In this document: piece after piece, positions 1 to 64,000 of the stretch | How the letters are laid out: each line of letters opens with the position of its first letter | How positions within the stretch are numbered: the stretch's first letter is position 1 | Origin: Deltaproteobacteria bacterium | Lineage (GTDB): Bacteria > Myxococcota_A > UBA9160 > UBA4427 | Length of the DNA: 64,000 nt | Reading direction: 5' to 3' | Assembly (NCBI GenBank): GCA_029261835.1 | Contig: JAJDAO010000031.1 | Coordinates: 1-64,000, forward strand | Position numbers and translations under genes: made by a program | Notes under the pieces: model-generated | The model's database searches: none | What the model was told of the DNA's origin: nothing | The model's input: the letters and a program-made list of their open reading frames with translations, nothing else

Positions 1-378
1 GATCGCGAACAAGCGGCCTTCGAGAAGCGCGCCGTCGAAGAGACGGCGCACTTCACCGGCGAAGTCTCTGACCGCGCAGCGCTGATCAAGGCTGTCGACG
101 GGATCGAAGACGCGGAAGTCAGCAAGCGCGTTCACGAGATGTTGAAGGCGGCCGACAGCGCGTGCTCGAATCTCTTCAAGCGCAACGGGTCTTCGAAGGG
201 CGGCCCGACTGAGTCGGGAGGCAGCGCGAACGAAGAGCTTCAGTCCAAGGCCGACGACATCGCCAAGGCCGAAGGCTTCAAGGGCACGGCGGCGGACGCC
301 TACGCGAAGGCGTGCGACGTCCATCCCGAGCTTGCCAAGCGCGCGCTGAACGAAGGTAACAAGACCGCCGCAGCCTGA
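1..378 (+). CDS. C-terminal fragment of scaffold/prohead-protease-region protein (5' truncated)
   Basis: Frame 1 is open from the first base to the TGA at 376-378, so the gene begins outside the window; the track's ATG at 139 is internal. The visible piece is charged and helical, with a flexible Ser/Gly linker and a tail reading roughly AYAKACDVHPELAKRALNE. That resembles C-termini of phage scaffold or protease-scaffold proteins. It sits directly before the decoration and capsid genes, where a scaffold is expected. It is probably the end of the gene that leaves the right edge at 62796-64000. Function is inferred from context and composition; no catalytic motif is visible in this part. Confidence 0.6.
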   Translation, partial: DREQAAFEKRAVEETAHFTGEVSDRAALIKAVDGIEDAEVSKRVHEMLKAADSACSNLFKRNGSSKGGPTESGGSANEELQSKADDIAKAEGFKGTAADAYAKACDVHPELAKRALNEGNKTAAA

Positions 379-444
379 CGACAAGAGCACGCCGTCACGG
401 CGCAGCAACGAACCCCGAACTGAACTACGACAAGAGGTAAGAAC

Positions 445-816
445 ATGACCACGGAGAGCCTAAGCAGCATCTCCCTGAACCCTGTCGGCACCATCGCCGC
501 AGGTTCTTTCGTCAAGCAGAACGCGACTGGCGTGATCGTCGCGGCCGACCCGAATGACCTCGTCATCGGTGTCGCGCTCACGGCGGCCGTCGCCGCAGAC
601 GCCGCGCTCGCCGTCGCCAAGATGGACGGCGGTCGCGTGCCGATGCTCGCCGGCGCAGCAATCACGCAGGGAGCGGCCGTCACTTCCGACGCGTCGGGTC
701 GAGCCGTGACTGCAACGACCGGAGATTCGATCTTCGGGCATGCGGCGCAGGCTGCCGGTGCGGCGGATGTCTTCGTCGACGTGATCCTTCTCTACTCGGG
801 TCTGCTCCCCGCCTGA
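445..816 (+). CDS. Capsid decoration / head-stabilisation protein
   Basis: 123 aa, small, Ala/Val-rich and nearly free of aromatics. It has the run of short beta segments (GTIAAGSFV, VIGVAL, GGRVPMLAGAAITQGAAVTSDASG) typical of DUF2190-like decoration proteins that bind the outside of HK97-fold capsids. An AAGAGGTAAGAAC ribosome-binding stretch precedes the ATG. Placement between the scaffold-like tail and the major capsid gene supports the role. Family assignment is by pattern only. Confidence 0.7.
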   Translation: MTTESLSSISLNPVGTIAAGSFVKQNATGVIVAADPNDLVIGVALTAAVAADAALAVAKMDGGRVPMLAGAAITQGAAVTSDASGRAVTATTGDSIFGHAAQAAGAADVFVDVILLYSGLLPA

Positions 817-879
817 CCTGTCAACTCGCCAACGAAAACCGTCTCACTTTCCCGAGACACAAGACCGAAGGGTGCAACG

Positions 880-1881
880 ATGACGACCACGATGCAGAAG
901 TCTGTCGCCACCAGCCCGCAGGCGGGTGACGTCCACGTCAACACGCCGCTTTCCAACTTCGCCACCAAGTTCCTGCAAGATACGGATGCGTTCGTCGCGC
1001 TCCGTGCAATGCCGGGCCTTCCCGTGGCGAAGCAGTCCGACCTCTACTGGGAGTTCAACCCCGACGACTTCCGTCGCGATCAGGCCAAGCGCCGCGCCGA
1101 CGGCACCGAGTCGGCGGGCGCTGACTTCCGCCTGTCAACTTCGCCCTACTTCGCCGATGTCGACGCTCTGCACAAGGACGTGAGCGATCGCCAGCGCGCG
1201 AACCAGGACGAGGGCATCCAGCTCGACCGCACGTCGACCGAGTTCCTGATGCAGCTCATGCTGATTCGTCGCGAGAAGCTCTGGCGCGACGCGTTCTTCG
1301 GTACGGGCCTCTGGGACACAGACGTTGTCGGTACGACCGACTTCGTGAAGTGGGACGCCGCGAGTTCTGATCCGATCCTGAACATCCGCGTCGGTAAGCG
1401 CGTCGTTCAGGGCAAGACTGGCTTCCGGCCGAACAAGCTCGTCATCGGGCGCGCGCCTTACGACGCGATCCTCGACAACGACGCAGTGCTCGACCGCATC
1501 AGCGGCGGAGCCACGACCGCGCTTCCGGCGATGGTCATGCGTCAGCGTCTCGCAGAGCTTCTCGAACTCGACGTGATTCACGTCATGGACGCGATCGAGA
1601 CGACCACTGCGAAGGGCGCCGCGACCGAGGCTCAGGCGTTCATCGGTGGCGACAACGCGCTGCTGTACTACGCGCCGGATGCACTCGCGTTCGGCTCGCC
1701 GACCGCCGGCGCTACGTTCAACTGGACCGGCTTCGTCGGCGCGGATGCCAACGGATCGCGCGTGAAGCGCTTCCGCATGGAAGCTCTCGCAAGCGACCGG
1801 ATCGAAGCCGAGATGGCCTTCGATCACAAGCTCGTCGGCAGCTCCCTCGGGTACTTCTTCAGCGATTGCACTGCTGCCTGA
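880..1881 (+). CDS. Major capsid protein
   Basis: 333 aa, a normal length for an HK97-fold major capsid protein that uses a separate scaffold rather than a long delta domain. The N-terminal arm is followed by a mixed alpha/beta body with an FRPNKLVIGRAPYDAILDN segment, common in phage major capsid proteins just before the A-domain. The C-terminal part (MAFDHKLVGSSLGYFF) reads like the closing P-domain strands. AAGGGTG precedes the ATG. It follows the decoration gene and is followed by a strong hairpin, as expected for a highly expressed gene. I infer capsid identity from position, length and these segments. Confidence 0.8.
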   Translation: MTTTMQKSVATSPQAGDVHVNTPLSNFATKFLQDTDAFVALRAMPGLPVAKQSDLYWEFNPDDFRRDQAKRRADGTESAGADFRLSTSPYFADVDALHKDVSDRQRANQDEGIQLDRTSTEFLMQLMLIRREKLWRDAFFGTGLWDTDVVGTTDFVKWDAASSDPILNIRVGKRVVQGKTGFRPNKLVIGRAPYDAILDNDAVLDRISGGATTALPAMVMRQRLAELLELDVIHVMDAIETTTAKGAATEAQAFIGGDNALLYYAPDALAFGSPTAGATFNWTGFVGADANGSRVKRFRMEALASDRIEAEMAFDHKLVGSSLGYFFSDCTAA

Positions 1882-1899
1882 TCGCTGAACTGCGGTAGG

Positions 1900-1935
1900 C
1901 CGCTCCGGGGCCATAGGTGGAAGGCCCCGGAGCGG
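1900..1935 (+). terminator. Hairpin after capsid gene
   Basis: Perfect 13-bp inverted repeat, CCGCTCCGGGGCC paired with GGCCCCGGAGCGG, around a 10-base loop, about 20 bases after the capsid stop. Only a weak T stretch (TTCACT) follows, so it may stabilise the mRNA 3' end rather than fully stop transcription. Confidence 0.65.
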
Positions 1936-1973
1936 TTCACTCGACGTCCACCACTTCAAAGCGAGCTTCGACG

Positions 1974-2486
1974 ATGGCGACCACTGCCCCCAACTCACGA
2001 GCCGCGCGGCCAACTCGCGCGGCGCGACCAGGTTTTCGAGCAGGGCTGACCTACGTCGTTGTGCGCCCGATCCGAATCTCTGCGCGCGAGACCTTGCAGC
2101 CGGGCCACGTCATCGAGCCGGGCGCGCTCCGCAGGCACCACATGCGCGCGCTCAACCGGCGTCGCCGCATCGGGCCGCAGGGCCATCCCTACACCGAGTA
2201 CATGCTCAGCACATGGGAGAGCCCGGAAGAACGCGACGCGCGCATCGAAGCCGATCGAGTCGCTGCTGAAGAGGCGGCCGAAGAGGCTGCTGAGCGGCGC
2301 GCTGCGGTCGCAGCGAAGATCGAAGAGACGCTCGCCATGCGAGCCGAAGAGCCCGAAGAGCTTCAGGTTCAACTTCTCGCCGAGGCGCTTGGCGTCGACG
2401 TCGAGGAACTCGAGATCCGTCTCGGCGATCGTGAAGACTGGCAAGCGGTCATCGAGAGCATCATCGAAGAGCGCTCGGAAGACTGA
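1974..2486 (+). CDS. Head-region protein with acidic coiled-coil C-terminus
   Basis: About 170 aa from the chosen ATG (MATTAPNS). The track start at 1917 lies inside the terminator hairpin and is less likely. The N-terminal third is basic and Pro/Ala-rich. The middle (ISARETLQPGHVIEPGALRRHHMRALNRRRRIG) looks like a small folded domain. The C-terminal half is a long Glu/Ala-rich helix, probably coiled coil. It sits between the capsid and neck genes, suggesting a connector or accessory head protein. I do not recognise the family. Confidence 0.6.
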   Translation: MATTAPNSRAARPTRAARPGFRAGLTYVVVRPIRISARETLQPGHVIEPGALRRHHMRALNRRRRIGPQGHPYTEYMLSTWESPEERDARIEADRVAAEEAAEEAAERRAAVAAKIEETLAMRAEEPEELQVQLLAEALGVDVEELEIRLGDREDWQAVIESIIEERSED

Positions 2487-2489
2487 GTC

Positions 2490-2900
2490 ATGCCGCCAAG
2501 CCGTCAGGTTCGTCTCGTGCTGAAAGGCGGCACAGAGCACGTCGAGCGTCAGATGGTAGCGCTCGCGTTCGAAGTGCATGCGAACCTAGGCGAAGACACG
2601 CCTCGCGACACGAGCTTCGCGCGCTCGAACTGGATCCCTGAGATCGGCAAGTCGTTCGAAGGGCTCGCCGGATCGCGCGCGGCTGCCGAGGCGGGTTCGG
2701 TCGACTCTGGGCCTTCGACGCGCGGGCTTGCGGCGCTGATCTCTGAGTACCGACTGCTTCGCGGGCCGATCTTCCTGACAAATAACGTGACGTACATCGG
2801 CGCTTTGAACGACGGGCATTCGCCGCAGCAGCCGGCCGGATTTGTTCAGCGCGCGATCGCGCGCGGTGTGCGCACGATCGCGTTGCGGAGAATCGCGTAA
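2490..2900 (+). CDS. Neck / tail-completion protein (HK97 gp10-like)
   Basis: 136 aa. The pattern 'TPRDTSFARSNW ... IFLTNNVTYIGALNDGHSPQQPAGFV' matches the HK97 gp10-like family, whose members carry 'TG.LR.SW' and 'i.N...Ya..le.G.S.qaP.gfv'. These proteins join tail to head or complete the tail. It begins 3 bases after the previous stop and overlaps the next ATG by one base, so it is translated in a chain. Order capsid - connector - gp10-like - tail terminator - tail tube agrees. Confidence 0.75.
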   Translation: MPPSRQVRLVLKGGTEHVERQMVALAFEVHANLGEDTPRDTSFARSNWIPEIGKSFEGLAGSRAAAEAGSVDSGPSTRGLAALISEYRLLRGPIFLTNNVTYIGALNDGHSPQQPAGFVQRAIARGVRTIALRRIA

Positions 2901-3325
2901 TGACGAGCCTCGTCGTGGCTGCCGCGCGCGAGCTGATCTATCAGCGCTTCGTCGACAGATGGCTCGACCTGACACCCTACGTCTTCAACGGCGAGCCAGA
3001 AAGCGCGCTCGAAAAGGGCGTCGCTTCCTACGCCGTTCTCGGAGTCGAGCACGAGCCGAGGAAACTCGACGGTCAGCAGACCATGGGGCCTGCGGGCTCG
3101 CGCAGGTTCCTGCGCGAAGGCCGAGTGTGGATCAGATTCAGCGTCATAGAGAAGGCCGGCTACGCTGCGCTTGATGCGCTAGCCAAGCCCGCGCAGGATG
3201 TCTTCGAAGCGAGCACGTTCTCGGGCGTTCGCATGTTTGATTCGCACTACCGAGAGATCACTCCCGACGGCAAATGGAAGCGCGGGATCGTCGAAACCGA
3301 GTTCAACTACCAAGAAATCAAGTAA
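2900..3325 (+). CDS. Tail terminator / head-tail joining protein
   Basis: 141 aa. It begins with a helix (LVVAAARELIYQRFVDRW), as tail terminator proteins (lambda gpU-like, DUF4128-like) do. Beta strands with LDGQQTMGPAGSRRFLREGRVWIRFSV follow. It lies between the gp10-like protein and the tail tube gene, the conserved place for a terminator that caps the growing tail tube and binds the head connector. TAATG couples it to the upstream gene. Family level only. Confidence 0.65.
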   Translation: MTSLVVAAARELIYQRFVDRWLDLTPYVFNGEPESALEKGVASYAVLGVEHEPRKLDGQQTMGPAGSRRFLREGRVWIRFSVIEKAGYAALDALAKPAQDVFEASTFSGVRMFDSHYREITPDGKWKRGIVETEFNYQEIK

Positions 3326-3337
3326 GGAGAGCCGCAA

Positions 3338-4954
3338 ATGGGACGCGTGCTGACTAACAACATGGGCCTTGCCCGCGCGCGACAGACGTCGCTCGGCGTG
3401 CTCGGCGGTTCCCCGACCTGGAAGCTCACGGAGCCCAACAGCTTCGGCGAGGCTGGCGCGACGATCGTCAACACTCCGCGCGATCCGATCTCGAAGAATC
3501 GGCAACGCCGGAAGGGAACCACGACCGACCTCGACAGCAGCATTGAGTACGAAGCCGACCTGACGCTCGACGCGATGCTCGACGCCGTTGAAGAGTATCT
3601 CTTCTCTACGGCGGCGAACGGCGACCTGACCTTCAGGGGCGGCGATCCAACCGGGACCGGCTTCACTGTTGCCGCCCTGACCGCCACGCAGGCGTCGCGC
3701 CTTCAGTGGGTCTCCGGCGGCATGGCGTCGCTTCTTTACTCGGCTGGCTACCTGCTCGCCGCAAACAACGGTTTGCACGTCCTGACCGCAGACCCCGTCA
3801 CGACCGACACTGAGCTGGTGGTCTCGGGACTTTCTGCCGAGACCTCGCCGGCGAACGCCGAAGTCTCGGTCGCTGGCATCCGCGCCGAAGCCGGCGACCT
3901 CGCGATGACGATCACGTCGGGAGTCGGCACGATCACGTCGGGAAACAACTCGGCGACGAACAACATCGACTTCACGACGCTCGGGCTGACGCTTGGTCAG
4001 TACATCCACGTCGGCGGCACGACGTCGGCAAACCAGCCGGCGAGCGCTGCGGCAACGCCGACTTACGGCTACGGGCGAGTCATCGCGATCGCGGCCGGAT
4101 CGCTCATGATCGACAAGCTCGAACAGGCGAACGCGATCACGTCGCACCCCGCGCTACTCGCATTCGACGGCACGGATGACAACGCCGCAGGGACGAACGT
4201 ACCGATCGACCTTCTCTTCGGTCGATTCGTGCGGAACGTCTCGGTCGATCACGCCGACTACGCCGAGCTGTACACGCAGTTCGAACTCGAATCTCCGAAC
4301 CTGTTCGAGACCACGCCGCCGACGCCTGTCGCAAGCCCGGACGGCTTCGAGTACATGCTCGACAACATCGCGAACACTCTCGCGCTGAACTTGCCGCTGA
4401 CTGACAAGGCGACCATGTCGCTGAGCTACATCGGGACCGACACCGAGAACCCCGTCGACAACGCGTCGCGCAAGGCGAATGCAACGACTCCGCTCCTGCC
4501 TCTCTTCAACGAGGCGTTCAACACGAGCGCTGACTACGCACGCCTTCGCATCACGGACATCGACGAGGCCGGACTGACGACCGACTTCAAGACGATCTCG
4601 CTCACGATCAACGACAACGCGAGCGCCGAGAAGGTTCAGGGCCAGCTCGGGGCGAAGTTCCTGAATACCGGAAACTTCCTGATCGATCTCGAAACGAACG
4701 TGCTCTTCACGAACCCGCTCATCCCGGCTCGCATCCGAGATAACGTGACCGTGACGATGGACTTCATCTTGGAGAACGGCGACGGCGCGATCGCCTTCGA
4801 CATCCCAAGCGGCACGCTCAGCAGCGGCGGGCGCGAGTACCCCGTGAACGAGTCGGTTCAGGCGTCGCTCACGCTGCAGGCGTTCGAAGACCCGACGCTC
4901 GGAACGTCGCTCGGGGTGAGCTTCTTCCCGATCGTTCCCGCGAGCGCCGCGTAA
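3338..4954 (+). CDS. Major tail tube protein
   Basis: 538 aa, preceded by a strong AAGGAGA site. The start (MGRVLTNNMGLARARQTSLGVL) and alternating polar/beta composition fit phage tail tube proteins. It stands right after the terminator and right before the chaperone pair and tape measure, the fixed siphovirus order. It is much longer than a minimal tube protein (about 150-250 aa), so extra surface domains are likely, possibly in the central Thr/Gly/Ala-rich part (about residues 130-260). Confidence 0.75.
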   Translation: MGRVLTNNMGLARARQTSLGVLGGSPTWKLTEPNSFGEAGATIVNTPRDPISKNRQRRKGTTTDLDSSIEYEADLTLDAMLDAVEEYLFSTAANGDLTFRGGDPTGTGFTVAALTATQASRLQWVSGGMASLLYSAGYLLAANNGLHVLTADPVTTDTELVVSGLSAETSPANAEVSVAGIRAEAGDLAMTITSGVGTITSGNNSATNNIDFTTLGLTLGQYIHVGGTTSANQPASAAATPTYGYGRVIAIAAGSLMIDKLEQANAITSHPALLAFDGTDDNAAGTNVPIDLLFGRFVRNVSVDHADYAELYTQFELESPNLFETTPPTPVASPDGFEYMLDNIANTLALNLPLTDKATMSLSYIGTDTENPVDNASRKANATTPLLPLFNEAFNTSADYARLRITDIDEAGLTTDFKTISLTINDNASAEKVQGQLGAKFLNTGNFLIDLETNVLFTNPLIPARIRDNVTVTMDFILENGDGAIAFDIPSGTLSSGGREYPVNESVQASLTLQAFEDPTLGTSLGVSFFPIVPASAA

Positions 4955-4997
4955 TCTAGGGCCAAGCTGGCGCGAACAGAATCAAACTTGGCATAGT

Positions 4998-5032
4998 GAC
5001 GAGCCGTCCGGGGCGAACCTCGGGCGGCTCGT
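4998..5032 (+). terminator. 13-bp hairpin after tail tube gene
   Basis: GACGAGCCGTCCG pairs with CGGGCGGCTCGTC (one G-T wobble) around a 9-base loop, 44 bases after the tail tube stop. There is no clear T tract. It may attenuate transcription into the chaperone genes, since tube protein is needed in far greater amounts. Confidence 0.55.
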
Positions 5033-5058
5033 CTACTTACATGGCAAGGGCTTACAAA

Positions 5059-5505
5059 ATGGGATCCTTCAATAAGATCAAGTCGCAAGAAGCGAACTCG
5101 GATGTCGTGCGCGAATACGACATCTACGAACTCGAAGACCCGACGCCGGTTCTTCTCATCCGCTACGCGGGTCGATCGAACAGGGCGCTGACGAAGCGCA
5201 TGCAGCGCAGGAACAGCGCGCGACGCGGCTTGACGATTACGGGCGAGCAGGCCGACGCGATCAACCTGAAGAACGCGATCGAGCTTTACCCCGGACCCGA
5301 GGGCTGCATCGACGGATTCAAGGTCGCGCCGCAGTACGACAACGGCAGCGAGGTTCCGTTCTCCGACTGTCAGAAGTTTCTCGAAGCGATCCCCGACTAC
5401 GCGATGCGCCGCATCATGCTCTTCGCCATGAGCCCCGAGAACTTCGTCGAGCGGCCGGAAGAGATGGTCATCGAAGAAGATCGCGAAGAAGTGGGAAAAG
5501 ACTAA
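5059..5505 (+). CDS. Tail assembly chaperone (lambda gpG-like)
   Basis: 148 aa from the ATG at 5059, chosen because AAGGG lies 8 bases upstream. The track start at 4996 lies in the hairpin and 5041 has no ribosome-binding site. The product (MGSFNKIKS...) is an acidic-ended protein between tail tube and tape measure, where the chaperone that coats the tape measure during tail assembly is always found. Its last codons contain the slippery run GGGAAAA just before the stop, which gives the longer G-T product listed separately. Confidence 0.75.
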   Translation: MGSFNKIKSQEANSDVVREYDIYELEDPTPVLLIRYAGRSNRALTKRMQRRNSARRGLTITGEQADAINLKNAIELYPGPEGCIDGFKVAPQYDNGSEVPFSDCQKFLEAIPDYAMRRIMLFAMSPENFVERPEEMVIEEDREEVGKD

Positions 5506-5936
5506 GGGCTCGCCTGCTCTGGGAGCTTCGCTACACGCGCGACGGCCATTCGATTCAGTCGGCTCTCGCGAAGGGACGTCAGCTCCCTGACTGGTATCTC
5601 GAAGAGCCCGCTCTCTCCGAAGAAGACCGCCTGTTCTACGAAGAGTTCTGGAAGGCGTCGACTGAGCGCATCGTGACGGGACAGGCCATTGGCCCGATTC
5701 CATACAGTGCGCTTGAAGACAGGGCGCGGAGGTCGCCTATCGGCGGCGACGAAGAGCTTGAAGAACTCTTCTGCGCCGTGCTTGGGAACATGGATCGCGG
5801 ATACCTACAATGGAGCCGCGAGCAGTTCGATCGTAAGGTGCGCATGAACGCCTCGAAGGCCGGTAAGCCGGGGCAGGCTACGCGCACTCCGAAGCGCTCG
5901 TCTTCCATGAAGCCAAGGGGCCGAGGCCCTCGATAG
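5059..5936 (+). CDS. Frameshifted tail assembly chaperone (gpGT-like fusion)
   Basis: A -1 shift on GGGAAAA moves ribosomes into a frame that stays open to the TAG at 5934-5936. The extension begins with a continuous acidic domain (RARLLWELRYTRDGHSIQ, then DWYLEEPALSEEDRLFYEEF) that has no start codon of its own until the ATG at 5673. An open, conserved-looking domain without a start is what a programmed frameshift predicts. In lambda, the T extension recruits tail tube subunits to the tape measure. The ORF at 5673 is the tail end of this extension, not a separate gene. Confidence 0.8.
5493..5499 (+). other. Programmed -1 frameshift slippery site
   Basis: GGGAAAA in the arrangement G GGA AAA relative to the upstream frame, four bases before the TAA stop. 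This is the canonical X XXY YYZ form, close to lambda's GGGAAAG. The -1 frame stays open for about 145 codons. Confidence 0.8.
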
Positions 5937-5945
5937 AGAGCGCGC

Positions 5946-8945
5946 GTGACTGACTTCCGCATCAATGTCGTTGTCGACCCGCGCTCAGCGCAGACCGGCT
6001 TGCGGCAAGTGGAAGGCCAACTCGGAAAGACAGAAGGCGCGGCGAAGCGCGTAGGCGGCGCACTACGCCGCGCCTTCGCTGTTGCCGGCCTTGGCGTCGG
6101 CATCGCATCGGGAATCACGCTGCTCGCAGGCTTCTCTCAGGAGATGTCGACGGTCGGCGCGATCACGCGCTCGACGAACTCCGAGTTTGCTGCGCTCGAA
6201 GCGCAGGCGCAGCAGCTAGGAATCACAACCAGGTTCAGCGCTCTCGAAGCCGCGCAGGGAATGTCGTTCCTCGCGCGCGCCGGCTTCGAGGCGAACGAAG
6301 TTCTCGCAACGATCGATGACACGCTTCGCCTCGCGCAAGCGGGCGCGCTCGGTCTCGGCGAAGCCGCAGACATCGCGTCGAATGTGCTGACGGGTTTCAG
6401 GCTCGGGACAGATCAGGCGGGCCGCGTCGTCGACGTGCTCGCGCTCGCCGCCAACAGCGCGAATACAAACGTAAGCCAGCTCGGTCAGGCGATGAAGTTC
6501 GTCGCTCCCGTGGCGGCCGGACTCGGCGTGTCCCTGGAAGAGTCCGCTGCTGCGGCAGGCGCGCTGTCGAACGCCGGCTTGCAAGCAAGTCTCGCGGGCA
6601 CGGGCCTGCGCCGCGTGCTCTCGGAACTCGAATCGCCGAGCGCGAACACGGTCAACATTCTAACCGACATGGGGCTTACGCAGGACCAAGTCGCTGTCAG
6701 CAGCGTCGGTCTCGCACAAGCGCTGATCAACCTCCGCGACGCTGGCGTCGACACGGGACTCGCGCTCGAACTCTTCGGCGATCGCGGCGGCCCGGCGTTT
6801 GAAGTTCTCAGCACATCGATTCCCGATGTGGTCCGCATGACGCGCGAGCTGCAGAACGCCGACGGCACGGCGCGCAGGATCGCCGACGCCATGGACGACA
6901 ACCTGAACGGCGCGCTTCTCAGCGTGCGCTCGGCGTTCCAAGGCTTCTTCTTGTCGCTCGGTCAGGCTGGCGTGACGGACGACCTCGAAGTCTCGCTGCG
7001 CGCGCTGGCCGGCGGGCTGCGATTCCTCGCCTCGAACGCCGACGTCATCGTGTCTTCGATCAAGGCCGCCGGCGCGAGCTTCCTCGTGCTGCGTGCGAGC
7101 GCGGCGCTGCTCGCAGCCGACACGACCAAGCTCGCCGCGTCTCAGGCTGCTCTGGCGACCTCTGCGGCGGCCGCAAGCGCGTCAGAGGTCACGCTGACGC
7201 TGAGCACCGGCGGACTGATCACGGTCCAAGGCGGGCTCGCTGCGACGACGACAGCCGCATCAGCAGCGGCAGCAGGCATGGTCACGACTCAGGCGGCTCT
7301 CTCGGGCGCCACGCTCGCCACTGCAGGCGCCATGACGACGGGCTCGATCGCGACGAGTGCCTTCGCTGCGGCCTTCACGCGCCTGAAGATCGCCATCTCA
7401 ACGAACCCGCTCGGCTTTGCGGCTGTCGCGATCGGAACCGTCGTCGCCGGAATCGTCGCCCTGATCCCCGAAGCAGAGAGCGCGACCGACAAGATGAAGC
7501 GCTTCAGGGGTTCCGTGATCGACCTCGATCAAGCTGTCAGCGGACTCGAAGGGCTGCGCGCCGATCGCTCGGTTCTTCTCGACATCGGAGCAGATCCGCA
7601 AGACATTCGCGCAAATGCCGAAGCGCAAGTTCAGGCGCTTCAGAACGCGACTTCGAGCATCGTCGCGCAAGCGCGCGACGGCGCCGCTTCGATCGACTTC
7701 TCGGACTTGATCAAGATCGCGCCCGACCTTCCGCAAGAAACGGTCGACACGCTGATCGCTCAGGGCATGAAGGCTCGCGACGAAGCACTTGCCGGACTCG
7801 AAGGCAACGTCGAGCAGGGCTTCTTCGACAGGCTCTTCGGGCTCGACACGGTCGAGATCGAGCAGACCGCAGCGACGGCTGTTCAGGGGAACGTGAACAT
7901 CGCGCAAGCCGTCGGCATCCTGACTGAGCAACTCAAGGCGCAGAAGGCCGCGCTCGACGATCTCGAGTCTCCCGAAGACGTCGACGCGAAGCGCATCGCC
8001 GCACTGACCAAGGTCAGCGCGGCGCTCGACCAGGAAGCGCACTTGCTCGGCCTGACGGAGACTGCTCGGGATCGGGCGAACCGTCAGATCGCCATCGAGA
8101 ACGCACTGCTCGAAGAGGGCGTGAAGCTAGATCCGCAAGAGCGCTTGCTGCTGAAGACGCGCCTTGAAAACCTTCAGGCGCTCGAAGATCAGGCGGCCGT
8201 GACTGCGCAGATCAACGGACCCGCTGAAGACCTTGCGCGCACTCAGGTTGCTCTCGCAGCCGCGTTCGATGCAGGCTCGATCAGCGCGAACCAGTACGCC
8301 GACGCGATGGCGAACGCGCGCGCGAACGCGGGCGCGTTGCAGAACACGTTCTCGGGCGGATTCGAAGCGGGTCTTGCTCAAGTGCGCGCGGGCTTGATGG
8401 ATATCTCCGGGACCGTGTCAGGGAGCGTGGTCAACGCTTTCAACAACGCCGAAAACGCTCTCGTCGACTTCGTGACGACGGGCGAGCTGAGCTTCTCGAA
8501 GTTCGCTGATGGGCTCGTCGCCGATGCGGCTCGGATCCTCGCGCAGCAAGGCATCCTCGCGCTGCTGAACTTGGCAACAGGCGGCGCGGGCGGGCTCGCT
8601 ACGACGGCCCTCGGCGCAGCCGGCGTGAGCGGCTTCGGCGGCGCGAAAGCAGGTGGCGGCGACGTCTCACCGAACAATGCCTTCCTCGTCGGAGAGCAAG
8701 GCCCGGAGCTGTTCACGCCAGAAGACGGCGGCTCGATCACGCCTGCGGGCGAGACCGCCGCCGCGATTCAAGAGGCGTCTGCGCCGAAGGCGCCCGAAGT
8801 GAACGTGAACGTCGAAGCGACTCCGCAGGTCGTCGTCGTCGACAACCCGGATCGGGTTACAGATATGTTCAACTCTGGCAAGCTCGATCAGCCTGTGATC
8901 GAGGTTCTCGGAAGAAATCCTGGGTCGGTCGGGGCTCTTACATGA
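5946..8945 (+). CDS. Tail tape measure protein
   Basis: 999 aa from a GTG start 10 bases after the chaperone extension stop. Residues about 60-400 carry the TP901-like tape measure core: SQEMSTVGAITRSTNSEF, LEAQAQQLGITTRFSALEAAQGM, then ASNVLTGFRLG. Hydrophobic segments lie near residues 40-60 and 480-510. The C-terminal half is helical, and a Gly-rich tail (FGGAKAGGGDVSPNNAFLVGEQGPELF) is typical of this family's end. It sets tail length and is expelled at DNA ejection; about 1000 aa implies a tail of the order of 150 nm. Confidence 0.9.
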   Translation: MTDFRINVVVDPRSAQTGLRQVEGQLGKTEGAAKRVGGALRRAFAVAGLGVGIASGITLLAGFSQEMSTVGAITRSTNSEFAALEAQAQQLGITTRFSALEAAQGMSFLARAGFEANEVLATIDDTLRLAQAGALGLGEAADIASNVLTGFRLGTDQAGRVVDVLALAANSANTNVSQLGQAMKFVAPVAAGLGVSLEESAAAAGALSNAGLQASLAGTGLRRVLSELESPSANTVNILTDMGLTQDQVAVSSVGLAQALINLRDAGVDTGLALELFGDRGGPAFEVLSTSIPDVVRMTRELQNADGTARRIADAMDDNLNGALLSVRSAFQGFFLSLGQAGVTDDLEVSLRALAGGLRFLASNADVIVSSIKAAGASFLVLRASAALLAADTTKLAASQAALATSAAAASASEVTLTLSTGGLITVQGGLAATTTAASAAAAGMVTTQAALSGATLATAGAMTTGSIATSAFAAAFTRLKIAISTNPLGFAAVAIGTVVAGIVALIPEAESATDKMKRFRGSVIDLDQAVSGLEGLRADRSVLLDIGADPQDIRANAEAQVQALQNATSSIVAQARDGAASIDFSDLIKIAPDLPQETVDTLIAQGMKARDEALAGLEGNVEQGFFDRLFGLDTVEIEQTAATAVQGNVNIAQAVGILTEQLKAQKAALDDLESPEDVDAKRIAALTKVSAALDQEAHLLGLTETARDRANRQIAIENALLEEGVKLDPQERLLLKTRLENLQALEDQAAVTAQINGPAEDLARTQVALAAAFDAGSISANQYADAMANARANAGALQNTFSGGFEAGLAQVRAGLMDISGTVSGSVVNAFNNAENALVDFVTTGELSFSKFADGLVADAARILAQQGILALLNLATGGAGGLATTALGAAGVSGFGGAKAGGGDVSPNNAFLVGEQGPELFTPEDGGSITPAGETAAAIQEASAPKAPEVNVNVEATPQVVVVDNPDRVTDMFNSGKLDQPVIEVLGRNPGSVGALT

Positions 8946-10486
8946 CGCTTTTTCAAGGCTCAAGCACAGATCACGAAGCGCTCTTGGCTGACCTCGAAGC
9001 GCTCGTTACTGCGAACAGCCTGACGCTCGCCATCAATGCAGCCGGCACGGGCTACGTCGCCGGCGAGCTGATCACTGTCACGGGCGGGACGTTCACGTCT
9101 GCGGCGATCGCTGAGGTCACTACCGTCGGAGGCGGCGGCGAGGTCACTGGCATCCGCGCGCACCACGCAGGCGCGTACAGCGCGAACCCTGCGGCTACGG
9201 GCGCGGCGACGACAGCGTCGGCCTCGGGCACCGGATGCACGCTCGACACGACGCCAGCGGCGACGGGATGGGAGAGGCAGCGATTCTTGCGCAACCTCGG
9301 GCCGACTGTGATCGCGCTCGTCGTCGCCGGAACTGGCTACGCCGACGACGACATCTTGACAGTCGTCGGGGGCACGTTCACCACGGCTGCGACGATCAGG
9401 GTGACAGGCCAGACGGCCGGCGTGATCGATACGATCGCGATCGAAGATGAAGGCGACTACAGCGTGGCTCCGACCGGAACCCTGACGACAACTGGAGGCA
9501 CGGGCTCAGGCGCAACGATCACGGCGACGTTCAACGGAGTGGTGGGGCTGCGTGAACTGATCTTGAAAGGCGTCGGCAGCGGCGCCGAAGAAATCTTCGT
9601 CGGAGCGCGCAGCTACGTCGACGGAGGCGGCGCGCGAAACTGGGAACTGGCGGGATTCACGGGCTACCTTCCAGCCGAGCAGTGGGAGAATCAGACGGGC
9701 ATCAGCCCCGGACGCTACGACGACGATTTTTCCGCGCAGCGCGGCGGCGCGCATATCTTGCTCAGCAATACGACGATGCCATTCTGGCTCTTCGTCACGT
9801 CACGTCGAATCGTTTGCTGGGCCAAGGTCGGATCGACTTACTCGTCGATGCACGTCGGCCTGCTGAACCCGTTTGCGACCGTCGCCGAATACCCTTACCC
9901 GATGTACATCGCGGGCCAGACCAACGACCCGAACTTGATCTTCTCGTCGTCGGGCATCGCAAACAGCAGCATCGCCGATCCGATCACTTCGAACTCTCGC
10001 GGGCCAGGTCTGCTGCGCCTTGCAAGTGGTTCATGGGTTGACGCGCAGAACAGAACGTCGGCATCTTCGAGCGCTGATCTTCATACGCTTGTCGTGTATC
10101 CGACGGGAACGCCAGTCGCGTCGGGCGGCCCGGCTGCTGATCCGATCGCAGCCGACGACAGAGTCGTCGTGTACGGCTCTTTCGGATGGAACAGCGTCAT
10201 CCCTAACACGGGCAACCCTGGATCGCAGTCGCGCCGTTTAGTGCCTACGCCTGACTCCGTGAACGGCGACGTTACCGTTCCGATCCCATGCTCGCTCGCG
10301 CTCACCGATGGGACGCTCGGCGTCGGAATGATGGGCGAGATCGACGGGCTTTTCTGGATCAGCGGCGAGCAGGATTCCGTGATCATCTCCGAAGACACGA
10401 TCACGGTCGGGGCCGACCGATACCTCGTATTCCAGAGCGGCACGCGAACCGAGCTGTTTAGTTTCTGCGCAATGAAGGAAGAGTAA
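8942..10486 (+). CDS. Tail structural protein with GTGY repeats (first of two)
   Basis: 514 aa, ATGA overlap with the tape measure stop. The N-terminal 200 residues hold two copies of a beta repeat (AGTGYVAGELITVTGGTFTSA and AGTGYADDDILTVVGGTFTTA). The rest is a Ser/Gly/Thr-rich beta body. A shorter relative with the same repeat follows at 10490. Position after the tape measure suggests a distal-tail or fibre-related virion protein, perhaps receptor-facing. No enzyme motif seen. Confidence 0.6.
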   Translation: MTLFQGSSTDHEALLADLEALVTANSLTLAINAAGTGYVAGELITVTGGTFTSAAIAEVTTVGGGGEVTGIRAHHAGAYSANPAATGAATTASASGTGCTLDTTPAATGWERQRFLRNLGPTVIALVVAGTGYADDDILTVVGGTFTTAATIRVTGQTAGVIDTIAIEDEGDYSVAPTGTLTTTGGTGSGATITATFNGVVGLRELILKGVGSGAEEIFVGARSYVDGGGARNWELAGFTGYLPAEQWENQTGISPGRYDDDFSAQRGGAHILLSNTTMPFWLFVTSRRIVCWAKVGSTYSSMHVGLLNPFATVAEYPYPMYIAGQTNDPNLIFSSSGIANSSIADPITSNSRGPGLLRLASGSWVDAQNRTSASSSADLHTLVVYPTGTPVASGGPAADPIAADDRVVVYGSFGWNSVIPNTGNPGSQSRRLVPTPDSVNGDVTVPIPCSLALTDGTLGVGMMGEIDGLFWISGEQDSVIISEDTITVGADRYLVFQSGTRTELFSFCAMKEE

Positions 10487-10489
10487 GCG

Positions 10490-11755
10490 ATGACCGCAAC
10501 GGCATACGCAACTGGCGCTTCGAGCACGATGAGCGATTTTGTAACAGCTCTCTTTTCGTTCGCGACGACAAACGGATGGACGCAGCTCGATCTCGACACG
10601 GCGAACGGCGAAGCGTCGATGCACATCGGAACGACGCTCTTCGCGCAGTTCCGATGGGCGACGTCGAGCCCGACAAGCCTCGCGCTCTATCAGGCGCTCG
10701 GCTTCGGGCACGGGCTGGCAGTCGTTGACAGCGTTGCTGCTGGCGGCACGGGCTACGCGGTCGACGACGTGCTGACGCTGTCGGGCGGATCGCCCACCAC
10801 GGCGGCGACTGTTCGCGTGCTTACTGCGCCGGGAGGCGTTGTGGCAACGGTCGAAGTTCTCTCGGCCGGAATCGACTATGGCTCGACGCCTTCCGATCCC
10901 GTGAGCACGACCGGCGGCGCCGGAACTGGATGCACGCTTAACTGCACATTCAGAGGGACGATCGGTTCGACCCTTCCGGGCGAGTCGTGCGACGACAGCG
11001 GCAGCGGCATCGTGACGGGAACTGACGCGACACTCTCGGATCTCCGAGGCCTCGCCGACATCGGAAGCGGGCCGTACTCAAGTCACCATTTCTTCGCGGG
11101 AACGAACGCAGCCGGCGACCCCTACCTTCACGTCGTGATCGAGTTCTCTTCCGGCGTCGCGCGCCACATGGGCATCGGACACATCGAGAAGATCGGAAAC
11201 TGGAAGGGCGGCGAATACTGCTACGGAAGCTCGAACAGCGGGGCCTCTCTTTCGACTCCGAGCACAAGCCTCTGCATGCTCGACGGGCTCTTCGCGTCGA
11301 CGGGCGGAAACACGGAGCATCGAACCCCGACCATTCGGATGGAAGGCTTCCTCGACCAAGACGCGGCGGGCAAGTGGGGCGCGCTTTGGGTTCAGACGTC
11401 ATCCAGCGGCTTTCTCGACGACTCCGCCGGCAACGATCGTCAGAGAGTTCAGGGAGGATACCGAGCCGGCCCGATTGCAGCCGGGCTCGGATGGAACGCC
11501 TCGAACGTCGGCACGGCCTTTGTGCCGATGTACGACATCGTTTGCATGTACTGGGACAACGTGTCGTCGCCGAACAAGGTTGCCTTCATGGGCGCGCAGC
11601 CTGACGTAAAGGGCGTGAACGTGAAGGCGTTTACATTCGGCGAGGTCGTTACCATCGGCAGCGAAGACTGGATGCTTTTCCCGATGTCGCGCAAGGGCAA
11701 CACTGGCGATTCAAACGACTCGCTGAATGCAGGCGTTGCCTACCTCCGACCCTGA
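10490..11755 (+). CDS. Tail structural protein with GTGY repeats (second of two)
   Basis: 421 aa. Shares with the preceding protein the segment GGTGYAVDDVLTLSGGSPTTAAT and the overall plan of a short N-terminal helix, the repeat, then a beta-rich aromatic body. A diverged tandem duplicate is the simplest reading. The GAAGAG site before the ATG fits. Expected in the virion tail tip; exact role unknown. Confidence 0.6.
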   Translation: MTATAYATGASSTMSDFVTALFSFATTNGWTQLDLDTANGEASMHIGTTLFAQFRWATSSPTSLALYQALGFGHGLAVVDSVAAGGTGYAVDDVLTLSGGSPTTAATVRVLTAPGGVVATVEVLSAGIDYGSTPSDPVSTTGGAGTGCTLNCTFRGTIGSTLPGESCDDSGSGIVTGTDATLSDLRGLADIGSGPYSSHHFFAGTNAAGDPYLHVVIEFSSGVARHMGIGHIEKIGNWKGGEYCYGSSNSGASLSTPSTSLCMLDGLFASTGGNTEHRTPTIRMEGFLDQDAAGKWGALWVQTSSSGFLDDSAGNDRQRVQGGYRAGPIAAGLGWNASNVGTAFVPMYDIVCMYWDNVSSPNKVAFMGAQPDVKGVNVKAFTFGEVVTIGSEDWMLFPMSRKGNTGDSNDSLNAGVAYLRP

Positions 11756-11761
11756 CCGAGC

Positions 11762-13513
11762 ATGGCTGACTATCCAGGATTTGCGACGAACGCGGTTGCG
11801 CTGACGGACTTCGTAGGCGCGACCGCAGCCAGGTTGAAGCCGACGGGATCGCTGTCGGCTCAGGCGCTAACAGGCATCGGCCAGCCGGTGCCTGAGCTGA
11901 TCACGTCGAGCAACCTTCCTGCGCTCGGCGTGCCTGCAGGCGGTTCGCGGCAAGCGCTCACGCAGTCGAATCAGCCGCGCAACACCTACCCCGGAGACAC
12001 GCGTCAAGGCCTTGGAGCCGGCGACCCGTGGTTCGAGAAGATCATCGTTCTGCCAAAGTCGCTTGAGCTTGGCCTGCTGCTCTCGACGAGGCAGGACGTT
12101 CTCGAGTTTTACAACAGCGACCGCCGCCTAGACCATGAGCTTCAAGCGATCGTGAACAACACCGGCGGAGGCGCGAGCGTCTTATCGCCGCCGGCGCTGC
12201 CCGAGACGATCGGATCGCAGAGCAGCCTGACGCTGACGGTCGAGTCGACAGTCGACGGTCCGTCTTCCGTTGACGGCGACTTCGACTTCAGCTTCGACTT
12301 GCACCTTGTAGAAGTCCCGCTGTCGTTCACGACAATCGTCTTGTGGGCGCTGCGCCCCGAACAGGGATACGACGAGACGCTAGAGTCGCTGACAGACGTC
12401 ATTCCGAAAGTCAGCGGATCCGAACAGCGCGTAGCATTGAGAGATAACCCGCGTCAGTTCTTCGACTTCCTGCATCGGTGGCAGAGCGGCGAAGAGCGCG
12501 GGTTCTACGAAAGCCTTCTGTTCGACGCACAAGAGAGAACCTTCGGTCTTCCGGTCTGGCATGACGAGACGGAAGCGTCGTCGTCGATTGCATCGCTCGA
12601 CACAGTGATCAACGTCGCGTCGACGGACTACGCCGACTTCAGAGTCGGCGGGCTCGCAGTCATCCTCGAAAGCCAAGATGCATTCGACGTGTTGACGATC
12701 GACTCGCTGACCTCGACGACGATCACATTCTCAAGCCCCGTGATCGGAAGCTACGCGCAAGGCGCTTCAGTTCTTCCACTGCGCCAAGTGATCATGCCCG
12801 GCGCGCTGTCTGGATCGAGGTTCCCCGTAAATCTTGCCGACATTCGCATTCGGTTCATGGTGCTAGACAACGACGTCGGATCGCTTGCGAGCAGCGCCGC
12901 TTTCGATTCATTCGACGGCAAGGTTCTGCTGACGGACTTCCTTTCTATCTCGGGCACGAACAGCGAGACGTTCGAGAGAGAGCTAACGCTCATCGACGGA
13001 GCTACAGGCACGGTCCTGCAGCTCTCGGATTGGAGTCGCGGAAAGCACGGAAGGCCGATGGAGCTGTTCACGCGATCACGGCAGAGATCGTGGGAGTTCC
13101 GTCAGCTCTTTCATTTCCTTCACGGGCGACAGGTGTCTTTCTACTTGCCTACTCACGATGACGACCTCGTCCCGGTGCTGCCGCTCACGACCAGTTCGTT
13201 TGTTCTTGAAATCGCGAACATCGGATACACGGATTCGGTTCAGTCGAGGTCGCCTAAGAATCTGATCAGGGTGACTTTCGCGAACGGAGATGCGCAGCTC
13301 GTCAGAACTGTCGTTAGCTCGGCGGTCGTCGACGCTGACCGCGAGACGCTGACTCTCGACGTGGCTTGGCCCTCGACCTACGCGGTTGAAGACGTCTCGC
13401 GCATTGAGTTCATCGAACTCGTTCGTCAAGATTCTGACGTCATTACCATCTCGCACGAGCCGGGCTTTATGTCCAAGCGGTTTGCGACCTCAGTGAAGAG
13501 CCTTATCGCATGA
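11762..13513 (+). CDS. Distal tail / tail-tip structural protein
   Basis: 583 aa. The central block containing 'SGSEQRVALRDNPRQFFDF' closely resembles the 'GTEQR.ALR..PR..F.F' segment of tail-tip proteins in siphophages related to D3112/B3 and in gene transfer agents, which join the tail tube to the hub. It is followed immediately (ATGA overlap) by the DUF2163-like hub gene, as in those systems. The N-terminal 100 residues are low-complexity and may be surface-exposed. Confidence 0.65.
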   Translation: MADYPGFATNAVALTDFVGATAARLKPTGSLSAQALTGIGQPVPELITSSNLPALGVPAGGSRQALTQSNQPRNTYPGDTRQGLGAGDPWFEKIIVLPKSLELGLLLSTRQDVLEFYNSDRRLDHELQAIVNNTGGGASVLSPPALPETIGSQSSLTLTVESTVDGPSSVDGDFDFSFDLHLVEVPLSFTTIVLWALRPEQGYDETLESLTDVIPKVSGSEQRVALRDNPRQFFDFLHRWQSGEERGFYESLLFDAQERTFGLPVWHDETEASSSIASLDTVINVASTDYADFRVGGLAVILESQDAFDVLTIDSLTSTTITFSSPVIGSYAQGASVLPLRQVIMPGALSGSRFPVNLADIRIRFMVLDNDVGSLASSAAFDSFDGKVLLTDFLSISGTNSETFERELTLIDGATGTVLQLSDWSRGKHGRPMELFTRSRQRSWEFRQLFHFLHGRQVSFYLPTHDDDLVPVLPLTTSSFVLEIANIGYTDSVQSRSPKNLIRVTFANGDAQLVRTVVSSAVVDADRETLTLDVAWPSTYAVEDVSRIEFIELVRQDSDVITISHEPGFMSKRFATSVKSLIA

Positions 13514-14343
13514 CTTTTGTTTCATTCGAAGGAAGCTCTGAGTCCGGTCGGCCGATCGAGGTCTATAAGTTCTCGATCGCTGGTACAGAGTACCGATACA
13601 CGTCGTCTTCGGTGGCAGTGACCGTTGACTCTCAGGTCTATGAGCCTCTCGCGATGAAGCGGAATCAGATGCTTCAGAGCAGCGACAGGCGAAGCGGTAC
13701 GGTCGACATACAGGTTCCCGGCGGGAACGAGTTCGCACGCCTCTTCATCTCGGTCGTCCCGGCCAAGCAAGTCGTCATGACGGTCCGCAGGTTCCATCCT
13801 GACGACCTTCCGAACCCCGAAGTCGTCGGTCTTTTCTCGGGCAAGGTCAAGCTGGTGAAGTTCTCTGCGAACGGGATGCTTGCGACGATCAGCGCGCGAC
13901 CAGACATCGCAGCGGCGGCGCGCGAGTGGCCGTTCTACAAGCACACTGGCGGATGCAATAACGACCTGTACGACCACGAGTGTCAGGTCAGCGAGACAGA
14001 TCCGGCGTTTCGCGCGTTCGACTTCACGGTCACGGCTGTCTCTGCCGACGGTCGCGACATAACTGTTCCGGGGCTCGCGTCCGGGTACGCGTCCGAGTGG
14101 TTTACCGGCGGCTTCGTCGAACTTGTCACGCCGAACGACCTGCGCCTTGTGCTCTCTCAGGCGGGCGACGTGCTTACGATGCTGCTTCCATTCGGCGAGT
14201 CGATCGTCGGCCGCAAGGTCAACGTCTTCGCTGGATGCGCGCACGACGTGACCGACTGCTCAGTGAAGTTCTTGAACTACGCCAACTATGGCGGAGACCC
14301 ATACGGCCCGAAACTGAATCCGTTCCTGACTGGCATTACATAA
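13510..14343 (+). CDS. Baseplate/tail hub protein, phage BR0599 / DUF2163-like with Fe-S-type cysteines
   Basis: 277 aa. The end reads CAHDVTDCSVKFLNYANYGG and then NPFLTGI, the hallmark of the DUF2163/BR0599 hub-domain family. Four cysteines in the pattern GGC...HEC...GC...DC lie in the C-terminal half. In lambda gpL and gene-transfer-agent hubs, equivalent cysteines bind a [4Fe-4S] cluster. That cluster is inferred here from spacing. Starts inside an ATGA overlap with the previous gene and ends in TAATG with the next. Confidence 0.8.
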   Translation: MTFVSFEGSSESGRPIEVYKFSIAGTEYRYTSSSVAVTVDSQVYEPLAMKRNQMLQSSDRRSGTVDIQVPGGNEFARLFISVVPAKQVVMTVRRFHPDDLPNPEVVGLFSGKVKLVKFSANGMLATISARPDIAAAAREWPFYKHTGGCNNDLYDHECQVSETDPAFRAFDFTVTAVSADGRDITVPGLASGYASEWFTGGFVELVTPNDLRLVLSQAGDVLTMLLPFGESIVGRKVNVFAGCAHDVTDCSVKFLNYANYGGDPYGPKLNPFLTGIT

Positions 14344-17231
14344 TGGCTATCTGGGCATTCGCATACCTGATCGGATCGCTTCTTCTGCAGGCTGCTGTCA
14401 CTCCGAAGTCGGCCGTAGAAAGCGCTAAGCCAGCCGGCGACGGAGACTTCGATTTTCCCACGATCGAAGAAGGCCGCGAGTGGGCGCATCTCTGGGGCAC
14501 TGTGCTCGTCGGCGGTCCCGCCCTTCTGTGGTGGGGCGATCGAAAAGAGAAGGCGATCAAGCAAGATTCGGGCGGACTGTTTTCGAGCAGCAGCACGACG
14601 ACAGGCTTCAAGTATTTCATCGGCATGCAGTTTGGTTTTTGCAGAGGCGGAGACTACCCCGTCGACGAGATGCGCCGCGTCTTCATCGACGACAAGGTCG
14701 TCTATGATGGCGGCGGAGACGACCCCGTCGTCACGAACGGAGACACGTTCACGATCGACAAGCCGGGCCTCTTCGGCGGCGACAAAGTCGGCGGAGCTGG
14801 TGGCGTAAAGCTAACGATGGAGTTCTTCGACGGGCGCCGGACTCAGGCGCCATCGACTTACCTCGCGCCGTTCCAAACCGAGGCCGGGCAACAGATCACC
14901 TACACGTCGCGATGCTTCATTGCGAACGCGGAAAAGCGCGGCTACGTCGGCAACTCCCCGAATATCGCGGCATGGAAAGTCGAACTTCGCAGGACTCCTA
15001 ACCCGCTTTCGATTTCATCGGCCGTGGTGAACACGCTCGACGCAAACCCGATGAACGTCATCTATGAAGTCTTGACTAGCAAGGACTTCCCGCTGCGTCG
15101 CCCGGTCTCCGAAATCGACATCGCGAATCTAAAGGCCGTCGGAGAGACCTTGCTCACGGAGGGTAATGGGTTTTCGATGATCGTCGACCGCAAGGAAACT
15201 GCGGATGACATGATCACTCGCATTCAAGACCAGGTCGACGGCGTTCTTTACCGAGACGCGATTGACGGCGTCTACCGCTTCCAGCTCGCGCGCGCCGACT
15301 ATGACCTGATGACAGTGCCCGAGATCAACGACGACAACATGGTGGAGCTTGTCGAGTTCGGGCGCTCGACATTGGAAGAGACGTCGAACGACGTGCGCGT
15401 CGGATTCATTGACAGGGATGACGAATACAAGAACACGTTCACGCCGTCTGCGATCGACCCTGCAAACATTCGGCGTCGCGCCGGCGAGCGGTCGGCGATT
15501 GCGCCGAAAATGCCGGGCGTCAAAGACAAGGGCCTTGCCGCCAAGATTGCTTGGCGCAAGCTGCGCGCTCTTTCGGTTCCTCTGGCTAGCGGGTCGGTAC
15601 TCGTCGACCGCAGCTTCTATGCGACGAATCCGGGAGACGTGCTCGCCTTCACGAACGCGCGTCTAGGGATCACTCGACTTCCGATAAGAATCACGCGCAT
15701 CGATCTCGGCGACTTGGTCAGCGGTACGATCCGACTCGACTTCATGCAGGACGTGTTCTACAGCGCCGAGGCATCCGGCAGCGGCGCTCAGATCTCGCTC
15801 TGGGATCCGCCTGTTGATGTGCTTGTCGGCTTCCCTGTTGCGCAGCAAGTCGCCTTCGAGGCGCCGCGCGCCCTTCTCGCGCTTGATCCGGCGACGCCGG
15901 ATCCCCACGTCGCAAAGATCTGCGCCGCAGCACGCGACGTGGGAGCGGAGTCGTTCGTCAAGATCTTCGCGCGCACGAATCCGTCGACGGCTTCCTTCTC
16001 GGGCACTCCTGTTGAGATCGGCGAAGTGCTTGGCTTCGCCCTAATCGGGCAGCTCGTTGCAGCGCTGCCAGCAGGCTCCGCCTATCCGATCAACTCGCTA
16101 GGCGTTGTCGCAACGCCTAGCGAGGAAGAAGACATCTTAGAAGCCTTCCCTGCAGCCGTAGGCGAGGCCGAGGCCGGCCAGGGCCTCTCGACGCTGCTGC
16201 TGATCGACGACGAGTTCATGCTCGTGAGCGGCTCCGTTACAGCGCCCTCTGACATCAGCATTGACGGAGTGTGGCGAGGCGCGCTCGATTCAGTGCAAGC
16301 CGACCACTTGCTCGGAGCGAACGTGTTTGCGCTCTTCGTCGGGATGAACATTAGCAGCAGCTCTCTCGCGAGCGGCGACCACGTTGAGATCCGCCTGACG
16401 CCGAACTCGCAGCTCACTGAACTCGATCCTCTCGATGCCGGTGTGACAGCGATCGTTCTTCAGATGAGCGATCGCGCGAAGCGACCTTACGCGCCAAGCG
16501 AGCTTTCTCTGAACGGCGCGCGCTTCGGCAGCACGGTAGCGCTCGAAGGCGGCGGCGGCGCCGGCGAGGCCGAGGGAATCGACGTTTCTTTCTTGCGGCG
16601 CGACTTCAGGTCTCCCGATGAAGTCGCGCAGCTCGGCGCAGATGCAGGGACGCTGTTCGCGGACTTCCCGGCTGCGAACAACACGACGCACGAGGTCGAG
16701 CTGATCAACGACCCCGACGGCTCGCCGGCGAGCCTGATGACTGTCGACTTCGGATCGCTGATCACGAACGCGATCACGGCGCTCTCAATCCTGAAGGCGA
16801 CTGACGGCGCCTTGCCGACACGCATGGAAGTTCGCATTCGTGCCGTGCATGATTTCGAATCACTCGCCGGGCTCGAGTCTCGCGTCGACCTTGCATGGCC
16901 CTTCGACGTGACAAGCGGCCTGACAGGTCAGTTTGAGTTCGGCGCCCTCGATAACGGCGACATCTCCGCGCTCTACACTGCCACCGACGCCGGATCGCAT
17001 GCGTTCACGCTGTCGACGGCGTTCTCTGTCGGCGACGTCGAGTTCAGGCTCAACGCAGGGTCGTGGACGACGCTCATCGCTGCCGGTGGCACTTCCGGCA
17101 GCGTCGCTGGCGTGGTCGCGACCGATACGATCGAGATCAGGCACTTGAGCACAGACTCGGCAACTGAGAAACTGCTCAGCATGAACGCTCCCGCTTCTGC
17201 GCAAGACGGCTTCGCCGTCGTATTCACATGA
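14343..17231 (+). CDS. Central tail hub / tail fibre protein
   Basis: 962 aa from the ATG at 14343, chosen because it overlaps the upstream stop; the track's start at 13980 lies inside the hub gene. The N-terminus has a hydrophobic helix, then FDFPTIEEGREWAHLWGTV and GPALLWWGDRK, the 'EG..i..vwGT..i.gP...w.Gd' pattern of large tail proteins in B3/D3112-like phages. Residues 280-500 resemble the gp27-like hub region, and the C-terminal 350 residues are beta-rich and fibre-like. Probably the central straight fibre that makes first contact with the cell. Confidence 0.75.
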   Translation: MAIWAFAYLIGSLLLQAAVTPKSAVESAKPAGDGDFDFPTIEEGREWAHLWGTVLVGGPALLWWGDRKEKAIKQDSGGLFSSSSTTTGFKYFIGMQFGFCRGGDYPVDEMRRVFIDDKVVYDGGGDDPVVTNGDTFTIDKPGLFGGDKVGGAGGVKLTMEFFDGRRTQAPSTYLAPFQTEAGQQITYTSRCFIANAEKRGYVGNSPNIAAWKVELRRTPNPLSISSAVVNTLDANPMNVIYEVLTSKDFPLRRPVSEIDIANLKAVGETLLTEGNGFSMIVDRKETADDMITRIQDQVDGVLYRDAIDGVYRFQLARADYDLMTVPEINDDNMVELVEFGRSTLEETSNDVRVGFIDRDDEYKNTFTPSAIDPANIRRRAGERSAIAPKMPGVKDKGLAAKIAWRKLRALSVPLASGSVLVDRSFYATNPGDVLAFTNARLGITRLPIRITRIDLGDLVSGTIRLDFMQDVFYSAEASGSGAQISLWDPPVDVLVGFPVAQQVAFEAPRALLALDPATPDPHVAKICAAARDVGAESFVKIFARTNPSTASFSGTPVEIGEVLGFALIGQLVAALPAGSAYPINSLGVVATPSEEEDILEAFPAAVGEAEAGQGLSTLLLIDDEFMLVSGSVTAPSDISIDGVWRGALDSVQADHLLGANVFALFVGMNISSSSLASGDHVEIRLTPNSQLTELDPLDAGVTAIVLQMSDRAKRPYAPSELSLNGARFGSTVALEGGGGAGEAEGIDVSFLRRDFRSPDEVAQLGADAGTLFADFPAANNTTHEVELINDPDGSPASLMTVDFGSLITNAITALSILKATDGALPTRMEVRIRAVHDFESLAGLESRVDLAWPFDVTSGLTGQFEFGALDNGDISALYTATDAGSHAFTLSTAFSVGDVEFRLNAGSWTTLIAAGGTSGSVAGVVATDTIEIRHLSTDSATEKLLSMNAPASAQDGFAVVFT

Positions 17232-17584
17232 GCCAAGGCCAAGACGGCGAGGGCGTGACTGTGCTTCCATCGTGGCTCGTGAAGTCGATTGTCGGAACGG
17301 TCATCGTTGCGGTTCTCGGCGCGAGCGGATGGCTTGTCGAGCGCTTGATGGACAGCGTCGACGAGCTTACTCGCGGAGTTTCAACGCTGAACACGTCGGT
17401 CAACGTGCTGACCGAGAAGCACGGCAGCATCGCCGACGCAGCGAAGAGCCGCTCGGACGGCGTCGACAACAGGTTCAGCGGCCTAGAGTCGCGCATTGAT
17501 GCGAACGACTCGCTTCTAAGGTCTCTCGAAAACCGCGTCACGGTCAATGAGACCGTCTTGAAGGAAGAGCGGGAGCGCAGATAG
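17228..17584 (+). CDS. Small membrane protein with coiled coil (holin / XhlA-like candidate)
   Basis: 118 aa. One clear transmembrane helix at residues 16-36 (WLVKSIVGTVIVAVLGASGW) is followed by a long heptad-like helix to the end. This plan is shared by haemolysin XhlA-type lysis accessory proteins and some spanins. ATGA overlap with the tail fibre gene places it where lysis genes often lie. No endolysin neighbour was identified, so the lysis role is inferred. Confidence 0.55.
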   Translation: MSQGQDGEGVTVLPSWLVKSIVGTVIVAVLGASGWLVERLMDSVDELTRGVSTLNTSVNVLTEKHGSIADAAKSRSDGVDNRFSGLESRIDANDSLLRSLENRVTVNETVLKEERERR

Positions 17585-17593
17585 TTTTTTTTG
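17582..17593 (+). other. Poly-T tract after membrane-protein gene
   Basis: TAGTTTTTTTTGG: eight consecutive Ts overlapping the stop of the upstream gene. A T run is unusual in this GC-rich sequence. No good hairpin precedes it, so it is not called a terminator. Confidence 0.35.
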
Positions 17594-17629
17594 GTGTCCG
17601 AGAGATGGGGAAAAGTGCTCTTTACCAGC

Positions 17630-17932
17630 ATGCGGCAAGTGATTCTCGTGCTGGTATCGTTCGCGCTTCTCGGAGGCGCGATTATTTACGCCTCGGCTGT
17701 CGCGAGCAGCACGCATGCGTCGTCGGCGACGCTCGCGGCAGATCTCATGCAGATGGTCATGGAAGACGAAGCTATGCGCGAACCTGATTACAGCACCACG
17801 TTTGTTCACGATGGCGATACGCATGTCGTCGCGACGTATTGCAACGACGCGCTAAAGCCAGCCGAGACCGAGTGCGCGCGCTGGCATCTCTCGCGCGTAG
17901 AGGCACTGAAAGACGCGCTCGCTGAGGGATGA
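17630..17932 (+). CDS. Small membrane-anchored protein
   Basis: 100 aa from the ATG at 17630; the longer track version uses a TTG at 17591 right after the poly-T run. The start MRQVILVLVSFALLGGAIIY is a signal anchor. The rest is soluble and acidic with two cysteines (TYCNDALKPAETEC), as expected for a periplasmic domain. It could be an inner-membrane spanin component by position and layout, but it lacks a long coiled coil. Function unknown. Confidence 0.5.
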   Translation: MRQVILVLVSFALLGGAIIYASAVASSTHASSATLAADLMQMVMEDEAMREPDYSTTFVHDGDTHVVATYCNDALKPAETECARWHLSRVEALKDALAEG

Positions 17933-18345
17933 ACGGATTCCTTTCGCGACTCGTCGTCACCGAGACGGATAATCCGCGCGAGTGGGAACTTGTCGAGCCG
18001 CTCGCCTACTCTTCCGACTCGCTTGGCGAACTTGAAGTTCACGTCGGGTTTGTAACGGACTTCGCTTCCATCCCGCAGCCGATGTGGTGGCTGATCGCGC
18101 CATCGGGCCGGCACACGCGCGCGGCAGTGCTTCATGATTGGCTGTATGCACATCGGCCGATCGTTACGCGCCGGCGGGCGGGCGGGACATCGCGTGTCAC
18201 TCGCTCGGAGTCTGACCGCGAGTTTCATCGGGCGATGTACGCGACCGGAGTCCCGCGCTGGCGCTGCCTCGTCATGCACGTCGCAGTGCGGCTGGCGGGC
18301 TGGCTTGTGTGGCGTCGGAGGTCTATCAAGCGAATAGAAACTTGA
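17929..18345 (+). CDS. DUF1353 family protein
   Basis: 138 aa. 'VGFVTDFASIPQPMWWLIAPSG' followed by 'RAAVLHDWLY' is the signature of DUF1353, a small family common near the lysis/late end of phage genomes. Its biochemical role is unknown. ATGA overlap with the previous gene makes it the last gene of the late operon. The C-terminal part is basic with a hydrophobic stretch (VMHVAVRLAGWLVW) that may touch the membrane. Confidence 0.8.
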   Translation: MNGFLSRLVVTETDNPREWELVEPLAYSSDSLGELEVHVGFVTDFASIPQPMWWLIAPSGRHTRAAVLHDWLYAHRPIVTRRRAGGTSRVTRSESDREFHRAMYATGVPRWRCLVMHVAVRLAGWLVWRRRSIKRIET

Positions 18346-18371
18346 TACTCGCCTCGGCGACTTTCGTTCGA

Positions 18372-18377
18372 TACGAT
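18372..18377 (+). promoter_or_regulatory. -10 element of a leaderless-type promoter
   Basis: TACGAT ends 8 bases before the GTG at 18386, so the transcript would start at or next to the start codon. Upstream CTTTCGTTCG resembles the recurring TTnCATTTnTTCG motif seen before other genes. Confidence 0.4.
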
Positions 18378-18385
18378 TCGCCGCC

Positions 18386-18739
18386 GTGAAGAAGACCATC
18401 AAACTGAAGCTCTCAGCAGGTGAGAAACTCCTGCTCGACCGTCGCCGCCGAGGCGAGACTCAGCGCGACGCGGCTGAGGCCTACGCCGTCACGCTCTACC
18501 AGTTTCGGCGCTGGGAGCTTGGCGAGGGAGAGGGCGTCCCGGATGTCTCTCTCGGCGATCTTGAACCGCACGAAATCTGCTTCATCTATCGCCAGCGCGA
18601 CGGCATGTCGCTCGAAGACCTCGGCGCGATGATCAACCGCACTCCGTGTTGGATCTCGCAGATCGAGAAGGGCGACCAGCCTGTCGACGTTGTCGAGCAC
18701 TACTGGCGCACGCGCAGGCGCAAGAAGATCTTCGCCTAG
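18386..18739 (+). CDS. Helix-turn-helix regulator with two HTH-like segments
   Basis: 117 aa from a GTG start. Two HTH-like stretches are visible: residues 25-50 (GETQRDAAEAYAVTLYQFRRWE) and 75-100 (MSLEDLGAMINRTPCWISQIEKG), the second a classic Xre-type 'L...i..s...is.iE.G'. Basic tail RRRKKIF. It opens the early region just after the late operon ends, so it probably switches early/late transcription or regulates itself. Binding sites unknown; the tandem GTTCCGAC operator at 50.7-50.9 kb is a candidate target. Confidence 0.7.
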   Translation: MKKTIKLKLSAGEKLLLDRRRRGETQRDAAEAYAVTLYQFRRWELGEGEGVPDVSLGDLEPHEICFIYRQRDGMSLEDLGAMINRTPCWISQIEKGDQPVDVVEHYWRTRRRKKIFA

Positions 18740-18800
18740 ACCGCAGCGCCGGCGTCGGCTAGCCTTGCCTCTCGGACATTTTCAAACCGAGAGAGATTCA

Positions 18801-19154
18801 ATGGCAAAGCAAAACCTATCGCTCGGCGGACTGCGCACCATCGACGGCGGCCTCGTGAACGCGGCCATCAACGACAAGGTTCGCGCCGCTGTAGCAGACT
18901 GCAAAGACCGTCCCGGCGAAGCGAAGCCGCGTAAAGTCGTCCTGACTCTCGAGATTTGCCCCGTCGCTGATCAGCGCGGCAAGTTCGACAGGCTCTCGAC
19001 GGCCTGCGTCGTCAGCTCGAAGTTCCCCGACATGCGCTCGATCGATTACGACATGCGCGTAACTGCAGAGGGCGACGCAGAGTTCGAAGAGCTTTCGCCT
19101 GAAGACGCCGGGCAAGGCTCGCTCCCGCTGCCCCACGACAAAGGAAAGGCATGA
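18801..19154 (+). CDS. Conserved-type phage protein of unknown function
   Basis: 117 aa from the ATG at 18801, with GAGAGA upstream; the track start at 18690 overlaps the regulator. Reads LGGLRTIDGGLVNAAINDKV, then a beta sheet region (KVVLTLEICPV) and an acidic end. It is coupled by ATGA to the next gene and the two are probably one functional unit. I do not recognise a function. Confidence 0.65.
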   Translation: MAKQNLSLGGLRTIDGGLVNAAINDKVRAAVADCKDRPGEAKPRKVVLTLEICPVADQRGKFDRLSTACVVSSKFPDMRSIDYDMRVTAEGDAEFEELSPEDAGQGSLPLPHDKGKA

Positions 19155-20029
19155 ACATGAACGAAGACGGAATCGAAGGCGCCTTGCGCCACGTCACGGA
19201 ACTCGCTCAAAGCGCGCACGAGCCGAGCGTGACCGTTTGCCCGCAGCTCGAACGCGTGTTCGTTGCGCATAACGGCGAGATGACGTCGCACGAGATCGCG
19301 CCACCGAGGAAGCTCATCGAGCTTCACGGGTTGCGCGACATCATCGCGATCGCTGTTCAGCACAAAGGTAGTTCGCCGGAGGTCTACCACGAAGGAGTCG
19401 ACGACCACTTCGCGCCTGAGTCCGGCGCCGTTTTTGATGGTGGCGCAGTGCGCGTGATCATGAACAGCGAAACGCGCCTCGACCGAGCGAAGATGCAGCT
19501 CCGCCCGAGCCAACTGTTCATGCGCGTTCTGCACATGCACTACAGCCCGAAGACCATGAATGTCGACGAGGCGGTTCGATTGCTGCGCTTCGAGCTTCCT
19601 GTCGCCGGCGTTGACGCGCTCGCGACCTCGCTGCGCAAGATCACGTTCAAGACGACGGCCGAGGTCGAGCAGGGCGCATCGCACGGCTCTTCGACATTCG
19701 GCGAGCGCCTTGAGCGTCTGGTATCGAACGCTGCCGAGGTTCCCGAGTCGATGGAGATCAGCATCCCGGTCTACGCGAACGATCACGAGATCCGCGAACT
19801 CTCGACGGTCAAGCTGAAGCTAGGCGTCTTCCTCGACATGGAGCGCAAGGGCATTCAGATCATGCCGCTTGCCGACGAGATCGACCTCGCGAACGCTGAA
19901 GTTCAAGCTCGGATCGGAGAACACCTTGTCTCCGAGATCGTCAAGTCTGGCGCAGCGGATTCGGTCTCTGTGTTCCATGGCAGCCCGTCGGGTGCTAACT
20001 TCATGAACCCCGACGCGAGGCTTCGCTGA
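19151..20029 (+). CDS. Phage protein of unknown function, possibly DUF2303-like
   Basis: 292 aa. Soluble alpha/beta protein without membrane segments. Notable segments are ELHGLRDIIAI, FKTTAEVEQGAS and EISIPVYANDHEI. Length and early position remind me of the DUF2303 (YfdQ) group, but I cannot confirm it by eye. Starts within the stop of the previous gene (a second ATG is at 19157). A strong terminator follows, so 18386-20029 forms one transcription unit. Confidence 0.6.
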   Translation: MNMNEDGIEGALRHVTELAQSAHEPSVTVCPQLERVFVAHNGEMTSHEIAPPRKLIELHGLRDIIAIAVQHKGSSPEVYHEGVDDHFAPESGAVFDGGAVRVIMNSETRLDRAKMQLRPSQLFMRVLHMHYSPKTMNVDEAVRLLRFELPVAGVDALATSLRKITFKTTAEVEQGASHGSSTFGERLERLVSNAAEVPESMEISIPVYANDHEIRELSTVKLKLGVFLDMERKGIQIMPLADEIDLANAEVQARIGEHLVSEIVKSGAADSVSVFHGSPSGANFMNPDARLR

Positions 20030-20067
20030 GCGCCGGATCTCCTGTACCGCCAGACAGCACCGCCACC

Positions 20068-20103
20068 GACGAGCCGCGCAGCGATGCGCGGCTCGTCTTT
20101 TTT
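20068..20103 (+). terminator. Strong intrinsic terminator
   Basis: GACGAGCCGCGC pairs perfectly with GCGCGGCTCGTC (12 bp, 6-base loop), followed by TTTTTT. Ends the 18.4-20.0 kb unit. Confidence 0.9.
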
Positions 20104-20129
20104 GACTGCATGCCGAAGACCTGTAAGCT
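20102..20129 (+). promoter_or_regulatory. Sigma70-like promoter, probably leaderless
   Basis: TTGACT (20102-20107), 16-base spacer, TAAGCT (20124-20129), directly after the terminator. The ATG at 20137 follows the -10 by 7 bases, predicting an mRNA that begins at the start codon. Confidence 0.5.
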
Positions 20130-20136
20130 CATCGAC

Positions 20137-20658
20137 ATGGAACGATCGACTCAGACTTTCTTCGTGCTCTCGACGGTTCGCTCGCGCTCGGCGTGGGTTT
20201 CGAACTTCCTGACGACGCCGACAACGTGGTGCGGTCACGACTGCCTCGCGGAGACCGGCGGATCGTTTCGGCCGCCCGAGGCCTTCTTCCATGCTGGTGC
20301 TGTTGGAAGCGATGTCACGGCCTACGCGGAGCAGCTCGAAGCCAAGCATCCACGAGCCAGGTTCGCCGCTCTCGTTCGAGAGCCCGCTTCGATCGCCCGC
20401 TCGCTGACGCTACTCGGACTTTCCATCGACGAAGAGCGCGTCGCCGAGCAGCACGCCAAGATTCTCCGCTTCGCTGATGACCGGGATTGCCCGGTCTTTC
20501 GCTTCGAAGACACGACGTTCGAGAGCATGCAGCGCCTTTGGTGGCATTGCGTGCCCGGCATGCCGCTCTCAGAGGCGCGCTTGCGCCTGCTGATCGACTT
20601 CAACGTTCAAGCCGATGCATCGGCCTACGCAGGGCGCGTGCGGATGCGCGACGTCTGA
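20137..20658 (+). CDS. Sulfotransferase-like P-loop protein
   Basis: 173 aa from the ATG at 20137; the track ATG at 20110 falls inside the promoter. Near the N-terminus FFVLSTVRSRSAWVSNFL resembles the phosphosulfate-binding loop of sulfotransferase-fold proteins ('..S.pRS.S.wl...L'). A later FAALVREPASIARSL matches the 3'-phosphate-binding 'vR.P..~~~S' segment. These proteins move sulfate from PAPS, but some phage members are only fold relatives. Short for a full enzyme (usually 250 aa or more). With a sulfatase in the same genome, sulfate-based surface chemistry is possible. Confidence 0.55.
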   Translation: MERSTQTFFVLSTVRSRSAWVSNFLTTPTTWCGHDCLAETGGSFRPPEAFFHAGAVGSDVTAYAEQLEAKHPRARFAALVREPASIARSLTLLGLSIDEERVAEQHAKILRFADDRDCPVFRFEDTTFESMQRLWWHCVPGMPLSEARLRLLIDFNVQADASAYAGRVRMRDV

Positions 20659-21065
20659 TGGCTGCCCAAGACAGACGGCTTCCGGCCGCTCGCCTGAGAG
20701 CCGACCTGTCGTCCTGTGACGCGGCTCCCGGCTTCATGGCGTTCTGCTCCCTCGTGAACTCCAGGATCGCCGCAGGCGACAGCCTGAGCGCCTACCGCAT
20801 GCTCTGCTCGATCGGAGCCGAGCCCGGCGTCGCTCACGCCATCCTCGAAGGATGGCCGACGAGGTCGAGTCGGCGCCTCGGCCCGGACGTGATCCGGCGC
20901 TGCGATCCGCTGCTCGGCTCGATCACGCTTGTTCAGGAAGCGGCGCTGCTCCTGTCGCACCACGCTCCGAGGTTCAGGCAGCAAGACTGGCCTGCGTCGA
21001 TCGCTGTCGCGACACGGGCCGCCGCAGGCGAAGAGGGCAAGATCCCGAAGAGATCGTCGAAGTAG
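20658..21065 (+). CDS. Hypothetical protein
   Basis: 135 aa starting at the TGATG overlap with the previous gene; the track start at 20487 is internal to that gene. Mostly helical (FMAFCSLVNSRIAAGDSL, VQEAALLLSHHAPRF). No motif recognised. Coupled to the sulfotransferase-like gene, so they may work together. Confidence 0.55.
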   Translation: MAAQDRRLPAARLRADLSSCDAAPGFMAFCSLVNSRIAAGDSLSAYRMLCSIGAEPGVAHAILEGWPTRSSRRLGPDVIRRCDPLLGSITLVQEAALLLSHHAPRFRQQDWPASIAVATRAAAGEEGKIPKRSSK

Positions 21066-21145
21066 CTGGAAAAAAATCAAAGTCTGCTCATGTTGGCTTG
21101 CCGAGCTTCCGAAGAGGTAGTTACCTCAGAACGGAGAACCAAGCC
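21066..21145 (+). promoter_or_regulatory. Leader element E1
   Basis: A-run, ATCAAAGTCTGCTCATGTTGG, CTTCCGAAGAGGTAGTTACC, AACGGAGA, then ATG. Member of the 13-copy leader family; first copy in the window. Confidence 0.7.
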
Positions 21146-21340
21146 ATGAACGACACGATCACAAGCTACGCACTCGACGCAAGCCAGCTCCCCGGCGCGA
21201 TCGACTCACTCGGGACGATCTTCGGCGTTGCCGCCGTTTCGCTCTTCCTCGTCGGAGACTTGATCTTCAACGGCGGTCAGCTCACGGCCGGTCCGCTGCT
21301 TCGCCTTTCGAGAAGCATCAAGGCGAGGGCGGCGCGATGA
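21146..21340 (+). CDS. Small membrane protein (64 aa)
   Basis: Starts at the ATG after leader E1, not at the track start 20852. One hydrophobic helix (LGTIFGVAAVSLFLVGDLIF) near residues 22-41, then a basic tail. Coupled by ATGA to the next gene. Function unknown. Confidence 0.65.
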   Translation: MNDTITSYALDASQLPGAIDSLGTIFGVAAVSLFLVGDLIFNGGQLTAGPLLRLSRSIKARAAR

Positions 21341-21594
21341 CTATCTATTCAAGATTCGGATGCGAGATCGAGATCGTCCGAACTGCGTGCATTGCCGATG
21401 TCCGACATCTCGACGGCCGGGCGCCAGACACGTTCGACAGGGAGTCAGTTTCGCGAGGCGCATACGTCGTTGCCAAGCGCGTCGAAGATGACGAAGAGTC
21501 CCTGCAGAACATTTGCTATCTCAGGGCCGACGACGGCATGCGCGAGATCGCCGATGCGATCGAGATCGCTGACGGCAAGGCGGCGCAGTCATGA
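21337..21594 (+). CDS. Hypothetical protein
   Basis: 85 aa. Short alpha/beta protein with an acidic end. Overlaps the neighbours on both sides by ATGA, so it is translated between the membrane protein and the methyltransferase. The start MTIYSRFGCEIEIVRTA and a central 'GAYVVAKRVEDDEESLQ' give no known signature. Confidence 0.6.
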   Translation: MTIYSRFGCEIEIVRTACIADVRHLDGRAPDTFDRESVSRGAYVVAKRVEDDEESLQNICYLRADDGMREIADAIEIADGKAAQS

Positions 21595-22505
21595 TGCGCG
21601 CCGTCGATCTCTTCGCAGGCGCCGGCGGCTTCACGAGCGGCGCGAAGGCCGCAGGCATCGACGTGGTCTTCGCCGCGAACCATTGGATGGACGCGGTCGA
21701 AGCACACGAGCGCGCGCACCCCGACGTCGAGCACGACTGCCAAGACCTGCGGCAGTTCGACTGGTCGACCTTGCCAGACTTCGAAGTGCTGCTCGCGTCG
21801 CCTGAATGCAAGGGCCACACAAAAGCGAAGGGTAAGGAGCGCAAGCACCACGACGCGAGCCGTGCGACATCGTGGGCAGTGATCGACTGCGCCGAGACGT
21901 GCCGGCCGCCGCTCGTCGTCGTCGAGAACGTGCCCGAGTTCCTCGACTGGGAACTCTTCCCGAGCTGGGCCGACGCGATGCGCCGGCTTGGCTACACGCT
22001 GTCGCCGCACATCTTCGACAGCGCCGATGTCGGAGTTCCTCAGAACCGCGTGCGCATGTTCCTGATCGGATCACTCGACGGCGAAGTCGAGATCGAGGCG
22101 CCGCACGTCGAGCACGTCAGCGTGCGCAGCGTGCTCGACCTCGACAACGTCGGCGGGCCTGTCTACACCGAACGTCGGGCCGCGAACACGATCAGCCGTC
22201 ACGAAGCCGGCAGGCGCAATGTGGGCGACATCTTCCTCGCGCCCTTCTACGGAGCGGGCTCGGGCAAGACCGGCCGCAGCATCGACCGTCCATGCGGGAC
22301 GCTCACGACGAAGGCGCGATGGTCGCTCCATAACGGCGATTCGATGCGAATGCTGACGACCGAAGAGACGCTCGCGATCGGCGGATTCCCGGCGAGCTAC
22401 CTCGACGGCCTAGATAACTGGACGAAGGCGAACACGATGATCGGAAACGCCGTGACTCCCGCCATGGGCGAACACGTCTGTTCGAATCTTCCTGAAGTTA
22501 GGTAG
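21591..22505 (+). CDS. DNA cytosine-C5 methyltransferase (first copy)
   Basis: 304 aa with all core motifs in order: I DLFAGAGGFTSGAK (AdoMet binding), IV SPECKGH (catalytic Cys), VI ENVPEF, VIII QNRVRMFL and X GNAVTP. It transfers methyl from AdoMet to C5 of cytosine in DNA. Motif IV has PEC instead of the usual PPC. The target-recognition region (about 190-260) is short, suggesting a simple site. No restriction enzyme is adjacent, so it likely protects phage DNA. A related copy lies at 24085. Confidence 0.9.
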   Translation: MMRAVDLFAGAGGFTSGAKAAGIDVVFAANHWMDAVEAHERAHPDVEHDCQDLRQFDWSTLPDFEVLLASPECKGHTKAKGKERKHHDASRATSWAVIDCAETCRPPLVVVENVPEFLDWELFPSWADAMRRLGYTLSPHIFDSADVGVPQNRVRMFLIGSLDGEVEIEAPHVEHVSVRSVLDLDNVGGPVYTERRAANTISRHEAGRRNVGDIFLAPFYGAGSGKTGRSIDRPCGTLTTKARWSLHNGDSMRMLTTEETLAIGGFPASYLDGLDNWTKANTMIGNAVTPAMGEHVCSNLPEVR

Positions 22506-22579
22506 GCCCAAACGTCGAGCAAGGGGACACATAAGAAGCAAGGCCAGCAGCCCGAAGCCTCTCTCCCAAGGAAAGAACG

Positions 22580-22789
22580 ATGAGCACTGAAAAGAATCAC
22601 GACCTATCGCCCGCAGAAGAGCGCGCGATCAATGACCTGCGTACTGCGACACGAAAGGTCTACGCGGCGTTCAGCCGCAACGATCTGCATCTCAGCGCTG
22701 AAGAGCTTCTTCGGAAAGTGAACGAGACGACAGCCATGTTCGACCTTCTCGCCGGCACGTCGCATAAGCCGCTCTCGGAGAACTTCTGA
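22580..22789 (+). CDS. Hypothetical protein
   Basis: 69 aa, helical and charged (LSPAEERAINDLRTATRKVYAAF). AAGGAAAG precedes the ATG. Ends one base before the Topo VIA-like gene, so probably cotranslated with it. No motif recognised. Confidence 0.6.
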   Translation: MSTEKNHDLSPAEERAINDLRTATRKVYAAFSRNDLHLSAEELLRKVNETTAMFDLLAGTSHKPLSENF

Positions 22790-22790
22790 C

Positions 22791-23693
22791 ATGCCACGCA
22801 TTTGCTACGTCGGAAAGAGCTTCCGCCCCGACTCTCTGAGGATCATCGAACAGGCGAACGTGATTGTCGATGAATATGACGCGCAAGGGTTCACGCTCAC
22901 GCTTCGCCAGCTCTACTATCAGTTCGTCTCGCGCGACCTGATCCCCAACACGCAGCGCAGCTACAAGCGACTCGGAAGCATCATCTCCGACGCGCGGCTC
23001 GCCGGAATGATCGACTGGGAGCAGATCACAGACAGAACGCGTAACGTTCAGGCTCAGTCGCACTGGGACGACCCGTCGAGCATCATCGCAAGCGCGGCGC
23101 GCAGCTACGGCATCGACCTTTGGCAGAGCCAAGATCGGCGCGTCGAAGTCTGGATCGAAAAGGATGCGCTCGCCGGCGTGATCGAAAACGTCTGCGCGGA
23201 GTGGGACGTCTCCTACCTGTCTTGTCGCGGCTACGTTTCGCAGTCCGAAATGTGGGTAGGCGCGCAGCGTTTCAAGGTCTACGACGACGCCGGTCAGCGG
23301 CCCGTCGTGATCCACCTTGGCGACCACGATCCGAGCGGGATCGACATGACGCGCGACATCCAAGACCGGCTGCGCATGCTCAGCGGAACCGACGTCGAAG
23401 TGCGTCGCATCGCGCTGAGCCGCGCGCAAGTCGATCAGTATGGATGCCCTCCGAACCCTGCGAAGCTGACCGACTCGCGCGCCGGAGACTACGTCGAAGA
23501 GCACGGCTTCAGCTCTTGGGAGCTTGACGCGCTCAGCCCACCGACCCTCGTCGAGCTGATCGACACCGAGATCGATTCGATCGTCGATCACGGGCTGTTC
23601 GAAGAGATTCGAACTCAGCAAGAATCCGAGCGTGAAACGCTGAAGGCGATCTCGGATCAATATGAGCGCGTCGTCGAAAACCTCGAGTCTTGA
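22791..23693 (+). CDS. Topoisomerase VI subunit A / Spo11-like protein (Topo 'mini-A' type)
   Basis: 300 aa. N-terminal winged-helix (CAP-like) domain carries LTLRQLYYQFVSR, with a tyrosine where Topo VIA and Spo11 form their DNA-phosphotyrosine bond. The Toprim domain follows: acidic WIEKDAL (Glu) and GDHDPSGIDM (Asp-x-Asp). Other family segments are RLGSIISDARLAG and LSCRGYVSQSEM. No B (GHKL ATPase) subunit is nearby. Stand-alone A-like proteins, called Topo mini-A, are known from mobile elements. It may cut or relax DNA in replication or recombination. It lies between two methyltransferase genes. Confidence 0.85.
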   Translation: MPRICYVGKSFRPDSLRIIEQANVIVDEYDAQGFTLTLRQLYYQFVSRDLIPNTQRSYKRLGSIISDARLAGMIDWEQITDRTRNVQAQSHWDDPSSIIASAARSYGIDLWQSQDRRVEVWIEKDALAGVIENVCAEWDVSYLSCRGYVSQSEMWVGAQRFKVYDDAGQRPVVIHLGDHDPSGIDMTRDIQDRLRMLSGTDVEVRRIALSRAQVDQYGCPPNPAKLTDSRAGDYVEEHGFSSWELDALSPPTLVELIDTEIDSIVDHGLFEEIRTQQESERETLKAISDQYERVVENLES

Positions 23694-23694
23694 G

Positions 23695-23785
23695 ACTTTT
23701 TATTTCTCCGTGAAATCGGCAGGCCGGCTCAAGTCCAACGGGCCGGTCTGCCGAAGAGGCTGGTAACCCAACGGAGAATAGAACC
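23695..23785 (+). promoter_or_regulatory. Leader element E2
   Basis: Stem GGCAGGCCGG/CCGGTCTGCC (one G-T) with loop CTCAAGTCCAACGGG, then GAAGAGGCTGGTAACCCAACGGAGA and ATG. TTTTTATTT lies upstream instead of an A tract. Confidence 0.75.
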
Positions 23786-24088
23786 ATGAAGACGAAGCCG
23801 AACACGATCAGCGAACGCGACTACAAATGGAAGATAGAGCCAAGCGCTCAGTGGACGATCTTCTCGCCGGAAGGCGATCGCATCGGCCAGATCGATGCAG
23901 TTTATGAGCAGAGCTATGTCTCCGGCTCGTCGCGCAGCACGACTTACAAGATTGATTCCTACGAGGTCTCTGTTCGCGGCTTCGACGGTGACGCGATTTT
24001 CGCCGTCGTCGAGCACGGAGACAGCGCGCGCAAGGCATTGGCTGCCGCGAAGAGATTTGCGCGCGACCTTCACGGTCGCGACCAATGA
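23786..24088 (+). CDS. Hypothetical protein behind leader E2
   Basis: 100 aa, beta-rich (YKWKIEPSAQWTIFSPEGDRIGQID). Likely a small folded domain; no known motif. Ends in an ATGA overlap with the second methyltransferase, so leader E2 controls both. Confidence 0.6.
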   Translation: MKTKPNTISERDYKWKIEPSAQWTIFSPEGDRIGQIDAVYEQSYVSGSSRSTTYKIDSYEVSVRGFDGDAIFAVVEHGDSARKALAAAKRFARDLHGRDQ

Positions 24089-24996
24089 ATATCAAAGCGG
24101 TTGACCTCTTCGCCGGAGCAGGCGGCTTCACCGAAGGCGCGCAGCGCGCGGGCGTCGACGTGATCTTCGCTGCGAATCACTGGCCCGTGTCAGTGGATGC
24201 GCACGAAGCGAACCATCCCGGCGTCGAGCATGAATGCCAGGACTTGCGTCAGTTCGACTTCGAGTCACTGCCCGACTTCGACATGCTTCTCGCGTCGCCG
24301 GCGTGTCAGGGACACAGTACGGCCGGCCAGGGCAGCGACAGCGCGAGGGCCGCGAAGAAGCACGAGGCCGACCGCAACACGGCGCTTGCCGTGATCGAGT
24401 GCGCAGACAAGAAGCGCCCCGAGACAATCCTCGTCGAGAACGTCCCGCGCTTCGCCAAGTGGGAGCTGTTCGACTGGTGGTGCGACGGACTGCGCGTGCT
24501 TGGCTACCACGTCACGAGCACGCTTGTCGATGCCGCTGACCTCGGCGTTCCGCAGAACCGCAAGCGCATCGTCGTAGCGGCGTCGCTGAAGGCGCCGGTC
24601 GAGTTCGAGGCGCCGAAGAGCGAGCGCAAGCCATTCTCTTCGGTGCTGCTCGACATTGACGAAGGATGGACGTCGATCAAAGCCAAGAGCGCGAACATCC
24701 GCAAGCGCATCGACACGGGCCGCGAGAAGCACGGCGATCGCTTCCTGACTCAGTATGTGACGAAGCATCCGGGGCGCAGTCTCGATCGCCCGATCGGAAC
24801 GATCACGACTGCGCCGTCTCACTGGCATCTCGTCGACGGCCAGCAGATGCGCTCGATCACGACGGCCGAGCTGCTCGCTGCGCAGGACTTCCGACCCGAC
24901 TACATCATTCCCGACAACGTCGCCCTTGCGACGCGCCTGATCGGAAACGCGATCCCTCCGGCGCTCGCTAAGTGGGCCATCGAACAGGCTGCCTGA
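24085..24996 (+). CDS. DNA cytosine-C5 methyltransferase (second copy)
   Basis: 303 aa, close relative of the 21591 gene. Motifs: DLFAGAGGFTEGAQ, SPACQGHS with the catalytic Cys, ENVPRF, QNRKRIVV, GNAIPP. Shared stretches (FAANHW, CQDLRQFD) show the two arose by duplication or from a common source, while the target-recognition regions differ. Two enzymes with different recognition regions would give two methylated motifs and wider protection. Confidence 0.9.
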   Translation: MNIKAVDLFAGAGGFTEGAQRAGVDVIFAANHWPVSVDAHEANHPGVEHECQDLRQFDFESLPDFDMLLASPACQGHSTAGQGSDSARAAKKHEADRNTALAVIECADKKRPETILVENVPRFAKWELFDWWCDGLRVLGYHVTSTLVDAADLGVPQNRKRIVVAASLKAPVEFEAPKSERKPFSSVLLDIDEGWTSIKAKSANIRKRIDTGREKHGDRFLTQYVTKHPGRSLDRPIGTITTAPSHWHLVDGQQMRSITTAELLAAQDFRPDYIIPDNVALATRLIGNAIPPALAKWAIEQAA

Positions 24997-25070
24997 TTTT
25001 TTTCAAAGTCGCCTCATGTCGCGGGCTCAGGCTTCCGAAGAGGTATGTAACCCCGAACGGAGACTGAACC
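24997..25070 (+). promoter_or_regulatory. Leader element E3
   Basis: TTTTTTTCAAAGTCGCCTCATGT, then CTTCCGAAGAGGTATGTAACC, GAACGGAGA and ATG. Short GCCT/AGGC pairing flanks the loop. Same family as E1. Confidence 0.7.
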
Positions 25071-25568
25071 ATGAACGACCGCACCAAGACCGCCGCCCAA
25101 GCCATCCGCGCCGCGCTGAAGAGCGAGCTTTCCGCAAACTCGAAGAAGGTCAGCGTTCGCATCGATCGCTACTCGATGGGAAGCGCAATCCATGTCGAGA
25201 TCAAAGATGCGAGCATGAAGTTCGCCGAGGTTCATGCGATTGCCTCTGCGTACGAAGAGGTCCGTCGCTGCGAGATCAGCGGCGACATCCTGAGCGGCGG
25301 CAACATGTACGTTTCTGTCGGCTGGAGCCATGGCGCACGCGGCGAGAGGGCGGCGCGTCACGTCGACGCCGTAAAGGAAGCGATGCAGGGAGCCGGCGCG
25401 CACGGCGGCTTCTACGACGTCAGTAGCGCGCGCGGCGTATCGGTCGTGACCGACGGCGTCGGCGGCTTCCAGCTCTTCAAGGGCGGCGCCGCCGGCATGC
25501 ATGTGAACACGGCCGAGACGGCCGCCGCGATCGTTGCCGACTACGTCGACGAACTCGCCGCAGCTTGA
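25071..25568 (+). CDS. Hypothetical protein
   Basis: 165 aa. N-terminal helix with many Lys/Ala, then an alpha/beta body (KVSVRIDRYSMGSAIHVEI; YDVSSARGVSVVTDGVGGFQLF). Reads like a phage protein of the 'large polyvalent-associated' type, but I cannot place it. Strong 15-bp hairpin follows. Confidence 0.6.
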   Translation: MNDRTKTAAQAIRAALKSELSANSKKVSVRIDRYSMGSAIHVEIKDASMKFAEVHAIASAYEEVRRCEISGDILSGGNMYVSVGWSHGARGERAARHVDAVKEAMQGAGAHGGFYDVSSARGVSVVTDGVGGFQLFKGGAAGMHVNTAETAAAIVADYVDELAAA

Positions 25569-25576
25569 ACGCCAGC

Positions 25577-25617
25577 GCGCGACCGCCGAGCCTCGCAAGA
25601 GTGCTCGGCGGTCGCGC
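25577..25617 (+). terminator. 15-bp hairpin
   Basis: GCGCGACCGCCGAGC pairs perfectly with GCTCGGCGGTCGCGC (11-base loop). No T run, so it may be a weak terminator or an RNA-stabilising end. Confidence 0.6.
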
Positions 25618-25639
25618 AGCCATAGAGAGACGGCATACA

Positions 25640-25852
25640 ATGATCGCGCAACCCTACACAGAGCCAAAGACGCCAGTCGACGAAGCCTTCGAGGCCGCCC
25701 GCAACGGAAGCGCGGCATCGATGATCGAGTGGCGTGAGCACTTCATCCGCGAAGCGCGCGACAGAGGCCTTTCGAAAGAAACGCGAGCGTTTGCCGCGAC
25801 CTTTGTGCGCAACCTGACTCCGTGGGGCAGGACTCGCGGGTTCTGGCGCTGA
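25640..25852 (+). CDS. Hypothetical protein
   Basis: 70 aa from the ATG at 25640 (AGAGAGA upstream; the track start is inside the hairpin). Small, helical, basic end. Segment 'EWREHFIREARDRGLSKETRAFAATFV' suggests one long amphipathic helix. No family recognised. Confidence 0.55.
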   Translation: MIAQPYTEPKTPVDEAFEAARNGSAASMIEWREHFIREARDRGLSKETRAFAATFVRNLTPWGRTRGFWR

Positions 25853-25864
25853 AAGGCTTTTCGC

Positions 25865-25894
25865 TTGGATTTTATTCGCGATCGCCGTTAGCAT
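25865..25894 (+). promoter_or_regulatory. Promoter-like motif
   Basis: TTGGATTTTATTCG with TAGCAT 18 bases after the first hexamer. Starts a unit whose first gene has an ACGGAGA site at about 25910. Confidence 0.5.
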
Positions 25895-25924
25895 CTTCCG
25901 TCCCAACCCAACGGAGATGAACAC

Positions 25925-26176
25925 ATGGCGGAAGCCACGAAGACCGGCGGCAAGCCGGCAGAAGGAGAGGCCAAGGGCGGCAAGCCTGCGGCCAGCAAGC
26001 CACGCAAGGAAAATCGACCCGCGCACGTCATCGTCGCCGAGAAGATCAGCAGCATGGGCCTCGACGCGCTCGACGGCCTCGCCGCTGAGCTGGTGAAGAA
26101 CTCGCCGCGCGGCGCGAAGTTCCTGCATGACTCGATCGCGGAGGCTGCGCAGGCCGCCGAGCGACCGAGCGCCTGA
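25925..26176 (+). CDS. Hypothetical Lys/Gly-rich protein
   Basis: 83 aa. The first 30 residues are low-complexity, basic and Gly/Lys/Ala-rich (possibly nucleic-acid-binding and disordered). The rest is one helical domain (AHVIVAEKISSMGLDALDGLAAELVK). Good ACGGAGA ribosome-binding site. Confidence 0.6.
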   Translation: MAEATKTGGKPAEGEAKGGKPAASKPRKENRPAHVIVAEKISSMGLDALDGLAAELVKNSPRGAKFLHDSIAEAAQAAERPSA

Positions 26177-26180
26177 CGGC

Positions 26181-26453
26181 ATGGGCATTCTCGACAGCGG
26201 CGTGACCGTGGGCTTGCTGGCTTGCGTGATCGTCGCTGTCGTTTTCTGCCTAGCGCGCTGGCTCGGGTGCCTGAAGGGCCGCCATCGCTGGCGATCGTTT
26301 GCGCAAGAGCATGGCGCCGACATCCCGGAGCGGTTCATTCCAGAGGAAGACTCGGACGACCTGCGGCGCGAAGAGCTTCTTCGCGAGTACACGCGCCTTC
26401 GCTGCCGGCGCTGCCGCGCCACCATGGACTACGATCAGGAGAGAGCAAGGTGA
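26181..26453 (+). CDS. Membrane-anchored small protein with CxxC
   Basis: 90 aa from the ATG at 26181. Transmembrane helix near residues 9-27 (VGLLACVIVAVVFCLARWLG), then a charged region and a C-terminal CRRC pair that may bind metal with upstream Cys/His. Overlaps the next gene's GTG. Function unknown. Confidence 0.55.
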   Translation: MGILDSGVTVGLLACVIVAVVFCLARWLGCLKGRHRWRSFAQEHGADIPERFIPEEDSDDLRREELLREYTRLRCRRCRATMDYDQERAR

Positions 26454-26602
26454 GCAACTTCCACAAGCGCGAGGTTCTTCGCGAACTCGTGAGCGCCCTC
26501 CGTGATTACGAACGCGATACCGGCGAAAAGGTGACGTCGGTCAAGGCCGAGCGCGTAAGCGACGGCGCGCAGTGGTCGATCAAGATTGAAATCGAAACCT
26601 GA
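26450..26602 (+). CDS. Small hypothetical protein (50 aa)
   Basis: GTG start in a GTGA overlap with the preceding stop. MSNFHKREVLRELVSALRDY followed by a beta hairpin (WSIKIEIET). Shorter than the track cut-off if started here; the longer track ORF is a different reading of the upstream gene. Confidence 0.5.
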   Translation: MSNFHKREVLRELVSALRDYERDTGEKVTSVKAERVSDGAQWSIKIEIET

Positions 26603-26659
26603 AGCTAGGCGACATGCCGCGCACGCGGCGGCGCCTGCAGCCCCCAGAGAGATAACGTC

Positions 26660-27106
26660 ATGAAGATTCACATCGCAGCGCTTCTCATCCCTCTCGCCCT
26701 GCTCGTCGGCTGCGTCGGCTGCTCGGGCAGCACGGCGCGCGACGAAGTGCTTGCGCCTGTCGTCATGGACGCGGCACAAGACGTCTTCGACCTCGCCTAT
26801 GTCGGCGTCGAAGGCTGGGATCACGAGCCCGGATCGGGCGGCGCGACAGAGGCCTACAACCGAATCGAGACCTTTCGCGCAAAACTCGAGACTCGCACCT
26901 ACACTGAAGCTGAGATGGCGGCGGACGCCGGCTACCTTCGCGAGTGGGCGCGTCGCGGCGTCGAGGTGCGCATCGCTGCCGGCGAGATAGGCCCCGGCGT
27001 CGCGAAGTCACTGAACGAACGAACAGACCGGCTTTACGATGCGCTGCTCGTGTTGGTCGGCGCGCAGCCGGTCCCCTTGAAGGAGATCCAAAACGATGAA
27101 GACTGA
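26660..27106 (+). CDS. Predicted lipoprotein
   Basis: 148 aa. Signal peptide with lipobox: MKIHIAALLIPLALLVGCVGCSG, cleavage most likely before one of the two Cys (LVGC or CVGC). The mature part is soluble, acidic and helical. Phage lipoproteins of this size are often superinfection-exclusion proteins or outer spanins; the early position favours exclusion, which is only an inference. The next gene starts within its last codons. Confidence 0.65.
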   Translation: MKIHIAALLIPLALLVGCVGCSGSTARDEVLAPVVMDAAQDVFDLAYVGVEGWDHEPGSGGATEAYNRIETFRAKLETRTYTEAEMAADAGYLREWARRGVEVRIAAGEIGPGVAKSLNERTDRLYDALLVLVGAQPVPLKEIQNDED

Positions 27107-27473
27107 GTTCCTGAACCTGCTCGCGCGAACTGTCTCGGAGATCGGTGCGCAGGCTGACGTCGAGAAGCTCGAAGGCGTCGCGGCCTACGCGGCCGAGCGC
27201 GCAGCGCACCTTGCGACCATCGTACACGAGCCAGGTTTCGAAGACGCCGTCGACGCGGAGCGCGATGCAGTCGCCCTGAAGGCGGCGCAGGCGATCACCG
27301 AAGCCGCCGACGGCGCAGACGCAGCGATCCGCGCGCGGATCGTCGGGCTCGTTCATGGCGCCCTGTCGCTCGGCGCGCGCGCGCTGGTGCTCGGTCTGCC
27401 GGCCGGCGCTGACAGCTCCGACGCCGATGGCAGCGCCGGCGACAACGACGGAGGCCAAACGAAGGGCGGGTAA
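27096..27473 (+). CDS. Hypothetical Ala-rich protein
   Basis: 125 aa, helical, with a moderately hydrophobic C-terminal helix (IRARIVGLVHGALSLGARALVLGL) and a disordered Gly/Asp tail. Overlaps the lipoprotein gene by 11 bases. It could be a membrane-associated partner of the lipoprotein. No family recognised. Confidence 0.55.
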   Translation: MKTEFLNLLARTVSEIGAQADVEKLEGVAAYAAERAAHLATIVHEPGFEDAVDAERDAVALKAAQAITEAADGADAAIRARIVGLVHGALSLGARALVLGLPAGADSSDADGSAGDNDGGQTKGG

Positions 27474-27530
27474 TCGTCCGGTGAGGAACGTCGCGCTCGA
27501 CCGGGAGAGACGGCGCGACGTGATCAAACT

Positions 27531-27569
27531 GCCGACTCCGAGGGCATCGCCTTCGGAGTCGGCTTTTTT
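27531..27569 (+). terminator. Strong intrinsic terminator
   Basis: GCCGACTCCGA/TCGGAGTCGGC extended by further pairs to about 15 bp with an ATC loop, then TTTTTT. Ends the 25.9-27.5 kb unit. A second hairpin, CGTCGCGC/GCGCGACG, lies just upstream at about 27489-27520. Confidence 0.9.
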
Positions 27570-27573
27570 GGGT

Positions 27574-27601
27574 TTGCATTTATTCGAGACCGAGATACTG
27601 T
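27574..27601 (+). promoter_or_regulatory. Promoter-like motif before ncRNA candidate
   Basis: TTGCATTTATTCG, then GATACTGT about 15 bases on. It stands between two terminators, so whatever it makes is a short RNA. Confidence 0.5.
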
Positions 27602-27602
27602 T

Positions 27603-27777
27603 CGTTCGTTCGCGGCGAGCGTCCGCTCGCTGCCTTGAGACTCCCCGTCTACCGCGTGTCCCCGCGAATCGGCGCTTTCGGGGCTCGTCGCGAACACTTC
27701 AAACGCATGCGCCCTCGCGGGAGGGCGGAGAGCTTCAAGGGTCAGCGCGTCGCCTTCGGGCGGCGCGCTGTTTTCGT
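27603..27777 (+). ncRNA. Candidate structured small RNA (about 175 nt)
   Basis: Bounded by a promoter-like motif (27574) and a terminator with a UUCG loop (27744-27777), with no plausible gene inside. Stable hairpins are visible: GCGAGC/GCTCGC, CCCCG/CGGGG and GCCCTC/GAGGGC. The ORFs listed here by the track have no ribosome-binding sites and poor codon patterns. It resembles a stand-alone sRNA gene; function unknown. Confidence 0.5.
27744..27777 (+). terminator. Intrinsic terminator with UUCG tetraloop
   Basis: AGCGCGTCGCC-TTCG-GGCGGCGCGCT (11 bp, one wobble), followed by GTTTTCGTTT. Confidence 0.85.
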
Positions 27778-27785
27778 TTGAATGG

Positions 27786-27814
27786 TTTCATTTTGTTCGC
27801 GCCTCGATTACGAT
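27786..27814 (+). promoter_or_regulatory. Promoter-like motif for the recombination operon
   Basis: TTTCATTTTGTTCG with TACGAT 17 bases after TTTCAT. Leads into the 27851 gene, which has an AGGAG site. Confidence 0.5.
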
Positions 27815-27850
27815 GCTCGGTCCAATCTGGCAATCAGGAGATGCGAGAAA

Positions 27851-28297
27851 ATGACCGACACGATTCAAGCAGAAGATGCGGCGCTAACGCTCGTCGACAT
27901 CGCGAGGCTTTACACCGAGGCTGACCGCAGGAGGAAGCTCGCCGCGAAAGACATGGAAGACCTCGAAGTCGCAGCGATCGCGCTGACGAACTTCGACAAA
28001 GGCGAAGGCTCGGCGACCTACGCTGAGGAAACGGATCACGGCCGCTGCAAGGTCGTGTTGAACCAGCGCGTCAATACGTCTGTCGATATGGACGAGTGGG
28101 GCAACGTGAAGAAGGGCATCGGAGGCGCCCTCGCGCGCAAGCTCATGAAGCCGAAGTACAGCCTTGTTCTAGCAGAGATGCGCCTGCTCGAAGAGCAAGA
28201 TCCCGCGACCTACGCGAAGGTCGCGAAGTGCATCTCGCGAAAGCCCGGTAAGGTTTCGTTCGAGGTCAAGGAACTCGTGATTCGGGGCGACGACTGA
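27851..28297 (+). CDS. Phage protein of unknown function, Sak4-operon member
   Basis: 148 aa from the ATG at 27851 (AGGAG upstream). Helical N-terminus, then a beta region (KVVLNQRVNTSVDMDEW) and a C-terminal 'KCISRKPGKVSFEVKEL'. Proteins of this kind are often found just upstream of Sak4-type ATPases. Stop overlaps the next ATG by one base (TGATG). Confidence 0.6.
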   Translation: MTDTIQAEDAALTLVDIARLYTEADRRRKLAAKDMEDLEVAAIALTNFDKGEGSATYAEETDHGRCKVVLNQRVNTSVDMDEWGNVKKGIGGALARKLMKPKYSLVLAEMRLLEEQDPATYAKVAKCISRKPGKVSFEVKELVIRGDD

Positions 28298-29112
28298 TGG
28301 CTATCAACCTCGCTTCGCACACGAAGACAGGCGTTCGCATCAAGCCGCCGAAGGTCGCGCTCATGGGCGTGGGCGGCATCGGAAAGACGACGTTCGCGGC
28401 CGGCGCGACGAAGCCTTACTTCCTGTTCACGGAAGAGGGTCAGGGCAAGCTCGATCTGCCGCGCCTTGAGCTGCGCGAAGACGATCCGGTTATCCGAACG
28501 TGGGATGAAATCATGGGCGCCGTCGGCGCGCTCTATGAGCAGGAGCACGAACACAAGACGCTTGTGATCGACACGCTCGACGGACTCGAGCCGCTGCTCT
28601 GGGCAAAGGTCTGCGAGGATCACAACGCGTCATCGATCGAAGATGTCATGGGCGGATATGGGAAAGGCTACGTCGTCGCAGCGGATTACGGTCGCCGTCT
28701 GCTTCAGGGCCTTGACGCACTCCGCAACGACCGAAAGATGGCGATCGTTCTTCTCGCGCACATCGAGCGCAAGCGGTTCGAGCCGCCGGACTCGCCGGCC
28801 TATGATCGCTACAAGCTGCGTCTTCAGAACCGCTTCGCAGACCTTGTGCAAGAGTGGGTTGACGTTCTGATGTTCGCGAACTGGAAGGTCCACGTCGTCA
28901 CGGAGACAGACAAGCGAACCAAGTCAGAGCGCAAGCGCGGCGCCGGATCTGGAGAACGCGTCATGTACACCGAAGAGCGTCCGGCGCACTGGGGAAAGAA
29001 CCGTTACGGCCTTCCGTTCGAAATGCCTCTTAGCTGGGCGGCGTTCGCGGGCGCGATGGCCGCTTCAATCAACCCGCAGGCGACGCAGTCGTCTGCATCG
29101 ACACAGGAGTAA
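28297..29112 (+). CDS. RecA-fold ATPase, Sak4-like single-strand annealing/recombination protein
   Basis: 271 aa. Walker A GVGGIGKTTF at about residues 25-35 and Walker B TLVIDTLDG at about 87-95, the layout of the phage ATP-binding family that includes Sak4 recombinases. These work with a partner single-strand-binding protein on phage DNA. The next gene is that partner (DUF669) and a Cas4-type nuclease and helicase follow, giving a recombination operon. Confidence 0.8.
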   Translation: MAINLASHTKTGVRIKPPKVALMGVGGIGKTTFAAGATKPYFLFTEEGQGKLDLPRLELREDDPVIRTWDEIMGAVGALYEQEHEHKTLVIDTLDGLEPLLWAKVCEDHNASSIEDVMGGYGKGYVVAADYGRRLLQGLDALRNDRKMAIVLLAHIERKRFEPPDSPAYDRYKLRLQNRFADLVQEWVDVLMFANWKVHVVTETDKRTKSERKRGAGSGERVMYTEERPAHWGKNRYGLPFEMPLSWAAFAGAMAASINPQATQSSASTQE

Positions 29113-29118
29113 GGAAAC

Positions 29119-29667
29119 ATGGCGAAGCTGAACAAGCCCTTCAACTCGGGAGATGTCGAGCCGAACAAAGCGTTCGAACTCATCCCGAACGGCTGGTACG
29201 CGATGCTGATCAGCGAGAGCGAGATCAAGCCCGTGAACGACAAGCCGCAGTGCTGGTACGTCAAGCTCCGGCACGAAGTCGCCGAGGGCTACCATCCCGA
29301 ACACGCGAACCGAGTGGTCTTCAGCAATCTGAACCTTGGCAACGACAACCCCGACGCCGTTCAGATTGCAGAGCGCGACTTCTCTGCGATCTGCCGCGCG
29401 GTCGGCAAGCCGATCGTCGAAGACACCGACGAGGTTCACGGCATTCTGATGTCGGTCAAGATCGGAACCAAGGCCGCGCGCGCTGGCTACGACGCACAGA
29501 ACGTCGTGAAGGGCTACGCGCCGCTCTCCGAACACTTCAAGCCGACAACGGCCCCCGTCGCTGCAACTGCAGCCGACAAGCCGGCCGCAGCGCCAGCGAG
29601 CGGCGCTGCGGGAGAGCCGGCGCCGTGGGAAAGAGGCGACAAGCCCTCGACTCCGACCGGCGGCTGA
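29119..29667 (+). CDS. DUF669 single-strand-DNA-binding partner
   Basis: 182 aa. 'PNGWYAMLISESEIKP ... WYVKLRHEV' followed by 'RVVFSNLNL' matches DUF669, proposed single-strand-DNA-binding proteins next to Sak4-like ATPases. The last 45 residues are a disordered Pro/Ala tail ending in acidic/Gly residues, like the interaction tails of SSB proteins. Six bases after the ATPase gene. Confidence 0.75.
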   Translation: MAKLNKPFNSGDVEPNKAFELIPNGWYAMLISESEIKPVNDKPQCWYVKLRHEVAEGYHPEHANRVVFSNLNLGNDNPDAVQIAERDFSAICRAVGKPIVEDTDEVHGILMSVKIGTKAARAGYDAQNVVKGYAPLSEHFKPTTAPVAATAADKPAAAPASGAAGEPAPWERGDKPSTPTGG

Positions 29668-29788
29668 TCGCGCAACCGGGGCGCTCGGGCTCCCGATGCC
29701 GCTACGGCATTGAAGATCGATGCGCACGTCTCCCTGCGTGCGCATCGATCGCCGGGCAACTCACGCACTCGAAGCCAGGTCCGAACGC

Positions 29789-30742
29789 ATGGTCAAGATC
29801 CCTGAGCGCAAGCTGTCGACGTCAGACGCGCTTCATCAGCACTACGAAGAGAGCGGCTCCGACTGGCGCCGCGATCATCTCGGCGCCTCGTTGATCGGGC
29901 GTGAATGCACGCGCCAGCTCTGGTACGGGTTCCGATGGTCTGCCGCTCCGAAGTTCCCCGGACGCGTGCTCAGGCTGTTCGAGCGCGGTCAACGCGAAGA
30001 AGAGTGGCTCGCGCGCGACCTGCGTGCGATCGGCGTCGATCTCAGGACAACGCAGGAAGACAGCGAGGATCAGATTCGCGTTCTGCTTTTCCCGCACTTC
30101 GGCGGATCGTGCGACGGCGTCGGACTCGGATTTCTCGAAGCTCCGAAGACGTGGCATGTCTGGGAGTGCAAGACGTCGAACGCAAAGCAGTTCGCGATCC
30201 TGAAGAAGCAGGGCGTCGAGAAGGCGAAGCCTGAGCACTACGCGCAGATGCAGCTCTACATGCACGGCCTGAAGCTAAAGCGCGCGTTCTACCAGTGCGT
30301 TTGCAAAGACAACGACGAGATCCATCAAGAGCGCATTCACTACGACCGTGCGTTCGCCGAGTCGCTCATCGCCAAGGCCGATCACGTCGTCTTCGCAAGC
30401 GAGCCGCTCTCGAAGATCTCAGAAAACCCGACGTTCTATAAGTGCAAGTGGTGCGACTTCGCGGGCATCTGCCAGTATCGCGAGGTCGAGTCGCTCGAAC
30501 GCAACTGCCGAACATGCGCGAGCGTCACTTGCATGAAGGACGGGACTTGGCGATGCGATCATTTCCAAAAGACGCTGACGCCTCAAGAGCAGCGCGATGG
30601 ATGCGGCCAGCATCTTTTCATCCCTAAGATGCTCCCGTGGGAGCCTCGAGATTTCGACGAGATCGCTCGCGCAATGACCTACATCGATGAGCAGGGCGCG
30701 CGCGTCATCGACCAGGGCGGCGAGCTGACGGTTCGTCCCTGA
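29789..30742 (+). CDS. Cas4/RecB-like PD-(D/E)XK nuclease with Fe-S-type cysteines
   Basis: 317 aa from the ATG at 29789 (AGG upstream; the earlier track ATG has none). Nuclease core: GSCDGVGLG (Asp), WECKTS (Glu-x-Lys) and QLYMHG (Gln). An early Cys in GRECTRQLWYG and a later CKWCDFAGIC supply four cysteines as in Cas4/AddB [4Fe-4S] nucleases. An extra CRTC...C group lies after them. Expected to resect DNA ends for the Sak4-type system. Overlaps the helicase ATG. Confidence 0.8.
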   Translation: MVKIPERKLSTSDALHQHYEESGSDWRRDHLGASLIGRECTRQLWYGFRWSAAPKFPGRVLRLFERGQREEEWLARDLRAIGVDLRTTQEDSEDQIRVLLFPHFGGSCDGVGLGFLEAPKTWHVWECKTSNAKQFAILKKQGVEKAKPEHYAQMQLYMHGLKLKRAFYQCVCKDNDEIHQERIHYDRAFAESLIAKADHVVFASEPLSKISENPTFYKCKWCDFAGICQYREVESLERNCRTCASVTCMKDGTWRCDHFQKTLTPQEQRDGCGQHLFIPKMLPWEPRDFDEIARAMTYIDEQGARVIDQGGELTVRP

Positions 30743-32403
30743 TGTCCGTTCTCGTTCCGCGCGACTATCAAGAGGCGTGCATCGCTGCGCATTACAGCTA
30801 CTTCGATCACGCCACTGGGAACCCGTTGTTCGTGGTGCCTACGGGCGGCGGCAAGTCGCTGATCATCGCTGAGTTCATCAAGCGCACGCTGTCGCGATGG
30901 AAGCACACTCGAATCCTCGTGCTGACGCACGTCAAAGAGCTGATCGAGCAGAACCACGATGAGCTGCTTTCGCAGTGGGGCGGCACGTTCTGCCCGGTCG
31001 GTATCTATTCGGCCGGCGCAGGGCGGCGCGACGTCCATGATCAGATCATCTTCGCGGGCATTCAGTCGATCTGGGACAAGGCCGAACTGCTCGGTCACTT
31101 CGATCTTGTGCTCATCGACGAAGCACACTTGGTTCCGAAGAAAGGCCAAGGCCGATACCTGAGCTACCTCGAAGATCTTCGAGCAATCAATCCGCGAGCG
31201 CGTGTGTGCGGCTACACGGCGACGCACTATCGCTTGGATGGCGGCTACCTTCACTCCGGCGAAGGCCGCATGTTCACCGAAGTCGCCTACGACGTTCCTG
31301 TCGAGCTGCTGATCGAGCAGGGGTATCTAGCGCCGCTCGTTGCGAAGAGGCCCGAGCATGTCATCAACACTGAAGGCCTCGGCATGTCGGCCGGCGACTT
31401 CAAGAGCGGCGAGCTTGAAGCCGCTGCCATGGCTGGCGAGTGCGTCGAGCTTGCCGTCGCCGAGACCGTTCAAATCGCGCGCGCAGAGAATAGAAAATCA
31501 CTGCTCTTCTTCGCGTCAGGCATCAGCCACGCCGAGAAGATTATCGACGAGCTTGCAAGCCATGATGTCGAAGCGCTCGGGGTGTTCGGTGGAACCCCGA
31601 AGGAATCTCGGGCCGACACTGTCTCGCGATTCAAAAACGGAGAACTCGAAGCGCTCGTGAATGTTGGCGTTCTAACGACGGGATTCAACGCGCCTCGATG
31701 CGACTTGATGGCAGTCATGCGCGCGACGCATTCGGCTTCGCTTTATGTTCAGATCATGGGACGCGGGATGCGCATCTTCCCCGGCAAGAAAGACTGTCTC
31801 GTTCTCGACTACGGGCTGAACGTCGAGCGCCACGGGCCGATCAATCGCGTGAAGCCGACGAAGCCAGGTTCTGGAAACGGAAAAAGCGAAACCCCCGTGA
31901 AAGAGTGCCCGGAGTGTCACGCGTATTCGATGCTCGCGGTAGGCGCCTGCTCGCACTGCGGATACGCATGGCCCGAAAGAAAGGCCGGCGTTAGCCATGA
32001 GAACGAAGCGAGCTTCGCCTCGCCGATCGACATGCAGCCCGAGAGACCGAACATCAAAAGGGTGACCGACATGTTCTTTCGGCGGCACACGAAGCCGGGC
32101 TCCCCCGACTCGATGCGCGTCGACTACGTTCTCGGCGTCACAGTCGTCAGCGAGTGGGTTTGCATCGAACACAAGGGATATGCGCAGCATCGCGCGGCGG
32201 AGTGGTGGCTGCGGTTTGCCAAACCCCCGTTCCCTTCGAGCGTCGATCAGGCGATCGAGCGATCCGACGAGATCAGAAGACCTGTCGCGATCTCGGTCAA
32301 GTTCGACCGGAAGTTCAATCGCCCCGGAGCCGCATACTTCACCGAAGACGACCTTCCTAGCGCGATGCCGGCAGACGAGGCCGTCGAAGACATACCGTTC
32401 TAG
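30742..32403 (+). CDS. DEAH-box superfamily 2 helicase with zinc ribbon
   Basis: 553 aa. Motif Q/I: PRDYQEACI and PTGGGKS. Motif II: LIDEAH. Motif III: GYTAT. Motif VI: QIMGRGMR. A CPEC...CSHC zinc ribbon at about residues 390-410 follows the helicase core, and a 130-residue C-terminal domain has no recognised family. It resembles the restriction-type/SSL2 helicases used in phage replication or recombination. Follows the nuclease with a one-base overlap. Confidence 0.9.
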   Translation: MSVLVPRDYQEACIAAHYSYFDHATGNPLFVVPTGGGKSLIIAEFIKRTLSRWKHTRILVLTHVKELIEQNHDELLSQWGGTFCPVGIYSAGAGRRDVHDQIIFAGIQSIWDKAELLGHFDLVLIDEAHLVPKKGQGRYLSYLEDLRAINPRARVCGYTATHYRLDGGYLHSGEGRMFTEVAYDVPVELLIEQGYLAPLVAKRPEHVINTEGLGMSAGDFKSGELEAAAMAGECVELAVAETVQIARAENRKSLLFFASGISHAEKIIDELASHDVEALGVFGGTPKESRADTVSRFKNGELEALVNVGVLTTGFNAPRCDLMAVMRATHSASLYVQIMGRGMRIFPGKKDCLVLDYGLNVERHGPINRVKPTKPGSGNGKSETPVKECPECHAYSMLAVGACSHCGYAWPERKAGVSHENEASFASPIDMQPERPNIKRVTDMFFRRHTKPGSPDSMRVDYVLGVTVVSEWVCIEHKGYAQHRAAEWWLRFAKPPFPSSVDQAIERSDEIRRPVAISVKFDRKFNRPGAAYFTEDDLPSAMPADEAVEDIPF

Positions 32404-32432
32404 ATGACCGGGCGTTCCGGTATTTGCCGACT

Positions 32433-32460
32433 TTGCATTTGTGCGAATCGGAGTTAGGGT
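32433..32460 (+). promoter_or_regulatory. Promoter-like motif
   Basis: TTGCATTTGTGCG with TAGGGT 16 bases after TTGCAT. About 90 bases before the 32549 start. Confidence 0.45.
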
Positions 32461-32548
32461 GCTTCTGCGACCGATCAGGAAAGGCCGGCCGCTTTCAGGT
32501 CGCGGGCTTTTGAAGAGCGCGCGACGTTCCTCTCTAGGAGAACGAACC

Positions 32549-33067
32549 TTGAAGATGTTCAGCACCTTCCTCGCTGCGATGCTGCTCGCGGCCTCTCTCT
32601 TCGGCGGCATGGTCAACGCTACGCCGGTTGCAGGAGAACTCTCGTCGCCTGCAGCGTTCGCGTTCGACAACGAAGACGACTGGGGCCTTCCCGCTCTGAC
32701 CGCCGTCGACATCGTCACCGGACTCGAAACGCGCGTGTTCGAAAGCGGGCTTGTGCTCACGCTCGATCAGGACTTGTGGAGCGATCTTGAGCGTCGCGCT
32801 TCGCCCGCATTCGCCGCAGCGCTTGACGGCAGCGGCGGTACTGGCGACGAGTCGATCACTCTCGAATGGTGGTCTGGAAACATCAAGATCACGCTTCGCT
32901 TGACTCCGAAGGGAAGCGAGAAGCCGGGCGAGTTCGCTAAGCGGCTAGGCGACACGCTCGACACACTGCAGAAGTTCTTGCCCGACACCGGGCCGCCTAG
33001 CGGCGGCGGGCAAGGCAGCGGAGGCGGCGGCAGCGGCGGCGGCGCTGCCGGCAGCCTCGGCGGCTGA
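32549..33067 (+). CDS. Secreted Gly-rich protein
   Basis: 172 aa. TTG start 8 bases after AGGAG (alternative ATG at 32555). Signal peptide MFSTFLAAMLLAASLFGGMVNA. The mature part is acidic then amphipathic (WWSGNIKITLRLTPKG), ending in a Gly/Ser tail rich in GGG. The exported tail may act in the envelope. Strong terminator follows. Function unknown; an envelope-modifying or exclusion role would be a guess. Confidence 0.6.
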   Translation: MKMFSTFLAAMLLAASLFGGMVNATPVAGELSSPAAFAFDNEDDWGLPALTAVDIVTGLETRVFESGLVLTLDQDLWSDLERRASPAFAAALDGSGGTGDESITLEWWSGNIKITLRLTPKGSEKPGEFAKRLGDTLDTLQKFLPDTGPPSGGGQGSGGGGSGGGAAGSLGG

Positions 33068-33090
33068 ACCGGAACAACAGCATCACCCTC

Positions 33091-33130
33091 GCGGCGGCTC
33101 GGCACTGAAGCCGGGCCGCCGCTTTTCTTT
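33091..33130 (+). terminator. Intrinsic terminator
   Basis: GCGGCGGCTCGGC pairs with GCCGGGCCGCCGC (13 bp, one wobble, ACTGAA loop), then TTTTCTTT. Confidence 0.9.
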
Positions 33131-33144
33131 GGAGCGCGAGCACG

Positions 33145-33345
33145 ATGACCGATGAAGAGATGACGCAAGATGTGCGCGCGGCGCGAACCGCGATCGCGAA
33201 CATTCTTCAAGACAAAACACGCAGCAACCGTCAGGTTGTTTCCGACCTGTCGATGCTGAAGTCCGAGATCGACACTGCGATCCTCGCGGTTGTCATCGGT
33301 GGCATTGACGGCGCCGACTCTTCCCGAAAGGAGCGATCGCCTTGA
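33145..33345 (+). CDS. Small hypothetical protein
   Basis: 66 aa, single helical domain (DEEMTQDVRAARTAIANILQD). Ends in a TTGA overlap with the next gene. No family recognised. Confidence 0.55.
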   Translation: MTDEEMTQDVRAARTAIANILQDKTRSNRQVVSDLSMLKSEIDTAILAVVIGGIDGADSSRKERSP

Positions 33346-33650
33346 CCTCTTTGAAAGGCCTGCTCGAACCGTCGCCGTCTGGCGCACGTCTCACGAAGCC
33401 TCAAGCCGGCATGATCTGCGCCGTCGTCGCCGAGGCGCTGCGCACGAGATCCACGGAGTCGCCAGACGTGCGCGACCTCGCTCAGCGCGTGATCATGGAG
33501 GCTGTCGCCGCATGGCCCACTGATCGGAGCTGCGTGACGTGCGGCTTCGAAAGCGAAGGCCACCACTGCGAGAGATGGGACAAGTCCGTTCCTGACCACA
33601 TCGTCGACGTGGGCTGCGACGAGTGGGAAGAGCACGGAGTTCCGTTTTGA
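33342..33650 (+). CDS. Small protein with Cys/His cluster
   Basis: 102 aa, TTG start with AAAGGAG 8 bases upstream and overlapping the previous stop. The C-terminal half holds CVTCGFESEGHHC, a plausible zinc site. A helix occupies the N-terminal half. Function unknown. Confidence 0.55.
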   Translation: MTSLKGLLEPSPSGARLTKPQAGMICAVVAEALRTRSTESPDVRDLAQRVIMEAVAAWPTDRSCVTCGFESEGHHCERWDKSVPDHIVDVGCDEWEEHGVPF

Positions 33651-33856
33651 ACGCCAGCGCCACGATCAAGGAAGCGCTTCTGCCGGCATGCCGCCCGTCG
33701 CTCTCTGGAAAGATGATCTCTTTCAACGATGCGAGCGGGAGGCGTGTCGCGTTCTGGGGAGACGGTACAGGGCGCTGGCTTCGCTATCCGAGTTTTGATG
33801 AAGTAAGCGGCCCTGACTCCCGGATCCTTCAGCGGCTCGCATTCGCTGAAGACTGA
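33647..33856 (+). CDS. Small hypothetical protein (TTG start)
   Basis: 69 aa from the TTG in a TTGA overlap with the previous stop, GGAG 8 bases upstream. The track ATG at 33623 is inside the neighbour. Middle part 'KMISFNDASGRRVAFWGDGTGRW' is beta-like. No motif. Confidence 0.5.
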   Translation: MNASATIKEALLPACRPSLSGKMISFNDASGRRVAFWGDGTGRWLRYPSFDEVSGPDSRILQRLAFAED

Positions 33857-33859
33857 CCA

Positions 33860-34099
33860 ATGACAGACGACATGATCGCGCGACCTCCGCACTACAACGC
33901 GACTTCGATCGAGCCGATCTCCGTGATTCAAGATTGGTCGCTGAACTTCTGCCTTGGAAACGTCGTGAAGTACATCGCTCGCGCGCCACACAAGGGCAGC
34001 GAACTTCAAGACCTTCGTAAAGCCGCGCAGTACCTACAGTTTGAAATCGAACAGGCGGAGCGACGCGAGCCGAGCCAGGTTCAGGAAGGCTTCGGTTGA
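33860..34099 (+). CDS. DUF3310 protein (SaV-like)
   Basis: 79 aa. 'PPHY...SIEPISVIQDWSLNFCLGNVVKYIARAPHKG...DLRKAAQYL' is the full DUF3310 signature, a short phage family sometimes called nucleotide-kinase-like. Its biochemical role is not established. It stands just before the primase region, as in many phages. Confidence 0.85.
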   Translation: MTDDMIARPPHYNATSIEPISVIQDWSLNFCLGNVVKYIARAPHKGSELQDLRKAAQYLQFEIEQAERREPSQVQEGFG

Positions 34100-34194
34100 A
34101 ATACGAAACGCGCATGAAGCTCGCGCGGTTCTTCAGGCTTTGCGCGATCGCTTCGGCTGCTTGGCTTTCGTGGGAGCTGGCGCACTACATCTAG
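34096..34194 (+). CDS. Candidate 32-aa membrane microprotein
   Basis: TTG overlaps the previous stop in TTGA and the frame runs to TAG at 34192-34194. The peptide has a basic start (KYETRMKLARFFR) and a hydrophobic helix (LCAIASAAWLSWELA). Too short for the ORF track. Supported by the coupling pattern used three times in this block; no homolog known to me. Confidence 0.35.
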   Translation: MKYETRMKLARFFRLCAIASAAWLSWELAHYI

Positions 34195-34242
34195 TGCCCG
34201 GTCGAGCAGCGCGGCGGATTCGTCAATAATGCAACTTGGCAT

Positions 34243-34272
34243 TTGCTCGAAGCGCGCGCGCGCCGTTAGTAT
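34243..34272 (+). promoter_or_regulatory. Promoter for the primase gene, probably leaderless
   Basis: Motif TTGGCATTTGCTCG, with TTGCTC 18 bases before TAGTAT (34267-34272). The ATG at 34281 is 8 bases after the -10 and has no ribosome-binding site. Confidence 0.45.
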
Positions 34273-34280
34273 CCGCTGCC

Positions 34281-36923
34281 ATGGGAGCCCGTCACTTACA
34301 GCTCGCGCTTTCATACGCCGAGCTTGGATGGCAGGTCTTCCCGGTCCACTCGGTCGACGCGGACGGCAAGTGCTCATGCCATGACCCCGGCGGTCCAAAC
34401 TGCTCGCCGGGCAAGCATCCGCGCACGCGTCACGGACTGAAAGACGCAACCGATCTCGAAGAGACTGTCGTCGAGTGGTGGTCGCGATGGCCTGACGCGA
34501 ACATCGGCATCGCGACGGGAGAGGCGTCGGGCCTTTGGGTTCTCGACGTCGACATTCGTTTCGATCGATCGACCGGCGAGATCAAGACCGACGGCGAGGC
34601 GTCACTCGCAAAACTCGAGGCCGACAACGAAGCTCTTCCGAGCACGATGACGGCCAAGACCGGCGGCGGCGGTCGGCACATCTATTTCGCGTGGGACTCC
34701 GACGTTCCTGTCGGATGCCCCGGCGGCATGCCGAAGGGAATCGACATCAAGGGCGAGGGCGGCTACGTCTTGGCCCCGCCGTCGCTACATGCCTCTGGCA
34801 TCCGCTACGCGTGGCTCTCCGACCCCGAGACCTCTCCGCTCGCGCCGGCGCCGCCGTGGCTCGTCAGGCGCGTCCTGAGCGGCCCTGAGCGCGGCCACGG
34901 CTCTCCGCCGGCCGGAGACAGCCGCGACCCGCCGCAGGCCGGCACGCCGGCGCCCTGCGGCCCTCTGGCAGCCGTCGACGGCGTCGACGAAGAGATGCTT
35001 CAGGCCTTGGCGACGATCCCGCCGAACGTCGGGTACGAAGATTGGCTCGCCGTGGCGATGGGCCTTCACGAAGAGACCGGCGGAAGCGAAGCCGGATTCG
35101 GCGTCTTCCTCTCGTGGTCGGCGCGAGCCGAGGGCTTGCTGACGCCGAGCGGGAAGCCAGCCTTCGCCGGCGAAGGCGGGTGTCGCGCCAAGTGGAACAG
35201 CTTCTCGACATCCATCGGGAAGAACTCGCGCGGCCGGCGGACGGTCTTCGACATCGCGATCCGGCGCTTCGGCTTCAGGCCTCTGAAGCTGCCCGAGCAA
35301 CAGAACGACGCTTCGCCGGCGCAAGCGATGCCGGCACTCTCGCTGAAGCCAGAGTGGATTTGGGATCGACACGCAGCGCCAGAGTTCCCGATCGATGAAG
35401 CCTTCCCGCCCGCGCTGACATGGCTTCGCGAGTTCCTGAAGAAGCTCGCGTGGACCTATCAAGTCCCGGTCGACCTTCCGGTTCTACTCGCGGCCCCGAT
35501 CGCAATGTCGGCGCTCGCCGGCAAACTCGAAGTGAAGGTTCCCGGCGAGCGCTGGAAAGAGCCGGCCGTACTCTGGACGATCTGCGCGATGACATCGGGC
35601 TCGGGCAAATCTCCCGTTCACAGAGATCTGATTCGGCCTGTGCGCGAATGGGAAAAGGCGCTCGACAACAGCTCCGCCGAAGCCGAGCACGCAACGCGAC
35701 TGATGCTCGCCGAGTCCGACATCAAGCGCGCGCTGCGCGAAGTAGAGAAGACCGCCAAGGGTCTGAACGAAGAGTCGAAGAAGCGCGCGGCTGACGAGCT
35801 GCTCGAAGCGAACAAGAAGCTCGCTTTCGCGAAGGCCTCGGTCGTCACGAGCGACGCGATTATCGCATCGGAGGCAACCTCCGAGCGACTCGTCGAACTG
35901 CTTCAGCGCAGCCAAGGTCGCGTGCTCGTCTCGGACTCGGAGGGCGACACGTTTGATGTCGCGATGGGGCGCTACAGCAGCGGCGCCCCGAACCTCGGCC
36001 CATGGCTAAAGGGGTACGACGGAGATCAGATCAAGCAAGAGCGCATCGGTGGCGACCGCGTTGTTCACAGGCCGCTGATCAACGTCGGCGTTGCGACGCA
36101 GCCAGAGGCTCTGCAGTTTCTTTCGGACAAGGTCGCGCAGGGCCGAGGCTTTGTAGCCAGGTTCGCGGCCGCCATCGTGTCGCCGTCCGTAGGGCGCCGG
36201 TTCATGCCGGGCCGCGACATGGAAGACGCTGAGTTCTCGCAGTGGGAGCGACGCATTACCGAACTGCTCAACGTGAAGCGCATCGAAGAGCCCGACGAGA
36301 TCACGCTCAGTGAAGAGGCGCGGCGTGAGTTCGCGGAGTGGGGGCAAGACCTATTCAGCGAGATGGACAAGATCGAGATCGACGAGGGCGAAGATCCGCG
36401 CGATGCATGGCATCGCAAATACCCCGGCAAGGTGCTGCGCATCGCGCTTCTTCTTCACGGCATCCAGGAAGACGGCCTGCGCCGAGCCGTCATCGACCTT
36501 CACACGATGCGCGCTGCGATTGCATGGGGTCAGTACCTCGCAGGGCATAACAAGTCGATCTCTGCGACACTGCGAGACGACCCCGAGCTTCGCATCGCCG
36601 AGCGCGCGCTCGAATGGCTCGATCGAAAAGGCTACAGCGGAAAGACGTTCACGCGCCGCGACCTTCAGCGCGGCCTGCAGGGCGGACGCTCTTCAGTGAA
36701 GACCGTCCACGATCTCGCCGGGCCTCTCGCCGTACTCGTCGAAACGAACTGGATAACCGGCATCGGAAAGCCTGTCGCCGCAAGCGGGCCGAGGCCGCAG
36801 ACATGGAAGACCTACCAAGTGAACGCCTCGCTCTCTGAGACGCTCGACGAGCACAGGGCCGCGCCGGCGAACCCGTCACGCGAGAAGCTAAAGGCCGAAG
36901 ACGGCCGCCCGAAGCGATGGTAG
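34281..36923 (+). CDS. Primase-polymerase with PriCT and DUF3987 helicase-like domain
   Basis: 880 aa from the ATG at 34281, where the Prim-Pol fold begins (ALSYAELGWQVFPV). Residues 1-190: bifunctional primase/polymerase domain with the metal-binding LDVD pair near 90 and GGGGRHIYF near 130; a CSCHDPGG...C cluster may bind zinc. Residues about 225-310: PriCT-like module (YEDWLAVAMGLHEETGG). Residues 360-830: DUF3987-type ATPase with TSGSGKSPVH as Walker A. It should prime and open the phage origin. No separate DNA polymerase was seen, so replication probably uses the host enzyme. Confidence 0.85.
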   Translation: MGARHLQLALSYAELGWQVFPVHSVDADGKCSCHDPGGPNCSPGKHPRTRHGLKDATDLEETVVEWWSRWPDANIGIATGEASGLWVLDVDIRFDRSTGEIKTDGEASLAKLEADNEALPSTMTAKTGGGGRHIYFAWDSDVPVGCPGGMPKGIDIKGEGGYVLAPPSLHASGIRYAWLSDPETSPLAPAPPWLVRRVLSGPERGHGSPPAGDSRDPPQAGTPAPCGPLAAVDGVDEEMLQALATIPPNVGYEDWLAVAMGLHEETGGSEAGFGVFLSWSARAEGLLTPSGKPAFAGEGGCRAKWNSFSTSIGKNSRGRRTVFDIAIRRFGFRPLKLPEQQNDASPAQAMPALSLKPEWIWDRHAAPEFPIDEAFPPALTWLREFLKKLAWTYQVPVDLPVLLAAPIAMSALAGKLEVKVPGERWKEPAVLWTICAMTSGSGKSPVHRDLIRPVREWEKALDNSSAEAEHATRLMLAESDIKRALREVEKTAKGLNEESKKRAADELLEANKKLAFAKASVVTSDAIIASEATSERLVELLQRSQGRVLVSDSEGDTFDVAMGRYSSGAPNLGPWLKGYDGDQIKQERIGGDRVVHRPLINVGVATQPEALQFLSDKVAQGRGFVARFAAAIVSPSVGRRFMPGRDMEDAEFSQWERRITELLNVKRIEEPDEITLSEEARREFAEWGQDLFSEMDKIEIDEGEDPRDAWHRKYPGKVLRIALLLHGIQEDGLRRAVIDLHTMRAAIAWGQYLAGHNKSISATLRDDPELRIAERALEWLDRKGYSGKTFTRRDLQRGLQGGRSSVKTVHDLAGPLAVLVETNWITGIGKPVAASGPRPQTWKTYQVNASLSETLDEHRAAPANPSREKLKAEDGRPKRW

Positions 36924-36997
36924 CGCAGCGATTTGCACGTTCTGCCGAACGGGTGTTTACTAGTGAACTTGCATTTTGTTCGCTAGGGGCGCTCGCT

Positions 36998-37165
36998 ATG
37001 ATCGAATCCTTTCTTTTTCAGTCGCAGGAGCACGTCGAGATCTGGTGCAAGCTGACCATCTTCTCGCTTCTGCTTGTCGCAGCGTTCCTGATGATCTCGG
37101 GGCGCCTGTTCGACTTCGTCGACAAGGTTGACGGGACGTCGGCGCGAGAGGATCGCAGGCCGTGA
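36998..37165 (+). CDS. Small membrane protein (55 aa)
   Basis: Start taken at MIESFLFQSQEH; the earlier track ATG (36917) overlaps the primase end. A TTGCATTTTGTTCG motif lies just upstream. One transmembrane helix (LTIFSLLLVAAFLMIS). GTGA overlap with the next gene. Function unknown. Confidence 0.5.
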   Translation: MIESFLFQSQEHVEIWCKLTIFSLLLVAAFLMISGRLFDFVDKVDGTSAREDRRP

Positions 37166-37443
37166 GCGATCAAGGCCATATGTTCGAGCATGGCTCGGCG
37201 CGAGAAGTCTCACGCAAAATCGAGCGACCGGCAATGGATGTCGTCGAGTCAGGCTTGACCGCGCTCGAAGCCAAGATGCCAAACCGAAAGACGCGCGTCA
37301 GGGTCGACGCGTTTCTTGTTCTCAAGGGCGGGCGGGCTTGGCCGATTCCGAGCGACGCAAAGATCAGGCTTGAGATCGTCGAGCGCGTTGTCGAGTTCGA
37401 CAGCGATCGCAAGCCGATCAGCGGCGGATCGCATGCCGACTAA
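37162..37443 (+). CDS. Hypothetical protein
   Basis: 93 aa from GTG. Beta segments 'RVRVDAFLVLKGGRAWPIPSDAKIRLEIVERVVEFD'. Overlaps the DUF6283-like gene by 11 bases. No known family. Confidence 0.55.
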   Translation: MSDQGHMFEHGSAREVSRKIERPAMDVVESGLTALEAKMPNRKTRVRVDAFLVLKGGRAWPIPSDAKIRLEIVERVVEFDSDRKPISGGSHAD

Positions 37444-37777
37444 TCGACCGCGACGGCAGTGCGCAAAATGCCCGTGGAAGGTTGCGGCAGATCCACATGA
37501 CATTCCCGGAGGATACAGCGAAGAGAAGCACGCGAATCTGTCAGGAACCATCTCAGCAGGATTCGACGTTTTGAAAATGTTCGAGCCACTGCGCATCATG
37601 GCCTGCCACGAGACGCCGACGACGCACGAGCTGCCTTGCGTCGGATGGATCGCACATCAAGCCGGCGAAGGGAACAACGTTCGCTTGCGCATGGCGATCG
37701 CGCAGGGCTCGGTCGACGCAAACGTCGAGACCGTCGGCGATCAGCATTCGAGTTTCGAAGACACTCTCCCGCGATAG
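37433..37777 (+). CDS. DUF6283-like zinc-binding protein
   Basis: 114 aa from the ATG at 37433. 'RRQCAKCPWKVAADPHDIPGGYSEEKHANL', then 'MACHETPT' and 'CVGWIAHQ', the DUF6283 pattern (CxxCPW ... CH ... C.GW). Probably binds one zinc. Role unknown; common among small early phage genes. Confidence 0.75.
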   Translation: MPTNRPRRQCAKCPWKVAADPHDIPGGYSEEKHANLSGTISAGFDVLKMFEPLRIMACHETPTTHELPCVGWIAHQAGEGNNVRLRMAIAQGSVDANVETVGDQHSSFEDTLPR

Positions 37778-37786
37778 GGCTAGCTA

Positions 37787-38281
37787 ATGGGCTGGGCGAA
37801 CTGCGGCTACAACCGCGAGCACGGCGTTTGGATGGGCTACGCGCACGACGGAATCTGCATGGAACCAGGTTGCGACGAGATCATAGATCACGGCGTCAGC
37901 TACGCATGCGGCGGCATGCACGAAGGCGGCGAGCTTGGATGCGGTCGCTACTTCTGCGGTTCGCATCTCAGCTCGGCGTCGCATCCCGTCGACGAGACGG
38001 CCTTTATTTTGCGCGAGCCAGGGTCGCCGGCGATCGCGACCGATGTCGACACGTTCATCCTGACTCAGCTTTGCCGGATCTGCAGAGCTGCCATCGAAGC
38101 CGCGCTTCAGTGCGAAGTGCTGTCGCCGGCCGGATTCCTAGAAGCCGCCGCGACGCTGCGCAAGGCGACCGGATCATGGCCCGACGTGCTGATCATCGGT
38201 AGCGACGAGCTTCAGCCGTTCGCCGACCGACTCATGATGCTTCACTCGATTGCACGTTCTCAGCCAGGGTTTTCGCCATGA
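37787..38281 (+). CDS. Cys/His-rich protein
   Basis: 164 aa. The N-terminal 60 residues hold many Cys and His (CMEPGCDEIIDHG, CGGMHEGGELGCGRYFCGSHL), which look like a two-zinc, RING- or treble-clef-like domain. The C-terminal half is helical. Overlaps the next gene by ATGA. No family named with confidence. Confidence 0.6.
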   Translation: MGWANCGYNREHGVWMGYAHDGICMEPGCDEIIDHGVSYACGGMHEGGELGCGRYFCGSHLSSASHPVDETAFILREPGSPAIATDVDTFILTQLCRICRAAIEAALQCEVLSPAGFLEAAATLRKATGSWPDVLIIGSDELQPFADRLMMLHSIARSQPGFSP

Positions 38282-38493
38282 CGGACGCGGCATTTGCCCC
38301 GGAGTTCTTTCGCTACGGCGTCTTCAGCCCCGAAGGACTTCTCTGCTCGGAGATCTCGGAGAGCGAGGCGCATGCATGGTGGTCGGCGTCGAGCATCTCG
38401 CGAATCAGCGCGAACAATCTGCGCTCTCGCGGCTACACGCTGCATCGCGCAGTCTGCCGGTTCGACGGCGCTCCCGTGAAAGGAAACGCCTAG
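38278..38493 (+). CDS. Small hypothetical protein
   Basis: 71 aa (FFRYGVFSPEGLLCSEI, then SEAHAWWSASSISRISANNL). ATGA overlap with the preceding gene; last gene before a promoter-like gap. No motif. Confidence 0.55.
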   Translation: MTDAAFAPEFFRYGVFSPEGLLCSEISESEAHAWWSASSISRISANNLRSRGYTLHRAVCRFDGAPVKGNA

Positions 38494-38500
38494 TCCGCTG

Positions 38501-38564
38501 TTGCCTTGCGCGTCGGCGCTTCGCGTACATTGTAGGTCGCGTCTTGCGCAAGGCGCGCAAGACC
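38501..38564 (+). promoter_or_regulatory. Promoter-like region and 5'-UTR hairpin
   Basis: TTGCCT/TTGCGC with TACATT 15-20 bases later, then a hairpin GTCTTGCGC-AAGGC-GCGCAAGAC (38542-38564). It precedes the 38594 gene and may stabilise or regulate its mRNA. Confidence 0.4.
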
Positions 38565-38593
38565 TCGCTTAGCACCTACGCGGAGATGCACCT

Positions 38594-40450
38594 ATGGGCC
38601 GGCCCGTTCCATCGCTCACGCTCGAAAAACTCGAGAAAGAGTTCCGTCTCGAAGAAGACGGCAAGTATCCGATTCATGTCGACGGCGACCTCGTCGGCTG
38701 GGCCTACCGATTCGGCCGAGAGTACGGCATCGAGTACGGCGACCTAGCTCTCGCCGCTCAGGAAGGCGTCGACCTGTCACGCGACCTCGACATCGGGCCT
38801 GCGCTCGTTACGGTTCATTCGCACGACGGCAGTCAGGTTCTCGACGTCTTCGAGACGGAGTCGAAGCCGGTTCCATTTTGCACGCGTCTGCCGTTCTTCC
38901 TTCCGGGCGACGCGCCGTTCAGGGTCGACAAGCGCGACGTCGCCTATCGCGACTTCCTGATCGGCGGCGGGCCGACGCTCGACGAAGTGCCCGTCGGCGA
39001 CCTCGATCGCTTCTATCGCTGGGGTCCGAGCCCCGACCCCGAAGACACTGACGCGACCGGCAGCGGTCGCGTGCATGCACATCGCAGCCCGGTCGAGATG
39101 TCGATCCTCGTTCGCGACATCGTGCTTGGTGAGCAGCCGACGCACGAACAAGCGGCCGACCTCGATCGATGGATCGTCGAGCAATGCGCGCGCGGCTACT
39201 GGGCTACGCTCTGGATGAAGCCGCGCACGCTCGAAGACAAGCCGACCTATACGGGCGCCGACGTCGTCAGGATCGACGAGTTCGAGGTCTACGACGCACA
39301 CGCCATGCGCGACTACATTGTGCCCGGCGATGACTTCGAAGGGCCGCCCGGACTCGTTCTCGGCAACGGATACCGCGTCATGCTCGGAGGCTTCTGGGCG
39401 GGATTCGGTCGGCGCCTTCCCGAAGGCGTCGACTGGGATGGTTCCGGCCTCGCCGCCGGCAGCTCGCTGCATATGACCGTCGACTCGCTCGTCTTCGGCG
39501 CCGTGTTCTTCCGCAGCCAGGTTGCGGCCGAAGGCGCGCTGTCGCACTTCCAAGCTGCAAGCTCGTTCTTGTGGGCCGGCGAGAAGTGGCCGAGTCGCGG
39601 GCACGGCTGGCAGCTCGACTGCGGAGCGAAGCTCGCTCCGGTGCTCCGCTACCAGAAGCCGCACGTCACGCACTCGGTCATCCGTTCAATCGAAAAGTCG
39701 CTCAACGTGCTTGCTGCTCAGAACAAGGGCGGCATGCCTGCGCCCGACAACGGCCAGACGATCGAGGGCGGGCACCTGACCTACGACGAGGTCAAGGTCG
39801 CGTTCGAAGATGTGATTCGCGCCGTGCATCCCGAGTGGAGTGACAAGCAGGTTCACGACGCCATCGTTCTCGGCGCGGAAAGCGACGCAGCTTTCTACGT
39901 CGGGATCCTGATCACGGGCCTCGACCATCTCCTGTCGCTTTGGGATGCCTACGGAGTTTGGCAGAAGCACCCCGACGGAGCACCAGCCGGAGCCGACATG
40001 CGACGCCTCGCGATGGAACAGCACAAGTACGCGACGAACTTCCTCGTCAACATCTGCGCCAAGCCGAAGCTCGATGTTCATCAAGGAATCACTGCCGGCA
40101 AGCGCGTTCCGTCGGGCGGAATCTGGAGCGACGCCGGTACGGCGTTCGGCCTTGGCGAAGGCGGCGACGACGGGAACACGATCAAGGGCACGAACATTCG
40201 CTTTGTCGTCGGCGCGCTCGCGCTCTCGGCCACGCGTCACGGAATGCCCGAGATTCTCGAGATTGGCCGCACGACGCTCGGCATCTGCAATCAGGCGAAG
40301 TGGTGGAACGGGAAAGACAAGACCGCCGCGATGCTCGAATGCCTGTGGCCTGTCGCCGCGCACTACGGATGGAACGGCACCTTCAACGTGAAGTCGCCAT
40401 CGATCGTCGATCAAGGCAAGGCCGCTTCGACTGAGGTCGCGATCGTCTGA
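38594..40450 (+). CDS. Large protein of unknown function (618 aa)
   Basis: Single-gene transcription unit with its own promoter-like leader and terminator. Soluble, mixed alpha/beta, no signal peptide or membrane segments. Aromatic segments stand out: YWATLWMKPRTLEDKP, GGFWAGFGRRLPEG, SSLHMTVDSLVFGAVFF. The second half is helical, and near residues 530-560 there is a Gly/Asp-rich stretch (GLGEGGDDGNTIKG). No polymerase, nuclease or Walker motif seen. Size and isolation make it the most conspicuous unknown in the window. Confidence 0.75.
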   Translation: MGRPVPSLTLEKLEKEFRLEEDGKYPIHVDGDLVGWAYRFGREYGIEYGDLALAAQEGVDLSRDLDIGPALVTVHSHDGSQVLDVFETESKPVPFCTRLPFFLPGDAPFRVDKRDVAYRDFLIGGGPTLDEVPVGDLDRFYRWGPSPDPEDTDATGSGRVHAHRSPVEMSILVRDIVLGEQPTHEQAADLDRWIVEQCARGYWATLWMKPRTLEDKPTYTGADVVRIDEFEVYDAHAMRDYIVPGDDFEGPPGLVLGNGYRVMLGGFWAGFGRRLPEGVDWDGSGLAAGSSLHMTVDSLVFGAVFFRSQVAAEGALSHFQAASSFLWAGEKWPSRGHGWQLDCGAKLAPVLRYQKPHVTHSVIRSIEKSLNVLAAQNKGGMPAPDNGQTIEGGHLTYDEVKVAFEDVIRAVHPEWSDKQVHDAIVLGAESDAAFYVGILITGLDHLLSLWDAYGVWQKHPDGAPAGADMRRLAMEQHKYATNFLVNICAKPKLDVHQGITAGKRVPSGGIWSDAGTAFGLGEGGDDGNTIKGTNIRFVVGALALSATRHGMPEILEIGRTTLGICNQAKWWNGKDKTAAMLECLWPVAAHYGWNGTFNVKSPSIVDQGKAASTEVAIV

Positions 40451-40502
40451 TCCGTGCTAGGCTCTGGGCGCTGGCATGGGTTGAGAGTCCCGAAAAGTAA
40501 CT

Positions 40503-40540
40503 GACGCCTGTCTCGTCGAGCAGCCGAGGCAGGCGTCTTT
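40503..40540. terminator. Bidirectional intrinsic terminator
   Basis: GACGCCTGTCTCG pairs with CGAGGCAGGCGTC (13 bp, one wobble), with TTTC ATTT after it on + and ACTTTTC after it on the minus side. It separates the 38594 gene from the convergent minus-strand pair. Confidence 0.9.
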
Positions 40541-40827
40541 CATTTGCGCTTGATCATGCCCGCGCGAACCATTTCATTGTGACGCTGCTCCGCGCGCGCA
40601 TGCGTCCTGTCGACGCGCATTCCGCGATCCCACCACTGATGATCGCACGGGTAGCAGCGCGCCGCGAGCCGCACGATGCCGCCGGGGTTGCTGCGCTTCG
40701 ACTTGATGCGCGCATCGTGGTAGGTGTTGAACGTCCCGCACTTCGGGCACTTCGCAGAGATCATCGAGGCGACGCGCGCGAACGGCGTCGCACTTGAGCC
40801 CGATGCGGTCGGCTGGCCTGACGTCAT
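40540..40827 (-). CDS. Small zinc-ribbon protein
   Basis: 95 aa (or 74 from an inner ATG). Start at 40827 chosen for its ATGA overlap with the upstream minus gene. CPKCGTFNTYHDARI ... CYPCDHQWW is a zinc-ribbon pair, as in many small phage proteins. Basic C-terminus. Probably binds nucleic acid; role unknown. Confidence 0.65.
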   Translation of the reverse strand: MTSGQPTASGSSATPFARVASMISAKCPKCGTFNTYHDARIKSKRSNPGGIVRLAARCYPCDHQWWDRGMRVDRTHARAEQRHNEMVRAGMIKRK

Positions 40828-41066
40828 CGTGCGCCCGCTTTCGCTGCGCGCTGAATGAGAACGAGTCCGGCGGCGATGTCTTCGAGCGTCGGGCCTGTCG
40901 GCGAACGCTTCATGTGGTCGGCGAGGCAGCTCGCGGCTTCGAGTTCTTCAGGGCTCCAATCGAAAGCGGCGGAGGCCTCTTCGAGCGCGCCGAGCGCAAC
41001 GGACATCAGCGCGACAGCGCGTGCCGTTACGACATCAGCGCAAGGTTCTGGTCTAGGTACAGGCAT
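40824..41066 (-). CDS. Hypothetical helical protein
   Basis: 80 aa from the ATG at 41066, which has GGAG 8 bases upstream; the track's longer start has none. Helical, acidic (ALGALEEASAAFDWSPEELEAA). First gene of the two-gene minus operon. No family recognised. Confidence 0.55.
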   Translation of the reverse strand: MPVPRPEPCADVVTARAVALMSVALGALEEASAAFDWSPEELEAASCLADHMKRSPTGPTLEDIAAGLVLIQRAAKAGAR

Positions 41067-41232
41067 GCACGCTCTCCGAGTAGGAAGTGGAAGGGCCGAG
41101 ACGCGCATTACCCCCGACTCGCATGATCGGCCGTCGCCTAACGAGCCAGGACCGTCCCGCGCTATCACTCGGGCAAGAGATGCGCAGGGAGACACCGGCG
41201 CACTTCACGGCCCTTCCGACGAGAAGCCTACC

Positions 41233-41260
41233 TTGCGCATTTTCGTTTGTCGAATAATAT
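41233..41260 (+). promoter_or_regulatory. Promoter before leader E4
   Basis: TTGCGC, 16 bases, TAATAT; TTGCGCATTTTCG resembles the recurring motif. The transcript would begin within a few bases of the CTCATGT of leader E4. It starts the accessory operon on + while the minus pair diverges. Confidence 0.55.
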
Positions 41261-41334
41261 CAAACCTCGCTCATGTCGCTGCGGCCATCCGCCGAAGATA
41301 GCTGCTCAAGCGGACCTCTCCCGGAAAACATCCA
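41255..41334 (+). promoter_or_regulatory. Leader element E4 (diverged)
   Basis: ATCAAACCTCGCTCATGTCGC ... CCGAAGATAGCTGCTC; the GTAACC and ACGGAGA parts are altered. Lies directly after a promoter. Confidence 0.45.
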
Positions 41335-41652
41335 ATGAAGACCGTCACACGCAAGATCGGAAGCAACCGAGGCCGGCCGCGCCTCTGGCTCGAAGGCAAG
41401 CTGCTGAGCGACGCAGGGTTCAAGCCCGGCGATCGCTACGACAGGACTTTCGGTTCAGGGCTGACCATACTTCTTCAGAAGCGCTCAGATGGCGCCTACA
41501 CGGTGAGCGGGAAAGGCGAGAAGCCGATCATCGACATCGCCGGCGCCGATCTGATCAGGGCCTTTAGCAAGCTCGGCGTCATGCCGAAGTCTGTCAGCGT
41601 CAAGGCTCTTGAACGAGGCTCAGGCATCGTCTGCGACGCGATCTTCGAATAG
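41335..41652 (+). CDS. AbrB/SymE-like small protein
   Basis: 105 aa. 'SNRGRPRLWLEGKLLSDAGFKPGDRYDRTF' resembles the swapped-hairpin domain seen in SpoVT/AbrB- and SymE-like proteins and as a companion of some cytosine methyltransferases. A later 'KPIIDIAGADLIRAF' and 'SVKALERGSGIVCDAIF' complete a beta domain. DNA binding is possible but unproven. Confidence 0.5.
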   Translation: MKTVTRKIGSNRGRPRLWLEGKLLSDAGFKPGDRYDRTFGSGLTILLQKRSDGAYTVSGKGEKPIIDIAGADLIRAFSKLGVMPKSVSVKALERGSGIVCDAIFE

Positions 41653-41721
41653 AATGAAACTCATCTCATGTTACTGGGCGCCTCTTCCGAATAGGTAGGT
41701 AACCCCGACAAGGAACACGAG
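41653..41721 (+). promoter_or_regulatory. Leader element E5
   Basis: CTCATGTTACTGG, CTTCCGAATAGGTAGGTAACC, AAGGAA then ATG. GAATAGG replaces GAAGAGG. Confidence 0.65.
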
Positions 41722-41904
41722 ATGAACAGCCCGCGCATCGACAGCAACCTGACCTTCTTCCCTCACCACATCGCCGAAGCCAAGGCCGCAGCGCTTCAGG
41801 AGAGCGACCCCGAATGGAGCTACTTCGCACTTCCCTGCATCGTCGGCCCTTACTCGATCATCTTGGCGATCGACGAAGAGGGCGCTCTGCTCGGGAACTT
41901 CTAG
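41722..41904 (+). CDS. Small hypothetical protein (60 aa)
   Basis: Follows leader E5. 'SYFALPCIVGPYSIILAIDEEGALLG' looks like a beta sheet end. No motif. Confidence 0.55.
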   Translation: MNSPRIDSNLTFFPHHIAEAKAAALQESDPEWSYFALPCIVGPYSIILAIDEEGALLGNF

Positions 41905-41909
41905 ACGAG

Positions 41910-42401
41910 ATGCCAAGCATGAAAACACGCAAGCACTACGGCAGCGCGCGACGTCGCGGGCTGCTTCGACAAGGCCTGTTGCACAGGACAAGGCAGGCCG
42001 CATCCGAGAGGCTTATGAGCACACGCGAACAACAGGGCGCGCTCGCGCGCCAATGGATCGAAAGCAGGATCTCGCCGCACATCTCGATCGAGAAGTTCAA
42101 GCACTACACGCCGCATGAGATCAAGCAAGTCTCGCTCGGGCAGCTCAAGACGTCGATCGAGTGGTACGCAGCGCGGTTCAGCAACGGCAGCGCGTGCGTC
42201 TACACGAGCGCGTCTGGCAATGGCGCGCAGATCGTCTCCGAGACGACTCAGCTCGAATGGCATCGAAGCCTCGATCAGCTTGTCGCGACGATCGCTCTTG
42301 ACATCGCGAACACGTTCGCTGAGCGCGACGAGGAAAAGGCGATCGAGTCGAGGCGCAAGGCAGACGCGCTGCTCGTGTTCACGAAACAGGAGACGGCATG
42401 A
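41910..42401 (+). CDS. Hypothetical protein, start uncertain
   Basis: 163 aa from 41910 (5 bases after the previous stop); other possible starts are 41919 and 42015. The longer form has an Arg-rich N-terminus (KTRKHYGSARRRGLLRQG), the shorter begins MSTREQQGALARQWIESRI. Helical overall. Overlaps the ArsR-like gene by ATGA. No family recognised. Confidence 0.5.
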   Translation: MPSMKTRKHYGSARRRGLLRQGLLHRTRQAASERLMSTREQQGALARQWIESRISPHISIEKFKHYTPHEIKQVSLGQLKTSIEWYAARFSNGSACVYTSASGNGAQIVSETTQLEWHRSLDQLVATIALDIANTFAERDEEKAIESRRKADALLVFTKQETA

Positions 42402-42766
42402 TCACCAAAGGCAAGCTCGCGAGCGAAGGCATCCGAGACATCTGCGCGAAGCTGTCTGCTCTTTCAGACACGACGCGCATGCGGATCATCGAGGCCTTGG
42501 TCAACGACACCGATGACGTCGGAGTCTGCGTCGGGGGGCTCGTCGAAGCACTCGGCATTGACCAGCCGAAGATCAGTCATCATCTTGCTGCGCTGCGCTC
42601 TGCCGGTCTCGTCACGAGCGAGCGCTGCGGCCGGCACATCTTCTATCGGCCAGCGTGGCAGTATTCATCGGGCGGGCACTTCCTCGCAGGCCAGCGGCCA
42701 GGGCGCGCGGCCTTCAAGATGGACGGCCTGTCGATCGTCTTAGACTTCGACGAGGCCGTGCGCTGA
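42398..42766 (+). CDS. ArsR-type winged-helix transcription regulator
   Basis: 122 aa. 'ALSDTTRMRIIEALV', then 'VGGLVEALGIDQPKISHHLAALRSAGLVTSERCGRHIFY' is a full ArsR winged helix with its beta wing. The typical metal ligand CVC is replaced by VCVGGL, with one Cys kept. The 30-residue C-terminal extension has no known family. It probably controls the accessory genes or host genes. Unusual for a phage. Confidence 0.8.
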   Translation: MITKGKLASEGIRDICAKLSALSDTTRMRIIEALVNDTDDVGVCVGGLVEALGIDQPKISHHLAALRSAGLVTSERCGRHIFYRPAWQYSSGGHFLAGQRPGRAAFKMDGLSIVLDFDEAVR

Positions 42767-42788
42767 ATCTCGAGTTTCGTCTCAAGTG

Positions 42789-42825
42789 CCGACTGCGCAG
42801 CAAGCTATCGGCCGCGCAGTCGGCG
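42789..42825 (+). terminator. 11-bp hairpin after ArsR gene
   Basis: GCCGACTGCGC pairs perfectly with GCGCAGTCGGC around a 15-base loop, directly after a TCTCAAGT. No T run. It looks like a rearranged copy of the leader family. Confidence 0.5.
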
Positions 42826-42926
42826 TCATCGATCTATCCCCGCGCCGGGAAAGACCGTCTCCCGCGAGCGACAAGCTCGAAGGCGATCGGGCATCCTCGG
42901 CCAGCCATCGAAGAAAGTCAAACCGC

Positions 42927-43364
42927 ATGAGCGATCTTGGAAAAGGAACGTCTCGACGTCGCGATGAGTTCATCGAAGCGGTTCGAGGCGTCTGCAGATC
43001 TCACGGCGTTTCGCTTTCCCATGAAGACGGTCACGGCCTGTTTGTCGTCACGGACTGGAACCGATCGGACGACGAGTGGATGGCAGACGCCGTCGACAAA
43101 ATCGAAACGAGCGACGCGATGATATCTAAGGCGTCAGGCTGCAGCCTTCCGGTCGACTACTCGTGCAAGGTCGTCAAGAGGCGCTGCAAGGGCTCGACCG
43201 CATGGAACCCGACAGGCGAGTCGTGGACGTGGAAGGTCTCGACGACGTGCGGAACGGTTGCGTTCGGGCCTCGCCTTAGCTGGCCCGACAAGTCGGAGAA
43301 AGACCTGCGCATTTTTCTTGATGCGCTCGGGTTCACGGATCAGAAAATCGAGGTCGTTGAATGA
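42927..43364 (+). CDS. Hypothetical protein
   Basis: 145 aa from the ATG at 42927; the track version reads back through the hairpin. Alternating helices and strands (EFIEAVRGVCRSHGVSL; HGLFVVTDWN) with several Cys (CSLPVDYSCKVV, RRCKG, STTCG). ATGA-coupled to the next gene. Unknown function. Confidence 0.55.
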   Translation: MSDLGKGTSRRRDEFIEAVRGVCRSHGVSLSHEDGHGLFVVTDWNRSDDEWMADAVDKIETSDAMISKASGCSLPVDYSCKVVKRRCKGSTAWNPTGESWTWKVSTTCGTVAFGPRLSWPDKSEKDLRIFLDALGFTDQKIEVVE

Positions 43365-43888
43365 GCAAGCGATACGGAAGAAACCAAAAGCGACGCGCGC
43401 GAGAGCGTATTCAAAGCCTTGAATCTCAGTGCTCTTCGCTGCGCCTATCTGCCGAAGCGCTACGCAGCAAAGAGAGCAAGTCGGCGAGGCTGATGCAGTT
43501 CGTGAGCGCGCGACTCAGGGAGGTCGGAGCGGACATGTCGCCCATGGAAGAAGCGCGATCGATCGAGCTGCGCCTTCCTGAAGACGCAAGGGAGTTCCGG
43601 CTTCCCGTTCATGGCCCCGCGCTGTCTATTCACGAGGCTGGCGCGCTGGCCGCTCTCGATTCGATCGCAGAGTCAGTGGCGATGCGTGTCATCGAAGCCG
43701 GCATCGAGAGGTCGGCGGGCGATCTTCGCGGAGAGGTTCATGCCTACGCGACATTCGGAAGCAGCCGAAGGGCCGTGTACACGATGAGCGATCAGGCTTT
43801 CTTTGAGGCTTCCTACAGCGGGCGCATTCACGAAGAGATCGCGCGCAGGCTGAATGAAGAGCTTCACCGCATACCTCCGTTCAGGTAA
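43361..43888 (+). CDS. Hypothetical coiled-coil protein
   Basis: 175 aa. Basic N-terminus (SKRYGRNQKRRARERI), then a coiled coil (SLESQCSSLRLSAEALRSKES), then a folded region (VHGPALSIHEAGALAAL). No enzyme motif. Precedes the cassette array. Confidence 0.55.
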   Translation: MSKRYGRNQKRRARERIQSLESQCSSLRLSAEALRSKESKSARLMQFVSARLREVGADMSPMEEARSIELRLPEDAREFRLPVHGPALSIHEAGALAALDSIAESVAMRVIEAGIERSAGDLRGEVHAYATFGSSRRAVYTMSDQAFFEASYSGRIHEEIARRLNEELHRIPPFR

Positions 43889-43957
43889 TCCGAAACCAGG
43901 TTCAAGTCGCCCTGCTTGTCTGCCGAAGAGGATGGCATCCCAAACGGAGACAGCTCG
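43889..43957 (+). promoter_or_regulatory. Leader element E6
   Basis: CAGG-TTCAAGTCGC-CCTG small stem, CTGCCGAAGAGGATGGCATCCC, AACGGAGA, ATG. Confidence 0.65.
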
Positions 43958-44239
43958 ATGATCAACGACTACGGAATCGAAACCGACGCGATCGCAGTCC
44001 GCGACGTGATCGCCTTCAAGCTCGACGTCGAGCACTACGCCGAGATCATCGAGGTACGTCGATCGCGCCTCGGCGGGCGCGAGTTCGTCGTCAGGATGCG
44101 CGAGGAAGATGGCGAGGCGCAGCTCGAAGCGGGCGACGAGCATGCAGTCTGGGAGCGCGACGCGTTCGATCACTTGCCATCCAAGCGCGGAGTCTCTGAG
44201 ATTTCTTCGAAGTCGGCTCATGTTGAGCGGTTCGCTTGA
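43958..44239 (+). CDS. Cassette gene 1: hypothetical acidic protein
   Basis: 93 aa from the ATG after E6. Acidic beta-type protein (YAEIIEVRRSRLGGREFVVRM). The last 13 codons (EISSKSAHVERFA) are read through the first half of leader E7, and an out-of-frame CTCTGAGA lies where other cassettes have TGAGAAA, suggesting a lost stop. Confidence 0.55.
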   Translation: MINDYGIETDAIAVRDVIAFKLDVEHYAEIIEVRRSRLGGREFVVRMREEDGEAQLEAGDEHAVWERDAFDHLPSKRGVSEISSKSAHVERFA

Positions 44240-44274
44240 CGAAGAGGTAGGTACCTCGCAACGGAGACTCAGCA
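44209..44274 (+). promoter_or_regulatory. Leader element E7
   Basis: TTCGAAGTCGGCTCATGTTGAG ... GACGAAGAGGTAGGTACCTC, AACGGAGA, ATG. Its 5' half is inside the previous gene. Confidence 0.65.
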
Positions 44275-44505
44275 ATGAGCAACGAAGCCAAAGCAAACGA
44301 AGCGCCCGCGCCCGACCAAAGCATCGACGCAGAGCTTCTGCGCGACTTGGTCGCCGAACTTTCTGACGCCGCGAAGCGCCGGATCGTGAAGAAGTACAAG
44401 AAGCGCGTCGACGGCATGCGCAACAGCCAGACGCCAGGGCATGCGTTCTGGTTTCCCGAGCACTCCGCCGCATTGCAGCGCGTGAAGAGCGTCATCGGCG
44501 TTTGA
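44275..44505 (+). CDS. Cassette gene 2: hypothetical helical protein
   Basis: 76 aa. Two helices (SIDAELLRDLVAELSDAAKRRIVKKYKKRV) then PGHAFWFPEHSAALQRV. No family recognised. Ends in TGAGAAAAAA, the start of leader E8. Confidence 0.55.
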   Translation: MSNEAKANEAPAPDQSIDAELLRDLVAELSDAAKRRIVKKYKKRVDGMRNSQTPGHAFWFPEHSAALQRVKSVIGV

Positions 44506-44581
44506 GAAAAAAGGCAGCCGGCGCTCAAGTCAAAGGGCGCCGGCTGCCGAAGAGGCTGGTAACCCAACGGAGACTCTGACG
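44506..44581 (+). promoter_or_regulatory. Leader element E8
   Basis: Best-paired copy: GGCAGCCGGCGC (44513-44524) with GCGCCGGCTGCC (44537-44548), 12 bp perfect, loop TCAAGTCAAAGG, then GAAGAGGCTGGTAACCCAACGGAGA. A-run on the 5' side. Confidence 0.8.
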
Positions 44582-44920
44582 ATGACCACCAAGATCAAGT
44601 TCGCTCGCGCCCTCGGGCGCTGCCGCGCTTGCAAGGCCGGCGTCTCTGCCCCTGTGATCAAGGTCATGACCGAGCGCGGAGAGCATCGCCCCGGCGTGCC
44701 GATCATCAAGACCGAGTTCGTTTGGGCGACCCGTCGCGCCGCGCGCCCCGTGCGCTTCAGCTCCGCGAGTGTTGAATGCGCGTGCGGCGCGGCAGTGAGC
44801 GTGTCCGTCGTCAAAGGCCGCGTGAACGCTGACGCCGCTTGCAACGCGAAGTGCGAGGCCTCGACCGGCCCGACCTGCGAGTGCGCCTGCGGCGGCGAGA
44901 ACCACGGCTCTGCGCACTGA
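44582..44920 (+). CDS. Cassette gene 3: Cys-rich metal-binding protein
   Basis: 112 aa with nine Cys: CRACK near the start, CACG in the middle, CNAKC and CECACGGENHG at the end. Pattern suggests two zinc sites. Beta strands between. Similar Cys-rich ends occur in small proteins of actinophages and other phages. Role unknown. Confidence 0.6.
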   Translation: MTTKIKFARALGRCRACKAGVSAPVIKVMTERGEHRPGVPIIKTEFVWATRRAARPVRFSSASVECACGAAVSVSVVKGRVNADAACNAKCEASTGPTCECACGGENHGSAH

Positions 44921-45019
44921 GAAAAGATCGCCTGCAGGTATCAAGTCGCAGGCTCGACTTCGACGAAGAGGCTGCTACCGGCAGCAAGCCGCAGCCGGGC
45001 AAAACGAAAGGGAAGCGCC
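44921..45019 (+). promoter_or_regulatory. Leader element E9 (longer)
   Basis: GAGAAAAG, stem GCCTGC/GCAGGC with loop AGGTATCAAGTC, then GACGAAGAGGCTGCTACC and an unusual 40-base extension to AAAGGGAAG and ATG. Confidence 0.65.
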
Positions 45020-45340
45020 ATGAAGAACGACCACGATCAGCACGCCGGCGAGCATTGCGACTTCGAGCCTACGACTGGCGTTTGCGAGGTCTGCGGAGTT
45101 TCGAACGACATCTGCGAAGAGTGCGACGGCGTCGGCTATCACCGCGACGACTGCGCGCACGCCGACAGCGGAGATGCTCTCTTCGACGCGATTCAGGCGC
45201 CGCTCGCCGAGGCCTTCCGGTTGCTGCGCGGGCTCGACGAGGAACTCTGCGAGGCCTCGGCTCGCCTTGCCGAACTGAAGCCGGGCGACCTCGCTCGCGT
45301 GCGCAAGATCGTCGACACCCTGAAGCAGATTCGGATCTGA
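45020..45340 (+). CDS. Cassette gene 4: Cys/His-rich N-terminal domain
   Basis: 106 aa. Residues 10-50 carry CDFEPTTGVCEVCGV and CEECDGVGYHRDDC, a probable pair of zinc sites. The C-terminal half is a helix hairpin (LLRGLDEELCEASARLAEL). No family recognised. Confidence 0.6.
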   Translation: MKNDHDQHAGEHCDFEPTTGVCEVCGVSNDICEECDGVGYHRDDCAHADSGDALFDAIQAPLAEAFRLLRGLDEELCEASARLAELKPGDLARVRKIVDTLKQIRI

Positions 45341-45416
45341 GAAAAATCTCGAGATCAGCTCAGGTTGCGAGCGCCGGCTTCCGAAGAGGTATGTACCTCG
45401 CGACGGAGATCGCACG
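45341..45416 (+). promoter_or_regulatory. Leader element E10
   Basis: GAGAAAAAT, GCTCAGGTTGCGAGC, CTTCCGAAGAGGTATGTACCTC, GACGGAGA, ATG. Confidence 0.65.
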
Positions 45417-45707
45417 ATGAGCTACACAAAGAAAAGCCCGGCCCGATTCGCCTGCTCGACCTGCGGCATCGCTCATGACGGCATGCGCGACGCCGTCGAA
45501 TGCTGCCCCGAGATTCTTCTCAGCAAGCAGGTCGTCGCGTTTCTTCCGAGCCGCCCCGAGATCGGTTCGGTCGTCTGGTCTGCCTTCGTTGCCTTCGAGA
45601 CCGGCGACGTCGAGCGCAGGTTCAACTACTGGCATCGCCGCGCGCTGCGCGCCCTCGCGCGCGGCATGAGCGAGGCTGAGCACAACCCCGCTTGCTACGG
45701 CGTCTGA
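45417..45707 (+). CDS. Cassette gene 5: small protein with CxxC
   Basis: 96 aa. CSTCGIAHDGMRDAVECC near the N-terminus is a likely zinc site; the remainder is helical and basic (FNYWHRRALRALARGMSEAEH). Unknown function. Ends in TGAGAAAAA. Confidence 0.55.
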   Translation: MSYTKKSPARFACSTCGIAHDGMRDAVECCPEILLSKQVVAFLPSRPEIGSVVWSAFVAFETGDVERRFNYWHRRALRALARGMSEAEHNPACYGV

Positions 45708-45784
45708 GAAAAAGCCAGCGCGCCTCTCAAGTCCATGGGGCGCGCTGGCCGAAGAGATTGTTACCCACGAACGGAGACAACGCC
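45708..45784 (+). promoter_or_regulatory. Leader element E11
   Basis: GCCAGCGCGCC (45714-45724) with GGCGCGCTGGC (45739-45749), 11 bp perfect, loop TCTCAAGTCCATGG, then CGAAGAGATTGTTACC and AACGGAGA. A-run on the 5' side. Confidence 0.8.
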
Positions 45785-46018
45785 ATGAAGGCCCCGAGCA
45801 ACAGACCGACCGAGAGAGTCAGCATCGCCGGCTACCTCGCCGACCTTCTTCATCAAGGCCCGGTCAACGGACAAGAGCACTACGTCGTGTCGCGAGCGAA
45901 CGGCATGTTTCAGATCTGGACCGACGACCCGCCCGGCGCTTCCGACGGATACCCGCGCTGCGTGGTTCAGTCCGAAGACCTGAACAAGCTGCGCGCGTGG
46001 TGGAAGGCCAACGCCTGA
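45785..46018 (+). CDS. Cassette gene 6: hypothetical protein
   Basis: 77 aa from the ATG after E11; the track start is in the leader. 'YVVSRANGMFQIWTDDPPGASDG' is beta-like; a final helix NKLRAWWKA. No family recognised. Confidence 0.55.
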   Translation: MKAPSNRPTERVSIAGYLADLLHQGPVNGQEHYVVSRANGMFQIWTDDPPGASDGYPRCVVQSEDLNKLRAWWKANA

Positions 46019-46096
46019 GAGAAAAAACCTTCGGGCGGACTCACGTCGAGCCGCCCGAAGGTCGAAGAGGTTGTTACCCCCAAGCGAGCGACAGCC
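46019..46096 (+). promoter_or_regulatory. Leader element E12
   Basis: CCTTCGGGCGG (46028-46038) with CCGCCCGAAGG (46051-46061), 11 bp perfect, loop ACTCACGTCGAG, then TCGAAGAGGTTGTTACC. The ribosome-binding part is altered (AAGCGAGCG). Long A-run on the 5' side. Confidence 0.8.
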
Positions 46097-46372
46097 ATGA
46101 CCAACGAAGCGAAGATCATCTCGACTACGACCGACAGCGGCACGACCTGCGTCGCCGCGACCTGCGGCAAGAAGGAAGCCTTCCTGACCTTCAACGCCAA
46201 GCGCGGCGATGTCTCCGTGCTCTGCATCAACGCCGCGCATAGGGCCTACCGCGCGAGCCTTGGCCGCGTCTTCCGCAACGTCGACGAGGCCCTCGCGGCC
46301 TACAAGTCCGAGACCATGCGTACAATGATCCGCGCCGGATACGCTGAAGCCTGCGCAGTTTTGATGGGCTGA
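46097..46372 (+). CDS. Cassette gene 7: hypothetical protein
   Basis: 91 aa. 'CVAATCGKKEAFLTFNAKRGDVSVLCINAAHRAYR' then a helical end. Small alpha/beta domain with four Cys. Last gene of the cassette run. Confidence 0.55.
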   Translation: MTNEAKIISTTTDSGTTCVAATCGKKEAFLTFNAKRGDVSVLCINAAHRAYRASLGRVFRNVDEALAAYKSETMRTMIRAGYAEACAVLMG

Positions 46373-46392
46373 GCTAGCGATCGAAGAATCCC

Positions 46393-46421
46393 TGCTTTCG
46401 AAAAGTTCGAGACGTGATAGT
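46393..46421 (+). promoter_or_regulatory. Weak promoter-like motif
   Basis: TGCTTTCGAAAAGTTCG with GATAGT 17 bases after TGCTTT. Precedes the 46449 gene, which has GGGAAGG upstream. Confidence 0.3.
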
Positions 46422-46448
46422 CTTTCCGGGATTGGAGCGGGAAGGCAT

Positions 46449-46661
46449 ATGGCGAAGATCGAATCGAAACGCGTGGTCAAGGGAACCGACGTCGCCGGAT
46501 GGGTTGCGATGTGCCTATGCCTAGAAAGCATCCGTTTCGCCGTCACGCCTAAAGAAGACGGCGAGTTCGAGTTCACCGCGAGCTGCGGGCCTGCGACGCT
46601 GCGGCGCATGGTCGCCGAGTTCGTGACTGCGCGAGAGGAAGGCGAAGACTATGGCGGGTGA
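46449..46661 (+). CDS. Small hypothetical protein
   Basis: 70 aa, beta-rich then a helix (DVAGWVAMCLCLESIRFAVTPKEDGEFEF). Overlaps the next gene by 11 bases. No motif. Confidence 0.55.
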   Translation: MAKIESKRVVKGTDVAGWVAMCLCLESIRFAVTPKEDGEFEFTASCGPATLRRMVAEFVTAREEGEDYGG

Positions 46662-47136
46662 CGAAAAATCAGGCGAGTACAAAGAGCGCGCGCTCATAGC
46701 GATAAAATCCTATTTCGACTGCGCCTTTGAATGCGACCGAGAGGAAGTCTTGCTCGCTCTCGCGAGGGATGACCTCGCGGTAACTGAAGAGCTGCTCATC
46801 ATGGCCGACGCGAACGCGAAGGCTCGCGCACGCAGTTCGTTCTCGATGTTCTTCGCCGGCCCTGTCGGCATCGACGCCTTGGCCGACGACGTGCGGCCTT
46901 CGAGTCGCGCCGCGTGGAGTGCCGCATGGAATGAAGCGTGGAAGATCGAGGGTGCTCCACTGCGCAGTGCGCTTTACAGCGCGCGCCTCGACTTCATGAA
47001 AGACGTTCTCGGCTGGCGCTGCCGGCGCATTCAATGCGTTGATGTCGGCGAACCCAAGCCGGACGCGACCGCTTGCAAGGCGTGCGGAAAGTCGGCGCCG
47101 CTCGTCGATGGCGAATGCCCTGACTGCCGACACTGA
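46651..47136 (+). CDS. Hypothetical protein with C-terminal zinc ribbon
   Basis: 161 aa. Helical body (YFDCAFECDREEVLLALARDD) and a C-terminal CKACGKSAPLVDGECPDC zinc ribbon. Unknown function. Confidence 0.6.
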   Translation: MAGDEKSGEYKERALIAIKSYFDCAFECDREEVLLALARDDLAVTEELLIMADANAKARARSSFSMFFAGPVGIDALADDVRPSSRAAWSAAWNEAWKIEGAPLRSALYSARLDFMKDVLGWRCRRIQCVDVGEPKPDATACKACGKSAPLVDGECPDCRH

Positions 47137-47153
47137 GCAACGGGAGAGCAGAG

Positions 47154-47549
47154 ATGCCTGACCGAGTGGAAGACGCGAAGCTCGATGAGCTGCTCAAGCT
47201 AGAGCGCGGCGTCGGCCCGTCGGTCTATTTCGGCGTCGAGTACCAGCGCCGACACGAGCTGCGGCAAGAGCTTGCCGGCGCGCTCGCGGCAGAGGTCTTC
47301 GCGCTGCGCGCCGAGGTCGCGAAGATGCGCTGCCTGCGGACGCCTGAAGAGATTGAATCCGATGAAGAGCCGGCGCTCTGGTACGAACTTCCTGTGCGCG
47401 AGGCGCCAACGCTTTGCACGCTAGCCGAGCTGCGCGAAGATCACGGAATCGAAAACGGCTTCGCTTGGTTTCAAAGCGTCTTCGCGTGGCTTCCGATCCC
47501 GAACCCGACGACAGATGTACTCATTCAGGGAGAGAACGACAATGACTGA
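47154..47549 (+). CDS. Hypothetical protein
   Basis: 131 aa; a coiled-coil segment (QRRHELRQELAGALAAEVFALRAEVAKM) in the middle, then a globular end (LWYELPVREAPTLCTLAEL). Overlaps the next start by 8 bases. No family recognised. Confidence 0.55.
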   Translation: MPDRVEDAKLDELLKLERGVGPSVYFGVEYQRRHELRQELAGALAAEVFALRAEVAKMRCLRTPEEIESDEEPALWYELPVREAPTLCTLAELREDHGIENGFAWFQSVFAWLPIPNPTTDVLIQGENDND

Positions 47550-48156
47550 CGAAGCACAGAGCCAGGTTGCGCGCACGATCGCGCTGCGCGGCGGACCGCT
47601 CGACCGCAGTTCCTACGAAGTGGTCAGCGGGTTCGACCCGCCGAACATGATCATCGTTCACGATCCCGAAGACTCTTCGTCCGTGCTCTGCTACCGAGTC
47701 GACGCCGAGGGTAGCGCAGCGTGGTTCGTGAGCAAGGCGCCGGCGCCTATGGCGCCGGCAAAACTCGAGACCGGCTTCCCGGTCGAGCTTGCCGACGGAT
47801 GGACCTACGAACCGCTTTGGTGGAAGCCGGCCGGCAAGCCGAAGGTCTACCACTGGTGCATCCGCGCGCCGAACGTGTCTGCGCGCGAGGCGCCCGGCGC
47901 CGTGCTCTACATGTCAGAGCTTGAGCATGCGACCGAGGCTGCCCGCGACACCGAGGCGCGCAACACGCTTGCGGCTTGCGGGCACGACCCGAGCTGCGTC
48001 GGTCCGGTTCGCCCGACGTGCGAAGGCTGCGATCAAGAGATCGACCCTGACACATGTTGGTGCGGCATCGCGAAGACAGGCCACTCTCGCGAAGAGCACT
48101 ACTTCACTCCCATGGGTTGCGACTGCGGCCGCAAGCGCGTGGTGAGTCATGCCTGA
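47542..48156 (+). CDS. Hypothetical protein with Cys-rich C-terminus
   Basis: 204 aa from the ATG at 47542. N-terminal beta domain (ALRGGPLDRSSYEVVSGF). The C-terminus holds CGHDPSCVG, CEGCDQEIDPDTCWCG and a final CDCG, a multi-zinc arrangement. Unknown role. Overlaps the DUF6527-like gene. Confidence 0.6.
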   Translation: MTDEAQSQVARTIALRGGPLDRSSYEVVSGFDPPNMIIVHDPEDSSSVLCYRVDAEGSAAWFVSKAPAPMAPAKLETGFPVELADGWTYEPLWWKPAGKPKVYHWCIRAPNVSAREAPGAVLYMSELEHATEAARDTEARNTLAACGHDPSCVGPVRPTCEGCDQEIDPDTCWCGIAKTGHSREEHYFTPMGCDCGRKRVVSHA

Positions 48157-48460
48157 CAAGGTCGCTGACCAGCACTTCGAAGGAGAGGCGCCGCGCCTCG
48201 TGTTCTTCTGCCCCGGCTGCGAGTGCGCGCACTGGGTTCGCGTCGAAGGCAGCATCCCGCCTGTGTGGCTATGGAACGAAGATCGCGAGTTCCCCACGTT
48301 CTCGCCCTCCGTGAAGACGTGGTGGCCGACTCCCGAGGGCATGCACGTTTGCCATTCGTATGTTCAGGGCGGGCGCATGCGCTTCCTCGGAGATTGCACA
48401 CACAAACTCAAGGGGCAGACTGTCGAGATTCCAGAATGGGAAAAGGCCTATGAACTCTAA
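48149..48460 (+). CDS. DUF6527-like zinc protein
   Basis: 103 aa. 'FFCPGCECAHWV', 'WLWNEDREFPTFSPSV', 'CHSYVQGGRMRFLGDCTHKLKGQTVEIP' is the DUF6527 pattern, with conserved Cys/His and the TH-L-G end. Common in phages; biochemical role unknown. Confidence 0.8.
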   Translation: MPDKVADQHFEGEAPRLVFFCPGCECAHWVRVEGSIPPVWLWNEDREFPTFSPSVKTWWPTPEGMHVCHSYVQGGRMRFLGDCTHKLKGQTVEIPEWEKAYEL

Positions 48461-48692
48461 GCCGATGACGACCACGGTCGTTGCACAGTGGCGCGGTCGC
48501 ACGGGCCGCGTCGTCGCCAAGCTCGAACGCGTGTCGATGGTCGACGCGTCGTTGCGCTTGCGCATGTACACGTCCGACGGCAAGCGCGAGCGCTTCACCG
48601 ATGTCGAGATGTCGAACGACGAGGCGTGCGCTTGGGCCGAGTCGCACCTTACGGCGCCGTCGCTCTTGAACGCGCGCATCGAGAGGCCATGA
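48450..48692 (+). CDS. Small hypothetical protein
   Basis: 80 aa from the ATG at 48450. Beta-rich (TTVVAQWRGRTGRVVAKLERV) with a C-terminal helix. Overlaps both neighbours. No motif. Confidence 0.5.
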   Translation: MNSKPMTTTVVAQWRGRTGRVVAKLERVSMVDASLRLRMYTSDGKRERFTDVEMSNDEACAWAESHLTAPSLLNARIERP

Positions 48693-48865
48693 GCCCCGTC
48701 TGCGTCTGCCGATGGCCGCGCGTGAAGCTCAGCGAGCACGGCGTCGAGTTCTGCGAGAAGTGCCTGTGCTCATGGCTTCCGAGCCATGGATCGCGGCAGC
48801 CGAAGAGCGTCGCGCCGGCGACGAGGCCGGGGCCTATCCCGACGCGACAGCAGCGAAGAAAATAA
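48689..48865 (+). CDS. Short Cys-rich protein (58 aa)
   Basis: ATGA overlap with the previous gene. MSPVCVCRW, then FCEKCLCSWLP, a compact zinc site, then a disordered basic tail. Shorter than the track ORF, whose start is inside the upstream gene. Confidence 0.5.
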   Translation: MSPVCVCRWPRVKLSEHGVEFCEKCLCSWLPSHGSRQPKSVAPATRPGPIPTRQQRRK

Positions 48866-48931
48866 AGCCAGGTCTCAAGTGCGGCGGCTCGCCTTCCGAA
48901 GAAGGTATTACCCCCGAACGGAGACTGACCG
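48866..48931 (+). promoter_or_regulatory. Leader element E13
   Basis: AATAAAGCCAGGTCTCAAGTGCGGCGG, CCTTCCGAAGAAGGTATTACC, GAACGGAGA, ATG. GAAGAAGG replaces GAAGAGG. Confidence 0.65.
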
Positions 48932-49204
48932 ATGACCACAACGATTCGCATGAACATGGGCGCCACGAAGAAGGCGATCACGGCCTACGCGCAAGATTGG
49001 TCGCGCGAGGCTCGCGAATACGGCAGCGGCCGCGCCGCGACTGCCTACATCAACGTTTCGGTCACGCTGCATCGGAACCCCGGAGTCTCGCCGCAAGAGC
49101 GCGCCGACGTGCGCTCTGAGCTTGCCGCGATCCTGAAGGGCCTCGACCGCCACGGTCGCCGCGACGCGCGCCGGCAGGCGCGGTTCCTCGCCGAGCAACG
49201 CTGA
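48932..49204 (+). CDS. Hypothetical protein behind leader E13
   Basis: 90 aa, basic, helical with a central strand (TAYINVSVTLHRNPGVSPQERADV). Last + gene before the convergent minus cluster. No family recognised. Confidence 0.55.
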   Translation: MTTTIRMNMGATKKAITAYAQDWSREAREYGSGRAATAYINVSVTLHRNPGVSPQERADVRSELAAILKGLDRHGRRDARRQARFLAEQR

Positions 49205-49211
49205 ACGAAAA

Positions 49212-49238
49212 GAGCCGCACGCGAGATGCGTGCGGCTC
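49212..49238. terminator. Terminator for the minus cluster (and end of + unit)
   Basis: GAGCCGCACGC pairs with GCGTGCGGCTC (11 bp, 5-base loop). Read on the minus strand it is followed by TTTTC, so it ends leftward transcripts. 49239-49345 holds a further GGGAGC/GCTCCC hairpin and no gene. Confidence 0.7.
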
Positions 49239-49345
49239 AGTGCCGGAGTGCTCGTGTAAGGCGCGATAGCGCCGCCCGATGTCTAAGCGTGTTCGGGCCG
49301 ACACGACGAGGGGAGCCCGGCGCTCCCAGTTCGAAAACTCGAGAT

Positions 49346-49543
49346 TCAGACGGCTCTGCAGAAGAACGGAACGTGCTTCATGACCTCGCGCCGCACGTCG
49401 TCGGCAAAGACGAAGGCGCTCTCGCCGAGCGTGAAGAATGGCGTCGGCCACGACGCGCCTGCGTCGTACATCTCCTGAACGGTCTCGCGCGGCGACTTCA
49501 TCCGGCGCCAGTCGCAGACCGGACACGGCGTCGTGTCGATCAT
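49346..49543 (-). CDS. Small Cys-containing protein
   Basis: 65 aa from the ATG at 49543 (GAGG 8 bases upstream on the minus strand); the longer track start overlaps the tRNA-like gene. 'MIDTTPCPVCDWRRMKSPRETVQEMYDAG' has a CPVC pair. Cys also at the end (VPFFC). Unknown function. Confidence 0.6.
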   Translation of the reverse strand: MIDTTPCPVCDWRRMKSPRETVQEMYDAGASWPTPFFTLGESAFVFADDVRREVMKHVPFFCRAV

Positions 49544-49563
49544 GGCGCGACCTCGCGTGAGAG

Positions 49564-49667
49564 TGGCAGGCCCGGAAGGCATCGAACCTCCGTCCATGCG
49601 CAGCGTCGGCGGAGCTAGCTTCCGTCGCTGTTAGCTGCGTCGCTCTACCGTGCTGAGCTACGGGCCT
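49564..49667 (-). tRNA. tRNA-like gene 1, over-long anticodon arm, encoded CCA
   Basis: Acceptor AGGCCCG/CGGGCCT, discriminator G and encoded CCA; D arm TAGCTCAGCACGGTAGAGC; T arm GGAGG-TTCGATG-CCTTC. About 50 bases separate the D stem from the T stem instead of about 23 (class I). A CGCA/TGCG stem sits at the anticodon-stem position, but its loop is 33 bases and folds into a second hairpin (loop AGCTAGC). No standard 7-base anticodon loop with U33 is found, so no amino acid is assigned. It may be a tRNA mimic, a degraded gene, or need processing. Confidence 0.55.
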
Positions 49668-49691
49668 ACAGACGCTCCGATTTGAAGAGAA

Positions 49692-49781
49692 GGCGCCGCG
49701 ACGGGAATCGAACCCGTAACAGTAGGCCCGGCCGCTGCAGACGACCGAGGCCCTTGTTCTACCGTTGAACTACACGGCGCC
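49692..49781 (-). tRNA. tRNA-like gene 2, over-long anticodon arm
   Basis: Acceptor can pair 9 bp (GGCGCCGTG/CGCGGCGCC); D arm TAGTTCAACGGTAGAAC as in tRNA-Gln/Gly; T arm ACGGG-TTCGATT-CCCGT. The D-to-T distance is 38 bases, about 15 too many. Anticodon-position stem AGG-GC/GG-CCT carries an extra hairpin GGTCG-TCTGCAG-CGGCC. CTG or TGC could be the anticodon but neither has normal geometry. No encoded CCA. Confidence 0.5.
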
Positions 49782-49902
49782 GACCGGGGAGACAGCGAGC
49801 CTTCCCTGACAAGGAAGGTCGCGCCGCTACTCCTGCGTTCGGGCTGTCAACCCTGATGAACGCATCGCCCGAGTTATGAGCCAGGGCAACCGGGAGGAAA
49901 GA
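49782..49902. other. Structured intergenic stretch, no gene seen
   Basis: Contains CCTTCC/GGAAGG and CGTTCGGG...CCC..GAACG hairpins between the tRNA-like genes and the minus CDS. Could be part of the same transcript or a further degenerate RNA gene. Confidence 0.3.
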
Positions 49903-50259
49903 TTACTGCATGTCGGCGCACTGGCAACAGGCGACTTTGATTTCTTCCTGCGGAACAATCTTGCAGTGCGGCTGCGGCCTCTCCCAGCTCTGAAGGCATG
50001 TGTTCAGCGTGCGAGGATCGCGCGAGTCGTGGATGACCTTCACGCAGAACGCGACGCGCGCTCTGCCGACGTGGTCGATGAAAGCCAGGTTCACGTTGTC
50101 GGGCGAGTGAACGAAGCACACCGTTGCCGCGCAGGGCTGCATCTCGTCGAGCATGACCGGCCGCTGCTCGAAGTCTTCATGAACCTTGTACTTCGAGCGG
50201 TCGTTCACGTTCGGGATCGCGTAGTAGAGTGCCTTCGCGCCGATCGTCGGGGCCGTCAT
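49903..50259 (-). CDS. Small protein, paralog of the next gene
   Basis: 118 aa. Start MTAPTIGAKALYYAIPN; later VNLAFIDHVGRARVAF and a Cys-rich end (CCQCADMQ). Shares the ALYY opening and VNL..(I/F)DH segment with the 50256 product, so the two are tandem paralogs. Minus-strand operon with ATGA overlap. Unknown function. Confidence 0.6.
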   Translation of the reverse strand: MTAPTIGAKALYYAIPNVNDRSKYKVHEDFEQRPVMLDEMQPCAATVCFVHSPDNVNLAFIDHVGRARVAFCVKVIHDSRDPRTLNTCLQSWERPQPHCKIVPQEEIKVACCQCADMQ

Positions 50260-50582
50260 GACTGAACCTGCGCGCCGACGAAGTGGGGCGGCACGAGCAC
50301 GCAGAAAGGCGTCTCGCGGCGCTCGACGGACGTGCGGTCAGAGGCCTTGACGTAGGCCGGCAGAATGAAGACGCCGGATCGACCGTGGCTGCCGCCGAAG
50401 TGATCGAAGACGACGAGGTTCACAAGGTGCTCGGCGCGAACATGCGTCACGAGCGCTGCGAAGGCGAGATCGGGGTCGCCGGGCGTGAACTGCTCGCGCT
50501 GAAGGCCGAAGTCCGCAGAGCTTCGCAGCTCGTGCCTTGATGGGTAGTAGAGCGCGCGTGCTGCGAGTGCGGGCTTGATCAT
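50256..50582 (-). CDS. Small protein, first of the paralog pair
   Basis: 108 aa from the ATG at 50582, which has GGGAG about 10 bases upstream; the track's longer start reads into the regulatory region. MIKPALAARALYYPS, then LVNLVVFDHFGGSHGRSGVFI. First gene after the leftward promoter at about 50.71 kb. Confidence 0.6.
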   Translation of the reverse strand: MIKPALAARALYYPSRHELRSSADFGLQREQFTPGDPDLAFAALVTHVRAEHLVNLVVFDHFGGSHGRSGVFILPAYVKASDRTSVERRETPFCVLVPPHFVGAQVQS

Positions 50583-50687
50583 GTGTCGTCGCTCCCGTAG
50601 GGCTCGCGACGCAGTAGGGCGCCTCTGAGCCGGTCTGTCGATGGTCGATCGATAGACTATCCCGCGCCGGCGCGCGGCGCGGGCTTT

Positions 50688-50736
50688 GTCGGAACGTCGG
50701 AACAAGGGTATCCCCGCGCATGTAACAGTGCGCCAA
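50688..50736 (-). promoter_or_regulatory. Leftward promoter with tandem operator
   Basis: On the minus strand: TTGGCG, 18 bases, GATACC, then GTTCCGACGTTCCGAC beginning 4 bases after GGGATAC. Exact mirror of the rightward arrangement. Confidence 0.6.
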
Positions 50737-50830
50737 TATGGCAGCAGCCTAGTCGATGCCGTAGATAGCCGTAGAGTGCTGATATCTACATACTACCTAA
50801 AAAAAACCTAACATAGTCTCAAAAGGCTAA
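50737..50830. other. AT-rich centre of the divergent control region
   Basis: Contains CCGTAGATAGCCGTAGAG direct repeats, TATCTACATACTACC and an eight-A run; much more AT-rich than the rest. No gene. Candidate regulator-binding or origin region. Confidence 0.4.
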
Positions 50831-50880
50831 TTGCGCGTGGTGTAGAATCTGAAGGGATACAGTCGTTCCGACGTTCCGAC
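50831..50880 (+). promoter_or_regulatory. Rightward promoter with tandem operator
   Basis: TTGCGC, about 18-19 bases, GGGATACA, four bases, GTTCCGACGTTCCGAC (50865-50880). Drives the resolvase-terminase-head operon. Two identical 8-base half units suggest a repressor or activator site at the transcription start. Confidence 0.6.
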
Positions 50881-50901
50881 ACATTGAGCCGGGCAACACA
50901 T

Positions 50902-51396
50902 ATGCAAGAGTTTCGATTCTTCGTTTCGGGCGTTCCTGAGCCCGAGAAGCGCGCTCGCGTCATTCGACGCGGTCGGCCGATGCGCGATCGCAGTGGCGAC
51001 CCGTGGAAGACAACGATCCGACGCGCGGCGCTCGACGCGCTCGGGCTCGACTTCGCGCCGCGCGCCCCGCTCTTCCCGCTGCCGGCTCCGATCACGCTCG
51101 GCGTGCTCGTCTACCTACCTCGACCCGCGTCGCACTTCAGGACCGGACGCAACGCGCACTTGCTGAAGAACAGCGCGCCCACGTTCCCGACGCCAAAGCC
51201 TGACCTCGACAACGTGGTCAAGGCCTTGAAAGACGCGCTAGGGAGCTTCGACGGTCTCCCGCCGATCCTCTGGACGGACGACGCGCAGGTCATCGGCTAC
51301 GACCCGCCGGCCTACAAGCTCTACGCAGAACCAGGACAGCCGACTGGAATCCTCGTGCTCGCTCGTGTAATGAAGACCGCGCCCGCTCCGTGGTAG
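50902..51396 (+). CDS. RusA-like Holliday junction resolvase
   Basis: 164 aa from the ATG at 50902. RusA signature at about residues 100-140: KPDLDNVVKALKDALG, then ILWTDDAQVIGYDP, giving the catalytic Asp set that binds magnesium and cuts four-way junctions. Such enzymes clear branched DNA before packaging, which fits its place just ahead of terminase. Confidence 0.9.
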   Translation: MQEFRFFVSGVPEPEKRARVIRRGRPMRDRSGDPWKTTIRRAALDALGLDFAPRAPLFPLPAPITLGVLVYLPRPASHFRTGRNAHLLKNSAPTFPTPKPDLDNVVKALKDALGSFDGLPPILWTDDAQVIGYDPPAYKLYAEPGQPTGILVLARVMKTAPAPW

Positions 51397-51446
51397 GGTC
51401 GAGCGCGAAGCCGGGAAGCTCCCGGCCCAAAAAAGACGAGCGAACT

Positions 51447-51878
51447 ATGGGCGAACACTACTCGCACCACAAGCCGACGAAGGCGTCGCGGACGAACGTG
51501 CGCAAGATGTGCGAAGCCGGCATCCCGCAAGAAGCGATCGCGACGGTCATGGACTGCGACCCGAAGACGTTGCGCAAGCACTATCGCGACGAACTCGACA
51601 CGGCGAAGACGAAGAAGATCGCGGGAGTCGCTGGCAACCTGATTCGCAAGGCGATGGGCAACGGGCCTCAAGCAACGCTCGCCGCGATCTTCTACCTGAA
51701 GTGTCAGGGCGGCTGGATCGACAAGCAGCACATCGAGCACGGCGGAAGCGTTCGCCTTGCGCCGGCGAATCTCGAGTCTCTCGACAGCGCGCAGCTTCGC
51801 GCGCTCGCGGGCATGGCAGACGCGCTCTTGCCGCCGGCTGCGGCTCCACGCTTCGGCGAGATCGCCGCGAGCAACTAA
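51447..51878 (+). CDS. Terminase small subunit
   Basis: 143 aa from the ATG at 51447. 'RTNVRKMCEAGIPQEAIATVMDCDPKTLRKHYRDELD' is an HTH as found in TerS proteins, followed by a helical oligomerisation region. It recognises phage DNA and hands it to the large subunit. The previous gene's end contains a CCGGGA/TCCCGG hairpin. The large subunit starts one base after the stop. Confidence 0.85.
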   Translation: MGEHYSHHKPTKASRTNVRKMCEAGIPQEAIATVMDCDPKTLRKHYRDELDTAKTKKIAGVAGNLIRKAMGNGPQATLAAIFYLKCQGGWIDKQHIEHGGSVRLAPANLESLDSAQLRALAGMADALLPPAAAPRFGEIAASN

Positions 51879-51879
51879 C

Positions 51880-53364
51880 GTGCTCGACTTGCGCGCCGAG
51901 CTAGCGCGAGATCCGGCCGGCGTTGCGCTTGCAGCACGCGGCGCACTCGCTCAGCGAAGCCTGCTCGACTTCATCCGTCTGATGTGGCCGGTCATCGAGC
52001 CAGGTCGACGCTTCGTCGAGGGCTGGGCAGTGGAAGCGATCTGCGAGCATCTCGAAGCGGTCACGCGCGGAGAGATCAAGAAGCTGCTGATCAACGTCCC
52101 GCCCGGCTGCATGAAGTCGCTGACGACGAATGTCTTCTGGCCGGCTTGGGAATGGGGGCCGCGCAATCGCCCGAACCTTCGCTACATCTCAAGCGCTTAC
52201 GCGGAGTCGCTGAGCGTTCGCGACAACCGCCGCTGTCGGCAGCTCATCGAGTCAGATGTCTATCAGCACTTGTGGGGCGAGCGATTCGCGTTCGCTGCTG
52301 ATCAAAACGCGAAGCTCAAGATCGAGAACACGAAGCGCGGCTTCAGGATTGCAACGTCGGTCGGCGGAGTGTCGACGGGCGAACGCGGCGACCGCCTGAT
52401 CGTCGATGACCCGCACAACGTCTCGCAGGCTGACAGCGAGGCGATTCGAGAGAGCGCGCTGCAGTGGTTCACGGAGGTCTTGTCCACGCGCACCAATGAC
52501 GACGACTCCGCGTTCGTCGTGATCATGCAGCGCGTTCACGAGCGCGACGTCTCGGGCCTGATCCTCTCGAAAGAACTCGGCTACGAACACCTGATGCTGC
52601 CGATGGAGTTCGAGCAGTCTCGCAAGTGCTCGACGTCGATCGGATTTTCGGACCCTCGAACGAAAGAGGGCGAGCTGCTCTGGCCCGAGCGCTTCTCGCG
52701 CAAGCATCTTGAAGAACATTTGAAGCCGAACCTTCGGGCATGGGGCGGCACTTACGCCGAGGCGGGTCAGCTCCGCCAGCATCCAGTTCCGCGCGGCGGC
52801 GGCATGTTCAAGCGCGATGATTTCGAAATGGTCGACGCGCCACCGAAGGGCGGGCGTCGCGTGCGCGGATGGGACTTCGCGGCGAGCAAAGATCGCGGCG
52901 CCTACACGGCCGGCGTGAAGATGTCGACCGACGGCCGGGGAAACTACTGCATCGAAGACGTGGTTCGAGATCAGCTAAGCCCCGGCGGTGTCGAGGCGTT
53001 GTTCAAGAGCGTTGCCGAGCAGGACGGCAAGACCGTTCCCGTCGACATCCCGCAAGACCCCGGTCAGGCTGGCAAGTTCCAACGCCAGCACTTCACCGGC
53101 CTTCTCGCCGGTTTCGTGGTTCATAGCTCACCGGAGACAGGATCGAAGGAAGACCGAGCGCGCCCGCTTGCGGCGCAGGCGGAGGCTGGAAACCTCTCTC
53201 TCGTTCGCGCACCCTGGAACGACGCCTTCATCAGCGAGGCGATGCTCTTCCCGAACGGTCAGTACAAAGATCAGATCGATGCCGCTTCCCGCGCCTTCTC
53301 TCGACTCGCAACGCCGGCGCGCAGCACAATCAAGGCGGGTGAATCTATGAGGGTCTACGATTGA
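51880..53364 (+). CDS. Terminase large subunit
   Basis: 494 aa from a GTG start one base after TerS; the track start is inside TerS. ATPase: Walker A-like NVPPGCMKS and Walker B LIVDDPH. Nuclease: RGWDFAASKD, then a second Asp in IPQDPGQAGK and a third in YKDQIDA. It packages DNA into the prohead and cuts it. The similar group of TerLs (Mu-like/lambda-related) often cuts headful, which would agree with the permuted map. Confidence 0.95.
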   Translation: MLDLRAELARDPAGVALAARGALAQRSLLDFIRLMWPVIEPGRRFVEGWAVEAICEHLEAVTRGEIKKLLINVPPGCMKSLTTNVFWPAWEWGPRNRPNLRYISSAYAESLSVRDNRRCRQLIESDVYQHLWGERFAFAADQNAKLKIENTKRGFRIATSVGGVSTGERGDRLIVDDPHNVSQADSEAIRESALQWFTEVLSTRTNDDDSAFVVIMQRVHERDVSGLILSKELGYEHLMLPMEFEQSRKCSTSIGFSDPRTKEGELLWPERFSRKHLEEHLKPNLRAWGGTYAEAGQLRQHPVPRGGGMFKRDDFEMVDAPPKGGRRVRGWDFAASKDRGAYTAGVKMSTDGRGNYCIEDVVRDQLSPGGVEALFKSVAEQDGKTVPVDIPQDPGQAGKFQRQHFTGLLAGFVVHSSPETGSKEDRARPLAAQAEAGNLSLVRAPWNDAFISEAMLFPNGQYKDQIDAASRAFSRLATPARSTIKAGESMRVYD

Positions 53365-54878
53365 GCATGTTCAAGCGCGGCGGCTTCATCGATAACGTCT
53401 TTCAGTCGATTCGAACGTCTGGCGGTTCGAACAGGAAGACCGCCGGCACCGGCGGAACGAACGTCTACGGCGGGTACGTCGAGCAGCGCGAGAAGTCACC
53501 GGCTCTGCAAGGCCGCGCACGCTACAAGACCTTCAGCGAGATGATCGTCAACACGACGATCCTCGGCGCCGGCGTTCGCCTGCTGTTGAACCTGATCTCG
53601 AAACCGGCGTGGAAGTTTGAGCCCGCGACGGGCGATGACATCGACCTCGAAGAAGCGGACCGACTCGCGCATGAAGTCGAGCGCATCCTGACGGAAGAGA
53701 TGGCGACGCCTTGGCCTCGCATTGTTCGCCGGCTCGGCATGTTCAAGATGCACGGCTTCTCGATTCACGAGTGGACCGCGCGTCGTCGCGATGACGGTAC
53801 GCTCGGCTTCGTCGACATCGAGGTTCGGCCGCAGATCACAATCGAGCGCTGGGATCTCGACGAAGTGGGGACCGTGTTCGGCGTCATGCAGCGCGACCCG
53901 CAGACGCAGCGCGAGAACTACCTACCGCGAAGCCGTCTTGTGTACTTGGTCGACGACGCGATCAACGACAGTCCCGAAGGCCTTGGCCTGCTTCGCCACG
54001 CCGTCGAGGCCGTGCGCAGGCTTGAGCGCTTCGAGCAGCTCGAAGGCTACGCGTTCGAGTCTGACTTGCGCGGCGTGCCTATCGCACGCGCTCCGTTGCA
54101 AGAGCTTCGAGACCAGGTCGAAGCCGGGACGATGAAAAAGGAAGACGCCGACAAGCACATCGAGGGACTCGACAACTTCCTGAAGAAGCACATTTTGAAC
54201 CCGGCTCGCGGTTTGATGCTCGAATCGCAGACCTACGAAAAGGCTGACGAGACGAAGCAGGCGAGCGCGGCGCGCAAGTTCGACATCGAGCTACTGACCG
54301 GCGGGTCGACGTCGCAGGACGCAGTGAACAGAACGATCGAGCGCATCAACCGCGAGGTTGCGCGAGTGCTTGGCGTCGAAGGCATCTTGCTCGGCGAAGG
54401 CGGCACTGGATCGCTGGCGCTGTCGCGCAGCAAGGCCGAGACGCTCGCCGAGATCGTTGACTCTGCGCTCAACGACATCTGCGCTGCAGTGCGACGCGAC
54501 GTGGTGCGCCCGCTTTTCGTGATCAACGGATGGGACGAGAAGCTGATACCTACGGTCAAGACCGAAGCGCTTCAGCATCGCACGCTCGAAGAGATCACGA
54601 CAGCCCTTCGCGACCTTGCCGCAAGCCCGCTCGACCCCGCAGACGAAGCCTTCGGCGAGATTCTTGACCTCGCCGGCCTGACGCGCATTTCGGTCGAAGA
54701 CATCGAAGCGCGAGAAGTGAAGCGCGTCAAAGAGGAAGAGCGCATGCTCGCGGCGCAGCAAGCTGCAGCAGCGGCCGTGGCATCGCAGAGCGAAGCAGAA
54801 CCTAACGCCAAGCCCGACGCAGGTAAGTCGAGCGAGGAAAATCCCGAAGTCGAAACCCCGGAGGGTGACGAGACATGA
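53361..54878 (+). CDS. Portal protein
   Basis: 505 aa, TTG start (TTGA overlap; an ATG follows at 53367). The N-terminal arm is followed by LLLNLISKPAWKFEPATG and FSIHEWTARRR, then GLLRHAVEAVRR, all typical of Mu gp29/DUF935-type portals. The last 70 residues are a disordered acidic tail. Forms the 12-subunit ring through which DNA passes. Confidence 0.9.
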   Translation: MSMFKRGGFIDNVFQSIRTSGGSNRKTAGTGGTNVYGGYVEQREKSPALQGRARYKTFSEMIVNTTILGAGVRLLLNLISKPAWKFEPATGDDIDLEEADRLAHEVERILTEEMATPWPRIVRRLGMFKMHGFSIHEWTARRRDDGTLGFVDIEVRPQITIERWDLDEVGTVFGVMQRDPQTQRENYLPRSRLVYLVDDAINDSPEGLGLLRHAVEAVRRLERFEQLEGYAFESDLRGVPIARAPLQELRDQVEAGTMKKEDADKHIEGLDNFLKKHILNPARGLMLESQTYEKADETKQASAARKFDIELLTGGSTSQDAVNRTIERINREVARVLGVEGILLGEGGTGSLALSRSKAETLAEIVDSALNDICAAVRRDVVRPLFVINGWDEKLIPTVKTEALQHRTLEEITTALRDLAASPLDPADEAFGEILDLAGLTRISVEDIEAREVKRVKEEERMLAAQQAAAAAVASQSEAEPNAKPDAGKSSEENPEVETPEGDET

Positions 54879-55216
54879 CCAAGTGTCTGATGTGTGGGCG
54901 ATCGCCTGAAGGCGAAGCGTCTCAGCAGAAGGAGTACCGCATCCTGACGTGTCGCCGTTGCGCGAACGTCGAGGCGGGCAAGATCACGCGCAGCGACGAC
55001 GAGACTTCAGGGCGAGGCGGCAAGCGCCCGGCCAAGCCGAGCAAGTCGTACATGGACAGCCGCAACGGCGGAAAGCTCGTGCCTGACGACGCGGTTACCC
55101 CGGTCGAAGAAGGCGCGGAAGCCTTCGAGAAGTTCAAGGCGCTTCGCACGCGCACGCTCAAGGCGAAGGGTCGTCCGGGCAACGTCGCAGCATCCACCGA
55201 AGGGAGCGCCGAGTAA
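54875..55216 (+). CDS. Small zinc-finger-like protein in head module
   Basis: 113 aa. CLMCGRSPEGE ... LTCRRCANVEAG is a four-Cys zinc site at the N-terminus; the rest is Lys/Ser/Gly-rich and probably disordered. Unusual position between portal and virion genes. Overlaps both neighbours. Role unknown. Confidence 0.6.
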   Translation: MTKCLMCGRSPEGEASQQKEYRILTCRRCANVEAGKITRSDDETSGRGGKRPAKPSKSYMDSRNGGKLVPDDAVTPVEEGAEAFEKFKALRTRTLKAKGRPGNVAASTEGSAE

Positions 55217-55641
55217 TGACGACAAGCGTTGCAACGAACACTGCCATCGCAATGGTCGATGCCGCAGCCGACCTCGCTGACGTCGGATCGACCGATGCGA
55301 ACGGCGCGATGGTCTTCTACAGCGGCACGCCGCCTGCGGATGCGCAGACGGCTCTGTCTGGAAACACCGTGCTCGGTACGATCGAGTTCGCAAACCCGGC
55401 CTATGGGGCCGGCGCCGATGCTGCGCCCGGCGGCATCGCGACGCTTCTCAGCGTTCCGATCATTGACGTCGACGGAATCGACGCCACGGCGACGAACACG
55501 TTCGCCCGCTCGTTCGATCGCGATAACAATGTGATCGCGCAGTTCATCGAAGGCACTGACTACACGACCAACGCCGCAGCGTTCGTCACAGGCGCAGAGC
55601 TTGAGCTGACGACGCACTCGCTGACGCAGCCGGAGACGTAG
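55216..55641 (+). CDS. Virion structural protein (small beta protein)
   Basis: 141 aa. 'GAMVFYSGTPPADAQTALSGNTVLGTIEFANPAYG' is the pattern of a small phage virion protein found near portal or tail genes, probably a surface protein. Thr/Ala-rich, no Cys. TAATG coupling with the previous gene. Precise location unknown. Confidence 0.6.
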   Translation: MTTSVATNTAIAMVDAAADLADVGSTDANGAMVFYSGTPPADAQTALSGNTVLGTIEFANPAYGAGADAAPGGIATLLSVPIIDVDGIDATATNTFARSFDRDNNVIAQFIEGTDYTTNAAAFVTGAELELTTHSLTQPET

Positions 55642-55643
55642 GC

Positions 55644-56960
55644 ATGTCTCGAGTTTTGATCACGGTTCTCGCGCTCTGCGCCTCTGTCTCTGCGCAAAGC
55701 GTCTTGCTCATCTCCGCTGACGACATGGGAATCGAGCGCATGTCGCTCTACGGATTGAGCGCCTCGAACGCCAACACGCCGAACCTCGACGAGCTTGCTC
55801 GGCGCGGAACCGTGATCGAAACTGCGTGGTCTGCGCCTGTGTGTTCCCCGACGCGCGCGATGCTGCTGACCGGCGACTATCCGTTTCACAACGGCGTCGG
55901 GACGATCTTCAGCGCAGAGCCAGGACCGGACTTCATCAAGGGCGCTGAAGTCTTCATCCCTGAAGCCGTTCCGTCGGCCGACGCGGCCCTCTTCGGCAAG
56001 TGGCATCTGAACGACAACGATCCGGCGCTCTACAATCGGCCGATCGATCAAGGCTTCGACATTTGGCAGGGAACGCCGACAGGGTTCCCGACGATCACGG
56101 AGCCGGGAGACCAGAACTACTCGCAGTACATCGAGGCGCTCGCGGTTGCCGGCATGCCGCCTGTCGCGCCTGTCGTCAGCGGATATGCGACGACGCGCAC
56201 GACCGATCAGGCGATCCAGTGGATCGACGCACGCGACGGGCCGTGGTTCATGGCGGTCATGTACAACGCGCCGCACGCGCCCTACCACAAGCCGCCGCAA
56301 GGGCTGCACACGCTACAGCTCGGCGCGGGAGACCCGAACGACGACGCGCCGCTTCACCATCGAGCGATGGTCGAGGCGATGGATACAGAGATCGGGCGAC
56401 TGCTCGAATCGATCGACCTGTCAACGACGCTCGTCATCTTCATCGGCGACAACGGAACGCAAGAGGCGGCCTATGATGGCCCGGCGCAAGTGGGGCACCA
56501 GAAAGGCACACTGTTCGAGGCCGGTATTCGCGTTCCGATGATCGTCGCGGGCGCAGGCGTTAGACGCGGCCGCATCATGGGCGGGTTCGTGTCTGCAGTG
56601 GACGTCTTCCCGACTGTGATCGAAGCATTCGGCGAGACGCCGCCGACCTCCGACGGCATCAGCATTCTGACGCAGCTTCGCTGCGGCCGGCCTTCGCCGA
56701 GGCTTGAGCTTTTCTCTGAGCAGTTCCGCCCGAACAGCGGTCAGGTCTTCTTCGCTGAAGAGGCCGCTAGAATCGGAGACTTCAAGCTCGTGCGAAGGAA
56801 CGTCCACTTCTCGAACCCCGAGCTGATCGGCTCGAAGTTCTTCAACCTGAAGGCAGACCCGAACGAGGAAGTCGACCTTCTTCTAGGTGTTCTCACGCCG
56901 CGCGAGGCGGCTGCGCTCGGCGCCCTGGAAGAGATGCTCGACGGACTCGGCAAGACGTAA
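55644..56960 (+). CDS. Secreted S1-family sulfatase
   Basis: 438 aa. Signal peptide MSRVLITVLALCASVSAQS. Catalytic set complete: metal Asp pair in ISADDMG, formylglycine site PVCSPTRAMLLTG, Lys/His in FGKWHL, His in YNAPHAPYHKP, Asp/Asn in FIGDNGT and Lys in GHQKGTLFEAGIR. Such enzymes remove sulfate from sulfated sugars; the Cys must be converted to formylglycine by a host enzyme. It sits inside the head/virion operon two bases after one structural gene and nine before another, with the same base composition. A virion-bound or secreted receptor-removing role is inferred. Confidence 0.9.
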   Translation: MSRVLITVLALCASVSAQSVLLISADDMGIERMSLYGLSASNANTPNLDELARRGTVIETAWSAPVCSPTRAMLLTGDYPFHNGVGTIFSAEPGPDFIKGAEVFIPEAVPSADAALFGKWHLNDNDPALYNRPIDQGFDIWQGTPTGFPTITEPGDQNYSQYIEALAVAGMPPVAPVVSGYATTRTTDQAIQWIDARDGPWFMAVMYNAPHAPYHKPPQGLHTLQLGAGDPNDDAPLHHRAMVEAMDTEIGRLLESIDLSTTLVIFIGDNGTQEAAYDGPAQVGHQKGTLFEAGIRVPMIVAGAGVRRGRIMGGFVSAVDVFPTVIEAFGETPPTSDGISILTQLRCGRPSPRLELFSEQFRPNSGQVFFAEEAARIGDFKLVRRNVHFSNPELIGSKFFNLKADPNEEVDLLLGVLTPREAAALGALEEMLDGLGKT

Positions 56961-56969
56961 GGGTTACGC

Positions 56970-59609
56970 GTGGCGCTACCGTTTGAAGCTCGCGTCGTAA
57001 GCGGCACGACGCCGACTTCGACAGGAACGAAAGACTTCACGGCGTCGGGCATTACATCAGTGCCGGTCGGCGCGATTGTGATTGCCACGCGCAACACGGC
57101 CGCCGACTCGATCGAGGGCGCCGTCGCGCTCTCGTGGGGCGTGACAGACGGCACCGATGAGTATTGCGGCACCTACTCGATCGAAGACGGCGCGTCGACG
57201 ACGAACGCAAAGAAAGCCGGATCAGACGATCGCGTCGTCTGGGTTCTGAATGCGACGACCGGCGCCGACTTGATCGTCGGCGCGTTCGACTCGTTCATCA
57301 GCGGCGGCATTAGGATCAACTTCACGTCGGTCGTCGGCACGGCGAGAACGATCGGCGTGATCCTGTTCTTTGGCGACGACTGCGACTGCAAGGCGTTCAC
57401 GGTTGCGCCGATGGTCTCAGGCGATACGACCACCGTGACGACGGGTTTCGAAACAGGCTTCGTGCTCGCTAACGCCGTGCCCGATCTCGCCGAGTCACTG
57501 AACGCAGACATGGTCTTTCAGCCATCGATCGCGATCGAGGGCACTGGGAAACAGGTCGTTCAAGTCGGCTTCGCTGAAGACGGCGTAGGTTCTGCGGACT
57601 CGAACGCGACGCACTACTCAGGGATCCTGGGATCAGGCGCCGACTTTGGCGTGTCTCCGATTGGCGCAGGACACGTCGTCTCGATCGATCAATGGAACGC
57701 GACGACCCTGCGGTTCGCTTCTGACGGCGGCGGGATCATTACGCCAACGCCTAGACTCATCGGCCTCGCCGTGCGTCCGTCGACGGCGCAGGTTCAGCTC
57801 GACATCGAAGAGCTGACGCCGACGAGCAACGGCGACGAGGTCTTCACGACAGGGTTCCGCACAGGATTCGCCTACGCCGTTTCGAGCCGGAACACAACCG
57901 GCGACACGACTGAAACGGCAATGATGGTCGGCGTCGGCGGTTCGGATGTTGCCAACCTTGAGCATGTCGCCATGGGCGCGAACGCTCGCGCCGGCGTGAC
58001 GACAACCGAGACCGACTCGGTCTTCGACGAAGCGTTGATTCACACGACGACCGCGAACGGCGCGAACGACCTGATCATCGCCGCGCCAGACGCTCGCGAT
58101 GCGACGACGGTCGACCTCGCTTTCAGCAAGACAGTCGCGACAGCCCGCGTGTATTCGGTCCTGTGGGTTGAAGAGCTTCCGTTCTCTGTCAGCGCGCCGG
58201 CTGCTCTGCCCGCACTCGAATCAGCGGGCACGGTAACGCAGAGATTCAAGGCGAATGCAGCGTCGAGCTTGCCGGCGCTGACGTCGGGCGGCGATGTCGT
58301 CGAGCGGTTCAAGGTGTCGGCGCCGACGACGCTTCCCGCGCTGACATCTGCGGGTGAAGTGACGGTTACGCAGCAAGGCTCAGAGGTCGACGCGCCCGCA
58401 GTCTTGCCCGCGCTCACGTCTGCCGGCGCTGTCGTTCAGAGATTCAAGGCGAGCACTCCCGCCGTTCTTCCGGCTCTGAGTTCGGACGGGAGTGTCGCGC
58501 AACGCTTCAAGGCCACTGCGCCGGCGACTCTGCCGTCACTGTCATCCGCCGGCGCAGTGGTCGAGCGCTTCAAGGTCGATGCTCCGGCGACGCTGCCTGC
58601 GCTAACCAGCTCCGGGAGCGCGATCGCGCGCACGGCTGTCGACAGCGCCGCCATGCTGCCCGCTCTCGAGTCTTCGGGCGCTGTCGCGCAGCGCTTCAAA
58701 GTCAGCGCGTCAGCAGCGCTCCCTGCGCTCATGGCGTCGGGTTCAGTGCAAGCCAGGTTCGCGGTCGAAGCGCCTGCAGTGCTGCCTGCGCTGACGTCGA
58801 GCGGAGCTGTCGCGCAGCGCTTCAGGGCTGCCGTTGCTGCGACGCTCCCCGCGCTCGATTCAGCAGGCGCAGTGTCCGAGCGATTCAAGGTCGACGCGCC
58901 GGCGACGCTTCCTGCGCTCACGAGCGCGGGCTCGGTCTCATCGACTGAGCTGACGACGGTCGACGCGCCTGCAGTGCTTCCGGCGCTGGCTTCTGCGGGC
59001 AGTGTCGCGCAGAGGTTCAAGGCCAGCGCGCCGGCGACCCTGCCGTCGCTTCAATCCGCCGGCGACGTCACGCAGAGGTTCAAGGCGTCGAGCGACGCAA
59101 CGTTGCCGGCGCTGACGTCGAGCGGCACAGTCGCGCAGCGCTCGGCCGTAGACGCAGCCGCGATGCTCCCGTCGCTCACGTCTTCAGGCTCCGTGGTCGA
59201 GCGCTTCAAGGTCAGCGCCCCGGCCGCTCTTCCGGCGCTGACAAGCGCCGGCGAAGTGGCGCTGAAGATCGACGTCAACGCGCTCGCAACCTTGCCAGCC
59301 CTGATCGCTAGCGGAGCTGTCATCCAGCGGTTCAAGGTTGCGGCGCCAGCAGCGCTGCCAGCCATGACGTCGACCGGATCCGTGAGCGTAGACTCAGGCT
59401 TGGTCACAACGATCGAAGAGTGCGTCACACTGCAAGGCGGGCGACTTCTCGTCGCAAACATGGTCGCAGGCCGACTTACGAAAGCAAATCTTGCCGGCGG
59501 GCGAGACGCAGTCGCGAACCTCGAAGGCGGGTCAGCTATGGTGGCAGCGCTGAGCGGCGGGCGCGATCTCGTCGCAGTTCTTCAGGGAAGCCGGAGCCCG
59601 TGCGACTGA
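56970..59609 (+). CDS. Virion protein with 19 tandem 21-residue repeats
   Basis: 879 aa from GTG (AAGGG upstream). Residues 1-405 form two related beta domains (TPTSTGTKDFTASG and TPTSNGDEVFTTG start each). Residues about 408-810 are 19 near-perfect 21-residue units of the form SAPATLPALTSAGSVAQRFKV. The last 65 residues contain short GGR/AxL repeats (ANLAGGRDAVANLEGG). Likely an elongated surface protein or fibre; placement after the sulfatase suggests they cooperate at the cell surface. Confidence 0.75.
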   Translation: MALPFEARVVSGTTPTSTGTKDFTASGITSVPVGAIVIATRNTAADSIEGAVALSWGVTDGTDEYCGTYSIEDGASTTNAKKAGSDDRVVWVLNATTGADLIVGAFDSFISGGIRINFTSVVGTARTIGVILFFGDDCDCKAFTVAPMVSGDTTTVTTGFETGFVLANAVPDLAESLNADMVFQPSIAIEGTGKQVVQVGFAEDGVGSADSNATHYSGILGSGADFGVSPIGAGHVVSIDQWNATTLRFASDGGGIITPTPRLIGLAVRPSTAQVQLDIEELTPTSNGDEVFTTGFRTGFAYAVSSRNTTGDTTETAMMVGVGGSDVANLEHVAMGANARAGVTTTETDSVFDEALIHTTTANGANDLIIAAPDARDATTVDLAFSKTVATARVYSVLWVEELPFSVSAPAALPALESAGTVTQRFKANAASSLPALTSGGDVVERFKVSAPTTLPALTSAGEVTVTQQGSEVDAPAVLPALTSAGAVVQRFKASTPAVLPALSSDGSVAQRFKATAPATLPSLSSAGAVVERFKVDAPATLPALTSSGSAIARTAVDSAAMLPALESSGAVAQRFKVSASAALPALMASGSVQARFAVEAPAVLPALTSSGAVAQRFRAAVAATLPALDSAGAVSERFKVDAPATLPALTSAGSVSSTELTTVDAPAVLPALASAGSVAQRFKASAPATLPSLQSAGDVTQRFKASSDATLPALTSSGTVAQRSAVDAAAMLPSLTSSGSVVERFKVSAPAALPALTSAGEVALKIDVNALATLPALIASGAVIQRFKVAAPAALPAMTSTGSVSVDSGLVTTIEECVTLQGGRLLVANMVAGRLTKANLAGGRDAVANLEGGSAMVAALSGGRDLVAVLQGSRSPCD
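58191..59400 (+). repeat. 19 x 63-bp coding tandem repeat
   Basis: Period 21 codons, consensus (S/D)APA(T/V)LPALTSAGSVxQRFK(A/V). Two units carry small insertions (TVTQQGSEV, SSTELTTV). Units differ in about a third of positions, so the array is old or under selection. Confidence 0.9.
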
Positions 59610-60019
59610 TGGCAAAGATCGGACAAGACTACACCTTCTACGCAGGCAACAGACTGCAGCTCCATATCCCCGTTGTCGACGAAGACGCTTCGGGATCGCC
59701 GGCGCTCAGCAACCTCGACACCGAGTTTTCTTCGGTCAAGTGGGCACTGTCTCGCTTCGACGCCGAAGGCAACGTGAGCACGACTCCCGTGATCGAGAAG
59801 AAGAGCAATGTCGCGCAGGCCGAGACCGGCGGCAACGAGATCGACTTCAGCAACGATGTAGGAACGAACGACGCAGCCGACGTGCAACTGATCACCGGCG
59901 ACACCGATGCGCTGTCAGGCGACTTCTATCACGAACTTGAAGGCTTCGACTCGGGCGGCCAGTCGATCGTTCTCGCTACAGGGACACTGACCATTCTCCG
60001 CAACGTGGTGAACACCTGA
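59609..60019 (+). CDS. Virion structural protein
   Basis: 136 aa from the ATG overlapping the previous stop. Beta-rich (YTFYAGNRLQLHIPVVDED; WALSRFDAEGNVSTTPVIEKK), a pattern like short phage proteins that accompany fibre genes. Followed by the connector with a one-base overlap. Role uncertain. Confidence 0.6.
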   Translation: MAKIGQDYTFYAGNRLQLHIPVVDEDASGSPALSNLDTEFSSVKWALSRFDAEGNVSTTPVIEKKSNVAQAETGGNEIDFSNDVGTNDAADVQLITGDTDALSGDFYHELEGFDSGGQSIVLATGTLTILRNVVNT

Positions 60020-60525
60020 TGCCGACAGCCATCGCAGTAGGGACGAACAGCTACGCGACCATCATTGAAGCGAACACCTTCCTCGATGACCTGATCTATT
60101 CGGGGAGCTGGGAGTTCCTCGGCGACGACACGAAGACGCGAGCGCTGATCACGGCGTTCACGGACCTGGATCAGCTCGGCCTTGTCGATTCGGCGGGTGT
60201 TGCGATCGTGATCGCCTCGGCGCCGGAAGACATCAAGCGCGCGCAGTCCGAGCTGGCCTTCATTTACACCGAAGATCCCGACGCAGCGGAAGGCGTGACT
60301 TCGGGCTCGACAAATCTGCGCAGGGTCAAGGCCGACACTGTCGAAGTCGAGTTCTTCATCGGGAAGGACGGAACCAGGTTCCCGATTCGCGTCATGCGAA
60401 CAATCTCAAACTATCTGCCCGGCGCGTCTGGTGGTAGTGTTCTGGGATCGCTGGCGACTGGGTCATGCGATGCGTCGAGCTTCGACTCGGCGGACAGGCA
60501 TGGCTTGACCGAGGGCTACGCATGA
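60019..60525 (+). CDS. Head-tail connector / DnaT-like adaptor protein
   Basis: 168 aa. 'SYATIIEANTFLDDLIYSGSWEFLGDDTKTRALITAFTDLDQLG' is the adaptor fold often labelled DnaT-like ssDNA-binding in phages, which in position is a head-completion protein. Overlaps the next gene by ATGA. Confidence is moderate because the label in databases is itself historical. Confidence 0.7.
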   Translation: MPTAIAVGTNSYATIIEANTFLDDLIYSGSWEFLGDDTKTRALITAFTDLDQLGLVDSAGVAIVIASAPEDIKRAQSELAFIYTEDPDAAEGVTSGSTNLRRVKADTVEVEFFIGKDGTRFPIRVMRTISNYLPGASGGSVLGSLATGSCDASSFDSADRHGLTEGYA

Positions 60526-60899
60526 CGGGAAGACACCGAGAGCCGGCGCGTAGGCGCGACAGCGCGCGCAGAGTTCGCGACAGCGCTAACAGGCCAAGGC
60601 GCTTGAAGCGATCGGGCACCATGGGAGCCAGGGCCGCTGCGGAGGGACTGAAGATCGCGTCGCTCGGAGCCATCTCGGCTGCCAGGGATCTCGGCCGCTC
60701 GCTTGAAGACTGCAAGGCCAGGTTCGACAACTCGCCGACGTATGGCAGAAAGATCAGCATCGACATCGACATCAGCGGGCGACCTGTCGTGAAGGACGTT
60801 GACCGCGAGGTCCGCTCTGGATGCTCGCCTGTGATCACTCCGCTTGAATCCGCAAATGCGGTCGTGCGAAAGATGCTGCGCGACCTTGCGCGCCGCTGA
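60522..60899 (+). CDS. Hypothetical basic protein in head module
   Basis: 125 aa from the ATG at 60522. Very basic first 35 residues (HREPARRRDSARRVRDSANRPRR), then a helix, then a beta segment (GRKISIDIDISGRPVVKDVDREV). May be a neck or DNA-contacting head protein. No family recognised. Confidence 0.55.
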   Translation: MTGRHREPARRRDSARRVRDSANRPRRLKRSGTMGARAAAEGLKIASLGAISAARDLGRSLEDCKARFDNSPTYGRKISIDIDISGRPVVKDVDREVRSGCSPVITPLESANAVVRKMLRDLARR

Positions 60900-60911
60900 A
60901 AGGAAGACCAC

Positions 60912-61295
60912 ATGCCCAAGCTCTTCGGAATCGACATCGCCAAGATTGCGAACGACGCGGTCGCTAGCGCCGGTGGCGTACTCGACGCGAAGCTCTTGAT
61001 CGTGACTCCGGGCACGCGCACGGCGGGCGCGCTGACCGCTGGAAAGGAAGAGAAAGCGCGGCCGATCTCGTGCAAGGGATTCGTCGGCAGCTACCGCGAG
61101 TCGCAAATCGACGGAGAGCGCATTCAGCAGGGCGACCGTCGCATCGTGTTGATGGGGCAGTCGATCTCGAACGGCAAGGTCGCTCCGAAGCCTAACGATC
61201 AGATCATCATCGAGAACCAGACGTTCACGATCGTAGGCGACGGCGTGGCGCGCGATCCGGCGGCAGCTACCTACGTCTGCCAGTGCCGCGCGTGA
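60912..61295 (+). CDS. Head completion / neck protein
   Basis: 127 aa. 'ISCKGFVGSYRESQIDGERIQQGDRRIVLMGQSISNGKVAPKPNDQIIIENQTFTIVGDGVARDPAAATYVCQCR' matches the short phage proteins that follow adaptors (pattern 'c.Gfv ... gd~~v.ila ... P..gD.i.i.g..y.Iv .. DPa.A.Y'). AAGGAAG upstream. Confidence 0.75.
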   Translation: MPKLFGIDIAKIANDAVASAGGVLDAKLLIVTPGTRTAGALTAGKEEKARPISCKGFVGSYRESQIDGERIQQGDRRIVLMGQSISNGKVAPKPNDQIIIENQTFTIVGDGVARDPAAATYVCQCRA

Positions 61296-61311
61296 AACTC
61301 GAGATTCGCAG

Positions 61312-62298
61312 ATGACGCGCATCGAGAAGATCGACGGATCCGCAGAGCGCATGGCGCTCGCGATCGCCAAGGCGAATCGAGACTTGCGCGCGGCCTTCAT
61401 GTCGGCGGTCTCGTTCATCCGAGACTCGCGCACGATCGATCAGATCGAGCGCCTGCTGATCGACGGAAGGTTCGAGCAGGCGCTCGCCGAGGCGACGGCT
61501 GCGTTCACGGCATTCGCAGACAGCTACGTCGGCGTGATTGTGGTCAACGGAGCGGCCGAGGCCGCGATCGCTTCGCAAGCCCTTCCGGTCTTCGTCGCCT
61601 TCGATCAGACGAACGTGCGCGCCGTGAAGATGATCACGGAGAACCGGCTGCGGTTGATCCGCGAGTTCACGGCAGCGCAGCGCAGCGCGACGCGCGCAGC
61701 GCTGATCGACGGCATAGAGCGAGGGATCAACCCGAGGCAGATGGCGCGCGCGTTCCGCGATTCGATCGGGCTGACCGCGCATCAGGAGCGGGCCGTTCAG
61801 AACTTCCGGCGCCTGCTCATCGAGGGCGATCGAGCGGCGCTTTCGCGGAAGCTCCGGGATCGCCGCTTCGATCCTTCGATCCGCAGGATGCTCGACGGCG
61901 GCAGCGGTCTCTCTTCGGCGCAGATCGAACGCATGGTAGGGCGCTACCGCGAGCGCTCGCTCGCTCACCGAGCGACGACGATCGCGCGCACCGAAGGCCT
62001 GCGTTCAACGCATCAGGGATCAGAGCTACTCTTCGAGCAGCTCGTCGACGAGGGCCGCGTTCAAGCCGATGAGGTCGAAGGCACCTGGGATGACGCGGGC
62101 GATGATCGAGTCCGGGACTTTGAGAGCGGCGCGCAGACGTCGCACAAGAGCATGAACGGCCAGACTCGCCCGATCGGCGTCCCGTTCACCAGCGGAGCCG
62201 GAAGCTCGCTGATGTACCCCGGAGACCCTAACGGGCCGGCGTTCGACACGATCTCGTGCCGATGCCTCGTCTTGCGGCGCTTCAAGCTCCCGAGCTAG
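61312..62298 (+). CDS. MuF-like minor head / head morphogenesis protein
   Basis: 328 aa. Helical N-terminal two thirds; the C-terminal third is the MuF domain: ATTIARTEGLRSTHQGS, then WDDAGDDRVRDFESGAQTSH and a final YPGDPNGPAFDTISCRCLV. It joins the portal complex and shapes the capsid. SD is weak (GAGATTCGCAG). Order MuF - protease - scaffold - capsid is standard. Confidence 0.9.
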   Translation: MTRIEKIDGSAERMALAIAKANRDLRAAFMSAVSFIRDSRTIDQIERLLIDGRFEQALAEATAAFTAFADSYVGVIVVNGAAEAAIASQALPVFVAFDQTNVRAVKMITENRLRLIREFTAAQRSATRAALIDGIERGINPRQMARAFRDSIGLTAHQERAVQNFRRLLIEGDRAALSRKLRDRRFDPSIRRMLDGGSGLSSAQIERMVGRYRERSLAHRATTIARTEGLRSTHQGSELLFEQLVDEGRVQADEVEGTWDDAGDDRVRDFESGAQTSHKSMNGQTRPIGVPFTSGAGSSLMYPGDPNGPAFDTISCRCLVLRRFKLPS

Positions 62299-62359
62299 GC
62301 CGAGCGACCTCGAATAACTCGCAGGACTACGCTTGAAGCCGCGTTCTGGGGATTCGAGA

Positions 62360-62791
62360 ATGCCGGCCATGGGAAAAAGCGAGCTTCTTCACGACTGCGG
62401 CAAGATCACCAAGATCAGCGACGAGCTAGGTCTCGTCTTTGGATGGCTCATGATCTCGAAGATCCGCAAGTCGATCGGCACTCCGTTCGAAGACTACTTC
62501 GACTCGCAGGGCGATCATCTCGAAGAAGATGCGATGGTCGAGGCCGCGACCGACTTCATGATCAGCAGCCGCACGACAAAGGCGATGCACACGGGCGACC
62601 CGAAGGGTACCGCCGTCTTCGCCTTTCCGATGACCGAAGAGATCGCCAAGGCGTTCGGCATCGAATCGAACACAAGCGGCATTCTCTTCGGCGCAAAGCC
62701 CGACGCCGATTCGCTGGCGAAGTTCAAGTCGGGTGAATACACAGGGTTCAGCATCGGCGGCCACTACGTCGACCGCCAACCGGAGAGCTGA
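62360..62791 (+). CDS. XkdF-type prohead protease
   Basis: 143 aa from the ATG at 62360 (62369 is possible). Pattern 'LVFGWLMISKI ... DYFDSQGDHLEEDAMVEAATDFM ... AMHTGD ... SGEYTGFSIGGHYV' is the XkdF serine-protease signature, with His in MHTGD and Ser in GFSIGG. Cleaves scaffold and capsid during maturation. Four bases after it begins the scaffold-like gene. Confidence 0.85.
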   Translation: MPAMGKSELLHDCGKITKISDELGLVFGWLMISKIRKSIGTPFEDYFDSQGDHLEEDAMVEAATDFMISSRTTKAMHTGDPKGTAVFAFPMTEEIAKAFGIESNTSGILFGAKPDADSLAKFKSGEYTGFSIGGHYVDRQPES

Positions 62792-62795
62792 TCGG

Positions 62796-64000
62796 ATGAC
62801 CAAGCGCTACCGAGTGAAGAAGTTCGTCGTCTCAGAAGGCAGCTTCGTTGACCGACCCGCGCAGGGCGGCGCGAAGGTCGTCTTCATGAAGCGCGCCGGC
62901 GATGTCGACGTCGACCTGTCTTCGCTCTTCAAGATGCGCGACGGCGAGCCTTTCGATTCGTTCGTCAAGCGGTTTTCAGGCAGCGACGAGGCGCGCGAGG
63001 CGTTCCCCGATGCGACGCAGAGAATCACGGCGGCGGCCCTGGCCTTTGACGAGCAAGCCTTCGGCAAGTCGTATGTCGAGGCCGTTCCCGTCATGACAGA
63101 CGCCGTCGACGGGCACTCGCACTTGCTCTGGATCGGCCGCGACCGAGGCGGCACGACGAGCTACGGAACCGCGCCCGAGGAAGAGCACAGTCACGACCAT
63201 CCGTGGTCGATCATGCAAGACGGCGAGGTCGTGATCGGCGAAAACGACGGGCACAGTCACACAGTCAACGCCGGATCGCTCCAAGCAGCGATGCGCGAGC
63301 TGATCATGGAAGTGAGCGAGGCTCCGACCGTCATCGCTGACATCGTTCTGTCTTCGGCCTCTGAGGCCGTGATCATCGACGTTTCGAAGATGACCGCCGA
63401 TGAAGTGATCGAGAAGGTCGTCAGCGGCGAGATCGCCATGCGGACGGGGGCCGGCGAAGTGATCGGCAAGTCGTCGATGACCGACGGCGCCTTCGCCATC
63501 CGAAACGAACACGACCTGACGACGGCGATCGCTGTCGCAGGAGACATCCCGCAAGCCGACGTCGTGCGCCACATCATCAAGCGTGCGCGGGTTCTCGGCT
63601 TGGAAGGCGAGCCGAAGCTCGCCGAGTTCATCAAGAGCAACGCCCGACCCGCAGGCGATCCAACACCGGAGGCAGGACAGATGACCGAAAAGTCCAAGGG
63701 CGCCGGCGAGACCGTCGCCAAGGCAGACCACGAAAAGGTCGTAGCCGAGCGAGATCTCGCGAAGCGCGAAGCGACGCTGACCGACAGTCAGCGTGCGCAC
63801 TACAACGACATCGAAGGCGACGCCGCGACGGCGTTCCTCGCGAAGTCGTCCGAAGAGCGCGACGCAGAGCTGAACGAGATCACGAAGGGCGACCCCGTCG
63901 TCTACACGTCAGACGACGGTACCGAGTTCCGCAAGTCCGACGACGCGCGCATGGTCAAGATGGCGAAGGAGCGCGACGCCGACCGCAAGGAACTGCGTCT
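62796..64000 (+). CDS. Scaffold-like head protein with protease-adjacent domain (3' truncated)
   Basis: At least 401 codons with no stop before the edge, so it is missing from the ORF track. Start MTKRYRVKKFVVSEGSFVDRPAQGG resembles XkdF-associated N-terminal segments. A His-rich middle (DGHSHLL, HSHDHPW, DGHSHTV) could bind metal. The C-terminal third is charged and helical (VAERDLAKREATL), as a scaffold would be. The fragment at 1-378 is probably its end: a direct join of the edges is one base out of frame, so a short piece is absent. Confidence 0.7.
   Translation, partial: MTKRYRVKKFVVSEGSFVDRPAQGGAKVVFMKRAGDVDVDLSSLFKMRDGEPFDSFVKRFSGSDEAREAFPDATQRITAAALAFDEQAFGKSYVEAVPVMTDAVDGHSHLLWIGRDRGGTTSYGTAPEEEHSHDHPWSIMQDGEVVIGENDGHSHTVNAGSLQAAMRELIMEVSEAPTVIADIVLSSASEAVIIDVSKMTADEVIEKVVSGEIAMRTGAGEVIGKSSMTDGAFAIRNEHDLTTAIAVAGDIPQADVVRHIIKRARVLGLEGEPKLAEFIKSNARPAGDPTPEAGQMTEKSKGAGETVAKADHEKVVAERDLAKREATLTDSQRAHYNDIEGDAATAFLAKSSEERDAELNEITKGDPVVYTSDDGTEFRKSDDARMVKMAKERDADRKELR

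Follow-up and report, generated by a model that had tools for sequence, protein, structure and literature searches.

The window analysed here comprises bases 1-64000 of a 64,045-base contig that belongs to a 6.5-Mb metagenome-assembled genome. A 34-nt repeat is found at both ends of this contig (bases 1-34 against the end at 64045, the last base excepted), which suggests phage rather than host DNA, the contig being probably a circular assembly of a complete genome of about 64.0 kb. Its structural, packaging and replication genes are listed in Table 1, together with the features discussed below. Intergenic DNA makes up 11% of the window, and the candidate RNA unit that is the subject of this work lies in such DNA, between two gene blocks and just 5' of the DUF7173/Sak4/SSB/exonuclease/helicase operon. 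The phage also carries a gene of the sulfatase family (PF00884, E 1e-38) amid its head and tail genes (55644-56960, plus strand), as well as two paralogous C-5 cytosine DNA methylase genes (PF00145; 21591-22505 and 24085-24996, plus strand) that stand 1.6 kb apart and are separated by an ORF of unknown family (22791-23693).

Table 1. Positions in the window of the candidate RNA unit, its predicted parts and putative targets, the surrounding phage genes and a repeated 82-nt element.
Feature	Position	Strand	Remarks
Terminator T1, upstream operon	27531-27569	+	stem 27531-27563, U tract 27564-27569
Promoter P1 (very probable)	27574-27602	+	TTGCAT (27574-27579), N17, TACTGT (27597-27602); 14-nt motif TTGCATTTATTCGA from 27574
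Candidate non-coding RNA, ~165-170 nt	27608-27775	+	both ends inferred; no ORF; folds
Fold A, long 5' stem-loop	27608-27695	+	outer arms 27608-27620 / 27683-27695, 13 bp
Fold A, second hairpin	27710-27727	+	
Fold B	27612-27739	+	hairpin 27612-27633 and long hairpin 27634-27739
Possible antisense seed CUUCAAGGG	27733-27741	+	partly accessible in fold A, paired in fold B
Terminator T2	27743-27778	+	stem 27743-27770, UUCG loop, tail TTTTCGTT
Promoter P2, replication operon	27786-27814	+	TTTCAT (27786-27791), N17, TACGAT (27809-27814)
Putative target CCCTTGAAG	27074-27082	+	9-nt seed complement over the Shine-Dalgarno of gene 27096
Putative target CCTTGAAG	32547-32554	+	8-nt seed complement right before the ATG of gene 32555
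Recombination/replication operon	27851-32403		DUF7173, Sak4-like ATPase, SSB-like, weak PD-(D/E)XK nuclease, helicase
DUF7173 gene, first of the operon	27851-28297	+	
Sak4-like gene, after DUF7173	28297-29112	+	
Prim-Pol/DUF3987 primase-helicase	34281-36923		
Major head protein	880-1881		
Tape measure	5946-8945		
TerL, Terminase_6C-type	51880-53364		
Portal, Mu-like	53367-54878		
82-nt element, full	21067-21148, 23710-23788, 24995-25073, 41645-41723, 43883-43960, 44200-44277	+	
82-nt element, full	44505-44584, 45340-45419, 45707-45787, 46021-46098, 48855-48934	+	
82-nt element, partial	41251-41298, 44927-44979	+	

The signals that delimit the unit are those of the preliminary description, which had placed a strong terminator before it, a UUCG-loop terminator at its end and a further promoter right after it, and all three were recovered. 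T1 has a 15-bp stem followed by TTTTTT (-30.3 kcal/mol), T2 has a 12-bp stem capped by the UUCG loop and followed by TTTTCGTTT (-24.3 kcal/mol), and P2 begins 16 nt past the T2 stem. Strong intergenic terminators of the plus strand are found at five places only in the window (20068, 27531, 27743, 33091 and 40503).

The promoter-like motif TTGCATTT that had been seen at the head of the unit turns out to belong to a longer promoter-type motif, TTGCATTTNNTTCG. It is to this longer motif that the enrichment is limited, the bare TTTGCATTT being no more frequent than expected by chance. A generic sigma-70 scan gave no match at 27574, because the hexamers of P1 are TTGCAT-N17-TACTGT. We built a matrix for the 14-nt TTGCATTTNNTTCG from six intergenic sites (25865, 27574, 27786, 32433, 34237 and 36969), and these are also its six best matches in the window as a whole, with both strands counted; every one is intergenic and on the plus strand. 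In a leave-one-out analysis, each site still ranked between 2nd and 20th of 127,974 positions, with 27574 coming 6th. The motif sits upstream of a TAnnnT sequence, in the region from 25 to 37 kb, at a spacing of 16-18 nt at four sites and of 22-24 nt at the other two (34237 and 36969). A gene follows at five of the six sites, the exception being 27574, ahead of the unit. Counterparts of the motif also exist in related phages, at 1527 in L079 and at 913 and 5007 in L257, the phage contig that holds L078. Indeed, L257 908-943 aligns without gaps to 27568-27603 with 28 of 36 positions identical (78%) and the same -35/-10 spacing (TTGGCT-N17-TACTGT against TTGCAT-N17-TACTGT for P1), and this P1-like promoter stands 5' of an ORF for a 70-aa protein. 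Given the match to five other sites of the phage and to L257, P1 very probably represents a genuine type of promoter, with its -10 box at 27597-27602.

Counting 6 nt from the -10 box places the predicted start of the RNA near 27608, which is also the first base of the 13-bp stem of fold A. The 5' 90 nt (27608-27697) fold at -45 kcal/mol, with a z-score of -3.4 and an energy reached by none of 200 shuffles. The 133-135-nt body has z-scores of about -1.4 to -2.25, while the 5% tail of random windows from this genome lies at -2.5, so that the fold of the whole body appears only modestly unusual and is unremarkable for so GC-rich a genome. The several stable stems that had been noticed are thus present, but their stability goes only modestly beyond chance. 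Folds A and B have no base pair in common, and B is predicted to lie 0.4 kcal/mol above A. Fold B has a z-score of -3.7 and its energy is matched in 1 of 300 shuffles, yet roughly 2% of 135-nt windows drawn at random from the genome are as extreme, and we therefore treat this bistability, which was noticed after the fact, as a lead. An elaborate form of it, in which folds A and B would expose and bury CUUCAAGGG and so toggle a stand-alone sRNA that links the expression of genes 27096 and 32555 to the onset of replication, seems to us a long shot.

Relatives were sought with the exonuclease, the helicase and Sak4 (the latter alone and as an alignment), in scans that returned 2-80 loci each and whose short-peptide seeding can miss moderately close relatives. 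The best ones (L079, L014 and L257) show 53-58% amino acid identity, and none exceeds 58% near the locus. The DUF7173-Sak4 operon of L079 and L257 follows a single terminator and a promoter, TTGGCT-N17/18-TAGCAT, that carries a version of the motif (at 1527 in L079 and at 5007 in L257) and is the counterpart of P2; in L014, neither is recognisable before the operon. The unit is missing at the corresponding place in all three. The layout of L079 and L257 suggests that the terminator followed by P2 is a conserved boundary, and that P1 and the RNA with its second terminator are an extra piece in this phage. It also argues that the downstream operon, having a separate promoter with counterparts in both relatives, does not depend on P1. 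Searches by blastn and tblastn over the fetched loci (1.95 Mb in 244 loci) and phage records recovered no relative of the unit, and neither did its arm pattern over IMG/VR. The 91 genomes of the host's class gave GC-rich matches of 22-43 nt only, the unit is single-copy in its own genome, and an Rfam scan at gathering and relaxed thresholds returned no family. Among 71 loci upstream of Sak4, there was no other clear double-terminator unit. In the viral contig L003 (1009-2760), an intein-like insertion apparently splits the Sak4-like gene right at the Walker A region, as judged by eye from the reading frame.

A possible mode of action is offered by CUUCAAGGG, part of which is among the accessible segments of the predicted RNA. 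The 8-nt complement of this seed occurs on the plus strand only twice, and both occurrences are in translation start regions, that of gene 27096, which ends the upstream operon just 5' of the unit, and that of gene 32555, which has a motif promoter of its own. Of 85 start regions, 3 carry an antisense match of at least 8 nt, where shuffles give 0.53 (9/300), for a seed that was picked after the fact. Duplex energies of the whole RNA with the start regions of the phage are no better than those of controls. The two predicted targets are weak, and we regard the pairing of CUUCAAGGG with them as suggestive.

The unit showed no preferential pairing either with an apparent 5'-UTR element of 82 nt that is repeated elsewhere in the window. 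This element is a separate finding and, by its sequence statistics, a much stronger one than the RNA unit. Its eleven full copies are all on the plus strand, directly 5' of start codons and often right after a stop codon, with sequence-model E-values from 1.6e-18 to 6.7e-13. They share a layout made of an A-rich stretch, a hairpin with a conserved CUCAnGU and a variable stem, and then CCGAAGAGGn..GUAACCC..AACGGAGA; the CCG can pair with the CGG of the Shine-Dalgarno, a pairing that covariation does not back. The SAS/ESAS elements of cluster K mycobacteriophages (PMC3203893) are alike in layout but not in sequence. The 82-nt element matches no Rfam family and is restricted, within its own genome, to this contig, and L257 holds one partial copy (3852-3901, E 1e-6). 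On the minus strand, the A tract and hairpin of three copies (44513-44548, 45713-45750 and 46026-46063) resemble strong intrinsic terminators, at -28 to -30 kcal/mol and followed by T runs.

Non-coding RNAs of several kinds are found in phages. The packaging RNA of phi29 has about 170 nt and is thus similar in size to our candidate, but it was set aside as a model: the unit has no Rfam match to it, and the phage has a Terminase_6C TerL and a Mu-like portal and no phi29-type packaging ATPase. Closer examples are the trans-acting sRNAs encoded between phage genes, such as VpdS of VP882 and PreS/LPR1 of lambda, the latter between ea10 and ral, whose transcripts were seen and whose targets were tested (PMC12197685). 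Lambda 6S is listed in the same review as an Hfq-dependent phage RNA (PMC12197685). The unit described here is like VpdS and PreS in being a non-coding RNA unit between the protein genes of a phage genome, and differs from them in being known from its sequence alone, for which the searches gave no homologue.

Several other readings of the unit have to be weighed. The lambda 6S RNA is a by-product of pR'-tR', in which a promoter is followed by a short leader and a terminator, and the same could hold here: an antitermination factor or a leaky T2 would let the polymerase into the replication operon, and the short RNA would be incidental. The layout agrees, since a promoter, an untranslated RNA of less than 200 nt (about 165 nt) and an intrinsic terminator precede an operon of the same strand that starts 80 nt further on; termination may be incomplete given the interrupted tail of T2 (TTTTCGTTT), and two alternative leader folds are possible. 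However, the operon has a separate promoter past the terminator, P2, which recurs in type and position in two relatives that lack the unit, L079 and L257. T2, moreover, pairs with a probability of about 1 in the ensemble of the read-through RNA, its disruption costs 12.5 kcal/mol and both leader folds leave it intact. No fold competes with it, so an external factor would be required, and no Q-like or other antitermination protein was identified among the few genes checked. These T2 values, together with the lack of any Rfam riboswitch or leader match, make a self-contained cis attenuator or riboswitch unlikely, and the cis role that is left is protein-dependent antitermination or leaky termination, which we consider rather improbable. 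A little less so, though still doubtful, is that the unit is functionless, an extra promoter and terminator brought by insertion or left by gene loss (a moron minus its gene, for instance). It is found in this phage alone among the genomes compared, its overall fold is unremarkable, and the matching promoter of L257 drives a 70-aa gene, so that the unit could be the remnant of a similar arrangement whose gene was lost. Against this, phages have compact genomes, and this one seldom leaves a gap of 170 nt, the six frames bear no trace of a decayed gene, and the folding of the 5' 90 nt and of fold B is better than that of nearly all shuffles.

Inverted repeats just 5' of a replication operon could also act as DNA, as part of a replication origin or as a protein-binding or packaging site, and the cumulative GC skew is lowest at about 25.1 kb. 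This minimum is weak and 2.4 kb off, though; there are no iterons, and of two pairs of short direct repeats, one is the two terminators. P1 and T2 are oriented transcription signals that such an element does not need, and we hold this reading to be very unlikely. Least credible of all is a short peptide gene. ORFs of 24-48 codons do exist on the plus strand (from 27635, 27656 or 27707 to 27781), but they traverse the T2 hairpin, and no plausible plus-strand start in the unit has a Shine-Dalgarno. Scored against the codon usage of this phage, all frames within the unit are around 0 or negative, the best reaching 0.05 per codon, where called small genes have a median of 0.26. The peptides of all six frames have no relatives in the fetched loci, so neither protein-level similarity nor a conserved peptide frame, which would have spoken for a gene, came to light, and the earlier view that the unit holds no credible ORF stands.

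The best explanation is an RNA of about 165 nt that is made independently and ends at a terminator of its own, and we give roughly even chances to its being a stand-alone non-coding RNA that works as a small regulatory RNA of the phage. The unit has what is expected of intergenic small RNAs of phages, with its own promoter (as far as sequence tells), an intrinsic terminator and no translated ORF. The preliminary reading of an independently expressed regulatory RNA is partly supported: its anatomy is borne out, Rfam or sequence relatives were not found, and the predicted targets are weak. Starting from the promoter motif, the terminators, the absence of an ORF and the folds, which are read from the sequence, we infer its transcription, its ends, its action in trans and its targets as follows. 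P1, of the same promoter type as other operons of the phage, would start the RNA near 27608, and T2 would end it after about 165 nt. Lying between T1, where the upstream operon ends, and P2, the unit would have its own expression and would act as an RNA rather than as a message, most likely during the phase in which the replication operon is expressed. The accessible CUUCAAGGG may then pair with a few mRNAs of the phage (or host) at their start regions and repress them.

A unit made of a promoter, an RNA and a terminator is, by itself, an ordinary kind of phage feature, and this one is a plausible single-genome candidate of a known kind. It nevertheless gives a small testable set, consisting of one promoter, one terminator, one seed and two targets. 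If it is transcribed, it would represent a non-coding regulator added at the boundary of two operons in a phage lineage without close relatives among the collections searched.
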